Source: Deroplatys truncata (taxonomy: Eukaryota; Arthropoda; Insecta; Mantodea; Mantidae). Taken from it: a stretch of 64,000 nucleotides of DNA. Where the stretch lies: assembly GCA_030765065.1 (NCBI GenBank), contig CM060985.1, positions 9,424,001-9,488,000 on the forward strand, read 5' to 3'. A model generated the notes under the pieces. The model worked only from the letters and a program-made list of their open reading frames with translations. It was not told the DNA's origin and did not search any database. Made by a program: the position numbers and the translations under genes. Below are positions 1-64,000 of the stretch, in pieces. Every line of letters starts with the position of its first letter. Positions within the stretch are counted from its first letter, which is position 1.

Positions 1-39
1 ATTAGTCTCCATACACCTGCTCGTACCCAGGCAATACTT

Positions 40-490
40 TCTCTTTGTTCCTTATTTGAGTTAATCTTATATAACTGGTAAACGTTAAGCAGTAGATGAA
101 AACGTAGTACACAAAAATATAGATCTCTTTAAAACACAGAATTTATTTCAAATAAGTGCTTTTGTGGCATAAGCCTTTTCCAAGATATACATTATTAACG
201 GTTTGACTTGTTCAATATTTGTTATTCTTTTAAATCCTGTCGACTTTCAGTTGTTTCTTGCAATTGCATGGAAAGAGTATGGAATTTTATGGCTAGCATA
301 TAGCGCCCAGTTCTTAAACATTTTACTATCAGTATTCCCTTTGCATCTATAATGAAGTTGTAATGTAGGTATTTCTGCAAAGTTTTATCTCAATTGAAAT
401 GAAATAAACTTTCACAGAATTATTTGTATACCACTAATAAATGATAGAGGGTATAACAAGTCAGTGAATATAACACATCAGAGTTTTTGA
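40..490 (+). repeat. Rep-A copy, 3' part
   Basis: Right-hand half of the dispersed family Rep-A. It reads from the 'ggtaaacgttaagc' block through 'gcatatagcg' to the degenerate 'gtagagaaagtcatgtgaatg'-type tail near position 470. No coding potential. Rep-A plus orientation is defined here as running from 'ccacccaaaaattc' to that tail. Confidence 0.8.
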
Positions 491-1431
491 GTTGGCAGTA
501 GAAATGATTGCATTTTGACTCAAAGACCAAACATTTGCCTTTGTAGAAAACAATGCATATATAAATAAACAATGAAAATCTGAATTAATTGGCATGCCAA
601 CATGAGTTACAATAAACTTAACACACATCTTGGCTATCAATATATGTTTACTTATAGATTTCTCTTAAATAAACCTTTCACTCTTGATTGAATTCATGGA
701 AACTAGTGGGAAAGTTACAAACTTGAAATACAAACTTCTTGCATATTTATGATAATCAGTAAACAATATGTTATAACCAGACATGGTAGTTTCCAAGCAT
801 TAAAGCCAGGACGAAAGGAACTATTACTGGAATTTATGCAGCAATGTCACATATAACAAACCACCCCCCATCCCTCGTACACTCAGTTGGCTTTTGCAGC
901 TAGCAGTCACAAGCCTGTGTTTTATTTGCCGTCAGTGCTTTTGTTTACATTCTTTGTATTGATATATGGTTTGAGTGTAGCTAACTGAAGCCAAGTTCAT
1001 TAATTTCAAATTGAAGGAAGTTAGTAATGGTCAAGCTTATAATAATTTACAAATTATGTACTTGAGTCCCACAACTTCACTTACACTTTTTTAAACTCAG
1101 ACATGTTTTGAGTTGTAAAAAGTGTAACTGAAGTTGTGTGACTGACGTAAATTTAAGCAACTGCTAAAAATGCTTGTTAGGATTTGTTTTTTTTTTCCTG
1201 CACTATTTTCATGTGTCCTACAACATGTATATGTTGTTATGAACGAAATAAATAAAAAGTCCTATGCCTAACTCTAATGATAGTTGTTTTGCTCCTCTCC
1301 ACTCACAAGATTATCATAACAGGGTTACTAGCAACGTGGAAATCCAGGGAAATTGATTCAAAGTTGTCACATGTGTCCCTTAAAATCCCCTCCCAAGTGA
1401 TGAGTTTCAAATTAAATGTACAGGAACTGAC
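491..1431. other. No gene seen; contains a perfect-type hairpin
   Basis: Unique-looking AT-rich sequence. The only structure noted is a stem-loop at about 1070-1138. Its two arms of about 23 nt (starting 'cacaacttcac' and ending 'gaagttgtgtg') are inverted copies, and a smaller inverted pair lies in the loop. Confidence 0.5.
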
Positions 1432-1589
1432 TTGTATATAAATGCTTTCATGCATGTTATAGAGATAATGTTGTGGCTGCAGTTTCAGATTGATTTGCTC
1501 ATCATAAGACCCCCCACCAGCTATCGGTGTCTGGATTCCAGAGTTTGTAGAATGGCTTGGTGATGTACTGGGCATCAATTTGAAGCCTA
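1432..1589 (-). CDS. Candidate internal exon, unrecognised
   Basis: On the - strand a strong acceptor (pyrimidine-rich, ending CACACTTTACAG) is followed by 158 nt of open frame. The frame is rich in Ser, Thr, Pro and Gln, with GIQTPIAGGGSYDEQ and LKLQPQHYLYNMHES as parts. It ends at a possible, weak donor (CAA|GTCAGT); the frame itself stays open to 1303. I recognise no family and found no neighbouring exon, so this may be chance. The composition looks more like a linker of a regulatory protein than a transposon. Confidence 0.22.
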
Positions 1590-2104
1590 CTGTAAAGTGT
1601 GCAGAAAGAAGTGTAAACTCAGTAAAATGCGGCAGGTTGGAGGAGACTGTTACGAATTGCACAAATACAAAATTGTGGTCAGGGAGGTTAGGTTAACATT
1701 TTTGCTGGGCACCCTGCATATGATTGTTTAGATTTCTGCGGAGTTAATCGTGCTTCATCATCCTTCAATAATTCTAAAGGAATATCTTGCATTGCATTTT
1801 ATAAGCAAACAAACACTTGGCATGTAAGCAACTAAACAAGCTTCTGTTTAAATTTAAAATCATTGGAACTTCCATACGGTGAAGCAAATAATTAACATTG
1901 ATGAAACAATTAGTTTAAGCTCCTCTTTGTCTCTATGAAACAGCGACATTTTTTCAGTTAACATGGAAATAAAATGAAATCCAACCATCTAATTTTGAAA
2001 TGTACTATAAGTTTTCATTTTCTGTACTATGTACTTATCACTATGTAATTTCCATAATCCGCACATTAAGTTTTACAATTTTTCCTTTACATTATTATGA
2101 GTAG

Positions 2105-2858
2105 CATTTGTATCCCTTAGTCCCCCATACGTTTTAACTCCATGGTTGTACAGTGGACCTTAACTTAGTTCATGTTATTTTTCTGTACAATTTTTCTCTT
2201 GCTCTCCCCATGAGTTCCCCTAACATTCTTATGTTGCCTTCATTATCTTAATTCTGAGAACTTCTGTATAGTATTGGTGTATACTGTTTGCTTCACATCT
2301 TCGTTTCTCTGCGTTTTATTATATAATGCAAGCCATTATCTGCCTCCCCACATAAAGGGCATATATCCCTTCCTATCTCATCTTGCCTATGCACTCCTAA
2401 TCTAGTCCATGCCCAATCTTCTCTCCCTAATCTATTACCTCTCTGTGCCCCAGTCCATCTTCATTTGTCTATATATTATTAAACATTTCTTATCTCTCAG
2501 ACTTTTAAATAATTTTTGTTTCTCCACTCTGTTCCTTACTTGTTTCAGAAACCTCTAGTTTGAACCATCTCTCCTCCCATATGTTACCCATTTCAATTTT
2601 ATGTAAAATTCTCCTCAAGCTGTGAGCCCAATTTGCACCATCATTGGTTTCCTGCTGCATTATTAAACCTTGCCTCACAATATTTTGATCTAATGATCTT
2701 AATCTCTACCATATTTCACTGTCATATTCTTGCAACCCACACTTCCCGCACCATTTGGCGATGCTTGGGTAAACCCAATATCCATTTGAAAAATGATCTG
2801 CACCATCCTTTGTCACTTCCCCAAATCTCTGATCCAGAGACAAACTTTGCTCAGTCAT
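2105..2858 (-). mobile_element. LINE 3' fragment (family LINE-X)
   Basis: On the - strand, pieces of a LINE ORF2 C-terminus can be read, ending in a zinc-knuckle-like segment (CPLCGEADNGLHYII, around 2320-2365), followed by a 3' UTR. The same sequence recurs at about 8830-9630 (-) and 10880-12000 (+). The frame is interrupted several times. Clade not determined; no RT core lies in the window for this family. Confidence 0.6.
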
Positions 2859-3342
2859 TCAGAATGAAGATGACTTCACAGACTATTATTCAAGATATGC
2901 ATTTCATTTCTGATAAAAATATCTTAAACATATGATATTTTAAAGATTAAAAACAGAAGCATTATTAACAGTGAAGTATTCATCATGATTTAGATTGAGT
3001 CACACTTTTTTTACACTCACCTTCACTAATTAAAGTTACATGAAACAGGAAACGTTTTCGAGGGCATTCGTCCTCATCGTCAGCGACTGGGTGACTCAAT
3101 CTAAATCATATGATATTTTACTCAAATTCATTAAAGCAGTCTTTGTGTTGCATCGTTGAAACATACTCAACTTAAATACCAAGTTTGTTATTTAACCAAC
3201 TTTTCATTTTTGAGTTGTGCTGTTCACAGACATGGACCCCTTTGTTTTTTAATTCAGGGAGTCTGAAAATGTGCATTTCTGGTGAAATCTCGGTACCAAA
3301 TTTTTGGGTGGAATACAACACTTCCTCCGCTTAGTATAAGAC
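2859..3342 (-). repeat. Rep-A copy, minus, with hairpin element inserted
   Basis: Middle and head parts of Rep-A in minus orientation: 'gacttcacagactatt' near 2875, the 'tatgatatttta' block, then 'ggtgaaatctcggtacc' and 'tttttgggtggaata' near 3280-3310. The copy is split at 2943-3106 by a hairpin element flanked by a 14-bp duplication of Rep-A sequence. Confidence 0.75.
2943..3106. mobile_element. Hairpin element with hammerhead-like core, copy 1
   Basis: A 164-bp insertion flanked by exact 14-bp copies of CATATGATATTTTA (2929-2942 and 3107-3120). A leader of about 45 nt is followed by an inverted pair ('gatttagattgagtcac' / 'gtgactcaatctaaat'). The - strand holds CTGACGA, a GAGG/CCTC stem and GAAAACG, resembling a hammerhead ribozyme core with one extra base after CTGACGA. 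A related copy is at 13776-13917, and a longer relative is at 45548-45811. Confidence 0.65.
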
Positions 3343-3739
3343 TTGGAACATAATAACAACATGTTCAGCTGCATTTTGTGTAGATCAGCAAACGTTGACA
3401 AGTGTGTTTGTGATAGACTATCTCCACAGCCAGGCTGTGACCTTGCGTTAATGAAAAGACTTGTTCAGCATTTGCGTTGAAGGAGAGTGTTGCCCATCTT
3501 TGCTCTTTGATTTCTCAGAACATTTTGTCCACTTCTGGTGTGCTTGAAGTTCCCATTTTCTTGGATCACCTCCAAAACATTTGATATTATCTGTGAGCAA
3601 GAAACTTGACATTGGTTCTCATATTTAGCTATTTCATTCATACAGATCCATCCACTTGAGGTACTCTATACAACATTTCAAATGATACATATACTTATCA
3701 AAATTTTATGCAACTACTTACATAATGGAAACTTTAATT
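3343..3739. other. No gene seen
   Basis: Unclassified sequence between repeats. No ORF, RNA gene or repeat family was recognised. Confidence 0.4.
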
Positions 3740-4222
3740 TAGACTGACAAATTAAATTCCATAGCCAGGATTATCCACTTTCCATGGAGTTGCTCTATCC
3801 AACTAAATAAATTGACTTTTATTTATGGACACTCTTTAACTACTATGTTTCTTAGCGTCCCATTCTATATTGGGTGAGAAAGACTGGAAATTTTGCTCAG
3901 AGGCCTCTTTATCAGGCTTGAGGTTCTTTTACGTGCCGTAAATCTATGATATGGGACCACCGGCTTTATTTCCTTCTGAAGGAAACCATGCTAAGGATGT
4001 TTATGCCCAAAACAATTACCCTCTGCCCTCTGTGAACCCACAACCTTGGGAACTAGAGGCTAGCATAGTACTCCTCTACCACGGAGCTCTATCCAACTGA
4101 GCTAGCATGGTAACATGCCAGTACAATATTAACCACAAGATCTGAAATCATTTTTGAGATAACATATCCCAATGTGCAACTCGCAATATCATAAGTGTTT
4201 TAAGTCCTGGGCTTTATAGCTA
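3740..4222 (-). mobile_element. tRNA-derived SINE (SINE-1), split by SINE-2
   Basis: The tRNA-like head on the - strand contains a box A-like GCTAGCTCAGTTGG near 4095-4110. The body reads toward the left as in the copies at 25.7, 54.0 and 56.2 kb ('aattcaatgccatagcc' type end). The copy is interrupted at 3805-4085 by a second SINE. The far end carries the 'aagtcctgggctt' block shared with the inverted pairs at 25.7 and 56.2 kb. Confidence 0.65.
3805..4085 (-). mobile_element. tRNA-derived SINE (SINE-2) nested in SINE-1
   Basis: Inserted with a 13-bp target-site duplication, GCTCTATCCAACT (3792-3804 and 4086-4098). On the - strand it has a box B-like GTGGGTTCAC, the signature 'gcctctagttccc', 'ataaagccggtggtccca', 'gaggcctctgagcaaaatt' and 'cccaatatagaatggga', then an A/T-rich tail after 'gtgtccataaata'. 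Other copies are at 6775-7016 (+) and 24540-24805 (+). Confidence 0.75.
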
Positions 4223-5570
4223 AATATATAAGTCATATAAACTTATCGTGGTATGTGCTACAGAACAGCATTTGTTTGTTTCTCTTTGGTCCTGCAGTTA
4301 TTTAATAACATAAAGGCTACACAGTTTTTACACTATACAGAAATCCGTGACATCAGTATACAACAAAATAGGGTGAATATAAGATTTCCCACTTCCAGAT
4401 CTCAAGTTAAACATTTTGGAAATGTAACCTTGATAAAAATAATCTGCCCAGTTGTTAATTATAAAATTTCTGATGTTACACTGGACACAGTTTTCCCTCT
4501 TTATGCAATTATTTAGCAAAAGCTGGTAATGAATTTGATTACTGCATACAGAGTAAATAAACCAAAGCTTTCTTTCATTACGGATGATAAAGTACTTTGA
4601 CACTGTAGTGCATTTGTATTGCACTGTTATAAGGAGATTTAATCTGTTTTTCATTCATTTATTAGCTCCAATTATAAATACATTTTACAAGGATTGTCAA
4701 ATTGTTAAAATATGAGTGTCACATAAAAAGAATAAGTATATTTGCTGTGTCTTCTGTTATCTTAGTTGTTAAATTGTGACTATTTATATTATTTGCAATG
4801 AAATATCTGTAGCATTTGTCTTGTTTTACAAGCATTTTCTATGGGGTAATAATTACTATTTTCACTCCATGGCATTTTCAAGAAAAAGTAAAGCTTTCTT
4901 CACAAGTATATTCTTGTACAACTCTGATGTGTTCATATTGTAGTACACAGACTGGTGACTCTGAACTTTGGCGGTTCACAAACTTATACGCAGCCGCAGT
5001 TTCAGTAATAAACACTGTACCGTCAATTTTGCTTTATAAATGTTAGTTATTAGAAATTAGAACCAGCATGTTCATTATAAATTTGTCTGTAACTGTACCG
5101 TTATAAGCCGTGTTTTTAGGGGAATTTGTGAAAATGCTACAAATCATTCTCCGTGTTTTATCCACGGATCTTCAGTACATCTTCACCACCAAATAAAACT
5201 CAAGGAAAACAAAATAGGATGTTCTTAACATCACACCTACACACTCAGTTTAAACATCTTGTTTCTGTTTTAACAGTTGAGTGATGTTTAGGTTTGGTGT
5301 AAGTCTATCCTTTCAAGTTTAGTGTTGAAAAAGGTGGTGCCAAACAGACTGAATGGAGTTCATTGTTTCTGCCTATAGCACCGTTTACCAGCATTTCACT
5401 CTGATTCACCACTTGAAACCCAGCTCAATAACGTTCAGTATATATAGATGACAGAAGTGAGGCAAGCATTTACTATAAAACCAACAGATGGTGGTGTGTA
5501 TATGACAAGTCAAAGTGATCATCCTATTCCATGGTTAGGTTAGTCAACAACATAGAAAATAACTTCTGTT
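4223..5570. other. No gene supported
   Basis: AT-rich sequence with only short overlapping open frames on both strands (for example 4253-4516 + and 4328-4654 -). None has a recognisable domain or splice context. Confidence 0.4.
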
Positions 5571-5574
5571 GGGC

Positions 5575-6418
5575 TGCTATCAGCCAAGTGAGCTCAGGAA
5601 GGATTTCCTAGCTTTCAAGAGGTGCTAAGGTGCTAAGGTTATTAGAGCTGATGGTCCGCCTATATTTATAGTCAGTCTGGTCGGGGGGACTGACCAGATG
5701 CTGCTCTGTGATAGGCTCGGGTTCAGTAAGGAGGCATTGACTGGGGACCAATGGCGTCCGTTTCAGAGCCGAAGCGCTCTGATTGGCCTTTTGCAGGATG
5801 TATGCCAGCAATAAAACCAGGGCTAGCCGTTGGCCGTCATACAAAGCTTCCTCGAGCACTGAACTCCAAATGCTCTTCACCTGCAAGCCGTTGTCCCTGT
5901 TAATATTATTGGTTCGTGCTTCATAGCTGTGACTTCTTTAATGGAACTGTCCCAGTAGCTTGCGGATTTAAAGATGGTGGTTGTTGCGCTCAATTTCGGT
6001 CTGTGCCCCTCTTTGATGCAGTGCTCTGCAAGGCCAAATTTTTCTGGGTACGAATGTAACTCTCACTGTTCTGTGGTTCTTCCTGTCTGGCCAATGTAGG
6101 CCCTGCATTTGGAGCTCAATGCTTGACAAATTCGCAGGAAGCTTTGTCAGACGGCCAGCAGCTAGCTCTGGTTTTATTGTTGGAATACATCCTGCAACAG
6201 GCCAATCAGAGAGCTTTGGCTCTGCAACAGATGCCATTGGTCCCCAGTCAGCACCTCCCTTGCTGGATCTGAGCCTATCACAGAGCAGCATCCGACCTGT
6301 TCCCCCCACCAGACTGACTCTAAATATAGGAATCTCAACATCATTCCCTGAAGATGACCCCTTGAAAGCTTGTAAATCCTTCCAGAGTTCACCTGGCTGA
6401 TAGCCCAAGAGAATTTAT
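5575..6418 (-). mobile_element. Penelope-like element remnant with large inverted repeats
   Basis: The - strand near 5900-6110 encodes the C-terminal part of a GIY-YIG endonuclease: an AYIGQTGRTTEQ-like motif, then AEHCIKEGHRP and YWDSSIKE, typical of Penelope-like ORFs. It is flanked by two inverted arms of roughly 270-290 bp (about 5590-5860 and 6125-6415), which share 'tggttttattg', 'catcctgca', 'ccattggtccccagtca' and 'cctatcacagagcagcat'. The RT region is absent. Broken and old. Confidence 0.65.
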
Positions 6419-6774
6419 TTTCATATCACCTCCAGGAAAGCTTCAAGTCATGCTTCAACAACATAGTCTTATACCCCCACTTCCCCACCACACACCTCTG
6501 CACTCCAATGGTTCATGACTATTGTTGCAGCCAGAGTGTACTATTTGGCACCTGCAAACAATATAGGGGCTGCTGAAGTCCACTATGCAAGATCAGGTCA
6601 GAATGAACCCAAAATGTATAAATAGCATAGTTATTTACATTAAAGGGAAAGCCAGGCTTATGCCTCTAGCACAAATGTGCTGCAATATTAAGGCATAGGC
6701 TTTGTAAATCCTTTTTAGTTCTTCGGTAATTTACAAATTGAAACAAGAAATTGTTTTATAGCCCATGTCGATAA
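6419..6774. other. No gene seen
   Basis: Unclassified sequence between a Penelope-like remnant and a SINE-2 copy. Confidence 0.4.
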
Positions 6775-7016
6775 GAAAGGAAAGTCCTGCTAGTGGTACC
6801 GTGCTAGCCTCTAGTTCCCAAGGTCGCGGGTTCAAACCCGGCGGAGGGCGATGGATTTTTTCAGGCGTAAAAATCCTTAGCATGGCTTCCTTCGGAAAGA
6901 AAGTAAAGCCGATGGTCCCATCTCGTAGATTTACGGCATGTAAAGCCTGATAAAGAGGCCTCTGAGCAAAATTACCAATCTTTCACGCCCAATATAGAAT
7001 GGGATGCTAAGGATCT
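6775..7016 (+). mobile_element. SINE-2 copy
   Basis: tRNA-related head with a box B GGGTTCAAACCCGG-like segment at about 6828-6841. The SINE-2 body follows ('taaagccgatggtccca', 'gaggcctctgagcaaaatt', 'cccaatatagaatgggatg'). The 5' end of the tRNA-like part is shortened compared with the copy at 3805-4085. Confidence 0.75.
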
Positions 7017-7024
7017 GCATACTG

Positions 7025-7520
7025 CACGATGTTTTTCCTGTCCACGTCCTTGGCACTCAATGCCATCTGCTGCTATCATTGAAAGGTGTGGATGAAATCA
7101 TACAACATTTTTAAAACTACTTTTAAAGGCTTTACTTACCAATTTTATGAAAGGAAATACTGAAACCGGCCACCGTCGTCCATAATTTTTGGCACCTCTT
7201 TAGGAAACTATCCATCGTGGAATCTTTAGGGGGAATTTTACAAATGATGACCGATGTCATCTAATGTTTCTTTGGTAAGAACCGAATGCCGTGTTTCAGA
7301 TTTCTTAGCCTGACCACTTCCTGTGGCCTGAAATTTACTGTAAAGGTCTTGGATTGTTGTACGGCCTGGAACATTTATACCTGGAAATCTTTCTACAAAT
7401 CATACTTTCACTTTGCGAGCTGACCGAATTAACACATATGAATCATAAATAAATATACGCTGTGCAGTAGAAAACATATACTGAACCATAATATACTTTG
7501 AGACTAAGTACAGGACAAAA
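7025..7520 (-). mobile_element. IS630-like DNA transposon, internally deleted
   Basis: On the - strand the N-terminal helix-turn-helix region of a Tc1/mariner-superfamily transposase of the DUF4817-bearing type can be read (pieces: STAQRIFIYDSYVLI, PGRTTIQDLYSKFQATGS, VLTKETLDDIG). It joins directly to the C-terminal end (MDSFLKRCQKLW), so the catalytic core is missing. It lies head-to-head with a + strand copy at 7600-8060, and their outer 170 bp are inverted repeats. Confidence 0.6.
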
Positions 7521-7599
7521 TAATAAATAACTCGTAATAACTGAACTGCATCACAACACTGTCAACTCAAAACTGCACTTCACACTGCACAACAAAGCC

Positions 7600-8060
7600 A
7601 CAACAGTGTGACTTTGTTTATAGCAGCAATGCGTTATCATATTTCCACACACCCAGTGGAAAAGCACCACGCAGCCAGTAATATTGTTCATAAAATACCC
7701 CTTGTGGGTAACTTAAAAGATAAAGTGTACAAAACAAACCTACACACCCTGGAAGAGTTAAAACAAAATATCTGCCAGGAAATTTCTCAACGTGAACTAC
7801 GGCGAGTGATGGATAGTTTCTTAAAGAGGTGCCAAAAAAGTATGGATGATGACGGTGGCCAGTTTCAGCATCTTGTTTCATAAAGTTGGTAAGTAAAGCC
7901 TTTAAAAGTAGTTGTAAAAATGTTGTATGGTTTCATCTGCGCCTTTCTATGATAGCGCCAGACTGCAACGAGCGGACAGGAAAAATGCTGCGCAGGCAGT
8001 TCGGAGTCACTCTGTATTAATACAGATGTGCAAGTTACTGTGAGTGGCTCCAAAACTATC
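7600..8060 (+). mobile_element. IS630-like transposon, C-terminal part
   Basis: The frame 7608-7883 contains PLVGNLKDKVYKTNLHTLEE, LKQNICQEISQRELRRVMDS and the closing GGQFQHL motif. These match the C-terminus of DDE_3 / IS630-like insect transposases, including the 'WGYLKDKVY' region. The catalytic part is absent. The 3' flank repeats that of the - strand copy to its left in inverted orientation. Confidence 0.65.
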
Positions 8061-8104
8061 AGCATATGTTAGTGATGGTAAAACTTGCTCAGACACATAC
8101 TAAT

Positions 8105-8640
8105 GGCAGGTAGAGCCATCCAAAAATTCAATATCGGCATTTCACCACAACTTTGCATTTAAGTTCAGCTGTTTTTCAATGATGCCACATGAAGATTTCC
8201 AAGAAAATACCCCCACCCCAAACTACTACCTACATTGAAAAATGCTTAATTGTCGTTAATTTTTATTTTCTGAAACATGGCTCTTAACGATTTTCATTAA
8301 AATACCATATGTGTAAGATACATTCATGACAAATAAAATGTATATCTTGAATTTTCTGGGAATAGTCTGTGAAGATGTCTTCATTTGGAATGGCTTTTGT
8401 ATAATTGGTACACCGTAAGAGATAGACGAAATATTACTGCATAAAACATGTAGATCTCATTAAAGCACACGGTTTATATTTAATAAAATTTTTGTGGCAT
8501 TAACTATTTCCGAGATGTTCTTTGTTATTGGTCTAAACAACCTTTTACAAGTGGTAAGTCAGTATTCAGTTTTTCTCGTGGTCATGCAAGGAGCCTGCAA
8601 TTTCAAGCCATTGCATAGCGTCACTTTTTACTTTCTCTAC
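8105..8640 (+). repeat. Rep-A copy
   Basis: Plus-orientation Rep-A with internal deletions. It runs from 'ccatccaaaaattcaatatcgg' (8118) through 'cccccaccccaaactac', 'gacaaataaaatgtatatc' and 'ggcattaactatttcc' to 'ttgcatagcgtc'. Confidence 0.75.
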
Positions 8641-8829
8641 CATGAGTAGAAGGTAGAGAAGGCATTGTATTCCACCCAAAAATTCAGTATCCAGATTTCA
8701 CCATAAATACATTTTGAGGATCCCTGAATCCAAAAATAATTTTTGGAAAAACTTGTGTGTATGTGTGTGTGCGCGAAAGAGAGTCACATAATGCAAAAAC
8801 AAAAAGTAAGATAAACACCAAACTTGGTG
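8629..8829 (+). repeat. Rep-A head, separated from its body by a LINE
   Basis: Begins with the terminal motif ACTTTCTCTACC, then 'ggtagagaaggc' and 'ccacccaaaaattcagtatcc'. It breaks off after 'aaacaccaaacttgg'. The rest of the same copy resumes at about 9630 after a LINE-X insertion. GT-rich tracts near 8757-8870 grow out of the internal GTGTGT block of Rep-A. Confidence 0.7.
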
Positions 8830-9630
8830 TGTGCGTGTGTGCGAGTGCGCGTGCGTGTGTGTGTTTTTTCCCATAATGCTATATAAAATCTTAGAATTTT
8901 TGATACATTACATTGATTTGCTATTTATTTATTTATTTTGTTTTCTTTAGTCTACCATGCATTTTAACACCATGGTTATTTATGCATGGTGGGTCATAAC
9001 AAATTCATATTGCTTTATTTTTCTCTTATTCTCCTATTATTTTTGTATTTTCATTATTCTAAGTTTTAATACTTCTTTAACATTCTTTTGGTAAAAACTG
9101 ATCTCTCCTCAATTTAGTTTCTTCACATTCAATTATATAATGAAAATCATAATCTGCCGCTCCACAAAGACGACACATATCCAAATTCGCTTCCACTTAA
9201 TTTAGACCAGGCCCACTCTTCTCTCACTAACCTATTACCTTCATCTACATACTTCTCCCTTCCCCAGTCCACCTTTAATTGTCTATATAGTTCCAAACTT
9301 TTCTTTCCTTCCTTCCAGACTTTGAAGTAATTCTTGTTTCTCTATATTTTCCACTCTGTTCCTCACTTCTTTCCAGAAACCTTTAACTAACCCCTCACTG
9401 TTCTCCTATAAGTTACCCATTCCTATTTCCTGTAGAATTCCCCTTATTCCTTGAATCCAGTTCATCCCAGCACTGGATTTTTCTTGTATTATTAAACATT
9501 GCCTCAAGATATTATGTTCATCCAATGATTTCAATCTATGCCAATATTTAAGTATGCTTTCTACTATCATGCCCTTGCTACCTACTCTTCCCAATTCCAA
9601 CATTGCTGCTCCATTAGGTGATGAAATAGA
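8830..9630 (-). mobile_element. LINE-X fragment inserted in Rep-A
   Basis: The - strand frame (right part of 9406-9678) reads ELGRVGSKGMIVESILKYW and MNWIQGIRGILQEIGMGNL, a C-terminal LINE ORF2 segment. A 3' UTR with a TATTTATTTATTTATTTT run (8921-8938) follows, which is AAAT-type on the coding strand. It is 5' truncated. The first dozen residues of the long frame (MFNVKGTLGWRDLL) come from Rep-A, not from the LINE. Confidence 0.6.
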
Positions 9631-10245
9631 TAAACCTAACAAATCCCTCCACCCCAAAGTACCCTTTACATTGAACATGTTTTGAAATGTTTTATTTTCT
9701 AAAAAACTGCTTTAGTTACTAAACAACGATCAAAAAACAATTTTGATTAAAACACCATATATTAAACATATTTACATGACAAATGTATCTTGTGTATCTT
9801 GTATTTCCTGGCAATAGCCTGTGAAGTCCTCTTCATTCTGAAGGAATTTTCTATAATTCATGAATGTTAAACTTGTAAAAAATAAGTTTTTTTCTGGCAT
9901 TAGCCATTTCCGAGATATCTGTTATTAATGGTTCAAATTGTTCAATACCTAGCCATTCTTCTGTTGATTTGCAGTTGTTTCTCTCAATTGCAGGGAAACA
10001 GTATGGAATTTTAAGGCCAGCATATAGCGTCCAGTTTTTAAACATTTGACTATCACTGTTCTCTTTGTATCTATAGCAAAACATGTAATGTAGCTGTTTC
10101 CAGAAATGTTTACTTTGATTAAAATGAATCAGATAGAAAAATAAATTTTTGTAAGAATAATTTGTGTATACCCTTTAATAAGTGATAGAGGATAGATAAA
10201 CTCATGAGAATGCCACATATCAGATTTTTTTTTACTACCTCTTAC
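9631..10245 (+). repeat. Rep-A body and tail
   Basis: Continuation of the copy begun at 8629: 'accccaaagtaccctttac', the 'gacaaatgtatcttg' block, 'gccatttccgagatatc', 'gccagcatatagcgtcc', then the tail near 10195-10230. The tail is diverged. Confidence 0.8.
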
Positions 10246-10249
10246 AGTT

Positions 10250-10425
10250 TCCAAGTTATACAAAATTCAGTAGGAATGAAGGGGGGGCACTTCACAGGCT
10301 ATTTGGGTTCACAGAAGCTGAAAAGATGTGTTTCTATTGAAATCTTGGTATCAGATTTTTGAGTGGAATGCAATACTTCCTCTAGTCAGTAGAGGTAAGT
10401 AATAGAGAAAGTAAAAATATCAAAA
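10250..10425 (-). repeat. Rep-A fragment, minus, internally deleted
   Basis: 'cacttcacaggctatt' (middle block) is joined directly to the head block ('gaaatcttggtatcaga', 'gagtggaatgcaatac'). The element therefore lost several hundred bases. Confidence 0.6.
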
Positions 10426-10879
10426 TGCTACTTGAGAAAAAACAGCTAAGTGTTTAAAGGTAACTTGCAAACGTATTAAAGTTTGTTTTAAATCCACCAT
10501 TTGTCACTTTTCAGTAATTTTTTTCTTTTTTTTTCTCAATTTACAATGATTAAATGATATTTATTTTCTAGCTTGCCTCAGAATATACAGTAACAAATAA
10601 AACCAAAACAAATATACCGTTTGATAAACAGACCTTTGCCCTCATGTTGTGATAAAGATGTCATTTTAGTGTCATGTGTCAGCTGAGGACTGTTCGTCTC
10701 AAGCAGTGAATGCAGTTCTACTTTATCCATTATTTACTAAGGTAGAGGAATTGTTGCATCCAAACCAAACACTTTATATTGAGATTTCACTGAAAATGCA
10801 CATGCAGAGGAAGGAATAAACAGCCAGTACTCATAACCAAAAGATGTGAGTTAATCTGTTATTACACTAATCAGCTCAG
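10426..10879. other. Mostly unclassified; small Rep-A head at 10730-10815
   Basis: The only recognised piece is a plus-orientation Rep-A head ('gaggaattgttgcatcc', 'gagatttcactgaaaatgca'). The remainder is AT-rich with no ORF of note. Confidence 0.45.
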
Positions 10880-12000
10880 AACCAAGAGAATTAGCATTGC
10901 TAGAAGAACAGGGAGGAAAGGATCTTGAAATATTGGTACGGTTATCCTCAAAGAGAAGATGGAGATTTATTAAAGATCTGATAATGGGAGGGATAGGAAT
11001 GGGAAATATTTGGCAACTAGAGGGAAAAAATGACAACAGATTTTGGAAACTGAGAAATAGGATAGAAGATATAGACATTTGGGGAAGCCTTGAAAACCAA
11101 AAGTCCTTAAGTTTATATAAACCAATTAAGAGATATTGGGGGAGAGAAGGTTATGTTGACATACGTAGTAGAGAGGTAAAGGTAGTGATGAACAGAAGGG
11201 GCCCCCAAAACTGGGGCAGAGCACTGCATGCAGGCCACCTGTCCCCTTGTACTTGTACCGTTAACCCTGGAGGAGAGACCAGATCCAGATGATGACAGGC
11301 GCTAGCATGGATGGGGTCCCTAATGTTTCCAGATTGAATGCCTTCAACGCCGCCCAAACCCACCCATTGTGCCTTGAGTCCAGGGGGTTCTCCAAAGGAG
11401 CATCCAGAGGCAGGTATCCAACTGAGCAGTCCCTGGACAACAAATGTCTACAGAGCACACAATCACCGTCCAGCCACAACCCGACAAACACTGTCGCCTG
11501 GTCCTACAACCCTGAAACAGATGATAGGTACAGGAGAGTCATGGTAGAAGATGAACCACCCCAACATTCACCTGCTGAACCGCGGCACCACTGCTCCGTT
11601 GTAGCAGACAGGAAAGGGAAGGTTTAGTATGGGTGAGAACATGTTCCTAGGAGAAAACCAGCAACATGTGTCATATGTGAAGAAAAGGAAAGTAAAATAA
11701 GTTACTTAGTAGAACACAAAGAGTTGGAGACAGGATGTTTGGGGTTCAAAGTGGGACAAAATGATAGCCATAAGAACATTAACAGTAAGGGGAAAAAAGA
11801 ACAAGACTGGGTGAGTTTTCAAGGAAAAGTCTTCTAGGAAAGTAAAAAAAGCAAGGGAGAGAAGTTGGAAGGGTGATAGAAAGGACAATAAGAGTCAGAA
11901 AAGCAGGAAGGGAAGGAGAAGAAAAGAATAAGGGTTCTTGAAAGCCAAAGGATTAGGGTATCAGCACAAAGTAGCCCTTAAAAGAAAGAGTAATCAGTTT
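10880..12000 (+). mobile_element. LINE-X 3' part, interrupted
   Basis: The + strand frame from 10897 gives GKDLEILVRLSSKRRWRFIK and a YWGREGYVDI motif that aligns with the - strand LINE-X copy near 9.4 kb (VDWGREKYVDEGN there). The zinc-knuckle-like TCVICEEKESKISYLVEH follows only after about 455 bp of foreign GC-richer DNA (11185-11640). The 3' UTR is purine-rich. Confidence 0.55.
11185..11640. mobile_element. Unidentified GC-rich insertion inside LINE-X
   Basis: About 455 bp of distinctly higher GC content, starting near 'aggggcccccaaaactgggg' and ending near 'ggaaagggaaggtttag'. It separates two parts of the same LINE frame. Open frames exist on both strands (11261-11491 - and 11289-11627 +) but neither resembles a known family to me. 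It may be a SINE-like or other non-autonomous insertion. Confidence 0.4.
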
Positions 12001-12164
12001 CAAATTATATGAATGTAAATAACAAATAGAAATGACATAAATGTATCTAAAATTTTTGTATGATGGTCAGTATAAATAAATATTCTGTTATTACTCGTAC
12101 ATGTGTCTGGCTAACAAGTCATATAAATGATATAATTTTCTTTCTTAACATATACCTATAATAA

Positions 12165-12745
12165 GAGGAAGTATTTTATTCCATAGAAAAATTCTATATT
12201 GAGATTTTACTGGAAATACATGTTTCAAGGTCCAGAGAATCTAAAAACAAACAGCATTTTCAGAAAAAGGTCCATGTAACCACATATTTAAGATATTTGC
12301 TTGATAAATGAAACATTTATATTAAATTTTCTGGGTATAGCCCTTGAAACCATCTTCATTTGATTGAATTTGATATAACTGGTAAGAGATAAAGAAAGAA
12401 AAATATAGAGCTTTTTACAAATACCCAATTTATGTCAAACAAAGTTTCCATGCTGCAAGGTTACACTTTTCCCAAGGGAGTGTGCTTAATGTAACGGACA
12501 TGCAAAAGGAAATTTTGCAACTATTTCTTTTCTTTCCATCAGAATAGCATGTTGCTATGAATAAACATTTGAATCCTGTTTCTGCATTAACTAAGCGCTT
12601 TTTGCACAGTTTGTAGTCATAAGCTAATTGTGATTAACATAAACTGGATAGAAGAATAGCTTTTTATGTGGATACTGTAATACATAAAAGATTAGGTGAA
12701 TTTGTCATTAGTAGAGAAAGTCATGTGAATGTATCAGCAGATTTT
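12165..12745 (+). repeat. Rep-A copy, diverged
   Basis: Head 'gaggaagtattttattcca' and 'gagattttactggaaatac', middle block with 'gccatgctgcaagg'-like divergence, and tail 'gtagagaaagtcatgtgaatg' at about 12711-12731. Confidence 0.65.
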
Positions 12746-12879
12746 TTAGGTGGGAAAATACTTCAGGATGTGTTAGCAAGCATTGTTATTAATTTCTACC
12801 ATATTGATAACTAAGAAGAAAAATTGGATTTAACCCAAACATTCAAAACTAAAATTAACATGAATGCATGTTTTGAGAT

Positions 12880-13690
12880 CCCCTACATATGATGCGTTAC
12901 ATTCACATGACTTTCATTTATTAGTGGGTATACAAATTATTCTTACAAAAACTTATTTTTATATCTATTTCATTTTAATCGAGATAAACCTTTGCAGAAA
13001 TAGCTACATTACACATATTGTTATAGATACAAAGAGAACACTGAAATATTTAAGAACAGGATGCTTTACACTGCCTTAAAATTCCATACTCTTTCCATGA
13101 CATTGCAAGAGACAACAGAATGTCGACAGGACTTTTAAAAGAATTACAAAGGTACTGAACAATGCAAACCATTAATAATGGATATTTCAGAAATGGCTTA
13201 TACCACAAAAAAAGTTAATTAAAATAAATTTTGTGTTTTAAAGAGATTACTTTTTTGTGCAATACTTTTTTGTCTATCACTTAAATTTCACCAGTCATAG
13301 AAGATTATATAAAATTCCTTCCAAATGAAGAGGACTTCACAGGCTATTGTCAGAAAATTCAAGATATATATTTTATTTGTCATGTAAATATCTTTTATAT
13401 ATGATGTTTTAATCAAAATTGTTGGAGCCATTCTTAGAAAATAAAAAAATGTCCATGTAAAGGGTAGTTTGGGGTGGGGGGGGACCCTTCTTTGAAAGAT
13501 ACTGAACTTAAATACCAAGCATGGTATTTACCTGACTTTCTATTTTTGAGTAAGTATGTGCACAGACACATACACAGACCTTTTTCTAAAAATGCTTTTT
13601 TTTTGGATTTAGGAGGCTCAAAATATGTATTTCCGGTGAAATCTCGATTTTGAATTTTTGGGTGGAATGCAATACCTTCTCTACCTACAC
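12880..13690 (-). repeat. Rep-A copy, near full length, minus
   Basis: Runs from 'gttacattcacatgacttt' through 'agtgggtatacaaattattc', 'catggcttataccac'-type blocks, 'ggacttcacaggctattg', the G-rich 'ggggtggggggg' and 'ggtgaaatctcga' to 'ttgggtggaatgcaatacc'. It is one of the best examples for building a consensus. Confidence 0.8.
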
Positions 13691-13740
<50 letters not shown>

Positions 13741-13985
13741 CATAATTCAAAAGTGAGATGAATACCAGATTTCATTAAAGATTAAGAACAGAAACATTTT
13801 TGAGGTCATTCGACCCAGTCGCTGACGATGAGGACGAATGCCCTCGAAAACGTTTCCTGTTTTATGTAAGTTTAATTAGTGAAGGTGAGTGTAAAAAAGT
13901 GTGAGTCAATCTACATCACCAGATTTCATATTTATGTTAGGTGCCTTCTAAGGATACAAGGTGAAGCGTTTCAAAGAAGTGTTCC
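13690..13985 (+). repeat. Rep-A fragment with (TG)n(AG)n and hairpin element
   Basis: Starts inside the GT-rich block of Rep-A, here expanded to (TG)7 then (AG)15 (13691-13734), and continues with 'gcataattcaaaagtgag'. It is split by the hairpin element at 13776-13917 and resumes with 'atttatgttaggtgcc'. Confidence 0.65.
13776..13917 (+). mobile_element. Hairpin element with hammerhead-like core, copy 2
   Basis: A 142-bp insertion between 12-bp direct repeats ACCAGATTTCAT (13764-13775 and 13918-13929). The leader 'aagattaagaacagaaacatt' matches the leader of copy 1 at 2943. The + strand then carries GTCGCTGACGATGAGG, CCCTCGAAAACG and 'gtgagtcaatct'. Only one arm of the hairpin is kept. Confidence 0.65.
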
Positions 13986-14574
13986 TACCCAGATATCATT
14001 AGTTTAAACTACTGAAAATGTATATCTTAAATTATATAGCCGTTAATCCCTACAGATAAGCTTGCTACAGGAAATAAAATAAATGGAATTATTGTGGCTG
14101 TTCCACATGCAGTCTCATCACAGAATGAACTTCATTAGATATAAACAAAATGGAATGGCGAATGTTTAATCTCTACAACTGTCAAGGTCGTAGCTTAAGC
14201 TTATTTCTTGGCAGATAACCATTTGAACTCTGCACTGTTATCAGTGCTTTACTGTGAACACCCATTTTAACTTCTGTCCCATTATACTGTGAATGAACAT
14301 AGTATTTCAAAGCTACTGTGTATTTAAATGGCATCTCCCCAAAATAAAGCTAGAACAGCAACTAGATCCAGATGGCCTCAAAGTATGACAGTGCGTATTT
14401 AGGATGAAATGTTCAGAACAACAAGCATTGAATGAAATATAGCACAATCTTGTTGATATGTTCCTGCTAATTATGCTGTGCCATTATATATATAATGCTG
14501 GCATTTATAAATAACCCTCAACAGAAAATTCAATATAGAAATATAGATGCTCAAAATTTCTAATGTTGAACGGT
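13986..14574. other. No gene seen
   Basis: AT-rich, unclassified. No coding or repeat signal recognised. Confidence 0.4.
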
Positions 14575-14890
14575 AATTTTAGAAGCTTATTTTTGTTAAT
14601 CAAGAAAAATCTTTACAGAAATAATTGCATTACATATTTCATCATAGATACAAGAGGAATAAGGAGATTAAAGAATAATGAAATCTTTAAAAAGCAGGTC
14701 GCTATATGCTGGCTTTGAAATTCCATACTTTGTTTGCGAGAAACAAAAGAATGGTAATTTACTACACAAAAATGTGTATGATTCATTGAAAATGAAGAGG
14801 ACTTTTTACGCTATTCACAGAAAACTCAAGATATACATCTTATGAACTAAATCATTGGAGCCATTTATGAGAAAAACAAAATTGAAGAAC
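14575..14890 (-). repeat. Rep-A fragment, minus
   Basis: Contains 'aatcaagaaaaatctttac', 'cattacatatttcatcatag', 'gcaggtcgctatatgctggc' and 'gaagaggactttttacgct' in the order expected of minus-oriented Rep-A, with deletions. Confidence 0.6.
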
Positions 14891-15090
14891 ACATTTTCCA
14901 AATAAAAGGTTAGGTTAGGATTACAGGAATGTGGTAGAGAAAGAAATAATGGTTTCATGACTGCAACCATTCAAAAAAGTAAATAAATAAATCATAGATC
15001 CAGTGATCAGCTCCAAAATAACACTCCTCCAATATTGCACCAAAGCAAGCAATTTTTATAAGCAGTTACAAGTGTGTGTTTGTACGTGCA

Positions 15091-15100
<10 letters not shown>

Positions 15101-15163
<63 letters not shown>
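15101..15163 (+). repeat. (AG)n microsatellite
   Basis: About 31 AG units preceded by a short TG run (15085-15100). The TG-AG order matches the tract inside Rep-A at 13691-13734, so it probably arose from a Rep-A copy. Confidence 0.95.
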
Positions 15164-15166
<3 letters not shown>

Positions 15167-15376
15167 ACTAAAACTGTCCCTACTTCCAAGTTACAATAGA
15201 GGATGTCCACTAGAAATCTTCGACGTAATCAGATTTAATTATGCCGTTGGACTCTTGTGATAAAGCATTATCCAAAATGCCATTTTGGAAGATATAATCA
15301 TTAGCATCATAAAACTGATTCAAGCTGGTTACAATGATGATGTACATGAATTCATTTAGTGAGTAATTACACAGTA

Positions 15377-15946
15377 CAGTCCCGACCATTAAACCTTTGA
15401 ATCCGACCTGGTTGCCCCACCCCCAAAAAAATTGTAAAAAATCAAATTGTTGAGCATACACAAGTAAGCATCATTAGCGCTTCTGGCACTATACAAATGG
15501 TTGTACATTGCTGCCCGCTGGGCCATTATTAAATGTAACAGGCCACCAATCAATTATTACAAAAATGAAACAGTGTAACGTTCGGTTTAGAGTAATGTTC
15601 ATGTTTTTATTGTAGGCTACTGTGTAGTAACATTTTTATTTATGCACATACACATCCTGTTCTGTGGTGCGTTGTGAAGGCTTCAAAGAGTAAAAAAGTG
15701 TCTGTATTGATGAAAAAAAAAACTGAAAACTTTGAAGAGATTGGACAAAGGTAAAATGTTATTAAAAGTGGCACAGGAAAAACAACCACAGAGACTGGAA
15801 AAGGAACTGAAAGCTCAAGTTGCATACCAGTACAGATATAATAATAAATGTATTTTGTGAGCTTTGTTACTTTCTGCATCATTCAAACTTGCCGATCATC
15901 TGACGAGGCCAAGGTTCATTTAAGTCATGTAATCGGGACCCTATTG
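15377..15946 (+). mobile_element. pogo/Tigger-like non-autonomous element
   Basis: About 570 bp flanked by TA. The ends are imperfect inverted repeats: CAGTCCCGACC at the left, and CAATAGGGTCCCGATTACATG as the reverse complement at the right. Internally, around 15715-15830 (+), a frame reads KKLKTLKRLDKGKMLLKVAQ, resembling the CENP-B-type helix-turn-helix at the N-terminus of pogo/Tigger transposases. There is no DDE domain. Confidence 0.5.
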
Positions 15947-16294
15947 TATTAAGTATTTAGATGTAATATTATTGATAGTTGAATGTAGGGTGGGCAGTAG
16001 AGAAAAAGGGAGGAGTGGATAATCTTCTTTTGGAAGAAAGGACAAATGTGACAATGCGAAAGAACTCAAGTCAGTGGACTAATAGTAAAGTTGTTATGGT
16101 TATGCTTGTAGATGCTGCACTTTTATATTTGAATGGTTGCTTGGAATCTAATATTTTTTTGGAACTGGAACAGTCCGAACTGTTACTTTCTTCTACAAAA
16201 TATTGTTACAAGAGCTTATTCTTCTTCTTCTACCTTTTGTTAATGCAGATAAACTTTGATTACTCATTTTGTTGTAGGTGTAAGAATACAGTAG
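15947..16294. other. No gene supported
   Basis: The + strand open frame 15979-16299 has no recognisable domain, and its end runs into Rep-A sequence. Confidence 0.4.
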
Positions 16295-16862
16295 GTTAAT
16301 TTTTTCAAAGCAGGTCGCTACGAAACTCCATGCTCTGTGCATGAACATGGGGAAAAAAGAATAGCAGATGAGAAAATGTTAAGGCCAAAAAACTTTATTC
16401 GACATAAATTGTGCACTTTAACAAGATCTATATTTTTTATGTAGCAAAATTTTCTCTATCGCTTATGGTTTACCAATTATACAAGTCATTCAGAATAAAG
16501 AGGACCTCAGAAGCTATTTATAAAAAATTCAAAACTAAAGAACGTTGTTAGAAATCAAGTATAACAAAACTTTTTTCACCTAAACTGTAGATTGGGGTGG
16601 GGGTTTTTCTTGAAATTCTTTGTGTCGAATCCTTGGAACACCATCCTTAAACACCAATCTGGTATTTTAAGTTTTTCATTTTTCAGTTCCGCTGTTCACA
16701 GACACAGACACGGGTGGGTATCTAAAAATGCTTTTCTTCTTCTTCTCTTTTGATTTGGGGAAACTCAAACGTGTATTTCTGGTGAAATCTCGGTATTGAA
16801 TTTAATTTTTGGGTGGAATGCAATTCCTCCTGTACTTACTAAAGTAAGTAGTAGAGATGGTA
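16295..16862 (-). repeat. Rep-A copy, minus
   Basis: From 'gcaggtcgctacgaaactcc' through 'gaggacctcagaagctattt', 'attggggtgggggtttttc' and 'ggtgaaatctcggtattg' to 'tttttgggtggaatgcaatt' and 'agtagagatgg'. Confidence 0.75.
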
Positions 16863-17044
16863 GTATGCATTTTTCCACACCCCTAATTGCCAACCTTACT
16901 CCAAGTTGATGCTTTTGTTAAGGCCACAATTAAGTAATGAGTTGTGTACTCAAGTATCTTTATCACAGCCATTTTCCATAAGTGCTGGGCATCTTATTAC
17001 TTGTATCAATGTGGTTATAAAAATACATTCTTCTTCCATTCTAA

Positions 17045-17170
17045 AAGCATACTTATTTTCTCTGTAGTGGAATTACTGCATTCCATCCAAACACTCAGTA
17101 TGAACATTTTACCAGATATGCATGTTTAAAGGTCTGCTGAATACAAAATATTATTTTAAAAAGATCTAAT
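17045..17170 (+). repeat. Rep-A head fragment
   Basis: 'actgcattccatccaaacac', 'catttt accagatatgcatg' type head block, cut off where an oppositely oriented copy begins at about 17171. Confidence 0.55.
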
Positions 17171-17536
17171 GTGTACATTCTCTACCCTCTATCGCTTATC
17201 AGTGGGTGTATAAATTATTCTTACGAAAGTTTATTTTCCTATCTACTCCATTTTAGTCAACATAAACCTTTACAGAAACAGCTACATTACACATTTTGTT
17301 ATAGATACAAAGAGAACAGCGATAGTCAAATGTTTAACAACTGAACGCTATATGCTGGCCTTAAAATTACAATCTCTTTCCACAGCTGACAAGAAACAAT
17401 TGAAAAATGTTCCATATAAAGGGTAGTTTGAGGTGGAGGAATTTTCTTGAAAATCTTCATGTCACGTCTTTGGAAGATACTGAACTTAAATACCAAGTTT
17501 GTATTTATCCAACTTTTTGTTTTTGTACTGTTCACA

Positions 17537-17588
<52 letters not shown>

Positions 17589-17612
17589 TGTATGTGGTAG
17601 AGAAAGTAAAAA
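17171..17612 (-). repeat. Rep-A copy, minus, with (AC)n
   Basis: Tail ('cattctctaccctctatcgc'), terminal half, then a jump to 'gggtagtttgaggtggagg' and the head. The internal GT block is expanded to about 24 AC units on the + strand (17538-17586). Confidence 0.75.
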
Positions 17613-17689
17613 AGTTCATATGTGTATGTACATGAACAGCTTAACTGAAAAGCAAAGTTCAACATTTTTCAAGGTTGCTAAACACACAT

Positions 17690-18645
17690 TTTCATTGTCC
17701 CCCCCCCTCAAAAAAAAAAGGCTCTTAACCATTTTGATTTAAATATGGCATGTTTAAGATATTCGCATGACAAATAAAATGTATATCTTGAATTTACTAG
17801 GAATAGCGTGTCAAGTCCCCTTGTTTCGGAAATAATTCTGTATAATGTTTTTTGTACTATGCATAGTAAACAGGGGTAGTATTATATTCCACCAAAAAAT
17901 TCAATGTTGAGATTTCACTGGAAATATATGTTTTGTGATCCCTTGGATCCTCCCCCCCCCAAAAAAAAACACTTTTAGTTCCATTTTGTGTGTCTGTGAA
18001 TAGCATAACTCAACGAAAAGTCTGATAAATACCAAACTTGGTATTTAGGTTCAGTACCTTTCAAAGATGCAACACAGATTTGAAAATCCCCCCACCCTAA
18101 TTACCCTTTACATAGAACATATTTTGAAATTTTTTATTTTTTAAACTAAGAACTTTGATTAAAATACTATATATTAAAGATATTTACATGATAAATAAAA
18201 TGTAGATCTTGAATTTTCGGGGAATAGCCTGTGAAGTTCTCTTCATTTGGAAGGAATTTTGCATAATTTTGTAACGCTGGTAAACGTTAAACAATAGACA
18301 AATATGTAGTACACAAAATATGAGATTTCTTTAAAACACACAATTTATTTCAAATAGCTTTTTTTCAAAGTCCTGTCAACATTCAGTTGTTTCTCACTAT
18401 GCCATGGAAACAGTATGGAATTTTAAGGCCAGCATATAGCGTCCAATTGTTAAAAAATTTTACTATCACCGTTCTCTTTGTTTCTATAACGAAATGAGTA
18501 ATGTAGCTATTTCTACAAAGCTTGATTGTATTAAAATGAAGTAGAAAATTAAGCTTTAGTAAGAATTATTTGTATACCCACTAATAAACGATAGAGGGTA
18601 GAGAAAGTCATGGGAATGTACCACATCAGATCTTTTTATAACTGG
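17690..18645 (+). repeat. Rep-A copies, plus
   Basis: One partial copy (17700-17860) runs into a nearly complete one. The head is at 17885 ('ccaccaaaaaattcaatg'), followed by 'gcatatagcgtccaattg', then the tail 'gagggtagagaaagtcatgg' at about 18595. Confidence 0.75.
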
Positions 18646-19074
18646 TAACAGAAATATGTAGATGTATTTAAGATGTCAATGTTGATGAGGCATTATCTCA
18701 GAAACCATTTAAAATGTCAGACTGAAATGCTTACAGATGTAGATGCATGCCTTCAGTGATATACTTTTATACAATAAGTTTGCTTAAAACGTATGTGCAA
18801 TTTTTATTAAACAACCAACCATATTATTGATTAAAGTAGATCCACAAGAACACTTTATCATTCTAAAATTTAACTCCGCCACCTTCAATAGTTTCTAAGA
18901 AAGCAGGTCATATTAAACAAGAAAATGTTACTCACAAGAGTTGTTGAAGACCAACTTGCATATATTTGCACAGAAAGAAAGCATGTGGCATGCCATACTT
19001 ACCAGTAGTCCAATTTGTAGAGCAAACTTCCCCCTGTGAAGCGATGCAGAGTTCGCAGTACAAAATGGCACATG
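18646..19074. other. No gene seen
   Basis: Unclassified. The - strand frame 18932-19294 runs into the adjacent Rep-A head and has no recognisable domain. Confidence 0.4.
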
Positions 19075-20535
19075 CAGCACTATTTTTAATTTCTCTACTA
19101 CGTATAGTTAAGTATTGTGTTCTACCCAAAAATTTAATGTGAGATTTCACCAGAAATGCACAGAGGCAGACAAAAGTATTCGTCTTAACTTTAAGAAATT
19201 CTACCAGCCAAATTATTGGAGATAAAATTCCCTCTTTTAATATACAGAAAAAATAAATGGTACTACATTTTGGCGCATTTTTTTCATGTTTCAAAATCTT
19301 TCACTTTATCAGTTTTATAATGTTTTGAAAATTGCATCGCTTTTTCAACCTTTTCATTGTGACATTTTTTTATGTATGCTATCTGATATTTTCATCGATG
19401 TACGGATTTAAACTGGCAGGGAAATAAATTTGTGAAGCCGTAAAATTTGAGGTGTTAATGAGGAAGTTCAGGAAAAACGTTAAAAATATCTGACTTTGAC
19501 ATTTTATTCTCCCTACAAATGAAAACCTATGTTCACCACAAAATCAGATATTGCACAAAATATATTGCTCTGTTTAATGAAAATAATTCTTTAAATACCA
19601 CATACAAAAATGTTGAAAAATTGGTATATTTTTCAAACAAATGTAAAACTAAATAATATGCAGGATATTAATAGCTGCCAAAACAAGTAAACTGTAACAC
19701 TATTTGTTCTTTCTATTAAAAATTAGAATTTTATTTCCATTAATTTGGCTACTAGAATTCTTAATACTGTATACAAATACTTTTTTCTGCCTCTGTATGT
19801 TTTGAGGATCCCTGAACCAAAAGCAACTATTTTTACAAAAAGGTCTCTCTCTCTGTGAACAGTGTAACTCAAAACCAAAAAGTTGGTTAAATATGAAACT
19901 TTGAATTTAACTTTAGTATCTTCCAGGAATACGACAGAGTTTTTTTAAAAAAAAATCCCCCCCCCACACTAAACCACCATTTACATGGGGATTTTTTCGA
20001 ACATTTTGATTTTTCTCAAAAATAGCTCTTAACAATTTTCAGTAAAAACCCATATGTTTAAGATATTTCGATGGCAATTTTCTAGGAATAGCCTCTAAAA
20101 ACTTCTACATTCTGAATGACTTTTGCATAATTGTCAAACCATCAGAGATAGACAAAATCCTACTGCACAAAAATTATAGAGCTCATTAAAGCACCAATTT
20201 ATGACAAATACTTTTTTTAATGAAGTTACATTTCTGAGATATTCCTTGTTATTGGTTTAAACTGTCAAATACTTATAGTTTTCTGAAATGCAAAGTCATT
20301 ATTATTTCCTCCTTGTAATAATGCAAAGAGAATGGAATTTTAGAGCCACACATAGTGACCAGCTCTTAAAAGATTTTACTATAATTTAAGCCTACTGTGC
20401 TCCCTTATTCCAATTGCACATATAAGGAAATATGTAATAAAGCCATTTCTATAAATGTTAACCGTATTAGCTTTTGTAAGAACAGTTTGTAGAAGACTGA
20501 GTAGAGAGTCATGTGAGTGCAACACATTAGCTTTT
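19075..20535 (+). repeat. Rep-A copy split by a TIR element
   Basis: Head at 19085-19160 ('tctactacgtatag', 'gagatttcaccagaaatgca'), a 635-bp insertion, then continuation from 19798 ('tgttttgaggatccctgaac') to the tail at about 20500 ('agtagagagtcatgtgagtg'). Confidence 0.75.
19161..19795. mobile_element. Non-autonomous TIR transposon (MITE-like)
   Basis: Ends are inverted repeats of about 55 bp: CAGAGGCAGACAAAAGTATT at the left, and CAGAGGCAGAAAAAAGTATT as the reverse complement at the right. Similarity continues to GCCAAATTA. Flanked by CA and TA, consistent with a decayed TA duplication. No transposase. The end sequence suggests the Tc1/mariner superfamily. Confidence 0.7.
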
Positions 20536-20539
20536 TGAA

Positions 20540-20770
20540 AATGTATTTAAAATGTGGCCCCAGCCATTTCTGAGATATTGCCACTATTGGTTTCATTTTT
20601 CATTAATTCTGTCATTTTATGAAGTGCTGTCATTTGTTTCTCATGATGCCCTACAAAAAGTATGAAGACCAGAGACATATATTTTAAACATCTCCTGTAT
20701 CCTTGTACATACAACCGAATATGTAATGAAACTTGTTTCTGCAAACATTTATCTCAATTAACATGAAGTA
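20540..20770 (+). repeat. Rep-A tail half, variant
   Basis: 'ccagccatttctgagatatt', 'gtttctcatgatgccc' and 'tttatctcaattaacatgaa', cut at a TA by a mariner element. A short continuation follows at 22004. Confidence 0.6.
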
Positions 20771-22001
20771 TGATGGCTGTCCCAGAAGTACCCAACCTAA
20801 CAAAGAAAACAAACATTTTGGCAAAAAACATGTTTATTTCTCTACATAGTCTCCTTTCAGCTCGATACACTTTTCCTAGTGATGTTCAATACCTTTGATA
20901 CCCTATTTATAGTGAGAACCGTTGAGTTCTGCAAAATAGCCATCAACTGCAAACTCCACCTCTTCATTTTTGGCAAATCTTTTACCAACTTTGGAAACAG
21001 AAAATAATCAGAGGAGGCTAAGTCTGGCGAATAGGGTGCATGAGGAAGCAATTCAAACTTTAAGTCATTGATTTTGGCTATGGCAATAATGGATGTGTGA
21101 ACTGGTGCATTGTCTTGATGAAACAGAACTTTCTTTTTCGCTAAATGCAGCTGGTTTTGCTTGATTTCATCATTCAAAGGCTGCAATAAGTTTGCATACT
21201 ACTCGCCAATGATTGATTTTCCTTTTTGAAGATAATTAATGAAAATTATCCCACGCGCATCCCAAAAAACTGACGCCATGACCTTGCCTGCAGATGGAAC
21301 AGTCTTCGCCTTCTTTGGAGCCGATTCTCCCCTTTCAATTCACTGTTTTGACTGTTCCTTCATCTCAGGTGTGAAATGGTTATGAATCGACACAAAAACT
21401 CTGCTTTATTGCAGCGAAACATCCTCACAATACTGCTTTTGTTCCATTGAGTAAATTTGGTACCCATCTTGCGCATAGCTTTCTCATGTCTAAATTTTCA
21501 GTTAGTGTGCAATGTACAGCACTTTTTGAAATGTCTACGATGTCTGCTAGCTTGCGCACTTTCAGTCAACGGTCATCTAATACAATTTTTTTGTGGATTT
21601 TCTTCACAATTTCTGGCGTGGTCACCTCATTTGGTTGACCACTGCGATTTTCGTCTTGGCAGCTCGCACGACCTCACTTAAACTTCTCCAACCAATATTT
21701 TACTGTTGTAAACATAGGAGCAGACTCCCCCAGAGTAGAATCTAGTTCAGCTTTAATATTAGTTGGACTAAGACCTTTCAAACGAAAGTATTGTATCACA
21801 TAACGATGGCCAGGTTTATCCATGTTTACAAATTCACTGAGAGAATTCAGTATTAATGGCTGCTAAAAACAATTACTAAACAATGTAGCATTGTCAAACT
21901 TCAAACTTAAGCTTTATAAGGGTGGTACTTTCTACCATAGTCATTTGTTTGAAACAACCGCTATATATACGTCAGGTCAGGTACTTCTGGGACTGCCCTC
22001 G
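20771..22001 (-). mobile_element. mariner element, degenerate transposase
   Basis: Complete in length: terminal inverted repeats of about 28 bp share CTGTCCCAGAAGTAC / CAGTCCCAGAAGTAC, and the element is flanked by TA. The transposase starts at 21823 on the - strand (MDKPGHRYVIQYFRLKGLSP) and ends at 20857. It has the HTH region (VKYWLEKFK), FHQDNAPVHTS around 21120 and LLPHAPYSPDLASSDYFLFP near 21010-21060, the D,D34D-type signature. Several in-frame stops mean it makes no full protein. Inserted in Rep-A. Confidence 0.85.
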
Positions 22002-22189
22002 TAGATATGATAGTGGCTGGAGAAAGTTATTGAAGATAGCACAAGTTTTCCTCTTCCTACCCAGTTGTAACAAATTCTTTAATATTTTATCATTAAGACC
22101 AAAAACATAAATGTTGCTCATATTTTACTGTTCCAGTTGGTTACTTCTTTTACATCCTGTTATATGCTTTTTTCCTTCATTTGCTTAGA

Positions 22190-22500
22190 GTAGGTAGAGG
22201 AAATCTTGTAATTCACCCCAAAATTTATCAGGATTATTTTTGAAAAAGTCTGGTGTGTGTGTTTGTGACAGAGGCAGAAAAACTAAAATTTGGGTATCAA
22301 ATTTCATACTTGCATCCAACACCTTTCAGGGATGTAATATAATACTTTGATCAATTAATTCCCTGCACTTCAAATTATTCCTTAACAGGAAAAATCTTCA
22401 TTTTTGTTTTCTATTTTCTCAAAAATGGTTTTAATGATTTTGATGAATCAGACCACATGTAACAGTCATTTATTTCAGAAAATATGGCATTAACTATATA
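22190..22500 (+). repeat. Rep-A head fragment, diverged
   Basis: 'gtaggtagaggaaatcttg' head, 'ctaaaatttgggtatcaaat', 'aacaccttt', 'ttgatgaatcagacc'. The order agrees with plus Rep-A, but divergence is high. Confidence 0.55.
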
Positions 22501-22590
22501 AGTCAGGCATATGTAAACTTTCACTTGATTTTGTGAGTTAGTCATAACTAGAAGTGGCAATTCCAAATGGGAGTGAGGGTCAAATAGGCC

Positions 22591-23232
22591 AGCATTCCCT
22601 CAATCTTGGCTATATGTGCTTTACACAGGTAAATGCATGCCTGTCTAATATGGGAAAATGCCAGAAAAAATATGCTTGTATATACACTGGGAGTCCTGTG
22701 TAATAACTCCAGCAGCTTTTGCATGTGCTCCTGTTGACCAAGCGCAATATAAATAAATGCTATTTACCAATAGTAGGGTGCCAGTGCATGATTTTGTATG
22801 TGTATGCACCAAATGAGTGATTGAAGAACATATTCCAAGCAGTTCTTGGAGGAGTTTATTGCCATGTTTAGGGAACTTGTCTTTGGAACAGGCTAGCAAG
22901 CAAGAAGTCTTATGAACAGCTTGTAAACAAAATGAAGGAAATAGACTCAGAGGCTAATGGGAGATGATGCAAAACAAGATTAACTCACTTTGGTATCCAA
23001 CATTTTTATTTATTTGGTATGAGATGAGTGTAGCTTTCATTAACCTCTTCCTTAGTATGCACACTCCAGCCAAATCCAAAAAACATATCCTCTTCCATCT
23101 TATGCAGTGAACACACTGCAGAGACACTACTGAAAAGACTGAGGTTTCTTGGCATTTTGCATGCATGTGTAATAGGAAAAGAGTGCCAATATGCCTTTTA
23201 TCATGTATATGCCAAGATTGAGGGAATGCTGT
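22591..23232. mobile_element. Unclassified element with ~20-bp terminal inverted repeats
   Basis: CAGCATTCCCTCAATCTTGG at 22591-22610 is repeated in inverted form at 23212-23231, with looser similarity further in (including 'gcatgc' blocks). The interior of about 600 bp has no coding frame. No clear target duplication was seen. It could be a DNA transposon remnant or a long hairpin. Confidence 0.5.
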
Positions 23233-23354
23233 TATATCTAATACCCACTTTAGATAGAGCTCTTCAAAACAAACAACTATTGATTCTGCTCAATATTAAG
23301 TGAAATAAATAAGCTGAACTTTTATACCAATTTTTGTATTTTTGTGACATTTTG

Positions 23355-24190
23355 TTACTTTCTCTACTACGTATAGTAAGTAAGGGAAGTATTGTATTCC
23401 ACCCAAAAATTCGATACCGAGATTTCACCGGAAATACATGTTTTGAGACCCCCTGAATCCAAAAAAAAAAGCATTTTTGGAAACATGTCCATGTGTGTGT
23501 GTGTCTGTGAACAGCATAACTCAGAAATGAACAGTCTGATAAACACCAAACTTGATATTTAAGTTCAGTATCTTCCAGAGATGCGACACGAAGGTTTTTA
23601 AGAAAATCCCCTCACCCAGAATACCCTTTACATGGAACATTTTTCGAAAATTTTAATTTTCTCAAAAATGCCTCTAACGATTTTGATTAAAATATCATAT
23701 GTTTAAGATATTTTCATGACAAATGAAATGTATATCTCGAATTTTCTGGGAATGTCTCCAAAAGTATTCTTCATTGTGAACGACTTTTGCATAATTGGTA
23801 AACCATAAGAGATAGACAAAATTTTACTACACAAAAAATGTAGATCGCATTAAAATACACAATTTATGTCATATACATTTTTTTGTTGAGTGAACCATTT
23901 TCTAGATATTGCTTGTTATTCCCTTAAATTTTCCAATACTTACACTTTTTCTCAAATTCGTTATTCAATTTGTTTTGTCCTGGTAATGCAAAGAGAATGG
24001 AATACTCCACATAGCAACCAGCTCTTAAAATATTTGACTATAGCTTAAAGCTTACCAATTCCCCCTTGCATCTACAAGAAAATTAGCAATAAGATTAACA
24101 TCTCGATCAACATGAAGCATATGGAGAATAAGTGTTTGTAAAAATAGTTTGTACAAGAGTAGAGAAAGTCATGTGAGTGTAACACATCAG
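23355..24190 (+). repeat. Rep-A copy, near full length
   Basis: Very typical copy: 'actttctctactacgtatag', 'ccacccaaaaattcgatacc', 'gagatttcaccggaaatac', 'gtctgtgaacagcataac', 'cccctcacccagaataccct', 'gacaaatgaaatgtatatc', 'gtagagaaagtcatgtgagtg'. No coding frame on either strand longer than about 70 codons. Confidence 0.85.
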
Positions 24191-24539
24191 AGTTTTTTTG
24201 AGTTATGCTGTCCACAGACACATGTTTTTCTAAAACACTTATCAACAGCTTATTTCTGGTTAAATCGTCATGTGAAATATAATAGTTCCTGCACCTACCA
24301 TAGATACAAGCTAAAAAATTACCAAACGTTCACACTTTTCTCCCCCTCCTTAAATTAATAAATAAATGCTGTAGTGGCACGTTTGGTCACTTGAAAGAGG
24401 AAAGATTGTAACTAGGTACAGATTTCTTCTGGGAATGGCACTCTGTAATTATGATTTTTACACTGCACTGTTGTCGCCAAAGTGGTACTGTGCATTACAC
24501 AAGTATGTCTATACCTCTAGTTTAGTGACCCACGCCATA

Positions 24540-24805
24540 ACTGTCATCCTCCGTGGTTACCATGCTAGCCTCTAGTTCCAGAGGTCGCAGGTTCAAACCT
24601 GGCAGAGGGCAATGGATTTTTAGCATGGCTTCCTTCGGAAGAGAAGTAAAGCCGGTGGTCCCATGTCGTAAATTTACAGCACGTAAAAGAACCTCAAGTC
24701 TGATAGAGGCCTCTGAGCAAAATTAAGTCTTTCACGCCCAATATAGAATGGGATGCTAAGGGCCACAGCAGTTAAAGTGTGTCCATAAATTAAAAAAACA
24801 CACCA
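24540..24805 (+). mobile_element. SINE-2 copy
   Basis: Box B-like GCAGGTTCAAACCTGG at about 24587-24602, then 'aaagccggtggtccca', 'gaggcctctgagcaaaatt', 'cccaatatagaatgggatg', ending 'gtgtccataaatt' plus an A-rich tail. It is the most complete copy of the family body here. Confidence 0.8.
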
Positions 24806-24944
24806 TAACTCCCTGTAATGCTTATGTTCCAAATTCGCTAAGTAATTTTTCTGTAAATTGTTTTTTTTTTTGCCACTAGGAACCATTTTACTTCAGTTTA
24901 TTCATGATGAAATGTTTATTTTGCTCTGACTTCCATAGATTGAC

Positions 24945-25300
24945 TAATACTAGATGGAGGAAGTATTGTATTCCACATGTTGGGTAAATACCAAACTTCA
25001 TAATTCAGTTTAATGCGACAAGATTTTTAAGAAAATTCCCCTCATCCCTTTACATTGAAAGCTTTCCATTATTATTTTCTTGAAAATTAAAATGACATTT
25101 ACATACTAACATTAACAATCTATATATTTTGAAATATCAATAAAGTACCCAATATGTGATTAAATTTACGTCACTAGGAAACACGTGATAAACTAAAAAT
25201 GTAGAGCTCATTGGATTATACAATTTCTGTAAAATAAATTTCCTGATAGCATTTTTAAAATGTTACATTTTGCAATTTTAAATTTCTTTTCTGGTTTGAA
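24945..25300 (+). repeat. Rep-A fragment, degenerate
   Basis: 'gatggaggaagtattgtattcca' head, 'gaaaattcccctcatccc', then weakly matching middle blocks ('gagctcattggattatac'). Confidence 0.45.
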
Positions 25301-25683
25301 AGCTATTACCACTCGTAACCAAGCACTTCTTAGAACTTGTATACAGAAGTTAGATTTCTTTTGATAGTTGGAACTGTAAGACTAGGAGGTAATTTTTAGC
25401 CGAACATGTTTTGAGGCTCATTCGCCTCATCAGCATTTTCAATTGTGGCATCAAAGCCAACACCAGGAAAGATGCTGTATGAGTTGGAGAATGCCGACAA
25501 TGAGGTTGACTTATCACGACATTTTCTCAAGCTGTAGTTCCATCTCGCAAAAGAATTCTTTAGAAAATATAATGTTGGAGTTTGGAAATACATCTTTTGT
25601 TTTAATTCTTACCACACTAATGTTTTACATTTTCAGGATTATCCACACTATCCCCTTAAACATGTATCATTGATTTAAAGGTA

Positions 25684-26105
25684 GAATCAGACTGAAAAAT
25701 TCAATGGCATAGCCAAGATTTGAACCACAGAACTTCTGGGTTCCACCTGGTTGATCTAACCAACTGAGCAAGCATGGCAGCACAACATTAAATTACAAGG
25801 AGATCTCAAATTCATTTTCAGATGATATACCCCATACAATGTCGTAAACAATTTAAGTCCCGGGTTCCATAGTTAACCAACTATTAGGACTTAAAGTGCT
25901 TATGACATTGTAAGTCATCATTGGGTTATGTCATCTCAAATTGAGTCCTTGTGGTTTACCTGGAAAAATGTGTCATGTCAGGTAGCTCAGACCTACTAGA
26001 AGATCCATGGTTCAAATCCTGGCTAAAAACATGGAATTTTTCAGTGTGATTCTACCGTTCTAACCTTGTGTGGAAGAATTACCATGTTCATGGGTCGCAC
26101 ATTAT
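25684..26105. mobile_element. Pair of SINE-1 copies in inverted orientation
   Basis: 25684-25890 is SINE-1 on the - strand ('gaaaaattcaatggcatagcc', box B and A complements, 'gatctcaaatt'). 25890-26105 is a + strand copy ('tatgtcatctcaaattgag', 'ggtagctcaga', 'ccatggttcaaatcctgg', 'gaatttttcagtgtgattct'). The two share a centre near 'cccgggttccatag'. The same arrangement recurs at 56.19-56.70 kb. Confidence 0.65.
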
Positions 26106-27764
26106 CATCGAAGTCATTCCGTGATCCTTCTCTAGAAGATAATTATTTGCGTATCTGTTTCATGGCCATCCAAAAGAAGTTCATAATCAAGATTCTGGTA
26201 GTGTTAAAAACAAAAACCTAAAAAAGGCCTGGATGTCAAACAAAATGTCTAAAACATTATATTCATTAAATTATTATAATCTAATGATTTTAGATTATCT
26301 GGGGGAAAATATCAGCCTTACTATACCAGACTAGTGTCTGTTTTTATAGAGTTCAACCAATAAATCATGGATTTGTACATCAAGTCCATGGTCTTATCCA
26401 TCTAACTTTCCATGAAAATTATTTTCAAAAAATGAAACAAGTATAAACTTTTTGTATTATTTGAGTTGATTTGTGGTGCAATATTTCATTTACGGTTACG
26501 AAAATTTAGGCATGTTTTGAAAGCCTCGAGGACCTCCAAAACATGTCTGAATTATAGCAAATATAAATGAAGTATTCTATCACAAATTAACTGAAATATT
26601 ACAGGCTTCATTGCTACAGCTTCAAATTTTTAAACTCTGCTAACATTAATACTTTTTCTGGAACAAAAATAATGAACTATACAACACTTTTAACTTTCTA
26701 AAAATCAGTCATGTATTAAATTATTGAAGCTGTGTTTATTATTAGTTATACCTTACCTTGCACGGGTAGCCATTTAAATCTCAAATGACAATTTAATTAA
26801 TCTTTGCACTGTTTATGAATTTATTGTATAATGATCTAACAGATATTTTTAGAACTGTATTTTTATAATAATGGACCAAAAAATTAACTGATATTCGTAG
26901 AAATGGGATTAAAGTATCAGCATATTTTGTATTTCTAACCCTAGCTTCCCCCGCAACAATTCTTCGTAATTCTGGAAATGTTGTATAGCTTGTAAAACAA
27001 TCTCCAAATGTCATTATTACATAAGGTAAAAGTTTATGGAAATGCAGATATCATGTAAAACAATAACTTACTCAAAAAATGCTTATTTGATTAATAAGAT
27101 CTTCCAAGAATCAAGCACCTGAAATCATCATTGTATGAATATTTCATCCAATTCTTACAGTATGTAATCACTATTTCCAGTATCAGTACACACTCTGATT
27201 AAGTTTTAACATTTTTGAGCACTTGCAGAAAGACAAAACTGTATGGATCCTAATTCCAAAATGTTTTGAGGATGTTTTTCTTAAAATCAATAGGATTTAT
27301 TTCTTTTATATGGCCAAGAACAAAAGAAGTAAGTTTTGTGTAGTGATGATAAAGTAGCACCCTCCCCCCTTGTTTTTCATTTCTTAACGTTTATTACACA
27401 TTCCTATATATAAAAACTCAGTATTTTTGTATAAATCATCTGTATGAATTTATTGCGTTCTATAATTTTATTCAATTGTAATATTTTATTTTTGTATCTT
27501 ATCCTTATATATTTATTTGTGTGTCACATTTTTTTATATTCTTGATCTTTGTTTTGTTTTGTTAAACTGTCAATTTGGGCAAGCTCATAATTGAACAAGT
27601 TAAATAAATAAAAAATGTGTCTCTATTTCTGCAAATGCCCACGATGTGTTCTGGGTAGCAATGTCTGTCCACTTTCACCTATACAACTTTAATTCAAGAA
27701 GTCAGGCAAGGAACTTTAGGAGAGGAATTGCATTTGGGTCAAATATGAAATAAGCAACACAAAG
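26106..27764. other. No gene seen
   Basis: Relatively repeat-poor, AT-rich sequence. No domain-bearing ORF. An A/T-rich end-like stretch at about 27380-27615 ('gttaaataaataaaaaatg') could be the tail of an old retroelement or a + strand gene 3' end, but this is not supported further. Confidence 0.35.
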
Positions 27765-29697
27765 TTTATTTTTTTCCCATTTTTGCATGTATTTCCATCG
27801 AACGACGCTACACGAGTTTTATCACAAATTTTTAAGGCACTTCCTCAGTGCAACAATGAATGATATTATCGCAAAGTGATGATGCAATGAAATTTCACCT
27901 CTCTCAATAAATGTTTGGCAAACAATCGCTTGGAGCGACAACTGGAATGTTTCCCTGCCATGATTGCTCGTTCGTGTGGCATTTTTATGGCACCCTAACC
28001 TAATGCCCACAGAGAGAAGTTTGGGAGAAGACAAACAGGCTTTCTACTTTTTTTTTTCTTTCTTTTTTTTTTTTTTATTTTTTTTAAGTACTAAGAGCAG
28101 GACAAAAACTGCATTCTTCCGTATAATTTGCCAGCACACTATTTTTTCTTATATTCCATAAGGTACACAAATGTATTATGGACGTTAACAAGATTTACTT
28201 ATTTGTGTTTCAACTATCTACTTGCTACACATTGTAACACCACGTTCATAAAACTAGGGAAGCATTTGCAGCTAAGATTATAAGGCACAAATAAGGATGG
28301 TTTTCCGACTTGATTTTGACTGACAATTTTGCTTGTTGGCAGAAAGGCAACCCAGTATCAATCATTTAAAATGGAATAAAATAAACAAAGTTCCATTTAT
28401 GAGTTAGAAAATTCAATCCAAAATAGCCTTAAGGTTCATTTTACTGTCTGGATTCTGAACACAGGTTTCTTATATACATGACAAAACCGAAAGTGTAGAA
28501 AAACAAAAAATTCAATAAAAAAATTTGCAACAGCAGTCAAGAAATTGCCTTATATCCATCCTTTCAAAATGTTACAAATGATAATAGGTTGCCAGACCTG
28601 ACAAAATAAGGAATATGCAATGTACAGACATTAACTCTATGTTTTTCTCGAGTGCTCGGAGAGCAGTACGTCACTATTTACGTGGTGAAACACATAGGGC
28701 CTTCCAATCTAAATTATGATCAAAATCATGGAAAAACGTCCTGTTCTATATACGGAACTAATGTGTTCTGACAACAGAAAGTTACACACAAACAGAACCA
28801 AATAAAGTAATGCATACAGCAGTCCCAAAGAAGACGCCCAATAGTTCCGAACTTCGTATCTATAAAACAAGCTACTTTAAGGCTTAACACTAATGGTACA
28901 TTACACACATTTTTATGGAACCATGACATCTATTCCTCGTTCTAAAAATAAACTAATGCTTAATGATAACGATTTCGAAACGACGATTACCTGCAACGAT
29001 AAAAAGATGCACCGGACTTTTTTTTTCTACACTACTCGATCAAAGTTAACAAACACTGATTTAATGATCAAGATTGCGGGTGGACGAACGGTTATTCGGC
29101 TGATTCACGATTACTGTTTCGATCAGAGAAGGAATGGATGCGAGAACATTTACGCTTCGATATCGATCGTCGAAAACGGATCTCCAAAATCTTCCGAAAA
29201 TTGGAGGGAAGAAAAAACGAACAAAATAAAGTAAGTGACGAATAAAAAGATAGTTTAGTCTATAATTTCTTACGCTTACATATACGCACACTTGTTTAGC
29301 CGTTTGATGTCTACCTAGTTAGGCCTTGTGATTTCGCAATGTTTGAGATCAACCACTAGAAACCTGCACGATGACGAGACACGTTAAATCCAATATTTAA
29401 CAGTTTTTTTTAATCCTTTACAAAAAGATATCGTGCATCACGGTACAAAATAAGCAAAGCTCTTCTAAACTAAACGATCATCTTTGCTCGTATCAGAACT
29501 TCCCCAATACAAGAATATGTTCTATGTAAATTGTACTTGCACCTACATAAGATGCTTTGCTAATTAAATGGCCCGCTCATAAATATTTGACCTATTAAAG
29601 TTCCCACGTACACAACATCCATAATGTAGCAGCTTTCTCCTTCGAAAGGGAAGAGGTTACACAACAATGGTAGGACATGGATAATGGCAGGCAGTTC
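27765..29697 (-). other. Probable 3' untranslated region of the RING-cyclophilin gene
   Basis: Follows the stop codon at 29698 on the - strand. It is free of the dispersed repeats that fill the rest of the window. A - strand AATAAA is present near 27765-27772 with T/G-rich sequence after it. The exact 3' end is inferred, not seen. The overlapping open frames at 28893-29234 (+) and 29061-29291 (-) have no recognisable domain. Confidence 0.35.
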
Positions 29698-31671
29698 TTA
29701 CAGCTTGCCACACTTTGTGATGAGAATGGTCTTTGTGGGCTTCCCTGTCTGGTCCCCATAAGTGGATATCTTCTCCACAAGGTCAAGCCCCTCAACAACA
29801 TGGCCAAAAATCCCGGTAAAGCCTCTCATTTCCTGCAGTATGATGCGAAACTGCGAACCAACCATTCCCAAATTATCGTGGCGCTTCTGCGTGCGCCTCA
29901 TTCCCACAGCCCCCCTGACAGCAGGGAACTTGGTGTCATCTGGCATGAAGTAACCGTCTTCATATATGGACCTGCCCCCTCGCCCATTGTTGAGCTCGAA
30001 GTCCCCCGTGATGACAGACTCCCCCTCCCAGCATTGGAACACCGAGCAGCCCTTGTAGCTGACGCCCATTTCTCCGGTGCACAGCACGCCGAAGTTTTTG
30101 GCCATTTTGGGAGCAGCGTCGGGACGTACCTCGATGACGATTCGACCGTGTGGAGAGCCATTTACGTCAATATTAAAATAGTAGAGAGGGTACTGGTTTG
30201 ACGGAGTGCGCACATTGAGAGTCATAACCTGCTGCGGTGGAGACTGCACCTGTACAGCAACAACGCTCTGCTCCTGACCAAATGGAGGTTGTGGGGTGGC
30301 TTGTGCATGATGCACAGATGGAGGCAGAGCTGGCGGTGGCTTATTGCCAACAGATGTTGGAGCTGCAGCGGCCACAACAATGTGTTGAGGTGGCGGGGGA
30401 TGTGCAGGAGTGACAAGATGATGGGGCATGGGATGCACTGGAGGGTGATGGTACTCCACTGTGCCATTCTGCTGCAAATGGTGATGCTGTTTTGTCAGCA
30501 CATGACGAGAATACAGCTGCGACATGCAGTAGTTGGCAAGGAACAGGATGGGATTTTGGGCTGCAGCCGCATGATGGGGCAGGCGCCCTGGACCGCCTCC
30601 CTGTGGTGTGGGTGGCTCACCTGAATGGATGTTGGCAAGTGCCTGTTTCAAAAGTGCAAAGTCAAAAACCACCCCAGAGTTGCCAATAAGATCATCTAGC
30701 TGACATTGGAGATACATCTCCTGGTACTTGCTCTGCAGTCGTTGTTTCTCTATGGACAGGTTCGTATACAGGACATGGGCATCGCCAGGACAATCCACTC
30801 CTGCCAATCCTGCTCGTGCCTTGCTGAGTGTCTCGCGCGCCTCTGTTACCTCCGGAACATGGCTCCATCCATTCTGAAGATCTGTCTCAACATGAGTCTT
30901 CAGCGTGACACATGCCTCCAAGACCTTCAACAAGAAGTCGCGCTGCTGCATCGCCAGACGTTGGATCTCTGACAGCATCTTTCCCATTGCTACCAACTCC
31001 ATCTGAACCTTTAAAAACATTCAAAGACAAATTTAATATCAAGAAGGAAAAGATTCTTCTACTGACCACAGTGATTTTATATTCTTACCTCAGAAACGAG
31101 TTGTTCTTTGGCCTCACCCTGAGACTTGACTTGGTGGCCCGGATGATCTTGCTGCGTAGCACAGGCTCGACAGATAGCAAGACAGCAAGTATGGCACCAC
31201 AACGCCAATGGCATTCCATGCGTGTGGCAGTTTTCACTTTGCAACATCTATATAAGAAAATAAGTAACAATTTTAATATTGAATAAATGCAAGCTTTTTT
31301 TTTTGCAGGAGGGGATGTTAATGAATTCAGCAGATATTATGTTTACACACCTTTCGCTCTTTGTCCGGTGGTTTGTTTCCACCACTGGCGCCAGGTCCAA
31401 TCTTAAGAGCTGTGAAGTTCTTGGCAAGTGTCAAGACGGCACCATATGTTTGCAAGGTGTCAGCTCCTTGTTCACCAAGCTCAGTTCGTTTCCAGCAGTG
31501 AACACAGTAGAGTTCTCGGCCCTTCATTAATGCAGTTTGGATGCACTTTAGGCAGAAGTAGTGTTTGCAACTTAGGAACTTCGGACAAAGATCTGAGTCA
31601 TTGAACTTCTGTTTGCAGAAGCTACAGAGGGTCAATTCCTCAAGTTCTGGTAGTATCCCTGGTTCCATCAT
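29698..31671 (-). CDS. RING + B-box + coiled-coil + cyclophilin-like protein (TRIM-Cyp-like architecture)
   Basis: Three coding exons, 31671-31351, 31247-31089 and 31002-29698, all joined in phase 0 with GT-AG introns (donors AAG|GTGTGT and GAG|GTAAGA). They give 594 residues with no disruption. Residues 16-59 form a C3HC4 RING (C16, C19, C35, H37, C40, C43, C56, C59), predicted to recruit an E2. Residues 114-145 form a B-box type 2 with the exact spacing C-x2-H-x7-C-x2-C-x4-C-x2-C-x5-H-x2-H. Residues 161-290 are helical and coiled-coil-like. About 300-425 is a His/Pro/Gln-rich linker. Residues 429-594 are a cyclophilin fold, including TGDFELNNGRGGRSIYEDGY and NLGMVGSQF. By alignment from memory with human cyclophilin A, the residues at R55, F60, Q63, F113, W121 and H126 are all replaced, so peptidyl-prolyl isomerase activity and cyclosporin binding are unlikely and the domain is probably a binding module. 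The start at 31671 is chosen because a splice acceptor (TTCTTTTCAG) lies directly before ATGATG; an upstream non-coding exon is implied. Probable E3 ubiquitin ligase; substrate unknown. Flies may have a related RING-cyclophilin gene, but I cannot confirm it here. Confidence 0.88.
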
Positions 31672-32340
31672 CTGAAAAGAACACCCAACTCATATGAACA
31701 CAAACTTATTTTGCTGCATTTCATTATCAGTGTTTAGTAATTTATCCTTCCTTGATTCTTTGTGCAAAAGGTTAATGTGAACGCCACTTCATTATCTGCT
31801 TACATGCACGCATTTATCTACACCTATTGTGTAATACCAATGACAGCGAGATAGAGGAATATTCAATATCTTTGAAACTACAATTAAGCGTCCATATTAA
31901 AATGTTATTAGATAATTTCAATGCAACACGCTCGATAATGACATTAACATCTTCGCCCTCCACAAACCCAATTCCACTGTGCAAGTTCCGTTTTAACACG
32001 GCGGATAATGCAGCCATTAGATTATCTGTTATCACTAAACTGAATCATTATTACCGAAAACAGGTTGTAACAAACATAAATAAACAATTACAGCTCAATA
32101 ATGATATATAAACCAATTGTCCTTACCGTGTTTATCGCGTTGTTGCCACAGCGAAAAAAACAAAAGTCGGTACGATGAAAATACGTAATGTAGCGAACGA
32201 GCTACAACGACGAAAACGCACGTTCCGGTGCGTTTATGTGACTAAAGGAATTGTCGTTTAACGAGGAAGCGGCATTTATATTTTACATAACGAAAACTTG
32301 CCGTCGCCGGCTTCTAAACGACCCTAACTTACAACATTAT
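31672..32340 (-). promoter_or_regulatory. 5' region and probable promoter of the RING-cyclophilin gene
   Basis: An intron ends at 31672, just upstream of the ATG. Sequence from about 32120 to 32470 is much richer in CpG than the surroundings ('acgacgaaaacgcacg', 'ccgtcgccgg'), as in TATA-less housekeeping promoters. A - strand open frame at 31814-32035 (SGIGFVEGEDVNVIIERVAL) is unrecognised and may be intronic. Transcription start not determined. Confidence 0.4.
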
Positions 32341-32561
32341 GCCACATCATGATGTTAACACTGAACCACTTGGCATGGCGGACGATGTATGTTGCTGTTC
32401 CAAACCTGCGCCATCTGTCAATGCGTTGCCACTCGATCGCGCATACGCCATCTTGAGCACCAAGTTCTATGGCGGGAAATCGAATATCAGTTGTATGACA
32501 CTTGTTTTCAAATTTGCAGTTTTAATAAAACTTCTTAATAAAGCCTATTTTTATGTTCTAG

Positions 32562-35500
32562 GAGAAAGATAGATATGGAAATGAAGTATCCAGATTAGCT
32601 CGACCGTTACCTGTGGAATATCTGCTTGTGGATGTACCGGTTTCAACACCATTGAATCCTCTTTTCACATTTTTTGCGGATGCAAATATACGACCTTTCA
32701 CGGTGGAAAACAGGTAATAATTTCCCATATACCGCCAAAGATTATGGTTTTATAATTTCTATGTCTTGTGCCCACAAGAATATTGGCAGATTGTGCTGAT
32801 ATAATAAATCGTTAGGAAATAACAAAGAAGCTAGCTTTTGTATCATCTTATTTCTTCTCCTTCGCTTGAAGCTCTACGTATTAACGTTGTTTGTTGTTTA
32901 TAAATCGTCAGGAAATGGAAAAGAAGCTAGCTTTTGTATCATTTTATTTCCTCGCCTTCGCTTGAAGCTGTGCTTGTTAACGTTGTTTGTTGTTCTGCAT
33001 CTAACGACGCATTTAGCGTTCTGAATTTTCATAGTTATTTAATTAGCTCAAGCGCTAAACGCCTTTTCTTTATTTATTTTTGTTAAACAGTCTAAAATTT
33101 TCAATGAGTCTTTATATCATGCATTTTAATAAAATGGACATATTAATATTAGTTAATTTCATGTAAAGCTAATGCCGGGATTACGATGAACTTAATGTAA
33201 CATGAGGTAACTTAACGCGACGTAATATGAAAGTCTAACACATTGTATTAAATGTAGCTATTTAGGGTCAACTTAACGCGATGTAACGTAAGAATTTGAC
33301 AATGTGAAACGTTTCCTTCCCGTTACGTTAAGTTTGACGTCACCAGTAATTATAATCAATCCGCCTGAAGCAATGGTATCAAGTTACGCGCTTTCACGTT
33401 AAGTGAAGTTTATCGTAATCCCGGCATAAAAAGCTTGGTATATGTTCATTTGTATCAGCGATTCTACAAGCACATACATCATTGATTAGTTGAATTTTCT
33501 TTGAGATAAAGGAGATTGTTTTATATTAATTTTGAACTACTTTCCTGAGATGTTTTACAGCAATGCCAAATCCAGAAATTAACCATCAGTTGAGGGTACC
33601 TGGTAGCTACTTGAGGACAAAGGGATGATAATTTATTTTTAATAATTTCAAGGTATTCTTCATTGTCTTGATAAAAAAAAGAAAGAGCAAATTCCTAAAC
33701 ATCTGATCTATGTGTACAAACAACTAAGTCAACCTTTCCCATTGCAGAGGTCTTCCATTATTATACACAGATAATATAAAGTAGATATACCTATTAATGC
33801 AGGTAGAGAATGACTTTTATTTAAAGAAACAGAGTGGTGAAAAATTGAAGGGCAATTAAATGTTAAGATAACTCTTAAAAATTAAGACTAGCAAATTGAA
33901 ATTGGATAACAATGTTTTGAAGTATTCTCCAACCCAATCTTCATAAAGAAACTATATTGTCTCATCACAAACAAAACTCTCTAATTCAAAGTGTTTTTCA
34001 CTGTAAAAAACCTTTGTCAGTGATGAAGTTTCCTGAGACAAGTTTATTACAGTTTTTTTTAATGATTCTGGGCCTGTTTCAGGATGGTGGATGGACATAT
34101 TCAGGATTTCAGTGCATTGAGTGCCTACATGCAACAGTTCACACCAGATAAGTTTCTTCAGGCAGTTTCAGACTTCCATTTTCTGCTTTACATTTCAACA
34201 ATGGACATGTTACCAATGAAGGTTAGTATTAATGGCTCACATTAGACGAACATAAACCAAACTGAAAGTTGTAATAAGTTTAGTTTCTTGTGAATACTGG
34301 ATACACCGGGACTCAGCACTTACCCTTCGGCCATTTTTGGCTTCTCCTCTGATGAAGAAGGCCCTCACACCATTGTTTCATCTCCCGCCAGGTGACTGCA
34401 ACCACATTATTGTCTCCATGTTTGAAATCTTTCGCACGAATGCTTCATTCTTGGAGCTTTCATTGTTCGAGACAGCAGTGAAATGAACCACTTCAAGGTG
34501 GCATTTCTTGCATTTTAAAATAAATAAATAAACTGCATTCCTTTCACGTGCAAACTATTGTTCCATTGCCTTAGAAAAATTTCTTTCTTTGTTGTGCAAC
34601 TTTTCCTTTCCTTGCCTCATTCCTTTTAAATAAATAAATAAATTACAATGTGAAATTCTTTAGAAAAATTGAGTCAGAGTTGAAACACTTAATATCACTT
34701 ACGTGTTTTTCATCTTGACCGTTTCAAGAGCTATTGCTCCCATCCTCAGAAGTGGACTACTGGTTCCTTGTGGTGTTTTTCAGTGTGTGGGGACATCTGG
34801 TGGTGGAGTGATGAACTTCCATTGTGGGTTTGGTGGCAGTAATTTAAAATTCATTACACAGTGTTTAGCTTTTCCCAAATATCTAGCTCTGCTGTGTATT
34901 TTGCCAGTTTTAGGAGTATTATATTTGGTGTGATGTTGTGATTTGTCATCCAAAAGTTATGTGCAACTGCAGATTTATCCATCTGCTTGTATTTGATGTG
35001 TGTCATATGCTCTTTTAATCTGGCCTCTAAATTTCTTTTTGTTTTACCTATGCAGATTTGGTCACATTCTGAGCAATTAGTTTGATAGAGTCCTGCTTTT
35101 TTGTTCTGAGGTACAGGGTTGGGCAGATAAAATTGGCCCATCTCATTTTATATGATTTGGAAAGAAATTAAGTTGGCAATCCTTTCTTCAGCATGTTTAA
35201 TTTCATTGTTGTTGTTGCTTCTTACAAATGATTGACAATGGTTTATAAATTGTTGTAAAGAGTTGTTTTGTACAGTAAATAAGCATGACTAATTCAATAG
35301 CAGAGCGAATATTAATTGTAGAGGAGTACATACAGACCAGGTCACAACAATTATTCAAAGACAAATATCTGCTTCGTCCAGTACCAGCAAAAAGTAGCAT
35401 TTAAGGTTTGGTGCAACAATGGCGTGCGACTGGACCCATTACAAATACAACAAGGAACAGAACGCCTTCTGTCCGCACACCTCAGTAATGAAATGATGAC

Positions 35501-38500
35501 TAGGAGTCCTCGAAAGTCTACCACGAGATTGGCTCAACAGGTTCATGTGAGTAGTACAGCTTGCAGGCGTATATTAAAGTCTTTGAAATTATAACCCTAC
35601 CGAGTGACAGCTGTACAACAACTGAAGGAGCCCGATAAATGTGTAAATTTCTGCTACTGGTTACAGATGGTCATATGGACCTGCTGATGTTTATCATGAC
35701 TGACGAGGCTTGGTTGCATCTACCGGGATATGTAAACTCCCAGAACAGTAGGTATTGGGCAACAGGAAACCCTAACCTGTGGTTTGAGCAACCTCTACAT
35801 GACCAAAAGATTGGTGTGCTATGACTGCGAAACACATTATGGGTCCAATGTTCTTTGTTACCACAGTCAACACACATGTTTACTTGACCCAACTAACAGG
35901 GTCAACTGCTTCTTTCAACAAGATGAGGCAACATGTCACACATCTGAGAGGTCTCTTACCTGTTCACTGAAGAGAGGACTGCAATCACCAGATTTGTCGA
36001 CATGTGACTTTTATTTATGGGGGTAGTAAAAGTGGGAGCAGAATCCCCATTCCATTGATGAACTGAAGGATAAGATCAGGAATTGCATGTGCACTGTAAC
36101 CCATGAGGAATTAATGCATGTTTTTATGAACCTGTCTAGATGCAGGAGAGGGCACTTCCAACGTTTATTATCAACGTTTATTCCATTTGAAGTTTGTTTC
36201 AAGTCCATGTGATAACACTGCCCAACCCTGTATTTGGTCCTTTTGATTTGTTGCAGAGTAATTTCTCTAGACTGAATCTGTTTTGTGGAGCTAGAAGATG
36301 ATGTGAGTCATTGGGTGGAAAGTGAACTTTTTGAAAATCATTTTGCTTTTTTGTTGGGTGAGCTTTATGCCATCCTTAATGTGTTTCTGTTTCTTGTTTT
36401 TGTCAATAATTTGTTTGATAAAGCCATTGTTTATAGCTGTGTTAACTATATGTTCATATTCCCTACCTCTTAATGGTATATAAACCAATCTATGGATCAA
36501 ACTGTGTGGGACTGAGTTGAAACTATTGTTTTTTATGCAGTTTTCAGAATGTGTAGGCTTCCTGTAGATACCAAAATTGATCTTGTTCTGGTTTCTAATT
36601 ATTTTTAAATCTAGGAATGGTAATATGCCTTCATTTTCAGTTTCCATGATGAATTGTATAGCTTTGTTCTGCAAATTGAGTTATTTGAGGGCATCCTGGA
36701 TGAGTTTGTTGGGTACTATTGCAAGTTGACATATTTATGCCAAACCTTGTAAATTACTCATGAAGAACTCAGCGAGGAAAGGTGATAGTGGGTTGCCGAT
36801 GGCTAAATTAGAAGTCTGCTGATAGTTTGTTAAAGTGAAACTGTTGTGAGTGATTCAAAAGGTCGTCTATTTCTTCTTGTGTTATATTGTCTTGGGTAAG
36901 CCATTTTTTCAGTTGTCATCTATTGGGATACTTCAGAAAAGGGCAGCGACGTCAAAGGATACTAGTTTACCTTCCGGTTTTAGTTTTATATGTTCTATTT
37001 TTGTAATTAATTCTTGAGAGTTCTGATGCTTAAGCTGCTGTATTTAGGTAGTGTAGTGAATTTCTGTATAAGCCATTTTCCCAAATTATATGTGGCTGAA
37101 TCAATATTGTTTATTATGGGTCTTATTTTGTTGCCGTCTGGTTTATGTATTTTCTGGAGTGTGGGCTGATTTTGTTTGATTACAGATTTTTCTTTATCTG
37201 TTAAGGTTTTAACTTTATTCACGGAGAGATTGAAGGATTTTAGTGGATCTGTTTTGATTTCTGTGTATATCATCTTGGAGTAGGTTTTCCATAATGGCAA
37301 TGTAATCTTTTTTGTCTGCTTTGGTATAAATTACCGGTTTGGATTTGAGTGACTTTATGATATTCTTGTCTGGGAAACTTGTAGCTATCCACCACCACAC
37401 TCAAACACACACCAGTGGGCCACTTCCAAGGATGGGAATAATATCTCTTGAAACCACTCAAGATGAAAAACATGTAAGTGATGCTAAGTGTTTCAACACT
37501 GACTCAATTTAGAATAAACAATTTTAAATTCACATCACTGTTGCTGGCTTATCCATATATTATAGAAATTACAATGTATTTCTTTAAGTGCAATCTTTCC
37601 TTTTCTTCACCCATTCCTTTAAAATAAATCCTAAGCCCCCTCCTCCGTCATCTTCTCTGTGACCACGTGGCCTACTCACCCAGCCCTCATACTTGCTTTT
37701 CCCAGAGTGTCACGAGACAGCAATCGTAACAGTGGAGGGGAAATTGAAAGTAGTAGCAAAGTGCTGAGTTCCAGTATTGGAGTTTGTTTTATTAGCAGAA
37801 GGAACAACAAATACATTCATGTCATTGTATCCTGTATATATGAAGAACACAGTCCAAGTTCAGCAGTAGTTGAGTTTTGTATGCATCATAACTAACTGTG
37901 AATACTTGCAGGATTACATGGGGCCGCTGATAGAAGCAGTAAAGACACAGAACGTGGCTCAAGTTCAGCAGTGGTTGAGTTTTGTATGCATCATAACTAA
38001 CTGTGAATACTTGCAGGATTACATGGGGCCGCTGATAGAAGCAGTAAAGACACAGAACACAGTCCAAGTTCAGCAGTGGTTGAGTTTTGTATGGATCATA
38101 ACTAACTGTGAATACTTGCAGGATTACATGGGGCCGCTGATAGAAGCAGTAAAGACACAGAACACAGTCCAAGTTCAGCAGTAGTTGAGTTTTGTATGCA
38201 TCATAACTAACTGTGAATACTTGCAGGATTACATGGGGCCGCTGATAGAAGCAGTAAAGACACAGAACGTGGCTCAAGTTCAGCAGTGGTTGAGTTTTGT
38301 ATGGATCATAACTAACTGTGAATACTTGCAGGATTACATGGGGCCGCTGATAGAAGCAGTAAAGACACAGAACACAGTCCAAGTTCAGCAGTGGTTGAGT
38401 TTTGTATGGATCATAACTAACTGTGAATACTTGCAGGATTACATGGGGCCGCTGATAGAAGCAGTAAAGACACAGAACACAGTCCAAGTTCAGCAGTGGT

Positions 38501-38823
38501 TGAGTTTTGTATGGATCATAACTAACTGTGAATACTTGCAGGATTACATGGGGCCACTGATAGAAGCAGTAAAGACACAGAACGTGGCTCAAGCTCAGCA
38601 GTGGTCAAGTTCCGAGCACTGGGCTACAGTGGAGCAGCTGATAGCAGCAAGCCTGTCATCCCCACCACAGTCTCGCCCCCAGAGCGTGTCATTTGCAGAG
38701 GCTGGTGGTGGGGCAGTCCCAGCCGATAGCACCAACGCGGCCCAGAACTGGACTTGTCCACATTGCACCTACCTCAACTCGCCGGAACTTGTCAACTGTG
38801 AAATGTGCAATCTTCCACGGTAA
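32562..38823 (+). CDS. Npl4: NPL4 (NPLOC4), C-terminal exons only
   Basis: Last three coding exons of the p97/VCP-UFD1 cofactor NPL4, which delivers ubiquitinated proteins to the unfoldase in the cytosol and nucleus. Exon 32562-32713 reads YGNEVSRLARPLPVEYLLVD and ends FTVENR, matching FGNEITQLARPLPVEYLIID...FPIENR of human NPLOC4 as I recall it. Exon 34083-34221 reads FLQAVSDFHFLLYISTMDML (human SDFHLLLFLVTNEVM). The final exon from 38542 reads DYMGPLIEAVKTQN, SSSEHWATVEQL (human SEQWATIEQL) and ends in an NZF zinc finger, WTCPHCTYLNSPELVNCEMC, followed by NLPR and the stop at 38821-38823. The TY and M ubiquitin-contact positions of the NZF are kept. Exon phases fit (AG|G split codon, then phase 0). 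Upstream exons for the remaining roughly 450 residues were not found. The last intron, 34222-38541, holds a Penelope-like element and the tandem acceptor array; acceptors 4-6 (exon starts 38227, 38332, 38437) would also keep frame and add 35 residues each. Confidence 0.9.
32804..32995 (+). repeat. Tandem duplication, 96-bp period, in NPL4 intron
   Basis: Two adjacent copies starting 'ataaatcg' at 32804 and 32900. Shared blocks are 'aagaagctagcttttgtatc', 'ccttcgcttgaagct' and 'ttaacgttgtttgttgtt'. A few substitutions separate them. No coding role apparent. Confidence 0.9.
33173..33426. mobile_element. MITE with 20-bp TIRs and TAA duplication
   Basis: 254 bp in the NPL4 intron. TIRs are TGCCGGGATTACGATGAACT at the left and TGCCGGGATTACGATAAACT as the reverse complement at the right, flanked by TAA on both sides (33170-33172, 33427-33429). 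The three-base TAA duplication suggests the PIF/Harbinger superfamily. The interior is rich in 'taacttaacgcgacgta'-type motifs. Non-coding. Confidence 0.75.
33430..34082 (+). other. Remainder of NPL4 intron
   Basis: AT-rich intron sequence ending in the acceptor CTGTTTCAG at 34082. No conserved element recognised. Confidence 0.5.
34222..34668 (+). other. Start of the last NPL4 intron
   Basis: Begins with donor GTTAGT at 34222. An open + strand stretch at about 34310-34495 (LRPFLASPLMKKALTPLFH and further) and a run of AAATAAATAAATAAA near 34515-34530 could be a fossil repeat or an alternative terminal exon. I recognise no family and do not call a gene. Confidence 0.35.
34711..34755 (-). ncRNA. 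Hammerhead-ribozyme-like motif in Penelope end
   Basis: On the - strand: CTT, then CTGAGGA, a GAGC-AATA-GCTC hairpin, then GAAACG followed by GTC and AAG, which can pair with the initial CTT as stem I. Penelope-like elements are known to carry hammerhead ribozymes in their terminal repeats. One extra base follows CTGAGGA compared with the minimal consensus, so activity is uncertain. A weaker relative is at 37418-37465 (+). Confidence 0.45.
35112..36232 (+). mobile_element. IS630-like DNA transposon nested in the Penelope element
   Basis: Exact 15-bp terminal inverted repeats TACAGGGTTGGGCAG (35112-35126; complement at 36218-36232), total 1121 bp. The + strand contains a DUF4817-type N-terminus (IAERILIVEEYIQT, WRATG), MTDEAWLHLPGYVNSQNSRY around 35700-35755, FFQQDEATCHTS near 35913 and SPDLSTCDFYLWG near 35990-36025. 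These are the DDE motifs of this superfamily. Several stops and frame changes show it is dead, but its clean ends suggest it is younger than its host element. Confidence 0.8.
37512..37842 (+). other. Intron sequence between Penelope element and acceptor array
   Basis: Short, no repeat recognised. The + strand frame 37659-37895 runs into the array and has no domain. Confidence 0.4.
37843..38605 (+). repeat. Tandem array: NPL4 splice acceptor plus exon start, 105-bp units
   Basis: Seven full units and one partial. Each unit is 42 nt of intron end, with branch-point-like TAACTAAC and acceptor CTTGCAG, followed by 63 nt of exon coding DYMGPLIEAVKTQNVAQVQQ and Trp. Exon-start positions are 37912, 38017, 38122, 38227, 38332, 38437 and 38542, exactly 105 apart. 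Unit length and both parts are multiples of three, so the intron part is translatable as LSFVCIITNCEYLQ. Units differ at a few bases: GTGGCTC or ACAGTCC, TGG or TAG, ATGC or ATGG. TAG at 38182-38184 closes the frame from acceptors 1-3; acceptors 4-7 read on to the zinc finger. Confidence 0.95.
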
Positions 38824-39230
38824 ATGCCACGCCGATGAGTAATAGGTCTTCAACTTAGATAACACTGTGTGAAGACTCCAAAATTATATAAGAAGTAAAT
38901 TTGGTGATTCTGATCCTGTTCACCTTTTTTCTTTTTCGTTACACTGTTTACGCTTCTGCTTATGTGGATGTTGTCAAATGAGAAAGAAAAAAGATGGAAA
39001 GTTTGAGATACAGAGCAGGATATCAACAACACGTCTTCACCTGCTATGTTATTATTATTTAGATTAATAAGCACTCTGTGAAATTATGATTACCCCTGCC
39101 AAGTATATCTAACAGTTAACCTAATGCAGCTGACCCAGGATTGGTTTTCTGATAGCGTCTAAGCTTCATTATCACCATGTTTATTGACTGTAGGTCATGC
39201 AATTAAATTATAACATGAAACAACACTGAA

Positions 39231-39242
39231 AATAAAAATAAA
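39231..39242 (+). terminator. NPL4 polyadenylation signals
   Basis: Two overlapping AATAAA hexamers (39231-39236 and 39237-39242) about 410 nt after the NPL4 stop, followed by a T-rich stretch. Likely 3' end of the transcript. Confidence 0.6.
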
Positions 39243-39319
39243 GCAATTTTTCATTGGATGTTCTATTTTGACTGTACAGAATTAGTCATCCTTTCCCTAA
39301 ACACTACTTCAGCATTTTT

Positions 39320-40500
39320 ATTTTCTCTACCGCATACCTTGTAGGTAGAGAAGGTGTTCTACTCCACCCAAAAATGTAATGTAGAAATCTCACCAGAAAT
39401 GCATGTTTTTATGCCCACTGAATAAAAAAAAAAGTTATTTTTAAGAAAAGTTTGTTGTGTGTGAACAGTATAACTCAAAAATGAAATTCTGATAAATACA
39501 AGCTTAGTATATAGTTTCAGCATAAGATGCAAAGTGCAGATTTTCAAGAAAATCCCCCACCCCAAACCACCCTTTACATGATACATTTTTTGGAACTTTT
39601 TATTTTCATAAAAATGGCTGTTAACAATTTTGATTAAAATACCATATATTTAAGACATTTACATGACAAATAAAATGTATATCCTGAATTTTAGAATAGC
39701 CTGTGAAATACTCTTCATTCAGAAGAAAGTTTGTATAATCTTGTTAACATTAAGCGATAGATGATGTTCACCAATGGCACGGGGGATTAATTGATCTGCA
39801 TCATTTTCCCTCTGGCTTCCCAATATAAAGTCTGTAAGTTATCACTTTTAAGGCCTTTGCATTTGTTTGTTCAGGATGACATCTTCACAGAGAGTGCACT
39901 TGGGTGTAGGTAGGCATTGTATCTTGTAGAGGTGTTCTGCGAGGCAATCGTGGCCAGTTGCCATCCTAAATAAGGCCACTGTAGTTTTCCTTGACTGTTT
40001 TGTATATCAACTCTTTATATTCCTATAATCTTTATCTTTTAATTTATCTTCAAGTCTCTGCTGTTTTTTGAAATGTTGTTTAATGTTATTTAATTGTTTG
40101 TTTATTTCTATTTGTCCTGTGGATTTTATTTGTTGTATTGCACCTTTCTTTGCTAATTGATCCGCATTTTCATTGCTCAAAAGTCCGACATGAGCTGGGA
40201 TCCATTGTAGTGTGACATGATTTCTAGTTTCAACTGCTTTAATTAGGCTTCTTGTTGTTTTATTATTGTAATTTACTACTCCATCTATGGCTGATTTTGA
40301 GTCTGATAAGATGACTATTTTTTGTTTTATGTATGATCTATATAAAATGTTCTGTAACGCTGCTTTTATAGCTGTTAATTCTCCATCATAGTGGTTTGAT
40401 GTTTCGTTTAATGTTAGATACTGTGCAAAGTGTTTACAGTATACTCCTGCACCAGCATTTTTTTTATTGAATAGATGAAAATATACTACACAAAAATCTG
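39320..40500 (+). repeat. Rep-A copy split by a LINE fragment
   Basis: Head at 39325 ('tttctctaccgcatacc', 'ccacccaaaaatgtaatg'), body to 'taagcgatagatga' at 39764. After the LINE insertion it resumes at 40471 ('atagatgaaaatatactac'). Directly followed by a minus-oriented copy. Confidence 0.8.
39765..40470 (-). mobile_element. 5'-truncated LINE, RNase H domain
   Basis: Flanked by 8-bp ATAGATGA duplications (39757-39764, 40471-40478). The - strand frame has a full RNase H signature: DGELTAIKAALQNI, VILSDSKSAIDG, and LQWIPAHVGLLSNENADQLA. Past the frame end, GHDCLAEHLYKIQ and CTLCEDV follow, typical of the C-terminus of RNase H-bearing LINEs (I/Jockey-like groups). No A-rich tail seen. Truncated upstream of RNase H. 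Confidence 0.75.
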
Positions 40501-40502
40501 AT

Positions 40503-41112
40503 GTCATACATTCACATGACTTTGTCTACCTTCTATCGTTTATTAATGGGTATACAAACTACTCTTACTAAAGCTTATTTTTATATCTACTTCATTTTAA
40601 TCCAAATAAATGTTTGCAGAAATAGCTACATTATATATTTCACTATACATACAAAGGGAACAGCGATAGTCAAATGTTTAAGAACCGGGCGCTATACACT
40701 GCCCTTAAAATTCCATACTGTTTTCAGTGGAATCGCAAGAAGCAACTGAATGTTGACAGGAGTTTAAAAGTATTGAACAATTTGAACAATTAATAATAGA
40801 CATCTCAGAAACAGCTAATGCCACAAAAAAGGTTATTTGAAATAAATTGTGTGTTTTAAAGAGATCTACACATTTCTTGTGTATTACAATTTGTCATGTA
40901 ACTATTTTTAATATATGGTATTTTAATCAAAATCATTAGAGCCATTTTTTTTTAGAAAATCAAAAATTTATAAAAATGTTCCATGAAAAGTGTAGTTTGG
41001 GGTGGGGGGATTTTCTTGAAAATCTTTGTAAGGTAGTAACACAATTACCAAATTCAGGGAGCCTCAAAACATGTGTTTCTGGTGAAATCTTGGTATCAGA
41101 TTTTGGGGGTAA
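40503..41112 (-). repeat. Rep-A copy, minus
   Basis: 'catacattcacatgacttt' start, 'taatgggtatacaaactac', 'ggggtggggggattttcttg', 'ggtgaaatcttggtatcag'. Placed between two plus copies (39320-40500 and 41115-41465), making an inverted triplet. Confidence 0.8.
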
Positions 41113-41114
41113 TG

Positions 41115-41650
41115 CAATATTTTAACTAGCTGTTTAAAATACAATTTATTTCAAATAACCTTTTTCATGTGATATAAATGTTTCTGAGATATCCATTGTT
41201 AATGGTTTGAATTGTTCAATACTTTCTCATTCTTTTAAAGTCGTGTCAACATTCAGCTGTTTCTCGTGATGCCATGGAAACAGTATGGAATTTTAAAGCC
41301 AGCATATAGTGTCCAGTTCTTAAACAATTGAATGTTGCTGTTTTCTTTGTATCTATAACGAAATGTGTAAATGTTGATCTTGATTAAAATGAAGTATATA
41401 GGAAAATAAGCTTTCATAAGAATAGTTTGTATACCCAAACAGTAAGAGGGTAGAGAGTCATATGAATGTAAAATGAAAGCTTTTATTATAACATCATATA
41501 CATGGGTTGAATTTTCTGCAAAGGGGCTATGAAGCTCTCTTTATTGTGAATGGATTTTATATAACGGTAAGAGATGGGTAAGAAGTAAAAGTTTATACAA
41601 AAATGCAGCTCTCATTAAAATGCACAATTTACTATCTGTGTGACAAAAGA
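41115..41650 (+). repeat. Rep-A tail pieces, plus
   Basis: 41115-41465 is a tail half ('gagatatccattgttaatgg', 'gccagcatatagtgtccag', 'agagggtagagagtcat'). 41490-41650 repeats part of the middle block in diverged form. Confidence 0.6.
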
Positions 41651-42639
41651 GTGCAGTTTTCAGGCTATGGCTAAGTTTAAAACAGCCCGGTAACAAGAAT
41701 AGGAATGCATATTGATCACTTCAGTGGAAAGTCAATTTTGCAATTGGGATTTCATTTATTTTTAACCTGCAATATAATGTGGGTTAGCCAATGTCAAAAT
41801 TTGATAGAGTAAACATTATCGAAATGGAGATTCATTATATTTGCAATTTCTCTAGTTGTACCAAGTTTCATTCCTTTATTTTAATGACAAACATTAAAGT
41901 TGTTTGTTTAATATCTACTGGGTTTTGCTGTTCTTTGAAGATGTACCTCTTGTTATTGAGGCTATAGGCAGTTTTGAGTTGCATAAACAAACTACAGATG
42001 ACACTTTTACTAGAAGAACCAACACTCAGTGGATCTGAAGTTAGGAAGCACATATGCTAGAATTTCTTCCAGTTTCAGGTTTCCAGCTTACAACTATAGA
42101 GAGCACTATTGGCCCTCTAGAATAACCTCTACAGTGAAGAGTTTAATATGCACAATATGAATCTAATATGCCATGCCCAAGAACGAGGACAGGAAAGTTA
42201 AAACTTGGCAAGTGTTTTTTCCCATTCCTGGGGCTTGGGAAAGTTTCCCGTCAATTGTGAACACTCCCATTAGAATACATGTATTTCAGCTTTGTTGTGA
42301 ACCAGCCTTTAGATAGGAGAGATAATGCCTCAATGAGATAGCAGTACAGTAAAGTCTCACCATCAAAATATCAACACAACATACGTACATAATAGTTAGA
42401 CCTTTAGATTTCTCTTCCTTACAAAAGTAACACATTTAATATTATTCATCTATGACTTGTTTACGAATCTATCCACTGTGACTAACAGACTCAACTGCTG
42501 ACCTGTACATGCTATGTGCAAGTTTCCTCTACCTCCCGTCTGCAATTATTCCTCAGAGTGGTAGTACATTCAATAAAACTTTTTGTGTCCTTAACCATTT
42601 ATTTTTGTTTTTATTTGCTTGAAATTTTAAATAAAGTGC
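41651..42639. other. No gene seen
   Basis: Unclassified sequence; short frames only. Confidence 0.4.
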
Positions 42640-43752
42640 TAAGGTGCCATTGATTTGTTTCTCATGGTCATGCGAACGTATGGAATTTTAAAGTCAGCAG
42701 ATAGTGACCCATGTTTTAAACATTTGACTATCATTCCAATCTCTTGTACGTATAACAAAATGTGTAATGAAATGTTAACTTGAAATGGATAGAAAAACAA
42801 GCTTTTATAAGAGTACTTTGTAGAACAGTGGGTAGAGAAAGTCATGCGAGTTGCAGGCGTAAGAGTTTTTACTTTCTCTACCACATATGTAATAGGAGAT
42901 GTATTGCATTCCACCCCGAAAATTTGGTACCAAAATTTCACTGGAAATTATATTTTCAGACCCCCTGAATCCAAAAACAAAAAGCATTTTTAGATAAAGG
43001 TCTGTGTGTGTGCATGTGAACAGCATAACTCAAAAACGAAAAGTTGGAATAGATACCAAATTTGATATTTAAGTTCAGTATTTTCCAAAGATACAACAAA
43101 GAATTTTCAAGAAAATCCCCCCCCCTATCCCAACTACCCTTTACATGGAACATTTTTTCAAAATTTTTTATTTTTGTAAAAATGGCTCTAATGCTTTTGA
43201 TTAAGATAACGTACATTAAAGATGTTTATATGGCAAACGAAGTGTATATCTCCAATTTTCTGAGAATAGCCTGTGAAGACCTCTTCATCCTGAAGGAATT
43301 TTGTATAATTGTATATAATTGGTAAATGTTAAGTGATAGACGAAAATGTAGTGCACAAAAAATGTAGATCTCTTTAAAACACCAATTTATTCCAAATAAC
43401 CTTTTTTGTGGCATAAGCCATTTCTGAGATATCCATTATTAATGGTTCAACTGTTAAGTACTTTGTAATTGTATACTTATTCTTTGTAAGTCTTGTCAGC
43501 ATTCAGTTGTTTCTCGTGATTGCATGGAAACAGTGTGGGATTTTAAGGCCAGTGTATGTCCAGTTCTTAAACATTTCACTATTGCTATTCCCTGTGTACC
43601 TATAACGAAATGTATAATGTAGCTATTTCCGGAAAGGTTTATCTCAATTAAAGTGAAGTAGATAGAAAAATAAGCTTTCATAAGAATAGTTTGTACAGCC
43701 ACTAACAAATGACAGAGGGTAGGGAAAGTCATGTGAATGTAACATATTTGAT
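42640..43752 (+). repeat. Two Rep-A copies, tail half then full copy
   Basis: 42640-42860 is a tail ('gtttctcatggtcatgcg' to 'gggtagagaaagtcatgcg'). A nearly complete copy follows after a few bases, from 'actttctctaccacatatg' (42871) to 'gggaaagtcatgtgaatg' (43723-43740). This is a good site for defining the element ends. Confidence 0.8.
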
Positions 43753-44150
43753 TTTTTACTGATGGTCCACAAATGTCCAAACAAACTGGTGCTTCATATC
43801 AACTGTTTTTATTCTTACTATGTGATACATTCACATGACCTTCTCTATCCTCTCGCTTATTAGTTAGTATACAAACTATTCTTACTAAAGTTTATTTTCC
43901 TATCTATTTTTTTTAATCAAGATAAACCTTTTGGAAATAGCTACATTACTTTATGCATACAAAAGGAACAGCGATAGTCAAATGTTTAAGAACTGCATGC
44001 TCTATGCTGGCTTTAAAATTCCACACTGTTGTGAGAAACAACTGAATGACAGAGGGTAGAGAAAGTCATGTGAATGTAACACATTCGATTTTTTACTGAT
44101 GGTCCACAAATGTCCAAATAAACTGGTGCTTCATGTCAATTGTTTTTATT
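43753..44150. repeat. Duplicated flank and mixed Rep-A pieces
   Basis: A 55-bp segment starting 'actgatggtccacaaatgtc' occurs at about 43759-43813 and again at about 44094-44148, each time directly after a Rep-A tail. Between them is a minus Rep-A fragment (43825-44040). The arrangement indicates a local segmental duplication or template switch. Confidence 0.65.
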
Positions 44151-44479
44151 GTAAAATCTTCAGATTTTGATGGAGAAATTTAAGAAATTCAGCAATTCAG
44201 AATCTTTTATATTGCATTTCACAGTTTCAACAAGAGGTTATATTCTGTGATTGTAGAGCAGTTATACCGATGAGGCATGGACTCATGAAAGGAAGGTCTG
44301 CAGTACAAATTCTGCCAGAACCATTCTCTCTGACACGTGTTTTCAGTCCTCCTAACTGACAAATGCCAGGGAGGTACTTAGACCTAGAACGTTTCCTTTC
44401 CCAATTATTATCATCAGTGTCACAGCTATGGTGCCATACTATGTGGTAAGAACTGGCATTAAATATTACTAAAAGAAAA
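44151..44479. other. Unclassified, possibly SINE-like
   Basis: A stretch with 'gtagagcagttataccgatgag' and 'gcagtacaaattctgcc' faintly resembles a degraded tRNA-derived head, but boxes A and B are not convincing. Confidence 0.25.
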
Positions 44480-45285
44480 ATCTATTCACATGACCTTCTC
44501 TATCCTCTATCACTTATTAGTTAGTATACAAGTTATTCTTACTAAAGTTTATTTTCCTATTTTGTTTTAATCAAGATAAACTTTCGGAAATAGCTACATT
44601 ACTTTATGCATACAAAAGGAACAGCGACAGTCAAATGTTTAAGAACTGGATGCTCTACGCTGGCCTTAAAATTCCATGCAATCACGAGAAACAACTGAAT
44701 GTTGACACAGCTTTAAGAGAATGACCAAGAAATGAACAATTCAAACCTTTAATAAGGATATCTCAGAAATGGCTTATGCCACAAAAAAGCATTTTTTAAA
44801 TAAATTGTGTGTTTTAAAGAGATCTACATTTCTTGTGTAGTACGTTTTTGTCTATCACTTAACGTTTACCAGTTATACAACATTATACAAAATTCCTTCC
44901 GAATGAAGAGGACTTCACAGGCTATTCCCAGAAAATTCAAGATATACATTTTATTTGCCATGTAAATATCTTTAATATATGGTGTTTTCATTAAAATCAT
45001 TACAGCCATTTTTTAGAAAATCAAAAATTTTGAAAAAATACTCCATGTAAAGGTTAGTTGGAGTGGGAGGGATTTTCTTGAAAATCTTTGTGTCGTATCT
45101 TTGGAAGATATAACTTGAATAGCAAGTTTGATGTTTATCTGACTTTTCGTTTTTGGGTTATGCTGTTCACACATGTTTCCAAAACGGCTTTATTTGAATT
45201 AAGGGGCCCTCGAACTATGTATTTCCGGTGAAGTCTTGGTATTGAATTTTTGGGTGGAATGCAATACTAGGTATGTGGTAGAGAA
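44480..45285 (-). repeat. Rep-A copy, near full length, minus
   Basis: 'cacatgaccttctctatcc', 'gcatacaaaaggaacagcg', 'gaggacttcacaggctattc', 'ggagtgggagggattttc', 'tttttgggtggaatgcaata', ending at 'tatgtggtagagaaata'. Confidence 0.8.
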
Positions 45286-45547
45286 ATAAAAGGAAGACAG
45301 CAGCTATTTCTTCTATAACCTGTCAACTAAAAGCAAATCATTGATTACCACAAAACGATATAAAAATTAACTCCTGAGGGTGTCATCTTTTAATTGTTGC
45401 ATCATAGACAATGCTAACATGTACATAAATCCTTATTATGAGTTCCAAATTATGAAAATGCATCTTTATTGTGTCATTTTATGCTATTTTCTATTTTAGT
45501 GCTTTTTTCCTCCAATTTTACATCATTATATAAAGAGATTTTATATT

Positions 45548-45811
45548 CTCAATTTTTGAAGATTTAGAAGCTTGTAACAGTGATGTGTCATAATTTAAAA
45601 TAGAGAGTTGAGGGTTGTTACACTACATCACTATGATATTCTTACTTGAACGCGTTTCGGGAGACGGCTTGTTCCCATCGTCAGCATTTTCTCTCAACTC
45701 CAGTTTCCAGTTGAGAGAAAATGCTGACGATGGGAACAAGCCGTCTCCCGAAACGCGTTCAAGTAAGAATATCATAGTGATGTAGTATAACAACCCTCAA
45801 CTCTCTATTTT
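45548..45811. mobile_element. Long palindromic hairpin element with hammerhead-like core, copy 3
   Basis: 264 bp between exact 12-bp duplications AGATTTTATATT (45536-45547 and 45812-45823). A leader of about 50 nt resembles the leader of copy 1. A nearly perfect palindrome follows, 45597-45811, with arms of about 101 nt and a tiny loop around 'ctccagtttccag'. Each arm carries CTGACGATGGGA, CTCCC and GAAACGCGTTC in opposite orientation. The near identity of the arms and the intact duplication indicate a young insertion. Confidence 0.75.
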
Positions 45812-45823
45812 AGATTTTATATT

Positions 45824-46399
45824 ACTGACTTTTTACAAAAGTATAACTTTTCAAGCACCAGAAACTACTATAGAACTGAAAAATAACGTTGTACATATTT
45901 TATGCATTCTTGGGGGAAAAAATGTTTCTATTTAATGGTTGATTGATTAATTTATGTTTAATGGAGGGTCTTATCTGCAGCCCTGCACTGAACCCTCTGT
46001 GGCTTATTGTACAGTTTTACTACTTGGTTAATCCTAATAATTGAGGTGTATACATTTAAAAGGCTCCATTAGGCCTTTTATTGGGTTTTTCTATTTATTT
46101 TATGTCACTTTAACTACATGGTCATACTCTGATGGATCTATTAGATACCTCTTGGATCAGTGTGTGGTGGACAGTTAGCCTTCTAGGTCTCATCCCTGTC
46201 ATGTGTCCACAGAAGCCTTAGGCACAACAACTGTACACATGTGGACTAAAACAAATGAATGCAAATAAACTATTTTCTTCTAAAACTGCAACACTTGTAT
46301 AAAACAAAATGAAATTAATATCGGATGTATGAACACTCAGCACGAATAACTACCCTCATTCTTGAGCATAGATGAAATTAAATCCATGCAATAACATGG
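45824..46399. other. No gene seen
   Basis: Unclassified sequence between a hairpin element and a Tc1-like remnant. Confidence 0.4.
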
Positions 46400-47260
46400 A
46401 CGAAAAGCTACACTATCTCATGCTTCTTGAATTTGTGCCCTGAAGCCATCTTTTGTCCTTCAGGCATCTGAAGGGAAATTTGAGCACAGTCTCTCTTTCA
46501 CCTCAGCCCACACATTTTAGTCTGGTGAACAGGGAGGCCAGTCTAACACATATCCTGCCTCTCTGAGAACCAGTTTGAAATCTTTCGACTTAGACAGGAT
46601 GATTATCCTGTATGAATTCAACAATTTTCCATCAGGATATCTCATCCTCACAGAAAGAATCAAAATATTCTCAAGTATTACCGTGTATTGTGTATCATCA
46701 AGCTGCCACAGCACACCTAGATCGTCCCTTGATATCCAGCCATAATAAAATTGTGAATTACGTATTTTACATCATCTGGACTCCTTTGAGACAATCCACT
46801 GTCCCTTACATGTCACCTCATTTGAGAATATCATGTTATCCCAGTTGCAGTAAGCATTTTCCTGTACAAACACAAGGTGAAACGATATATGATCGCCTGT
46901 CAAGAAATCCTGCGTTGTTTACACATCACAGATTTGTTTGAGCTGATCCAGGAATTATGAATGTGCCTTCATTTCAGAAGCAGTTTGGAAACAGCTCCTC
47001 TCTGCTACTGCAATTAAAAGCTGCATCCATTTCAGGAGTGGACTTCTTCCTGAACCAGAACGACAGTGTTCAATCCCACCTCTGCAGCACTGTAGTTGCA
47101 AGAGTCCAATATGAGCTGCAGCTTCACGAGCTTGCTACATTGATTAGTGCAAGGATAGACTACCTTATGTCTTTGTGTGTTCTGCCATTTTCAAATGCGG
47201 TGTGATTCACTGAAAGAGAACCTATTCAGGCCTGATGCGTTTGTGCACCCTTTTGCACAT
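46400..47260 (-). mobile_element. Tc1-like transposon remnant
   Basis: The - strand holds pieces of a Tc1-family transposase: FYYGWISRDDLGVLWQ near 46710-46760, then TVILENILILSVRMRYPDGK near 46630-46690, and the DWPP.SPD and NVWAEVK motifs near 46490-46535. The order matches insect Tc1-like transposases (WGWISYDGAGVLW...ILENVMLPSVRMLYPEG...WPPKSPDLNPIENVWAEVK). Multiple frame breaks; ends not identified. Confidence 0.65.
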
Positions 47261-47879
47261 CACGTGGTTTGCAGTAGGTAAAATAAACCCTTAAAGAAGA
47301 ATTATAATAACTATTCTATTATTAACTTTACCAAATGCTGTGTATGAAATGCATACATTGAAAATAAGTAATCCCTATGTGTTGATTAAACATTAACAGA
47401 AGAAAGAGTGTTTGCAAGAAGCAAACCTGTGGTCTTAATCACACAAGTATGCTACGCTTTGCCACAGAGAAGACATGTGTGGTAATGCCATACAACAACT
47501 TGCTGCGTATCGTGAATGGTATAAATAGTGTGCTGTGCCAAGTAGGACTCATTTTTTTTGTTCCCCTCTGCTTCTACATGTGCTGGGTAGAAGACAGGTT
47601 TCATTTTTACTATTGTTTTAGACTTAAGCTGGAACTTTGAGTTCTGTATCCAATCTGGTGACTGAGAAAAGAAACCAGATTGGTTGCCTGCAGGTTCTGA
47701 ACCCGAGACCTCCCAAATGCAAACACAATGTTGTCACATAAGACAACCCTCTCAGATTAATAGGTTTTTTTGTGATACTATATTCTCTGTTTTAACTGTT
47801 CAACCTGGATATACCAATATTGAGTGTATGGTCAGACCTAATGAATACTCAATATTGCTCTTTCTCTCCATTTAAGGTA
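47261..47879. other. No gene supported; possible SINE-like piece
   Basis: Short frames only. On the - strand near 47690-47710 a 'ggtctcgggttcagaacc' box B-like segment hints at a degraded tRNA-derived repeat. Confidence 0.3.
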
Positions 47880-48650
47880 ACTCTGAGGTCTCGAGAAGAC
47901 TGGATGAAAGGAATTGCACCTGATAAAGAATGTACCAACTTGTGTGGTTCACAGACGGATCCCCTATAGGGACACAGGCATACATAGCCTATCTCCAAGG
48001 ACAAATATTAATATAAACCTTGGGAAATGTTGCACAGTTTTTGAGGCAGAAGTATCTGCTATCTTGAGCTGTGCTCTAACAGGTCTCGAGAAAGGTTACT
48101 GTGGCAAATCCTTACAGACCAGGTAAAATCAAAACTGGTATGGGAATGCCTAAATGTCCTAACTGCCTTGTCATCTTGCAAAAGGCTTGAAATGTGGTGG
48201 GTGCCGGGGTATCAGGGCATTTATAGAAATGAAAAAGCTGCTCAGTTGGCTGAAAGGGATACCGAAGAATATCCTATGTTGGCCCTGAATTGATGATTGG
48301 AATCAATACATGCACTACCAAAACCTCGGTAGAGGCATAGATTAGGGAAAAAACATCAACTCAGGTGGCAAACCTATCCTGGACATAGGCAAGCCAGGTC
48401 CATGCAACACTCCTGAGATTGGATAGAACATCGATAAGGAAAGTAGTTGCATTAATTTGTGAACATCTATGTAAAGTAGGACTGAACCCATACCTCACAT
48501 ACTCTCTGTAACTACTGCCCATTCCTGGCAAGAAAGAGGCTCAACTCTTTTGGGAAACAATAAGGGCATAGTTTCCAATGGGGTTGCACAATAAGCCTTT
48601 TAGCCTGACATGTAGGTCAGCAAAACTACTAAAAAAAGTTTAATATTTGA
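47880..48650 (+). mobile_element. LINE fragment, RNase H region
   Basis: The + strand shows LGKCCTVFEAEVSAILSCAL around 48020-48075 and, in another frame, WWVPGYQGIYRNEKAAQLAE near 48200-48255. These are the E/D and H-D parts of a LINE RNase H domain. Different family from the copy at 39765. Frame broken several times. Confidence 0.6.
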
Positions 48651-49009
48651 TATTTTCCTGGTTTATAGCCCCAAAAGACATGTATTTTTACCTTTAGCAA
48701 ATGTTTTACATTCAAAAATTAAATACGAGGCCGATTCTTCCCTGTTCATTACAGATACTTTCCTAAAATTTCCATCACCAGCCATGAACCTTGTCAACTT
48801 AGTTTTAGGAATTCACGTTTACATGGTTCCATCATCATATAGTTTACCATGTTTCTGTGTCAGTGTGTTCCTGCAGCTTTGCAAAGCCCATTTTAACCGC
48901 TGTTTTAATTATACCTAATCAGGGGTGTCCCCCCTCCCCAATTTTTCTGAGAGCTCAATTTCAATTATTTTGTTCTTTGTTAAGCCGCTTCACAAATGAG
49001 CTGTCTTCA

Positions 49010-49245
49010 AGGTAAAATGGTAGCTATTGGGATAATGTATACATAAAAGCTTAAACAAATACTTTGAAAGTTAAAATTAATAGAGATTGTAATAATAAAA
49101 AAAGCTATAAATAAAATAATATTTGACAGGTGGTGTGTTTTATTACTTGGTATTTCAATGTATTCTATTGCACCTATCTAAATAAACCAATATAGTAAAT
49201 GTAATAATGCTATATGTTCTGAGCAACTACATACCTACCTTAGTT
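49010..49245 (+). repeat. Dispersed repeat, pair member 1
   Basis: Matches 53215-53480 in the same orientation: 'aaaagcttaaa', 'tttgaaagttaaaat', 'ctgacaggtggtgt'-like block, 'tttattacttggtatttcaa', 'aaccaatatagtaaatgtaa'. Unknown family. Confidence 0.7.
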
Positions 49246-49429
49246 GCTTTTATACAGGGTGTCTGGCATATGCATTTAACATTGCAACAATGATCACAGT
49301 ATTAGGTTAGATTAAATTGTGTACAGATGGCAACGTGGTTCTCTATGTTCTTCGACTGGCTGAAGTAAAATCTGTGAAGCATGTACAACAAACTTTTTGC
49401 CATGAGTTTAACCTTGGCCACCATGACTG

Positions 49430-50140
49430 TGTGTAAGAGGGAGAGAGAACAGCATAACTCAAAAACGAAAAGCGGTTAAACACAAAACTTGGGATTTAAA
49501 ATTTTGCATCTTACAGAGATGGAACACACAATATTTTCAGGCTGACCCCGTAGCTGTCAGTAGAGCACCTACCTGCTGTGCGAAGGCCCCGATGGGGTGG
49601 GTCTCTAGCCAAGATCCTCCCCAGAGTCTGGAAGTGTGATCTAATGATAAAAACCCAAAAAGTGCAAGAAACCCACAGACAAGAGAATATGAGTTAACAC
49701 CATTGTGAATAGGCAGTAAGTTCTAAAGGAAAGGCCGCCAATAAGACCAATGCAGTTAAAGACGGGGTATAAATGGAACTTAAAAAAAGGAAAATTTGCC
49801 ATTTTTCATTTTCTCAAAAATGGTTCTAATAGTTTGGATTAAAATAACATGTTAAAGATATTTACATGACAAATAAAATGTATATATTGAATTTTTGGGG
49901 AATAGCCTGTGAAATCCTCTTCATTCTGAATGACTTTTGTATAATTGTAAACTGTCAGAGATATACAAAACGTTACTACACAAGTAATGTCGATTTCGTT
50001 CAAGCACACAATTTGTGCCAAAAATTTTTTTGCAGAGTAAACAATTTCTGAGATATTGTTATTGGTTTGAATTTTTGGCAATACTCCCATATTTATCAAT
50101 GGCTTGGAATCACTATACTCATATAACATACAGATATTTT
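49430..50140 (+). repeat. Rep-A copy split by a SINE-like insertion
   Basis: 'gaacagcataactcaaaaac' at 49449, insertion, then 'tttctcaaaaatggttctaa' onward to 'caatttctgagatattg' and beyond. Confidence 0.7.
49541..49790 (+). mobile_element. tRNA-derived SINE-like insertion
   Basis: About 250 bp inserted into Rep-A. It begins 'ggctgaccccgtagctgtca' with a box A-like TAGCTGTCAGTAGAGC and a weak box B region ('gggtgggtctctagcc'), followed by a body and a short A-rich end. Single copy in this window, so the family is not confirmed. Confidence 0.5.
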
Positions 50141-50569
50141 ATTTTATTCCAGAACACAGATGTCATACATTCTAACAACTAATCACAATTTTTTAAGACC
50201 GTTCATTATAAACAAATAGTATGTGGATCACACCCAAGGCATTTCTGCTGCCAACATTCAGCAGCTCTAAGGCACAAAGTGTAGCCAAGGGATTGAGGGT
50301 CCTAAGCTGCAAAGCATAGGGATGTTTGTTTGTTTTTTTTTTATAAGAGGAGGAGTGGCTGCAACTGTGGAGCAACAGGATCAGTATAGTGAAACCCTCA
50401 AAGATCCTCATACCATTTTCAAATGTTGGCCACATTGATTTAGCAGCTTCCAGTGCTTTCTGCTGTATAAGTGTCATGACTGGGAGGGTCGGCCACATCA
50501 TATCATCTGAGCAACATCTAGTGATTCGCTCCTTCCTTTAACATTCTGGATTATTCTATACGCACTTTT

Positions 50570-50885
50570 TATTGGATTTATTAAGTAAAAACTTAATTGA
50601 AGTGGTACCGAATTTTTAAATCCCTATACTTTTATCAAATTGGAAGTTATCATTTGCTTCTTATGTTCATGCAAAGAGTACGGAATTTCAAAGCCATTAT
50701 ATAATGACCTTCTTTTAAAAGATTTTACTATCACTTAGTGCCTACTGTATTCCTTTTATACCTACAAGGAAATATGTAATAAAACCATTTGTATAAATGT
50801 TTATCTTGATTAACACGAAGTACATAGAAGAATAGTTAGTGAGTAGAGAAAGTCACATGAATACATCTCATGAGTTTTCAAAAGT
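50570..50885 (+). repeat. Rep-A tail half
   Basis: 'gttcatgcaaagagtacgg', 'tcttgattaacacgaagtac', 'gagtagagaaagtcacatga'. About 430 bp of unclassified sequence (50141-50569) separates it from the preceding piece of Rep-A. Confidence 0.65.
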
Positions 50886-51479
50886 CGTCACAGATAATAT
50901 GTAGAGGATGATTTCCCAGAGTTAATAAAACCTTGCAGCAGATGTTTTAAACCTAGTCAACAGCTCAGTAAAATTTACAATGGAAACCAAAGCTACAACT
51001 AGGGCATTGAGGGCAAACCCTTTTTTTATTTAGTGTCAGAAGACGAGGCCCAACAGAAAATATGTTCATTATGGGTCATTGTAAGTCAGAAAATGTTGAG
51101 CTTTATTTGTCCTTTTTTGGCATTTTTTTTGTAACTTTACCTCTTTCAACTGCATTTTTTCTGCCCAGTAGAGTCTAGTCTAAGTTTGAACTTTTTTAAA
51201 CAAATACACATTGGAGTTGTGTGCAGAACTGTTAAGACTGGCAACAGCAGGTATTTTTCTCTAACAGTATATTGAGAGGACCGCTTCTATTGTATTCATG
51301 TCATTAGGGGTGACTTCCTACAAGAAACTAGTGCAACCTCGCTAAATATCCCATTATTTTTCACCATCATCGTTACACTGATCTCAAGCAGGGGGTTGGT
51401 TGTATTCACATCTTATGTTTGACTGCAGTTTCACAGTTTGTGGAAGAAATCCAGACTGTAAACATGCCTAAATCTAAGC

Positions 51480-52870
51480 CTATAAAACTTCTTTTTGCGA
51501 CAGCTTGTATCTGAGTTTGGAGCAGAGGTATTTTCCACTGATGGAAGTATTCTTTTCTGCAGATATTGCAAGCTCAAAGTTAGTGCAGAAAAGCAGTTCC
51601 ATGTCCAACATCACACGAGAGCAGTCTCCAGGGCTACGGAGGACAAACAGAAATCACAACTTCTGTTAGGACAAAGTGGTAGTGAATATTCTAAGCCGTC
51701 TCTGTTTTACAAAGAACTTTCCAGTGCCTTAGTTAGCGCTAATATTCCATTAACAAAGATATGCAATGAATCCTTCAAAACATTTTTAGAACAGTATATT
51801 AATCGGAACATTCCTGACGAGTTTACCCTTGGGAAGCAGTACGTGCACAGCTGCTATGAAGACGTGATTGAAAAAAATCTGTGACTATACGTTGCAGATG
51901 TCAATATTTGTGTCCATTGATGAAGTGGGTTGCTCCATTGCAAATGTGATTGTTGGTACGTTAGGGGAGGACAAACCTGGGAAAATATTTCTCCTCGCAA
52001 TGGAAATCCTGGAGTGAATTACAAAACCATTTGCTGAGCTGTTTGACAAAAGCCTCTTTCTCTTGTGGCCTCACGGAATAAAACACAATGTTCTGCCTTT
52101 TCTCACCAATGCAGCACCATACATAGGAAAGGCAGTTAAAGCATTTTATCCAAAGTTGGTTTATTAACCTGCCTAGCACATCTTTGCATCGAGTCAGTGA
52201 AGAAGTGCAAAACGTTTTCCAGATGTTGACAAACTTGTGTCCAGTGTTAGGAAAGTGTTCTTAAAATCCCTATCTAGAGTGCAACATTTTTGCGAGAATA
52301 CTCTACCTCCAGAAGCAGTGCTGACACAGTGGGTACTTTGTTAAGCGCTTGCATGTATTATTGCATTTATTTTGATTGATAGCTTGGGTAGAGATGCTGC
52401 TTCCATTGTCACATTGCAAGATCTAATGGCTAAACCTCAGCTGAAGGGCAGCCTGGTGTACATTAACAGCATTTCTGCTCATTTAGTGACAGCCTTGGAA
52501 AACATAACGAAACATTTATTCAATGCTCTCAAAGGTGAGTGATGTACAGCAATAATTGGAACAATGTGAAGGTGAAGCTGGAAAAACAGTCAGCCAGAAG
52601 ATGAAACTAGGGGTATGAAACCATGCGCAAGATAAGTGAAATATTGAAAGGAAAAAACTGTAATGTGAGCACTTTTGAACAGGAATTTTCTCCACGAGAT
52701 CTCACTTGCTTCAAATATGCACCAATGACTTCCGTTGATGTGGAGAGAAGTTTCTCAATGTTCCACAACCGACGATCCTTTACACCTAAGAACCTGGAGA
52801 TGACTATTGTGATATACCAACTTAGGTATGGTTTCTGAAATTCCAATTTCTGTAACCCTGTGTGGTTAGG
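51480..52870 (+). mobile_element. hAT-like / CGBP1-type transposase remnant
   Basis: The frame 51495-51884 reads FGAEVFSTDGSILFCRYCKL with a C-x2-C zinc-finger start and SALVSANIPLTKICNESFKT. After several breaks the 3' end (52621-52838) reads ISEILKGKNCNVSTFEQEFS and FKYAPMTSVDVERSFSMFHN. The SVDVERSFS block is the hAT dimerisation-region signature found in CGBP1-like insect transposase-derived proteins. Intronless, with many stops in the middle: a pseudogene or dead transposon. Confidence 0.7.
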
Positions 52871-53214
52871 CCAAATATGATTCTAGTTTTACTTCAATTT
52901 CTTTCTCCAGGATGTCCATTGTGGCTTTGCTGAATTCAGAAGAAACATTTCTTTCATGTATTTTTGAAACACTGTGTTCATTAAATATATAATTGAAACT
53001 GACATTACAAAATAATTTGGATAATCTTTTTACGTCCTTTTTTCTTATCCATAGGTCCTTTTGTAGGATATTTTTAGGTCTTCAACTTCCGAGCTGTACT
53101 AACAACCAACTCCCATTTTTACTTTGTGCCGCATACCAGTAGGTAGAGGAAGTATTGCAGTATACCTGGGCTACCCCTAATTTAAAGTACGTAGTTCCTT
53201 TTTTATACCACTGG
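52871..53214. other. No gene seen
   Basis: Unclassified; a small Rep-A-like head may begin near 53140 ('gtaggtagaggaagtattgc'). Confidence 0.4.
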
Positions 53215-53480
53215 AAAGCTTCTCAAAGGGGCTAGGTACCATAGCAGCTATTGTGATACTGGTACACAATAAAAGCTTAAATAAATAATTTGAAAGTTAA
53301 AATCAATAAAATAAATTTTAATATTTACAACAAAAATCACAAACAAAAATATCTGACAGGTGGTGTATTTTATTACTTGGTATTTCAATGTATCCTATTG
53401 TATCTCCCTAAATAGAACAATATAGCAAATGTAATAACACTATACGACTACATACTTACCTATACTTTTATACATTTCCA
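53215..53480 (+). repeat. Dispersed repeat, pair member 2
   Basis: Same family as 49010-49245, same orientation, about 4.2 kb apart. Similarity includes 'tgacaggtggtgtattttat' and the flanking 'aaatgtaataacactata'. Confidence 0.7.
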
Positions 53481-53859
53481 AAGTTATCATTTGATACACC
53501 ACATTATACTGTACAGTATGACTAATTATACTTAAAATTACTTTTTGGGCAGATTTAGATTAACAAACTGAGTTAACAATTACAGTACTCTATTAAAGAT
53601 TGTAATAAGCATCTTTATAATACCTGCGTTAATTTACTTCAACATTTTTTAATTCCCCCCAAAAATGTTCCTGATAGCGCCACTTGCATCATGATTCCCT
53701 CCACCATGGGCAGTCCTGCATTATACCCAAAAAATTTGATGTTTAATTTCACCAGAAATGCATACTTTGAGATCCCCCTGAAGGTCCATGTGTATGTATG
53801 TGTGTTTCTGTGAGCAGTAAACTCAAAAATGAAATGTAGGATAAATACCAAACATGGTA

Positions 53860-54125
53860 GGGACGTTCTTCCTTTCCAACCTTGTCTTAAACACGGCTGG
53901 TGTGGAAGAGCAATTAATTGGTTAAACTATGAAACCTGCGACTTACAACACTGCGGTATGTCATCTCAAAATAATTTTAGATCTCCTTGTGGTTTACTGA
54001 AAAAAAATGGAGTCAGTTGGGGAATTTTAGCATGTTGCCATGGTAGCTTAGTTGGCTAGAGCAACCACATGGAAACCGGAAGATCCATGGTTCAAATTCT
54101 GGCTATGCCAATGAATTTTTCTGTG
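53860..54125 (+). mobile_element. SINE-1 copy nested in Rep-A
   Basis: The tRNA-like head has a box A-like TAGCTTAGTTGGCTAGAGC at about 54045-54063 and a box B-like CATGGTTCAAATTCTGG at 54087-54103, then 'ctatgccaatgaatttttc'. It is preceded by the 'aaacacggctggtgtggaag' and 'gatctccttgtggttta' blocks shared with the pair at 56.2 kb. Confidence 0.65.
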
Positions 54126-54254
54126 AAGTTCAATACCTTTCAATGATGCAACTGAAGATTTTTAAGAAAATCCTGCACCCCAAACTACCCTTTACATGAA
54201 AAATGTTTCATTATTTTTTCAAAAATGGCTACAATAATGTTTACTAAAATGACA

Positions 54255-55460
54255 TACACTACATGATCAAAACTATCCGGACATCTGGCTGAAAACGACG
54301 TACAAGTTCGTGGCGCCCTGAATCAGTAATGCTGGAAGTCAATATGGTGTTGGACCACCCTTAGCCTTGACGACAGCATTCACTCTTGCAGGCACACTTT
54401 CAATCAGGTGCTGGAAGGTTTCTTGGGGAATGGCAGCCCATTCTTCACGGAGTGCAGAACTGAGGAGAGGTATCGATGTAGGTCGGTGAGGCATGGCACG
54501 AAGTCGGCGTTCCAAAACATTCCAAGTGTTCTATAGGATTCAAGTCAGGACTCTGTGCAGTCCAGTTCATTACAGGGATGTTATTGTCGTGTAACCACTG
54601 CGCCACAGCCCATGCAGTATGAACAGGTGCTCAATCGTGTTGAAAGATGCAATCGCTATCCCTGAATTGCTCTTCAACAGTGGGAAGCAAGAAGGTTCTT
54701 AAAATATCAATGTAGGTCTGCACTGTGATTGTGCCATGCAAAACAACAAGGGATGCAAGCCCCCTCCAGGAAAAACACGACCACCTCCGAATTTCACTGT
54801 TGGCAATACACACGCTGGCAGATGACGTTCACCGGGCATTCGCCATATCCACACTCTGCCATCAGATTGCCACATTGTGTACTGTGATTCGTCACTCCAC
54901 ACAACGTTTTGCCACTGTTCAATCGCATAATGTTGACGCTCCTTACTCCAAGCGAGGCATTGTTTGGCATTTTGCTATGTGATGTGTGGCTTATGAGCAG
55001 CCGCTCGACCATGGAATCCGAGGTTTCTCACCTCACGCTTAACTGTCATACTACTTGGAGTGGATCCTGATGCAGTTTGGAATTCCTGTGTGATGGTCTG
55101 GATAGATGTCTGCCTATTACTCTTTACGACCCTCTTCAAATGTTGATGGTCTCTGTCAGTCAACAGACGAGGTTGGCCTCTACACTTTTCTGCTGTACAT
55201 GTCCCTTCACGTTTCCACTTCACTATCACATCAGAAACAGTGGACCTAAGGGGTGTGGAAATCTTGCGTACAGACTTTTGACACAAGTGACACCCAATCA
55301 CCTGACCACGTTCAAAGTCTGTGCATCCCATTCTGCTGTTTCATGTCTAATGACTACTGAGGTCGCAGATGAGTACCAGGCAGTAGGTGGCAGCACAATG
55401 CACCTAAGATGAAAAACGTATGTTTGTGGGGTGTCCAGATACTTTTCATCACATAGTGTA
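54255..55460 (-). mobile_element. Tc1-like transposon, full length but dead
   Basis: 1206 bp with TIRs of about 29 bp (TACACTACATGATCAAAACT and TACACTATGTGATGAAAAGT), each beginning with the target TA. The - strand transposase N-terminus is at 55331-54975 (VSDVIVKWKREGTCTAEKCR, TDRDHQHLKRVVKSNRQTSI). The DDE part starts near 54900 (MWSDESQYTMWQSDGRVWIW), with SPDLNPIEHL near 54530. A few stops and frame changes. Inserted in Rep-A. Confidence 0.85.
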
Positions 55461-56189
55461 CATGTAAGGTATTTACCTGGCAAATAAAATGTGTATTTTG
55501 AATTTTTTAAGGAATAGTCCTGTTCATTTGGAAGCAGTTTTGTATAACTGGTAAACCAGGCGCTGCAGTGGTTTCATTTCCAGCTCTCGTTCTGAGTGAT
55601 TCCCATATCTGGGGTGGTGATTTTAAGTCAGCCCTATCCACGCCCCCAAGGCCCAACATGGTTCAGAGTTCATGGTAAAAGCTATCACCAAGCACTGGAT
55701 GCCTCCACCTCAGAAGTGACCCAGGCCATATGTAGGAAGCATTAGAGATACACAATAAATGTTAATTTCTTTAAAACACACAATTTAAAATAACTTTTTT
55801 ATGGTATCAGCCATTTCCAAGATATCTGTTATTAGTTTGGACTTTTCAATACTATATAGTTCTTGAAGCTGTCAACAATCAGTTATTACTTGTGATGCTA
55901 TAGAATTTCTAGGCCAGAACAACACTTAACACACCTGAGCTTTGATTTCCTCCATCCCCCTTGTATCTATAACAAAATGTGCAACAACATTATTTCTACA
56001 CACATTTGTCTCAATTAACAGAAGAGCAAACTTCTATAAGAGTATTGGGCACAAGATATGTAAAAATATATAATAGTGGGTTGAGAAAGTCATGTAAATG
56101 TAAGATATTACAATTTCTTTTTGTGGTGTATAATAAAGAAATCTTGAAAAATACATTACACCATTCATGCCAACTCTTTTTATAACTGG

Positions 56190-56700
56190 AAAGGTAGTAT
56201 CAGATGACTGAAAAATTCAATGCCATAGCCAGTATTTAAACCACGGATCTCCCATTTCCATCCGGTTACTCTAACCAGTGAGCTACCATGGCAGCCAGTA
56301 GACATTAAATTCCCCAACTGATTCACATTTTTCCTGGTAAACCACAAGAAGATCTCAAATTGTATTGAGATGACATACCCCAATGGCGACCTACAATGCT
56401 GTAAGTAAGTCCCGGGCTTCATAATTACAACCAATATTAGGCCAATTAATCTCAATACAATTTGAGATCTCCTTGTGGTTTACCATGATAAATGCAAATC
56501 AGTTGGGGAATTTAATGTCCTACCAGTATGTTGCCATGCTAGCCCAGTGGTTAGAGCAACTGGACGGAGACTGGAAGATTCGTGGTTCAAATCCCGGCTA
56601 TGGCATTGAATTTTTCAGTTGTCTGATTCTACCTTTGCAACTCTGTCCAAAACACGGCTTGTGTGGAAGAACAATTAATTCTTTTTATAGCGTTAGCCAT
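56190..56700. mobile_element. Pair of SINE-1 copies in inverted orientation
   Basis: 56190-56450 is SINE-1 on the - strand, and 56460-56700 is SINE-1 on the + strand (box A TAGCCCAGTGG, box B CGTGGTTCAAATCCCGGC at about 56581-56598, 'ttctacctttgcaactctgt'). Their 'gatct..ttgtggtttacca' ends face each other across 'gggcttcataattac'. Same layout as at 25.7 kb. Confidence 0.75.
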
Positions 56701-57596
56701 TTTCAAAATATTCTATCTGTAAGTTTGGAACTTTCCTAACAAACATACTTCCAAGTTTTCATTGGAAGAGCTTATTACCATGAAAATTGTTTGCTCATGA
56801 TGGAACCTTGCTGCTTAATTTCAAAAGGTTCCTAGGTAAAAATATATCATAATGTAGCTAGGATAGAAGAAACACTTATGTAATAAATACTGCTATAATG
56901 AAATAGCTGGTTAGAACTCTCAAGACACTATACAGAACAAAATAAAAATACTGAGAAGAAAACACTATGCAAAAGCACTTTTGAACAATCACAAATACGA
57001 TGATTTCTTGTGAATGCAGCTAACTGACGTCCATGTTGTCAAATTTGGGCTGCCTCGTCACTATTTGTAGAGAAACTCTCAGTTGGGAAGAAGTAATAGT
57101 GGTTTAAGTAACGCCAATAAAACCTTGATTATTTTCAGTAATGAACTATATAAAACTACTAAGAAAGACAGAAAAAAAAAAAGAAATGAGACATTATAAT
57201 AAGTGAATATCTGAACATCGGAGTGTGATTGCAGAATGTATGGATATTAACTTTCACTTATTTCTTACTCTTATGTTAGCAATGTTTGAGCAACATAGAG
57301 ACTTATGTAATCATTGTGATTATGTTCAATTCTTTTGTGTTATTTTTATTGATACACAATAAATAATTATCTGAAGATAAGTAATAATAATAAGTGATAT
57401 TTAGTCTAGTTTGATGCTGTTGCCACAGTTTAATATTTTGTTAATTTTTCAAGCAAGCGACTGTCACCTTTACTACAAGCATAGCCACAGGAGGCATATC
57501 TGTTGTAATTATTTATCTGGCCGTGTTATTACTACATGGTCAGTGTCAGAGAGGAGATTCATGAATATTGAACTCGCTCATATAGCCATAAAAGGC

Positions 57597-57597
<1 letters not shown>
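56701..57597. other. No gene seen
   Basis: AT-rich, with one small Rep-A-like piece near 56690-56740. No coding signal. Confidence 0.4.
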
Positions 57598-57661
<64 letters not shown>

Positions 57662-57663
57662 TT
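57598..57663 (+). repeat. (ATT)n microsatellite
   Basis: About 22 uninterrupted ATT units. Confidence 0.97.
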
Positions 57664-58447
57664 AGCAATGTTCGGCCTATTACAATTATCATTGAAAAAG
57701 ATACATAGTCCTGCAAGCTTTTGTAGACATCACATAAAATGAAATAATTAATCATGTGAAATGGGATGGAATTTCAAATTCTAAGCTAGACATTTGCATT
57801 GTGCCAAGTTTGGTTGAAATCAGTGCAACAGTGTAGAAGCCTACATACACTGACTTCTATTTATTAAGACATATGTGATGGATAGAAAGTGTTGTTCCAA
57901 ACGGAATAAGGATATAAATACATGTCAGAAGTTTATCAAATGCCACATTTATTTTTCATAAAGTGATACTTGAAAATCATCATTTTTGGTCTTTGCTGAT
58001 ACGAGATGATGGAACTGTATTAAATTAACAACAAGCACTAGATACAATGTGTGAAAATAAAGTCTTTTTTTTATGCGGTTTACACCATTTTTCGTAACAT
58101 ATAGACATTAAAACAGTGGATAAGCACCCACCAGCAAAACGTGTACTAGCATACAGCATCAAATAAAAACAAGACACTCTTGACGAGAAGATGGATTCAG
58201 AAGTCTTGCAGTGCTCTGGCCCCACACGCGCGCGCGCACGCACACACCTGCTGCTATGTCTAAACACATATTAGTGTTTATATTTCTTAAAACATTAAAA
58301 ATAAAAGGAACAACCTTTTCTTCTTTTGCTTAACTCCTTTCCTCTGGGTTCATATGAGCATGTATTTTATATGTATATACTCTTTTAAAACTTGCTATGT
58401 ACAAGAGAGGATTAACACTGAAGCGCTTGCTGGGCCTGGTGATGCAC
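57664..58447 (-). other. Possible 3' UTR of the candidate gene at 58.4-60.2 kb
   Basis: Lies after the stop codon of the candidate last exon on the - strand. A - strand AATAAA is present near 57948-57955. An alternating CG/CA tract occurs at 58225-58247. Otherwise no feature. Confidence 0.3.
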
Positions 58448-58557
58448 TTATTCTGTCTTCTGGGTCACTGGCGGGAATTCTGTGTCATCGTCAAAACGAA
58501 AGCCACCCTTGGGAGGAGATTCTGCAGCTGCTGCCATCTCGTGGAATTTTTCAGATT
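58448..58557 (-). CDS. Candidate last coding exon of an unrecognised gene
   Basis: After a - strand acceptor GGTTTTACAG, a 110-nt exon encodes SEKFHEMAAAAESPPKGGFR, then FDDDTEFPPVTQKTE and a TAA stop at 58450-58448. It is acidic and codon-biased, unlike the surrounding repeats. The acceptor leaves a split codon (x|AA) that fits the donor of the candidate exon at 60154-60229 (G|GTATGG), giving GAA. I recognise no family from the C-terminal 35 residues. Confidence 0.4.
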
Positions 58558-59389
58558 CTGTAAAACCATTCCAAGCATGCATGTACATATATTGTGTTCA
58601 TTCGGGGTGTGAGAGCGGGGAGTATTTTCAAACAGCATTGCCCTGTTTCAATAGCATTCAAAATATCTAAGTAGTTCACATTTCTAACAACAGATGCCCT
58701 CAAAGAGGCAATCAATTTGAATGTTTTAAAATGTTGCAGTTTATGTGAATCAGCAAGTTAAAGTTCCAACAAGAATAAACTGGTGTGGAGCAGTAAACAT
58801 ATCTGAGGTTCCAAATTTAAATCTCAGTGAGGATAACATTTCCCTCATTCATTGCCTACACAATGAAGGAATTCCAATATAATGAATGGAATCATACTTC
58901 TACACATATTGTGAAACAGCAGCTATGCCTCAAGGTTATCGGCCCAGGTGCTCACCAGCATGAATGCTGGAAGCGCTATTGACAGATAACCAACATTCTG
59001 AAGTTTCTTCCACCCCTCCAACAGATCAAGATAGTTCCAGAATGTTCTGTCGAAGATCCCACTGTTATATACGCGAGCGTTCTCACAAAGAATTAGTGAA
59101 CACGTTTCTACTGCAACATCAAGTGCAATTCTCCGAGCGAGTTGATAACTGCTGAGACGTCCAGCGAGTGATTCTAGAAGTCTTGTGTTCGAATCCTGAT
59201 GCAGTAATTTGTATCACAAATTATTTAAATGTAAAGAGTGATTATGGTATGAATATGCATTTTTATGTGACATTAATTTGAGATATTTGTTTATTGTAAT
59301 TATTGTTGAGAAGTAAGTTTTTAATGCCTTACTGAAACTGACAATAATAGCGTGCAATAATGCAGTGAGGGGGTGAGCTGTTTATCATT

Positions 59390-59935
59390 ATTGGAAACGA
59401 GGAAGTTACGTAATGTTGGCGCGTTTTTCCTTGAGAATCTTCTGGAACGTTTCCCTAGAGTATATGTATTCATAATTTTCATTGCATATAAAAATAGACG
59501 CTAATGTTGGCGCGTTTTATTAGCCAATTGCAGTTCAGTTATAATCTTTAGGCATATCGGTGTGTAGGAGTATAAATAGGGTAGGTTAGAGGTAAAGTCC
59601 GTCAGTTCATAAAAATTCTTTGTACACTACACGTCGCATTCCCATCAGTTCGTCGAAAGTATTTGTACGGCACACTTCGGATATCAATTTGCAGGTTACG
59701 CGTAACAGAGTTATGAAAATTCTCAAGTATGGTAAAGTTAATTATACAAAAGGTTGAAGTACGTGGATTAAAAGTGATTAGTAAGAAGTTGTTATAACAG
59801 TTTCAGTTTGGCGAGTGTTAAGATCAATGTATAAATGTGAAGTTAACGTGTTCGACAATAAAAGTGTAAAACAAATTTCTTCATCAGTGTTCTCTTTGGA
59901 TAAAAGATTCCTTCCGTTTACACAACCTGTATTAA
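59390..59935 (+). mobile_element. Probable solo LTR (fossil)
   Basis: Contains a TATA box TATAAATA at 59570-59577. An arthropod-type initiator TCAGTT lies about 30 bp downstream (59601), and an AATAAA lies about 260 bp after that (59858-59863). This is the U3-R-U5 order of an LTR. Two direct copies of TAATGTTGGCGCGTTTT (59412 and 59502) lie in the presumed U3. No internal retroviral-type coding sequence is nearby, so it is likely a solo LTR. The outer ends are not fixed; a host promoter is the alternative. Confidence 0.4.
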
Positions 59936-60153
59936 GAGAAGTGCTTGACCCAAAAGATCAGAGCTAGCCGGAGGACAGTGAAACAGAATTAAATAAAAAA
60001 TAAAAGTAAAATTCTTTCAAACAAAAACTAATACTGCCGCAAATTGCTAACACCAGATGGAGCTACAAACCGAACAAATGAATCACGTCACAAGATGGCT
60101 TCAACGCGTGAAGTAAAAACAAATATACAAATACATTAATAACACAACCATAC

Positions 60154-60229
60154 CGTCGCAATCCCCAGTGTGAACCTCCACATTGTTTGGTGTTATGCCA
60201 CTACAAGGTGAAGTAATGGGGATATTGAA
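60154..60229 (-). CDS. Candidate penultimate exon of an unrecognised gene
   Basis: 76 nt on the - strand between acceptor GTGAAGCAG and donor GACG|GTATGG. It encodes FNIPITSPCSGITPNNVEVH, then TGDCD and one extra base. The phase agrees with the candidate last exon at 58448-58557, giving ...TGDCDESEKFHEM. The pyrimidine tract before the acceptor is weak and the sequence is unrecognised, so confidence is limited. Confidence 0.33.
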
Positions 60230-60394
60230 CTGCTTCACATTAAAGCAGTGATAATGCGAACTTAGAAAAGTGACATTTGAAAAATTGGACAAAGTCACAA
60301 TATAATAAAAAGTAACCAAAATGTTTGTGGTAATTTTTGATTTTGAATGAATAAGATATGATAACATGTATAAGGTCTAAATTGAAACCAAAAA

Positions 60395-61045
60395 TTGCAT
60401 TTTTACTTTTTCTACCACCTAACTATAGTAGGCAAGAGAAAGTACCTTATTCCACCCAAAAATTCTATGTCCAGATTTCTGGAAATACGTGTTTTGAGGC
60501 ACCCTGAATAAGAAAAGGTATTTCTTAGAAAAAAAGTCTTGTGTTTGTGTGTGTGTCAGTGAATAGCATGGCTATAAAACAGAATGTCCGATACGTACCC
60601 ACTTAGTATTAAACCTCAGCATCTTCCAAGAATGTGAGACAAAGATTTTCAAAAAAATCCCCCCTAAACACAAAATTAAACTTTACATGTCATGTTAGTT
60701 TTGGTTTACTCAAAAATGACTAATCATTTTGATTAAAATATCATATGTATAAGATATTCACATGACTAATAAAATATGTTGAATTTTCTGAGAACAATCT
60801 CTGAATGAATTTGTATAACTGGTACACTATACGACAAAGTTGATGTTAAAACACACGCTTGTCAAATAAATTTATCACTCTCCTGTATACCTTTTGTATG
60901 TGAAAAAAAATGTGTAATAAAATTATTTCTGTTAACATTTATCCCAATTAAGATCAATTAGATAGAAAAAGAAACTTTCATAAGCATAATTTGTAGAAGA
61001 CAAATAAAAATCAACACTATTGAGCAGAAAGTGTCACGTGAATGT
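60395..61045 (+). repeat. Rep-A copy
   Basis: 'ctttttctaccacctaac' head, 'ccacccaaaaattctatgtcc', 'gtcagtgaatagcatggc', 'catgactaataaaatatgttg', then a shortened tail ending 'gtgtcacgtgaatgtaatt'. Confidence 0.75.
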
Positions 61046-63269
61046 AATTATCCTTCAAAAGAACCCACTACTATATTAAATTTACTTCTACATGCTTCCA
61101 AGAAACATTTGAAAGTTTATTTTGCATGTTATATGTAGCGAAGTACTTACTACTTTATTTAAAATAATTTCTACTCAAAAATACATTGTGAATAGCATAA
61201 TATGGATAGATAAATCACTTTTTAATGAAAGGCAGACAGTTATAATCTGGCATATTTAGTCGTGATTTCTGCAGTTTGTAACAACCTGGTCACCTAGACT
61301 AACATAACCTAACTTTCAAAACTTATTTAATTAGTAGAAACATAAGTTCATTTCCATGCCTTAGGTGGATTTTTATAGCTAAACTATTTGGAACACTTTG
61401 ATACCTCCAGTGAACAAATAAAAGGGTATGCTCTAACCAGTTGAGTTACCATGTCTTGATAACCACTAACTGCTACCATTTAACAAATCAGATATTATAG
61501 TTAAACACTAAAATGTATACAACTTGGTGAGATTTTGCTTAGATATGCATTTCTATGAGCTCTGGCAATGCTGTTTGAAATATTAAACAAAGTCTGGCTT
61601 AACCTCAAAAATTAACAAAAATAATATTTACCTGCAGGCAAAGGATATGTACCATTCTGAAGATAATAAACAAAAGGGGTGGAAGAAAAGATTATAATAC
61701 AGTAATATAAGTATTATACGACCTCTAACCCAAAATGTTAGTGAAAACTGTTCTAATCTACTACTCGGTTGATGTGTTTGAAAATTATAATGCCAGAAGA
61801 AATGTTCTTATTACACATCAGGGCTACCAACAACAGACATGCTCATTACTTATACATCAGCATAAATTTATAGAAAACTATCAACTAAGCTTTATTTCCT
61901 ACTTTAATAATAAAGAAGCACTTGAATGCAGCAGCATTTTTCTGGCATGAGATAGTGAAGGTATGAGAACATTTATTTATATCCCTTTATATATGAGAGG
62001 CACGGCCACAAAGTTATCAACTGCAAGAGTCGTAAAAGTTATAGTAAATGGGCAATTTAAATAACATTGGTAAATGTGTGTAAAACGTGCATGCATTCAT
62101 TATAAGCTGGGAATAAGTGAGTGTTTGTGCGAGATGTCATATTAAGATTATTCACAAGTAGGATGCAATCTTAGAGGAAATAATCATGAAATAACTCGTC
62201 ATCCATAGCTGATATATGTGCAAGTATCTCTCCCTGATTTGTTATACCTGGCATGTTGAACCAATAAGCAAAAAATGCCCTTCCTGGGAGAAAAGTGAGC
62301 AGGTGTTATGGACTGTGATATAGCCTATTATTAGCACAGCATGGTAAGTAATTGAGGACTGGAACTCTCAAAAGTAAGTGGCAAAACATTACTTTTTAGT
62401 TCTAATTAATGTATACTTTAAGTATTTTCATCGGTTCTTATACAAGGAACTATGTCCAACTATAGTATTCTTATCAGACTATTTACAATATTAAGTGTAA
62501 GTAAATAGCATTGAGTTAAAAAGCACATAAATTAATATTTAAATCTTAAATTAGAAAAAGTGGTAATCTCAAATTTGGATTTCCTCTTAAAGTTGTTTTG
62601 TCACTGAACTTAAACAAAAATATTTTTCAAATAATTATATAATTAAAATGTCTTTATCAAATTTATATAATTTGGCACTAATGAACGTTGAACTATGCTG
62701 AAATCAGAACCGCCAACATTAACAATGTTAATTTCCATCTCATCAATGATATTACGCGGTTAACACTCTTCAAGAGGCCATGACCACTGGACTTAACACT
62801 AGTGCCATCTATCACCATCAGTTTAAACTCAAAGATAACAGACAGGAACATAGCACTTTTGAGAGAAAATGGCCTTGCCTTACAGCAGTTTCTAAATAAA
62901 TATATCAATTTTGTAAATTTTGGCATTTAACACCTCTGAGAATTCCAGTCCTGGATTATAAATTCAGATCTTAATTATTCTATATTTAATAATGTACCAA
63001 GGTTTTTGCATCTTTGCTTCTCAGAGAAAAGAATATCACAAAATGGGTTTATCTTCTCTCTATAAGCCACAACTTGCTATTATTGGCACGTGTGTCATAA
63101 TGAGCCAATTATGTGTAATACTGTTTACAGTAGTAACCTCTTTATAATTGTACATTTTTATGCTTTCATGGGGCTTTCTATACAAAACTACCTTTAGTTT
63201 GAACCAATTGGGCCAGAAGTTTTTTTTCAAGCTCATGTATAAAATGTCAACCCCATATGAGTAGTAATG
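61046..63269. other. No gene supported; two weak ORFs
   Basis: Repeat-poor. At 62283-62171 (-) a 37-codon frame ending in a stop follows a very good acceptor (CACTTTTCTCCCAG); it contains AFFAYWFNMPGITNQGE and MDDELFHDYF. At 62926-62693 (-) a 77-codon frame has no recognised domain. Neither is called. Confidence 0.3.
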
Positions 63270-63680
63270 AAACATAAGGCCTGATTGAACACTTACCACT
63301 GAAATTTCATTAGAAATATGCATTTGGAAGCCCAAAAAAAATCATTTTTAGGGGAAAAAACTTCTTTTTTCTTTCCTTCTTTTCTTTTTGCTTTCTGCTT
63401 TTTGCAGTGTAACCCAAAAGCAAAACACTGTTTAAGTGCTAAATTTCATACTTAGGTTTGGTGTCTTTTAATGATACAAGATCATTCTCAAGAAAAGGAA
63501 AATTACCTGTTATGTTTTAACTTTCTCAAAAGTGGCCATGCAGCTATTTCTGGAAAGATTTAACTTGATTAAATTGAAGCAGATAGGAAAATAAAGTTCC
63601 ATAAGAATAATTTGTATACCCATTAATAAACAAGAGGATAGAAAATGGCATGTGAATGTAACATATCAGATTTTTTAATA
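63270..63680 (+). repeat. Rep-A copy, diverged
   Basis: 'ctgaaatttcattagaaatatg', 'gtgtaacccaaaagcaaaac', 'caagaaaaggaaaattacc', then tail 'gaggatagaaaatggcatgtg' to 'cagattttttaataa'. Confidence 0.65.
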
Positions 63681-64000
63681 AAAAAAAATTCAAACGTTAA
63701 AGGGCCAATTCTTTTGTTTCTAGTGAGCGCAATCTGCCTTTTTAACTGTTGATTGCTACGTACAAGAAAGTGTGATTTCCAAATTGAACCAATCTGCAGA
63801 ATGGTAGAGAAAATTGCAAGATTTAACAATTTTTGTATTGCTTATGAGCGTATGTGATTCTTAAAAATTTGGCCATAGCAGTTGTTCCATTTTTAAATAC
63901 AGAATAATATAAAATGTGTACCACTATGTTATTTAAATTGCCCTCATGTAAGTAACAAATGTATGGTGGTATCTGTGATTTTGTTGTTAAAGCAGAGTGT
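63681..64000. other. No gene seen
   Basis: Unclassified, AT-rich to the window end. Confidence 0.4.

Follow-up and report, generated by a model that had tools for sequence, protein, structure and literature searches.

A 105-bp minisatellite across the last intron-exon boundary of NPL4 in Deroplatys truncata and the choice among its seven acceptors

In the stretch of the Deroplatys truncata genome analysed here (64,000 nucleotides, referred to as the window), the last intron-exon boundary of NPL4 lies in a tandem array that carries the same acceptor seven times. This raises the question of which of these acceptors the gene uses and what follows for its protein. Seven acceptors of the same sequence, spaced in frame within one natural gene, amount to a natural experiment on 3' splice-site choice in which mainly position differs. 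The NPL4 gene is essential, and because NPL4 is a conserved cofactor of p97, a wrong choice of acceptor should carry a visible cost. The array also shows that a minisatellite can straddle the edge of an exon and make new protein repeats available while the reading frame stays intact. From the sequence, we consider it fairly probable that a 105-bp minisatellite across the last boundary of NPL4 leads to mixed use of its acceptors, and that it is probably a tolerated accident.

The host gene and the array

The gene had been named NPL4 in an initial annotation of this DNA, and this identity holds. The NPL4 domain PF05021 gave six matches, all six above the cut-off, in order on the + strand of one contig (C11), at profile positions 1-32, 31-80, 76-129, 125-183, 177-230 and 217-275 of 309. 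The terminal exon matched NPL4 chains (E 1.3e-14), and its zinc finger matched the NPL4 NZF 1nj3 (E 5.9e-07); the Pfam RanBP finger in the same exon scored 24.3 bits, under the cut-off of 27. The last two PF05021 matches are the two upstream exons listed in Table 1, and the earlier ones lie upstream of the window; the gene including the terminal exon spans ~63 kb. The zf-NPL4 domain (PF05020) is a feature near the N terminus of NPL4. Three of the six PF05021 matches contain stops. In the two within the window these fall beyond the exon boundaries, and the stop in the third follows just past a GT donor, indicating that the stops do not interrupt the exons. When the terminal exon was searched against the genome, the best candidates comprised nine matches, seven of them in the array (the exon and six repeats) and two elsewhere, both weak (33% and 37% identity); there was no second copy of the terminal exon among these best candidates. 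Apart from the array, the NPL4 gene looks intact.

Other elements were noticed around the NPL4 exons. The ~37-kb intron from C11:9419569 to window position 32562 contains, in antisense, a frame with a cyclophilin domain and an adjoining RING-like frame (29698-31020 and 31327-31689, both on the - strand), the latter under the Pfam cut-offs. These pieces apparently form a nested gene; we infer that they belong to a single gene and that no NPL4 exon lies between. Pfam scans of 4311-14302 and 14301-24292 of the window on the + strand found no NPL4 exon. The fragments at 20857-21198 (-) and 35322-36026 (+) resemble mariner/Tc-type transposases; Pfam gave no match for 20857-21198 (-) and only weak HTH matches for 35322-35594 (+). 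A second small tandem repeat (32804-32994; 96 bp x 2, 88% alike) was seen in the intron after the exon 32562-32713.

Table 1 Features at the 3' end of NPL4 (positions in the window)
Feature	Position	Strand	Evidence
NPL4 exon (EKDRYGNEV...FTVEN), phase 2 end (AG/gtaata)	32562..32713	+	PF05021 positions 177-230; sequence
NPL4 penultimate exon (MVDGHIQDF...MDMLPMK), end ATGAAG/gttagt, phase 0	34083..34221	+	Pfam NPL4; sequence
Last NPL4 intron when spliced to the farthest acceptor, with the array at the 3' end	34222..38541	+	
105-bp tandem array, 7.3 copies, across the last intron-exon boundary	37844..38605	+	TRF and sequence
First acceptor signal, TAACTAAC..TTGCAG, exon start 37912; product would end at 38182	37889..37911	+	
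Second acceptor signal, exon start 38017; product would end at 38182	37994..38016	+	
Third acceptor signal, exon start 38122; product would end at 38182	38099..38121	+	
In-frame TAG dividing the three truncating from the four full-length acceptors	38182..38184	+	
Fourth acceptor signal, exon start 38227; +3 repeats, no stop before the normal one	38204..38226	+	
Fifth acceptor signal, exon start 38332; +2 repeats	38309..38331	+	
Sixth acceptor signal, exon start 38437; +1 repeat	38414..38436	+	
Seventh, canonical acceptor signal, exon start 38542; +0 repeats	38519..38541	+	
Canonical last coding exon, with the final part of the C-terminal domain, the NZF zinc finger and the stop	38542..38823	+	NPL4 chains, 1nj3

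TRF described the array as a repeat of period 105 with 7.3 copies, 94% matches, 0% indels and a score of 1370, and the acceptor TTGCAG/GATTACATG occurs in it seven times, once per 105 bp. The 105-bp array with seven acceptors at the last exon of NPL4, as initially annotated, was thus recovered by TRF and by the motif positions; the description as seven units stands for the acceptors and not for whole units, as the leftmost copy is partial and unit homology begins at 37844, within the exon-derived part. The annotated division of each unit into 42 nt of intron and 63 nt of exon is right only roughly, because exon- and intron-derived sequences are alike near the join. The 42-nt tail (TTGAG...TTGCAG) was found seven times in the window, with a single variable C/G site, and 0 times in 100 shuffles of the window. 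Units 2, 5 and 6 are identical to one another, and the repeat-only peptide is LSFVWIITNCEYLQDYMGPLIEAVK. Used as a query against the 4.29-Gb assembly, in a search skipping very common words, the whole array was found in one place. The reverse strand over the array holds a single open frame of 260 codons (37822-38604, -), probably a by-product of the repeat.

Splice signals and predicted products

Splice sites were scored with animal matrices not derived from D. truncata. All seven array acceptors score 4.17 and rank 339 of the 3668 AG sites in the window, whereas ranks of 162 and 72 were obtained for the acceptors of the two NPL4 exons further upstream. The array acceptors are thus weak, pyrimidine-poor and equal in local strength, and their use may accordingly be low or enhancer-dependent. 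Each is preceded by the branch-point-like motif TAACTAAC with no AG in between, and the seven sites are identical from this motif through the exon start. A strong acceptor-like site was noticed at 37706, 206 bp upstream of the first array acceptor, with a score (11.2) above those of all three NPL4 acceptors scored.

On the donor side, the donor of the penultimate exon at 34222 ranks 86 of the 3601 GT sites in the window, and the GT sites inside the array are weak (best rank 672 of 3601). A donor-like GCA/GTAAAG, ranking 902 of 3601, follows 27 nt (9 codons) past each of the seven acceptors, for example at 37939 after 37912. When three of the 105-nt units were folded, none was stabler than its shuffles (z 1.65, 1.19, 0.15), so these folds lend no support to a pairing mechanism.

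Which acceptor is the canonical one can be judged by homology. The product of joining 34221 to 38542 aligns to the NPL4 chains of the solved structures 11sy and 11ve with 104.4 bits and without a gap at the junction, which makes 38542 the canonical acceptor by homology; the product with three extra repeats aligns to NPL4 chains in two separate stretches, with 85.6 bits. The proposed placement of the array at the last intron and a phase-0 junction is confirmed; the penultimate exon ends in phase 0 at 34221.

One unit equals 35 codons, in frame. Four of the seven acceptors can be read through to the normal stop at 38821-38823 (198 residues from 38227, 163 from 38332, 128 from 38437 and 93 from 38542), in agreement with the earlier claim that zero to three additions of 35 residues are available in frame. 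The companion claim that the units are mostly stop-free barely covers the other three acceptors, which would lead to the TAG at 38182-38184 after 90 (37912), 55 (38017) or 20 residues (38122), in each case without the zinc finger. Structure prediction of the +3 segment (38227-38820), made without an alignment, gave a mean pLDDT of 48.8 with the repeat part mostly helix, too poor to interpret. Among random 42-nt stretches of the last NPL4 intron, 47% are stop-free in a given frame, and the chance of a period that is a multiple of three is 1/3; since the two would be expected jointly in ~16% of cases, preservation of the frame alone is weak evidence of selection.

These signals and frames are consistent with the following course of events. 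Through unequal exchange, the acceptor would have been multiplied together with its branch-point-like motif and the initial ~63 nt of the terminal exon, and the NPL4 pre-mRNA would now present seven acceptors that are locally of equal strength and are distinguished mainly by where they lie. Enough complete NPL4 must then come from the acceptor at 38542 or, failing that, from one or more of the last four. Part of the transcripts would gain one, two or three 35-residue repeats where the exons are joined, and part, spliced to one of the first three acceptors, would end at the TAG and lose the last part of the C-terminal domain together with the zinc finger. The array would probably be a tolerated accident and not an evolved switch. 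How far each acceptor is used, and with what consequence for function, we infer from the signals and frames described above. The ladder of alternative 3' splice sites in the initial annotation thus holds as to its anatomy, and its use in cells is a prediction.

Growth of the array and competing readings

The array resembles itself most at a shift of 315 bp (98.9% identity over 440 nt), compared with 94.9% at 105, 95.1% at 210, 94.0% at 420 and 93.5% at 525 bp, and only base 37989 distinguishes the trimer that begins at 37844 from the one at 38159. This 315-bp higher-order pattern suggests that the array grew by unequal exchange, one or three units at a time, and the expansion seems to be recent.

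The array possibly began from an older short duplication that had given two similar stretches. Between the left-hand tail (37844-37879) and the canonical exon (38579-38614), 25 of 36 positions are identical and the remaining 11 are transitions, with no transversions; extending the comparison to 40 positions gives 14 transitions and a single transversion. Such an all-transition pattern is odd for simple neutral decay. Without gaps, the likeness of tail and exon reaches 24 of 34 nt, against a maximum of 21 among 300 resampled intron sequences; when gaps were allowed, the local alignment of intron tail and exon scored 44.9 and was not significant, as 2000 shuffles reached up to 64.1.

Could the array be an error of assembly, the true locus having one or a few units? 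The identity of units 2, 5 and 6 would fit this, but the array (762 bp) is short compared with long reads, from which the 200,255,399-bp contig appears to have been built, and the single-base difference between the trimers makes an exactly copied loop unlikely; we give this idea hardly any credence. An array that is real may still be silent. Exon definition or distal enhancers could restrict splicing to 38542, leaving the protein unchanged and the upstream copies as intron, and we regard this as a possible, if rather unlikely, outcome. It would suit the weak, pyrimidine-poor acceptor, the in-frame TAGs at 38182 and in the tail that precedes 37912, which show the upstream part to be free of coding constraint, and the fit of the canonical join alone, gapless at the junction, to the solved NPL4 chains. 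Human ABCA7 also speaks for it: retention of one extra unit was 2 +/- 1% there, on one reading of the excerpted text (PMC5954066). However, the seven sites are the same from motif to exon start, so that nothing local favours 38542, and the exonic stretch that follows the canonical acceptor has been copied too.

The opposite extreme is a working length ladder, in which the relative use of the seven equal sites would fix graded proportions of NPL4 forms. If this were true, some forms would be truncated and lack the zinc finger, while others would be normal or contain one, two or three extra repeats where the C-terminal domain is joined, and a germline change in copy number would retune the mixture and hence the handling of ubiquitin chains by p97. 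We think such a ladder very improbable. Alternatively, an intron may be in the process of being gained: the cryptic GCA/GTAAAG donors would pair with the next acceptor and excise 78-nt introns containing the TAG, leaving 9-codon in-frame mini-exons, as in potato RdRp. The regular position of the donor-like site after every acceptor and the potato precedent, with its recruited GTAAG donor (PMC4974935, in the part of the text available), speak for this; the site itself scores poorly beside the donor at 34222 (ranks given above), and we hold the idea to be very doubtful.

Mixed use, the explanation that we prefer, has to face a rule from closely spaced sites. In minigene tests described in excerpts of PMC2875228, the proximal AG was used almost exclusively after the gap to the distal AG had been widened. 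Applied between units, this proximal-AG rule would make the truncating first acceptor dominant, which is hard to square with an essential NPL4. Wobble acceptors lie only a few nucleotides apart, and the rule may therefore not extend to units that each have their own branch-point-like motif.

Comparison with known systems

The array had been called unusual, and this is fair, but splice-site-bearing repeats and boundary duplications have already been described (PMC5954066, PMC5941971, PMC4974935, each as represented by part of its text). In a search of titles and abstract openings of the open-licence literature, the matches listed included neither an in-frame acceptor array of the NPL4 sort nor a paper on NPL4 splice forms.

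Two established classes do not accommodate the array. Mutually exclusive tandem exons of the Dscam type, in which every copy forms a complete exon and has a donor to itself, were rejected because none of the GT sites in the array makes a strong donor. NAGNAG or wobble acceptors are similar in that neighbouring acceptors compete, but they lie a few nucleotides apart (PMC2875228, excerpts), and the spacing of 105 bp in NPL4, each acceptor with its own branch-point-like motif, rules out this class.

Tandem duplication across an intron-exon boundary, the hallmark of one route of intron gain, is also what the NPL4 array presents. In potato RdRp, such a duplication created a new intron; as in NPL4, the 3' side of the intron and the 5' side of the next exon were copied, with branch site, acceptor and enhancers (PMC4974935, partial text). 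The potato case differs in having one duplication and a recruited donor, whereas NPL4 has seven copies and no good donor. One intron gain of tandem-duplication type has been named in Drosophila, in Bap170, in the portion of PMC2809761 available.

The array belongs with tandem repeats whose unit contains a splice site of the gene; its last copy carries the acceptor that is canonical by homology. In FAM20C, a VNTR likewise lies across the junction of an intron and an exon, and an effect on alternative splicing has been ascribed to it (PMC5941971, in excerpt). The unit of the human ABCA7 intron-18 VNTR includes the exon-18 donor, and retention of one unit was detected in RNA (PMC5954066, in excerpt). 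Both ABCA7 and NPL4 thus have a splice site within the unit of a tandem array. In ABCA7, however, a donor is copied in a 25-bp intronic unit, out of frame and with polymorphic copy number (about 12-427; same source), whereas the NPL4 array repeats an acceptor and coding exon in frame, seven times in one assembly. What is distinctive in the NPL4 array is this sevenfold copying of an acceptor together with in-frame coding sequence.
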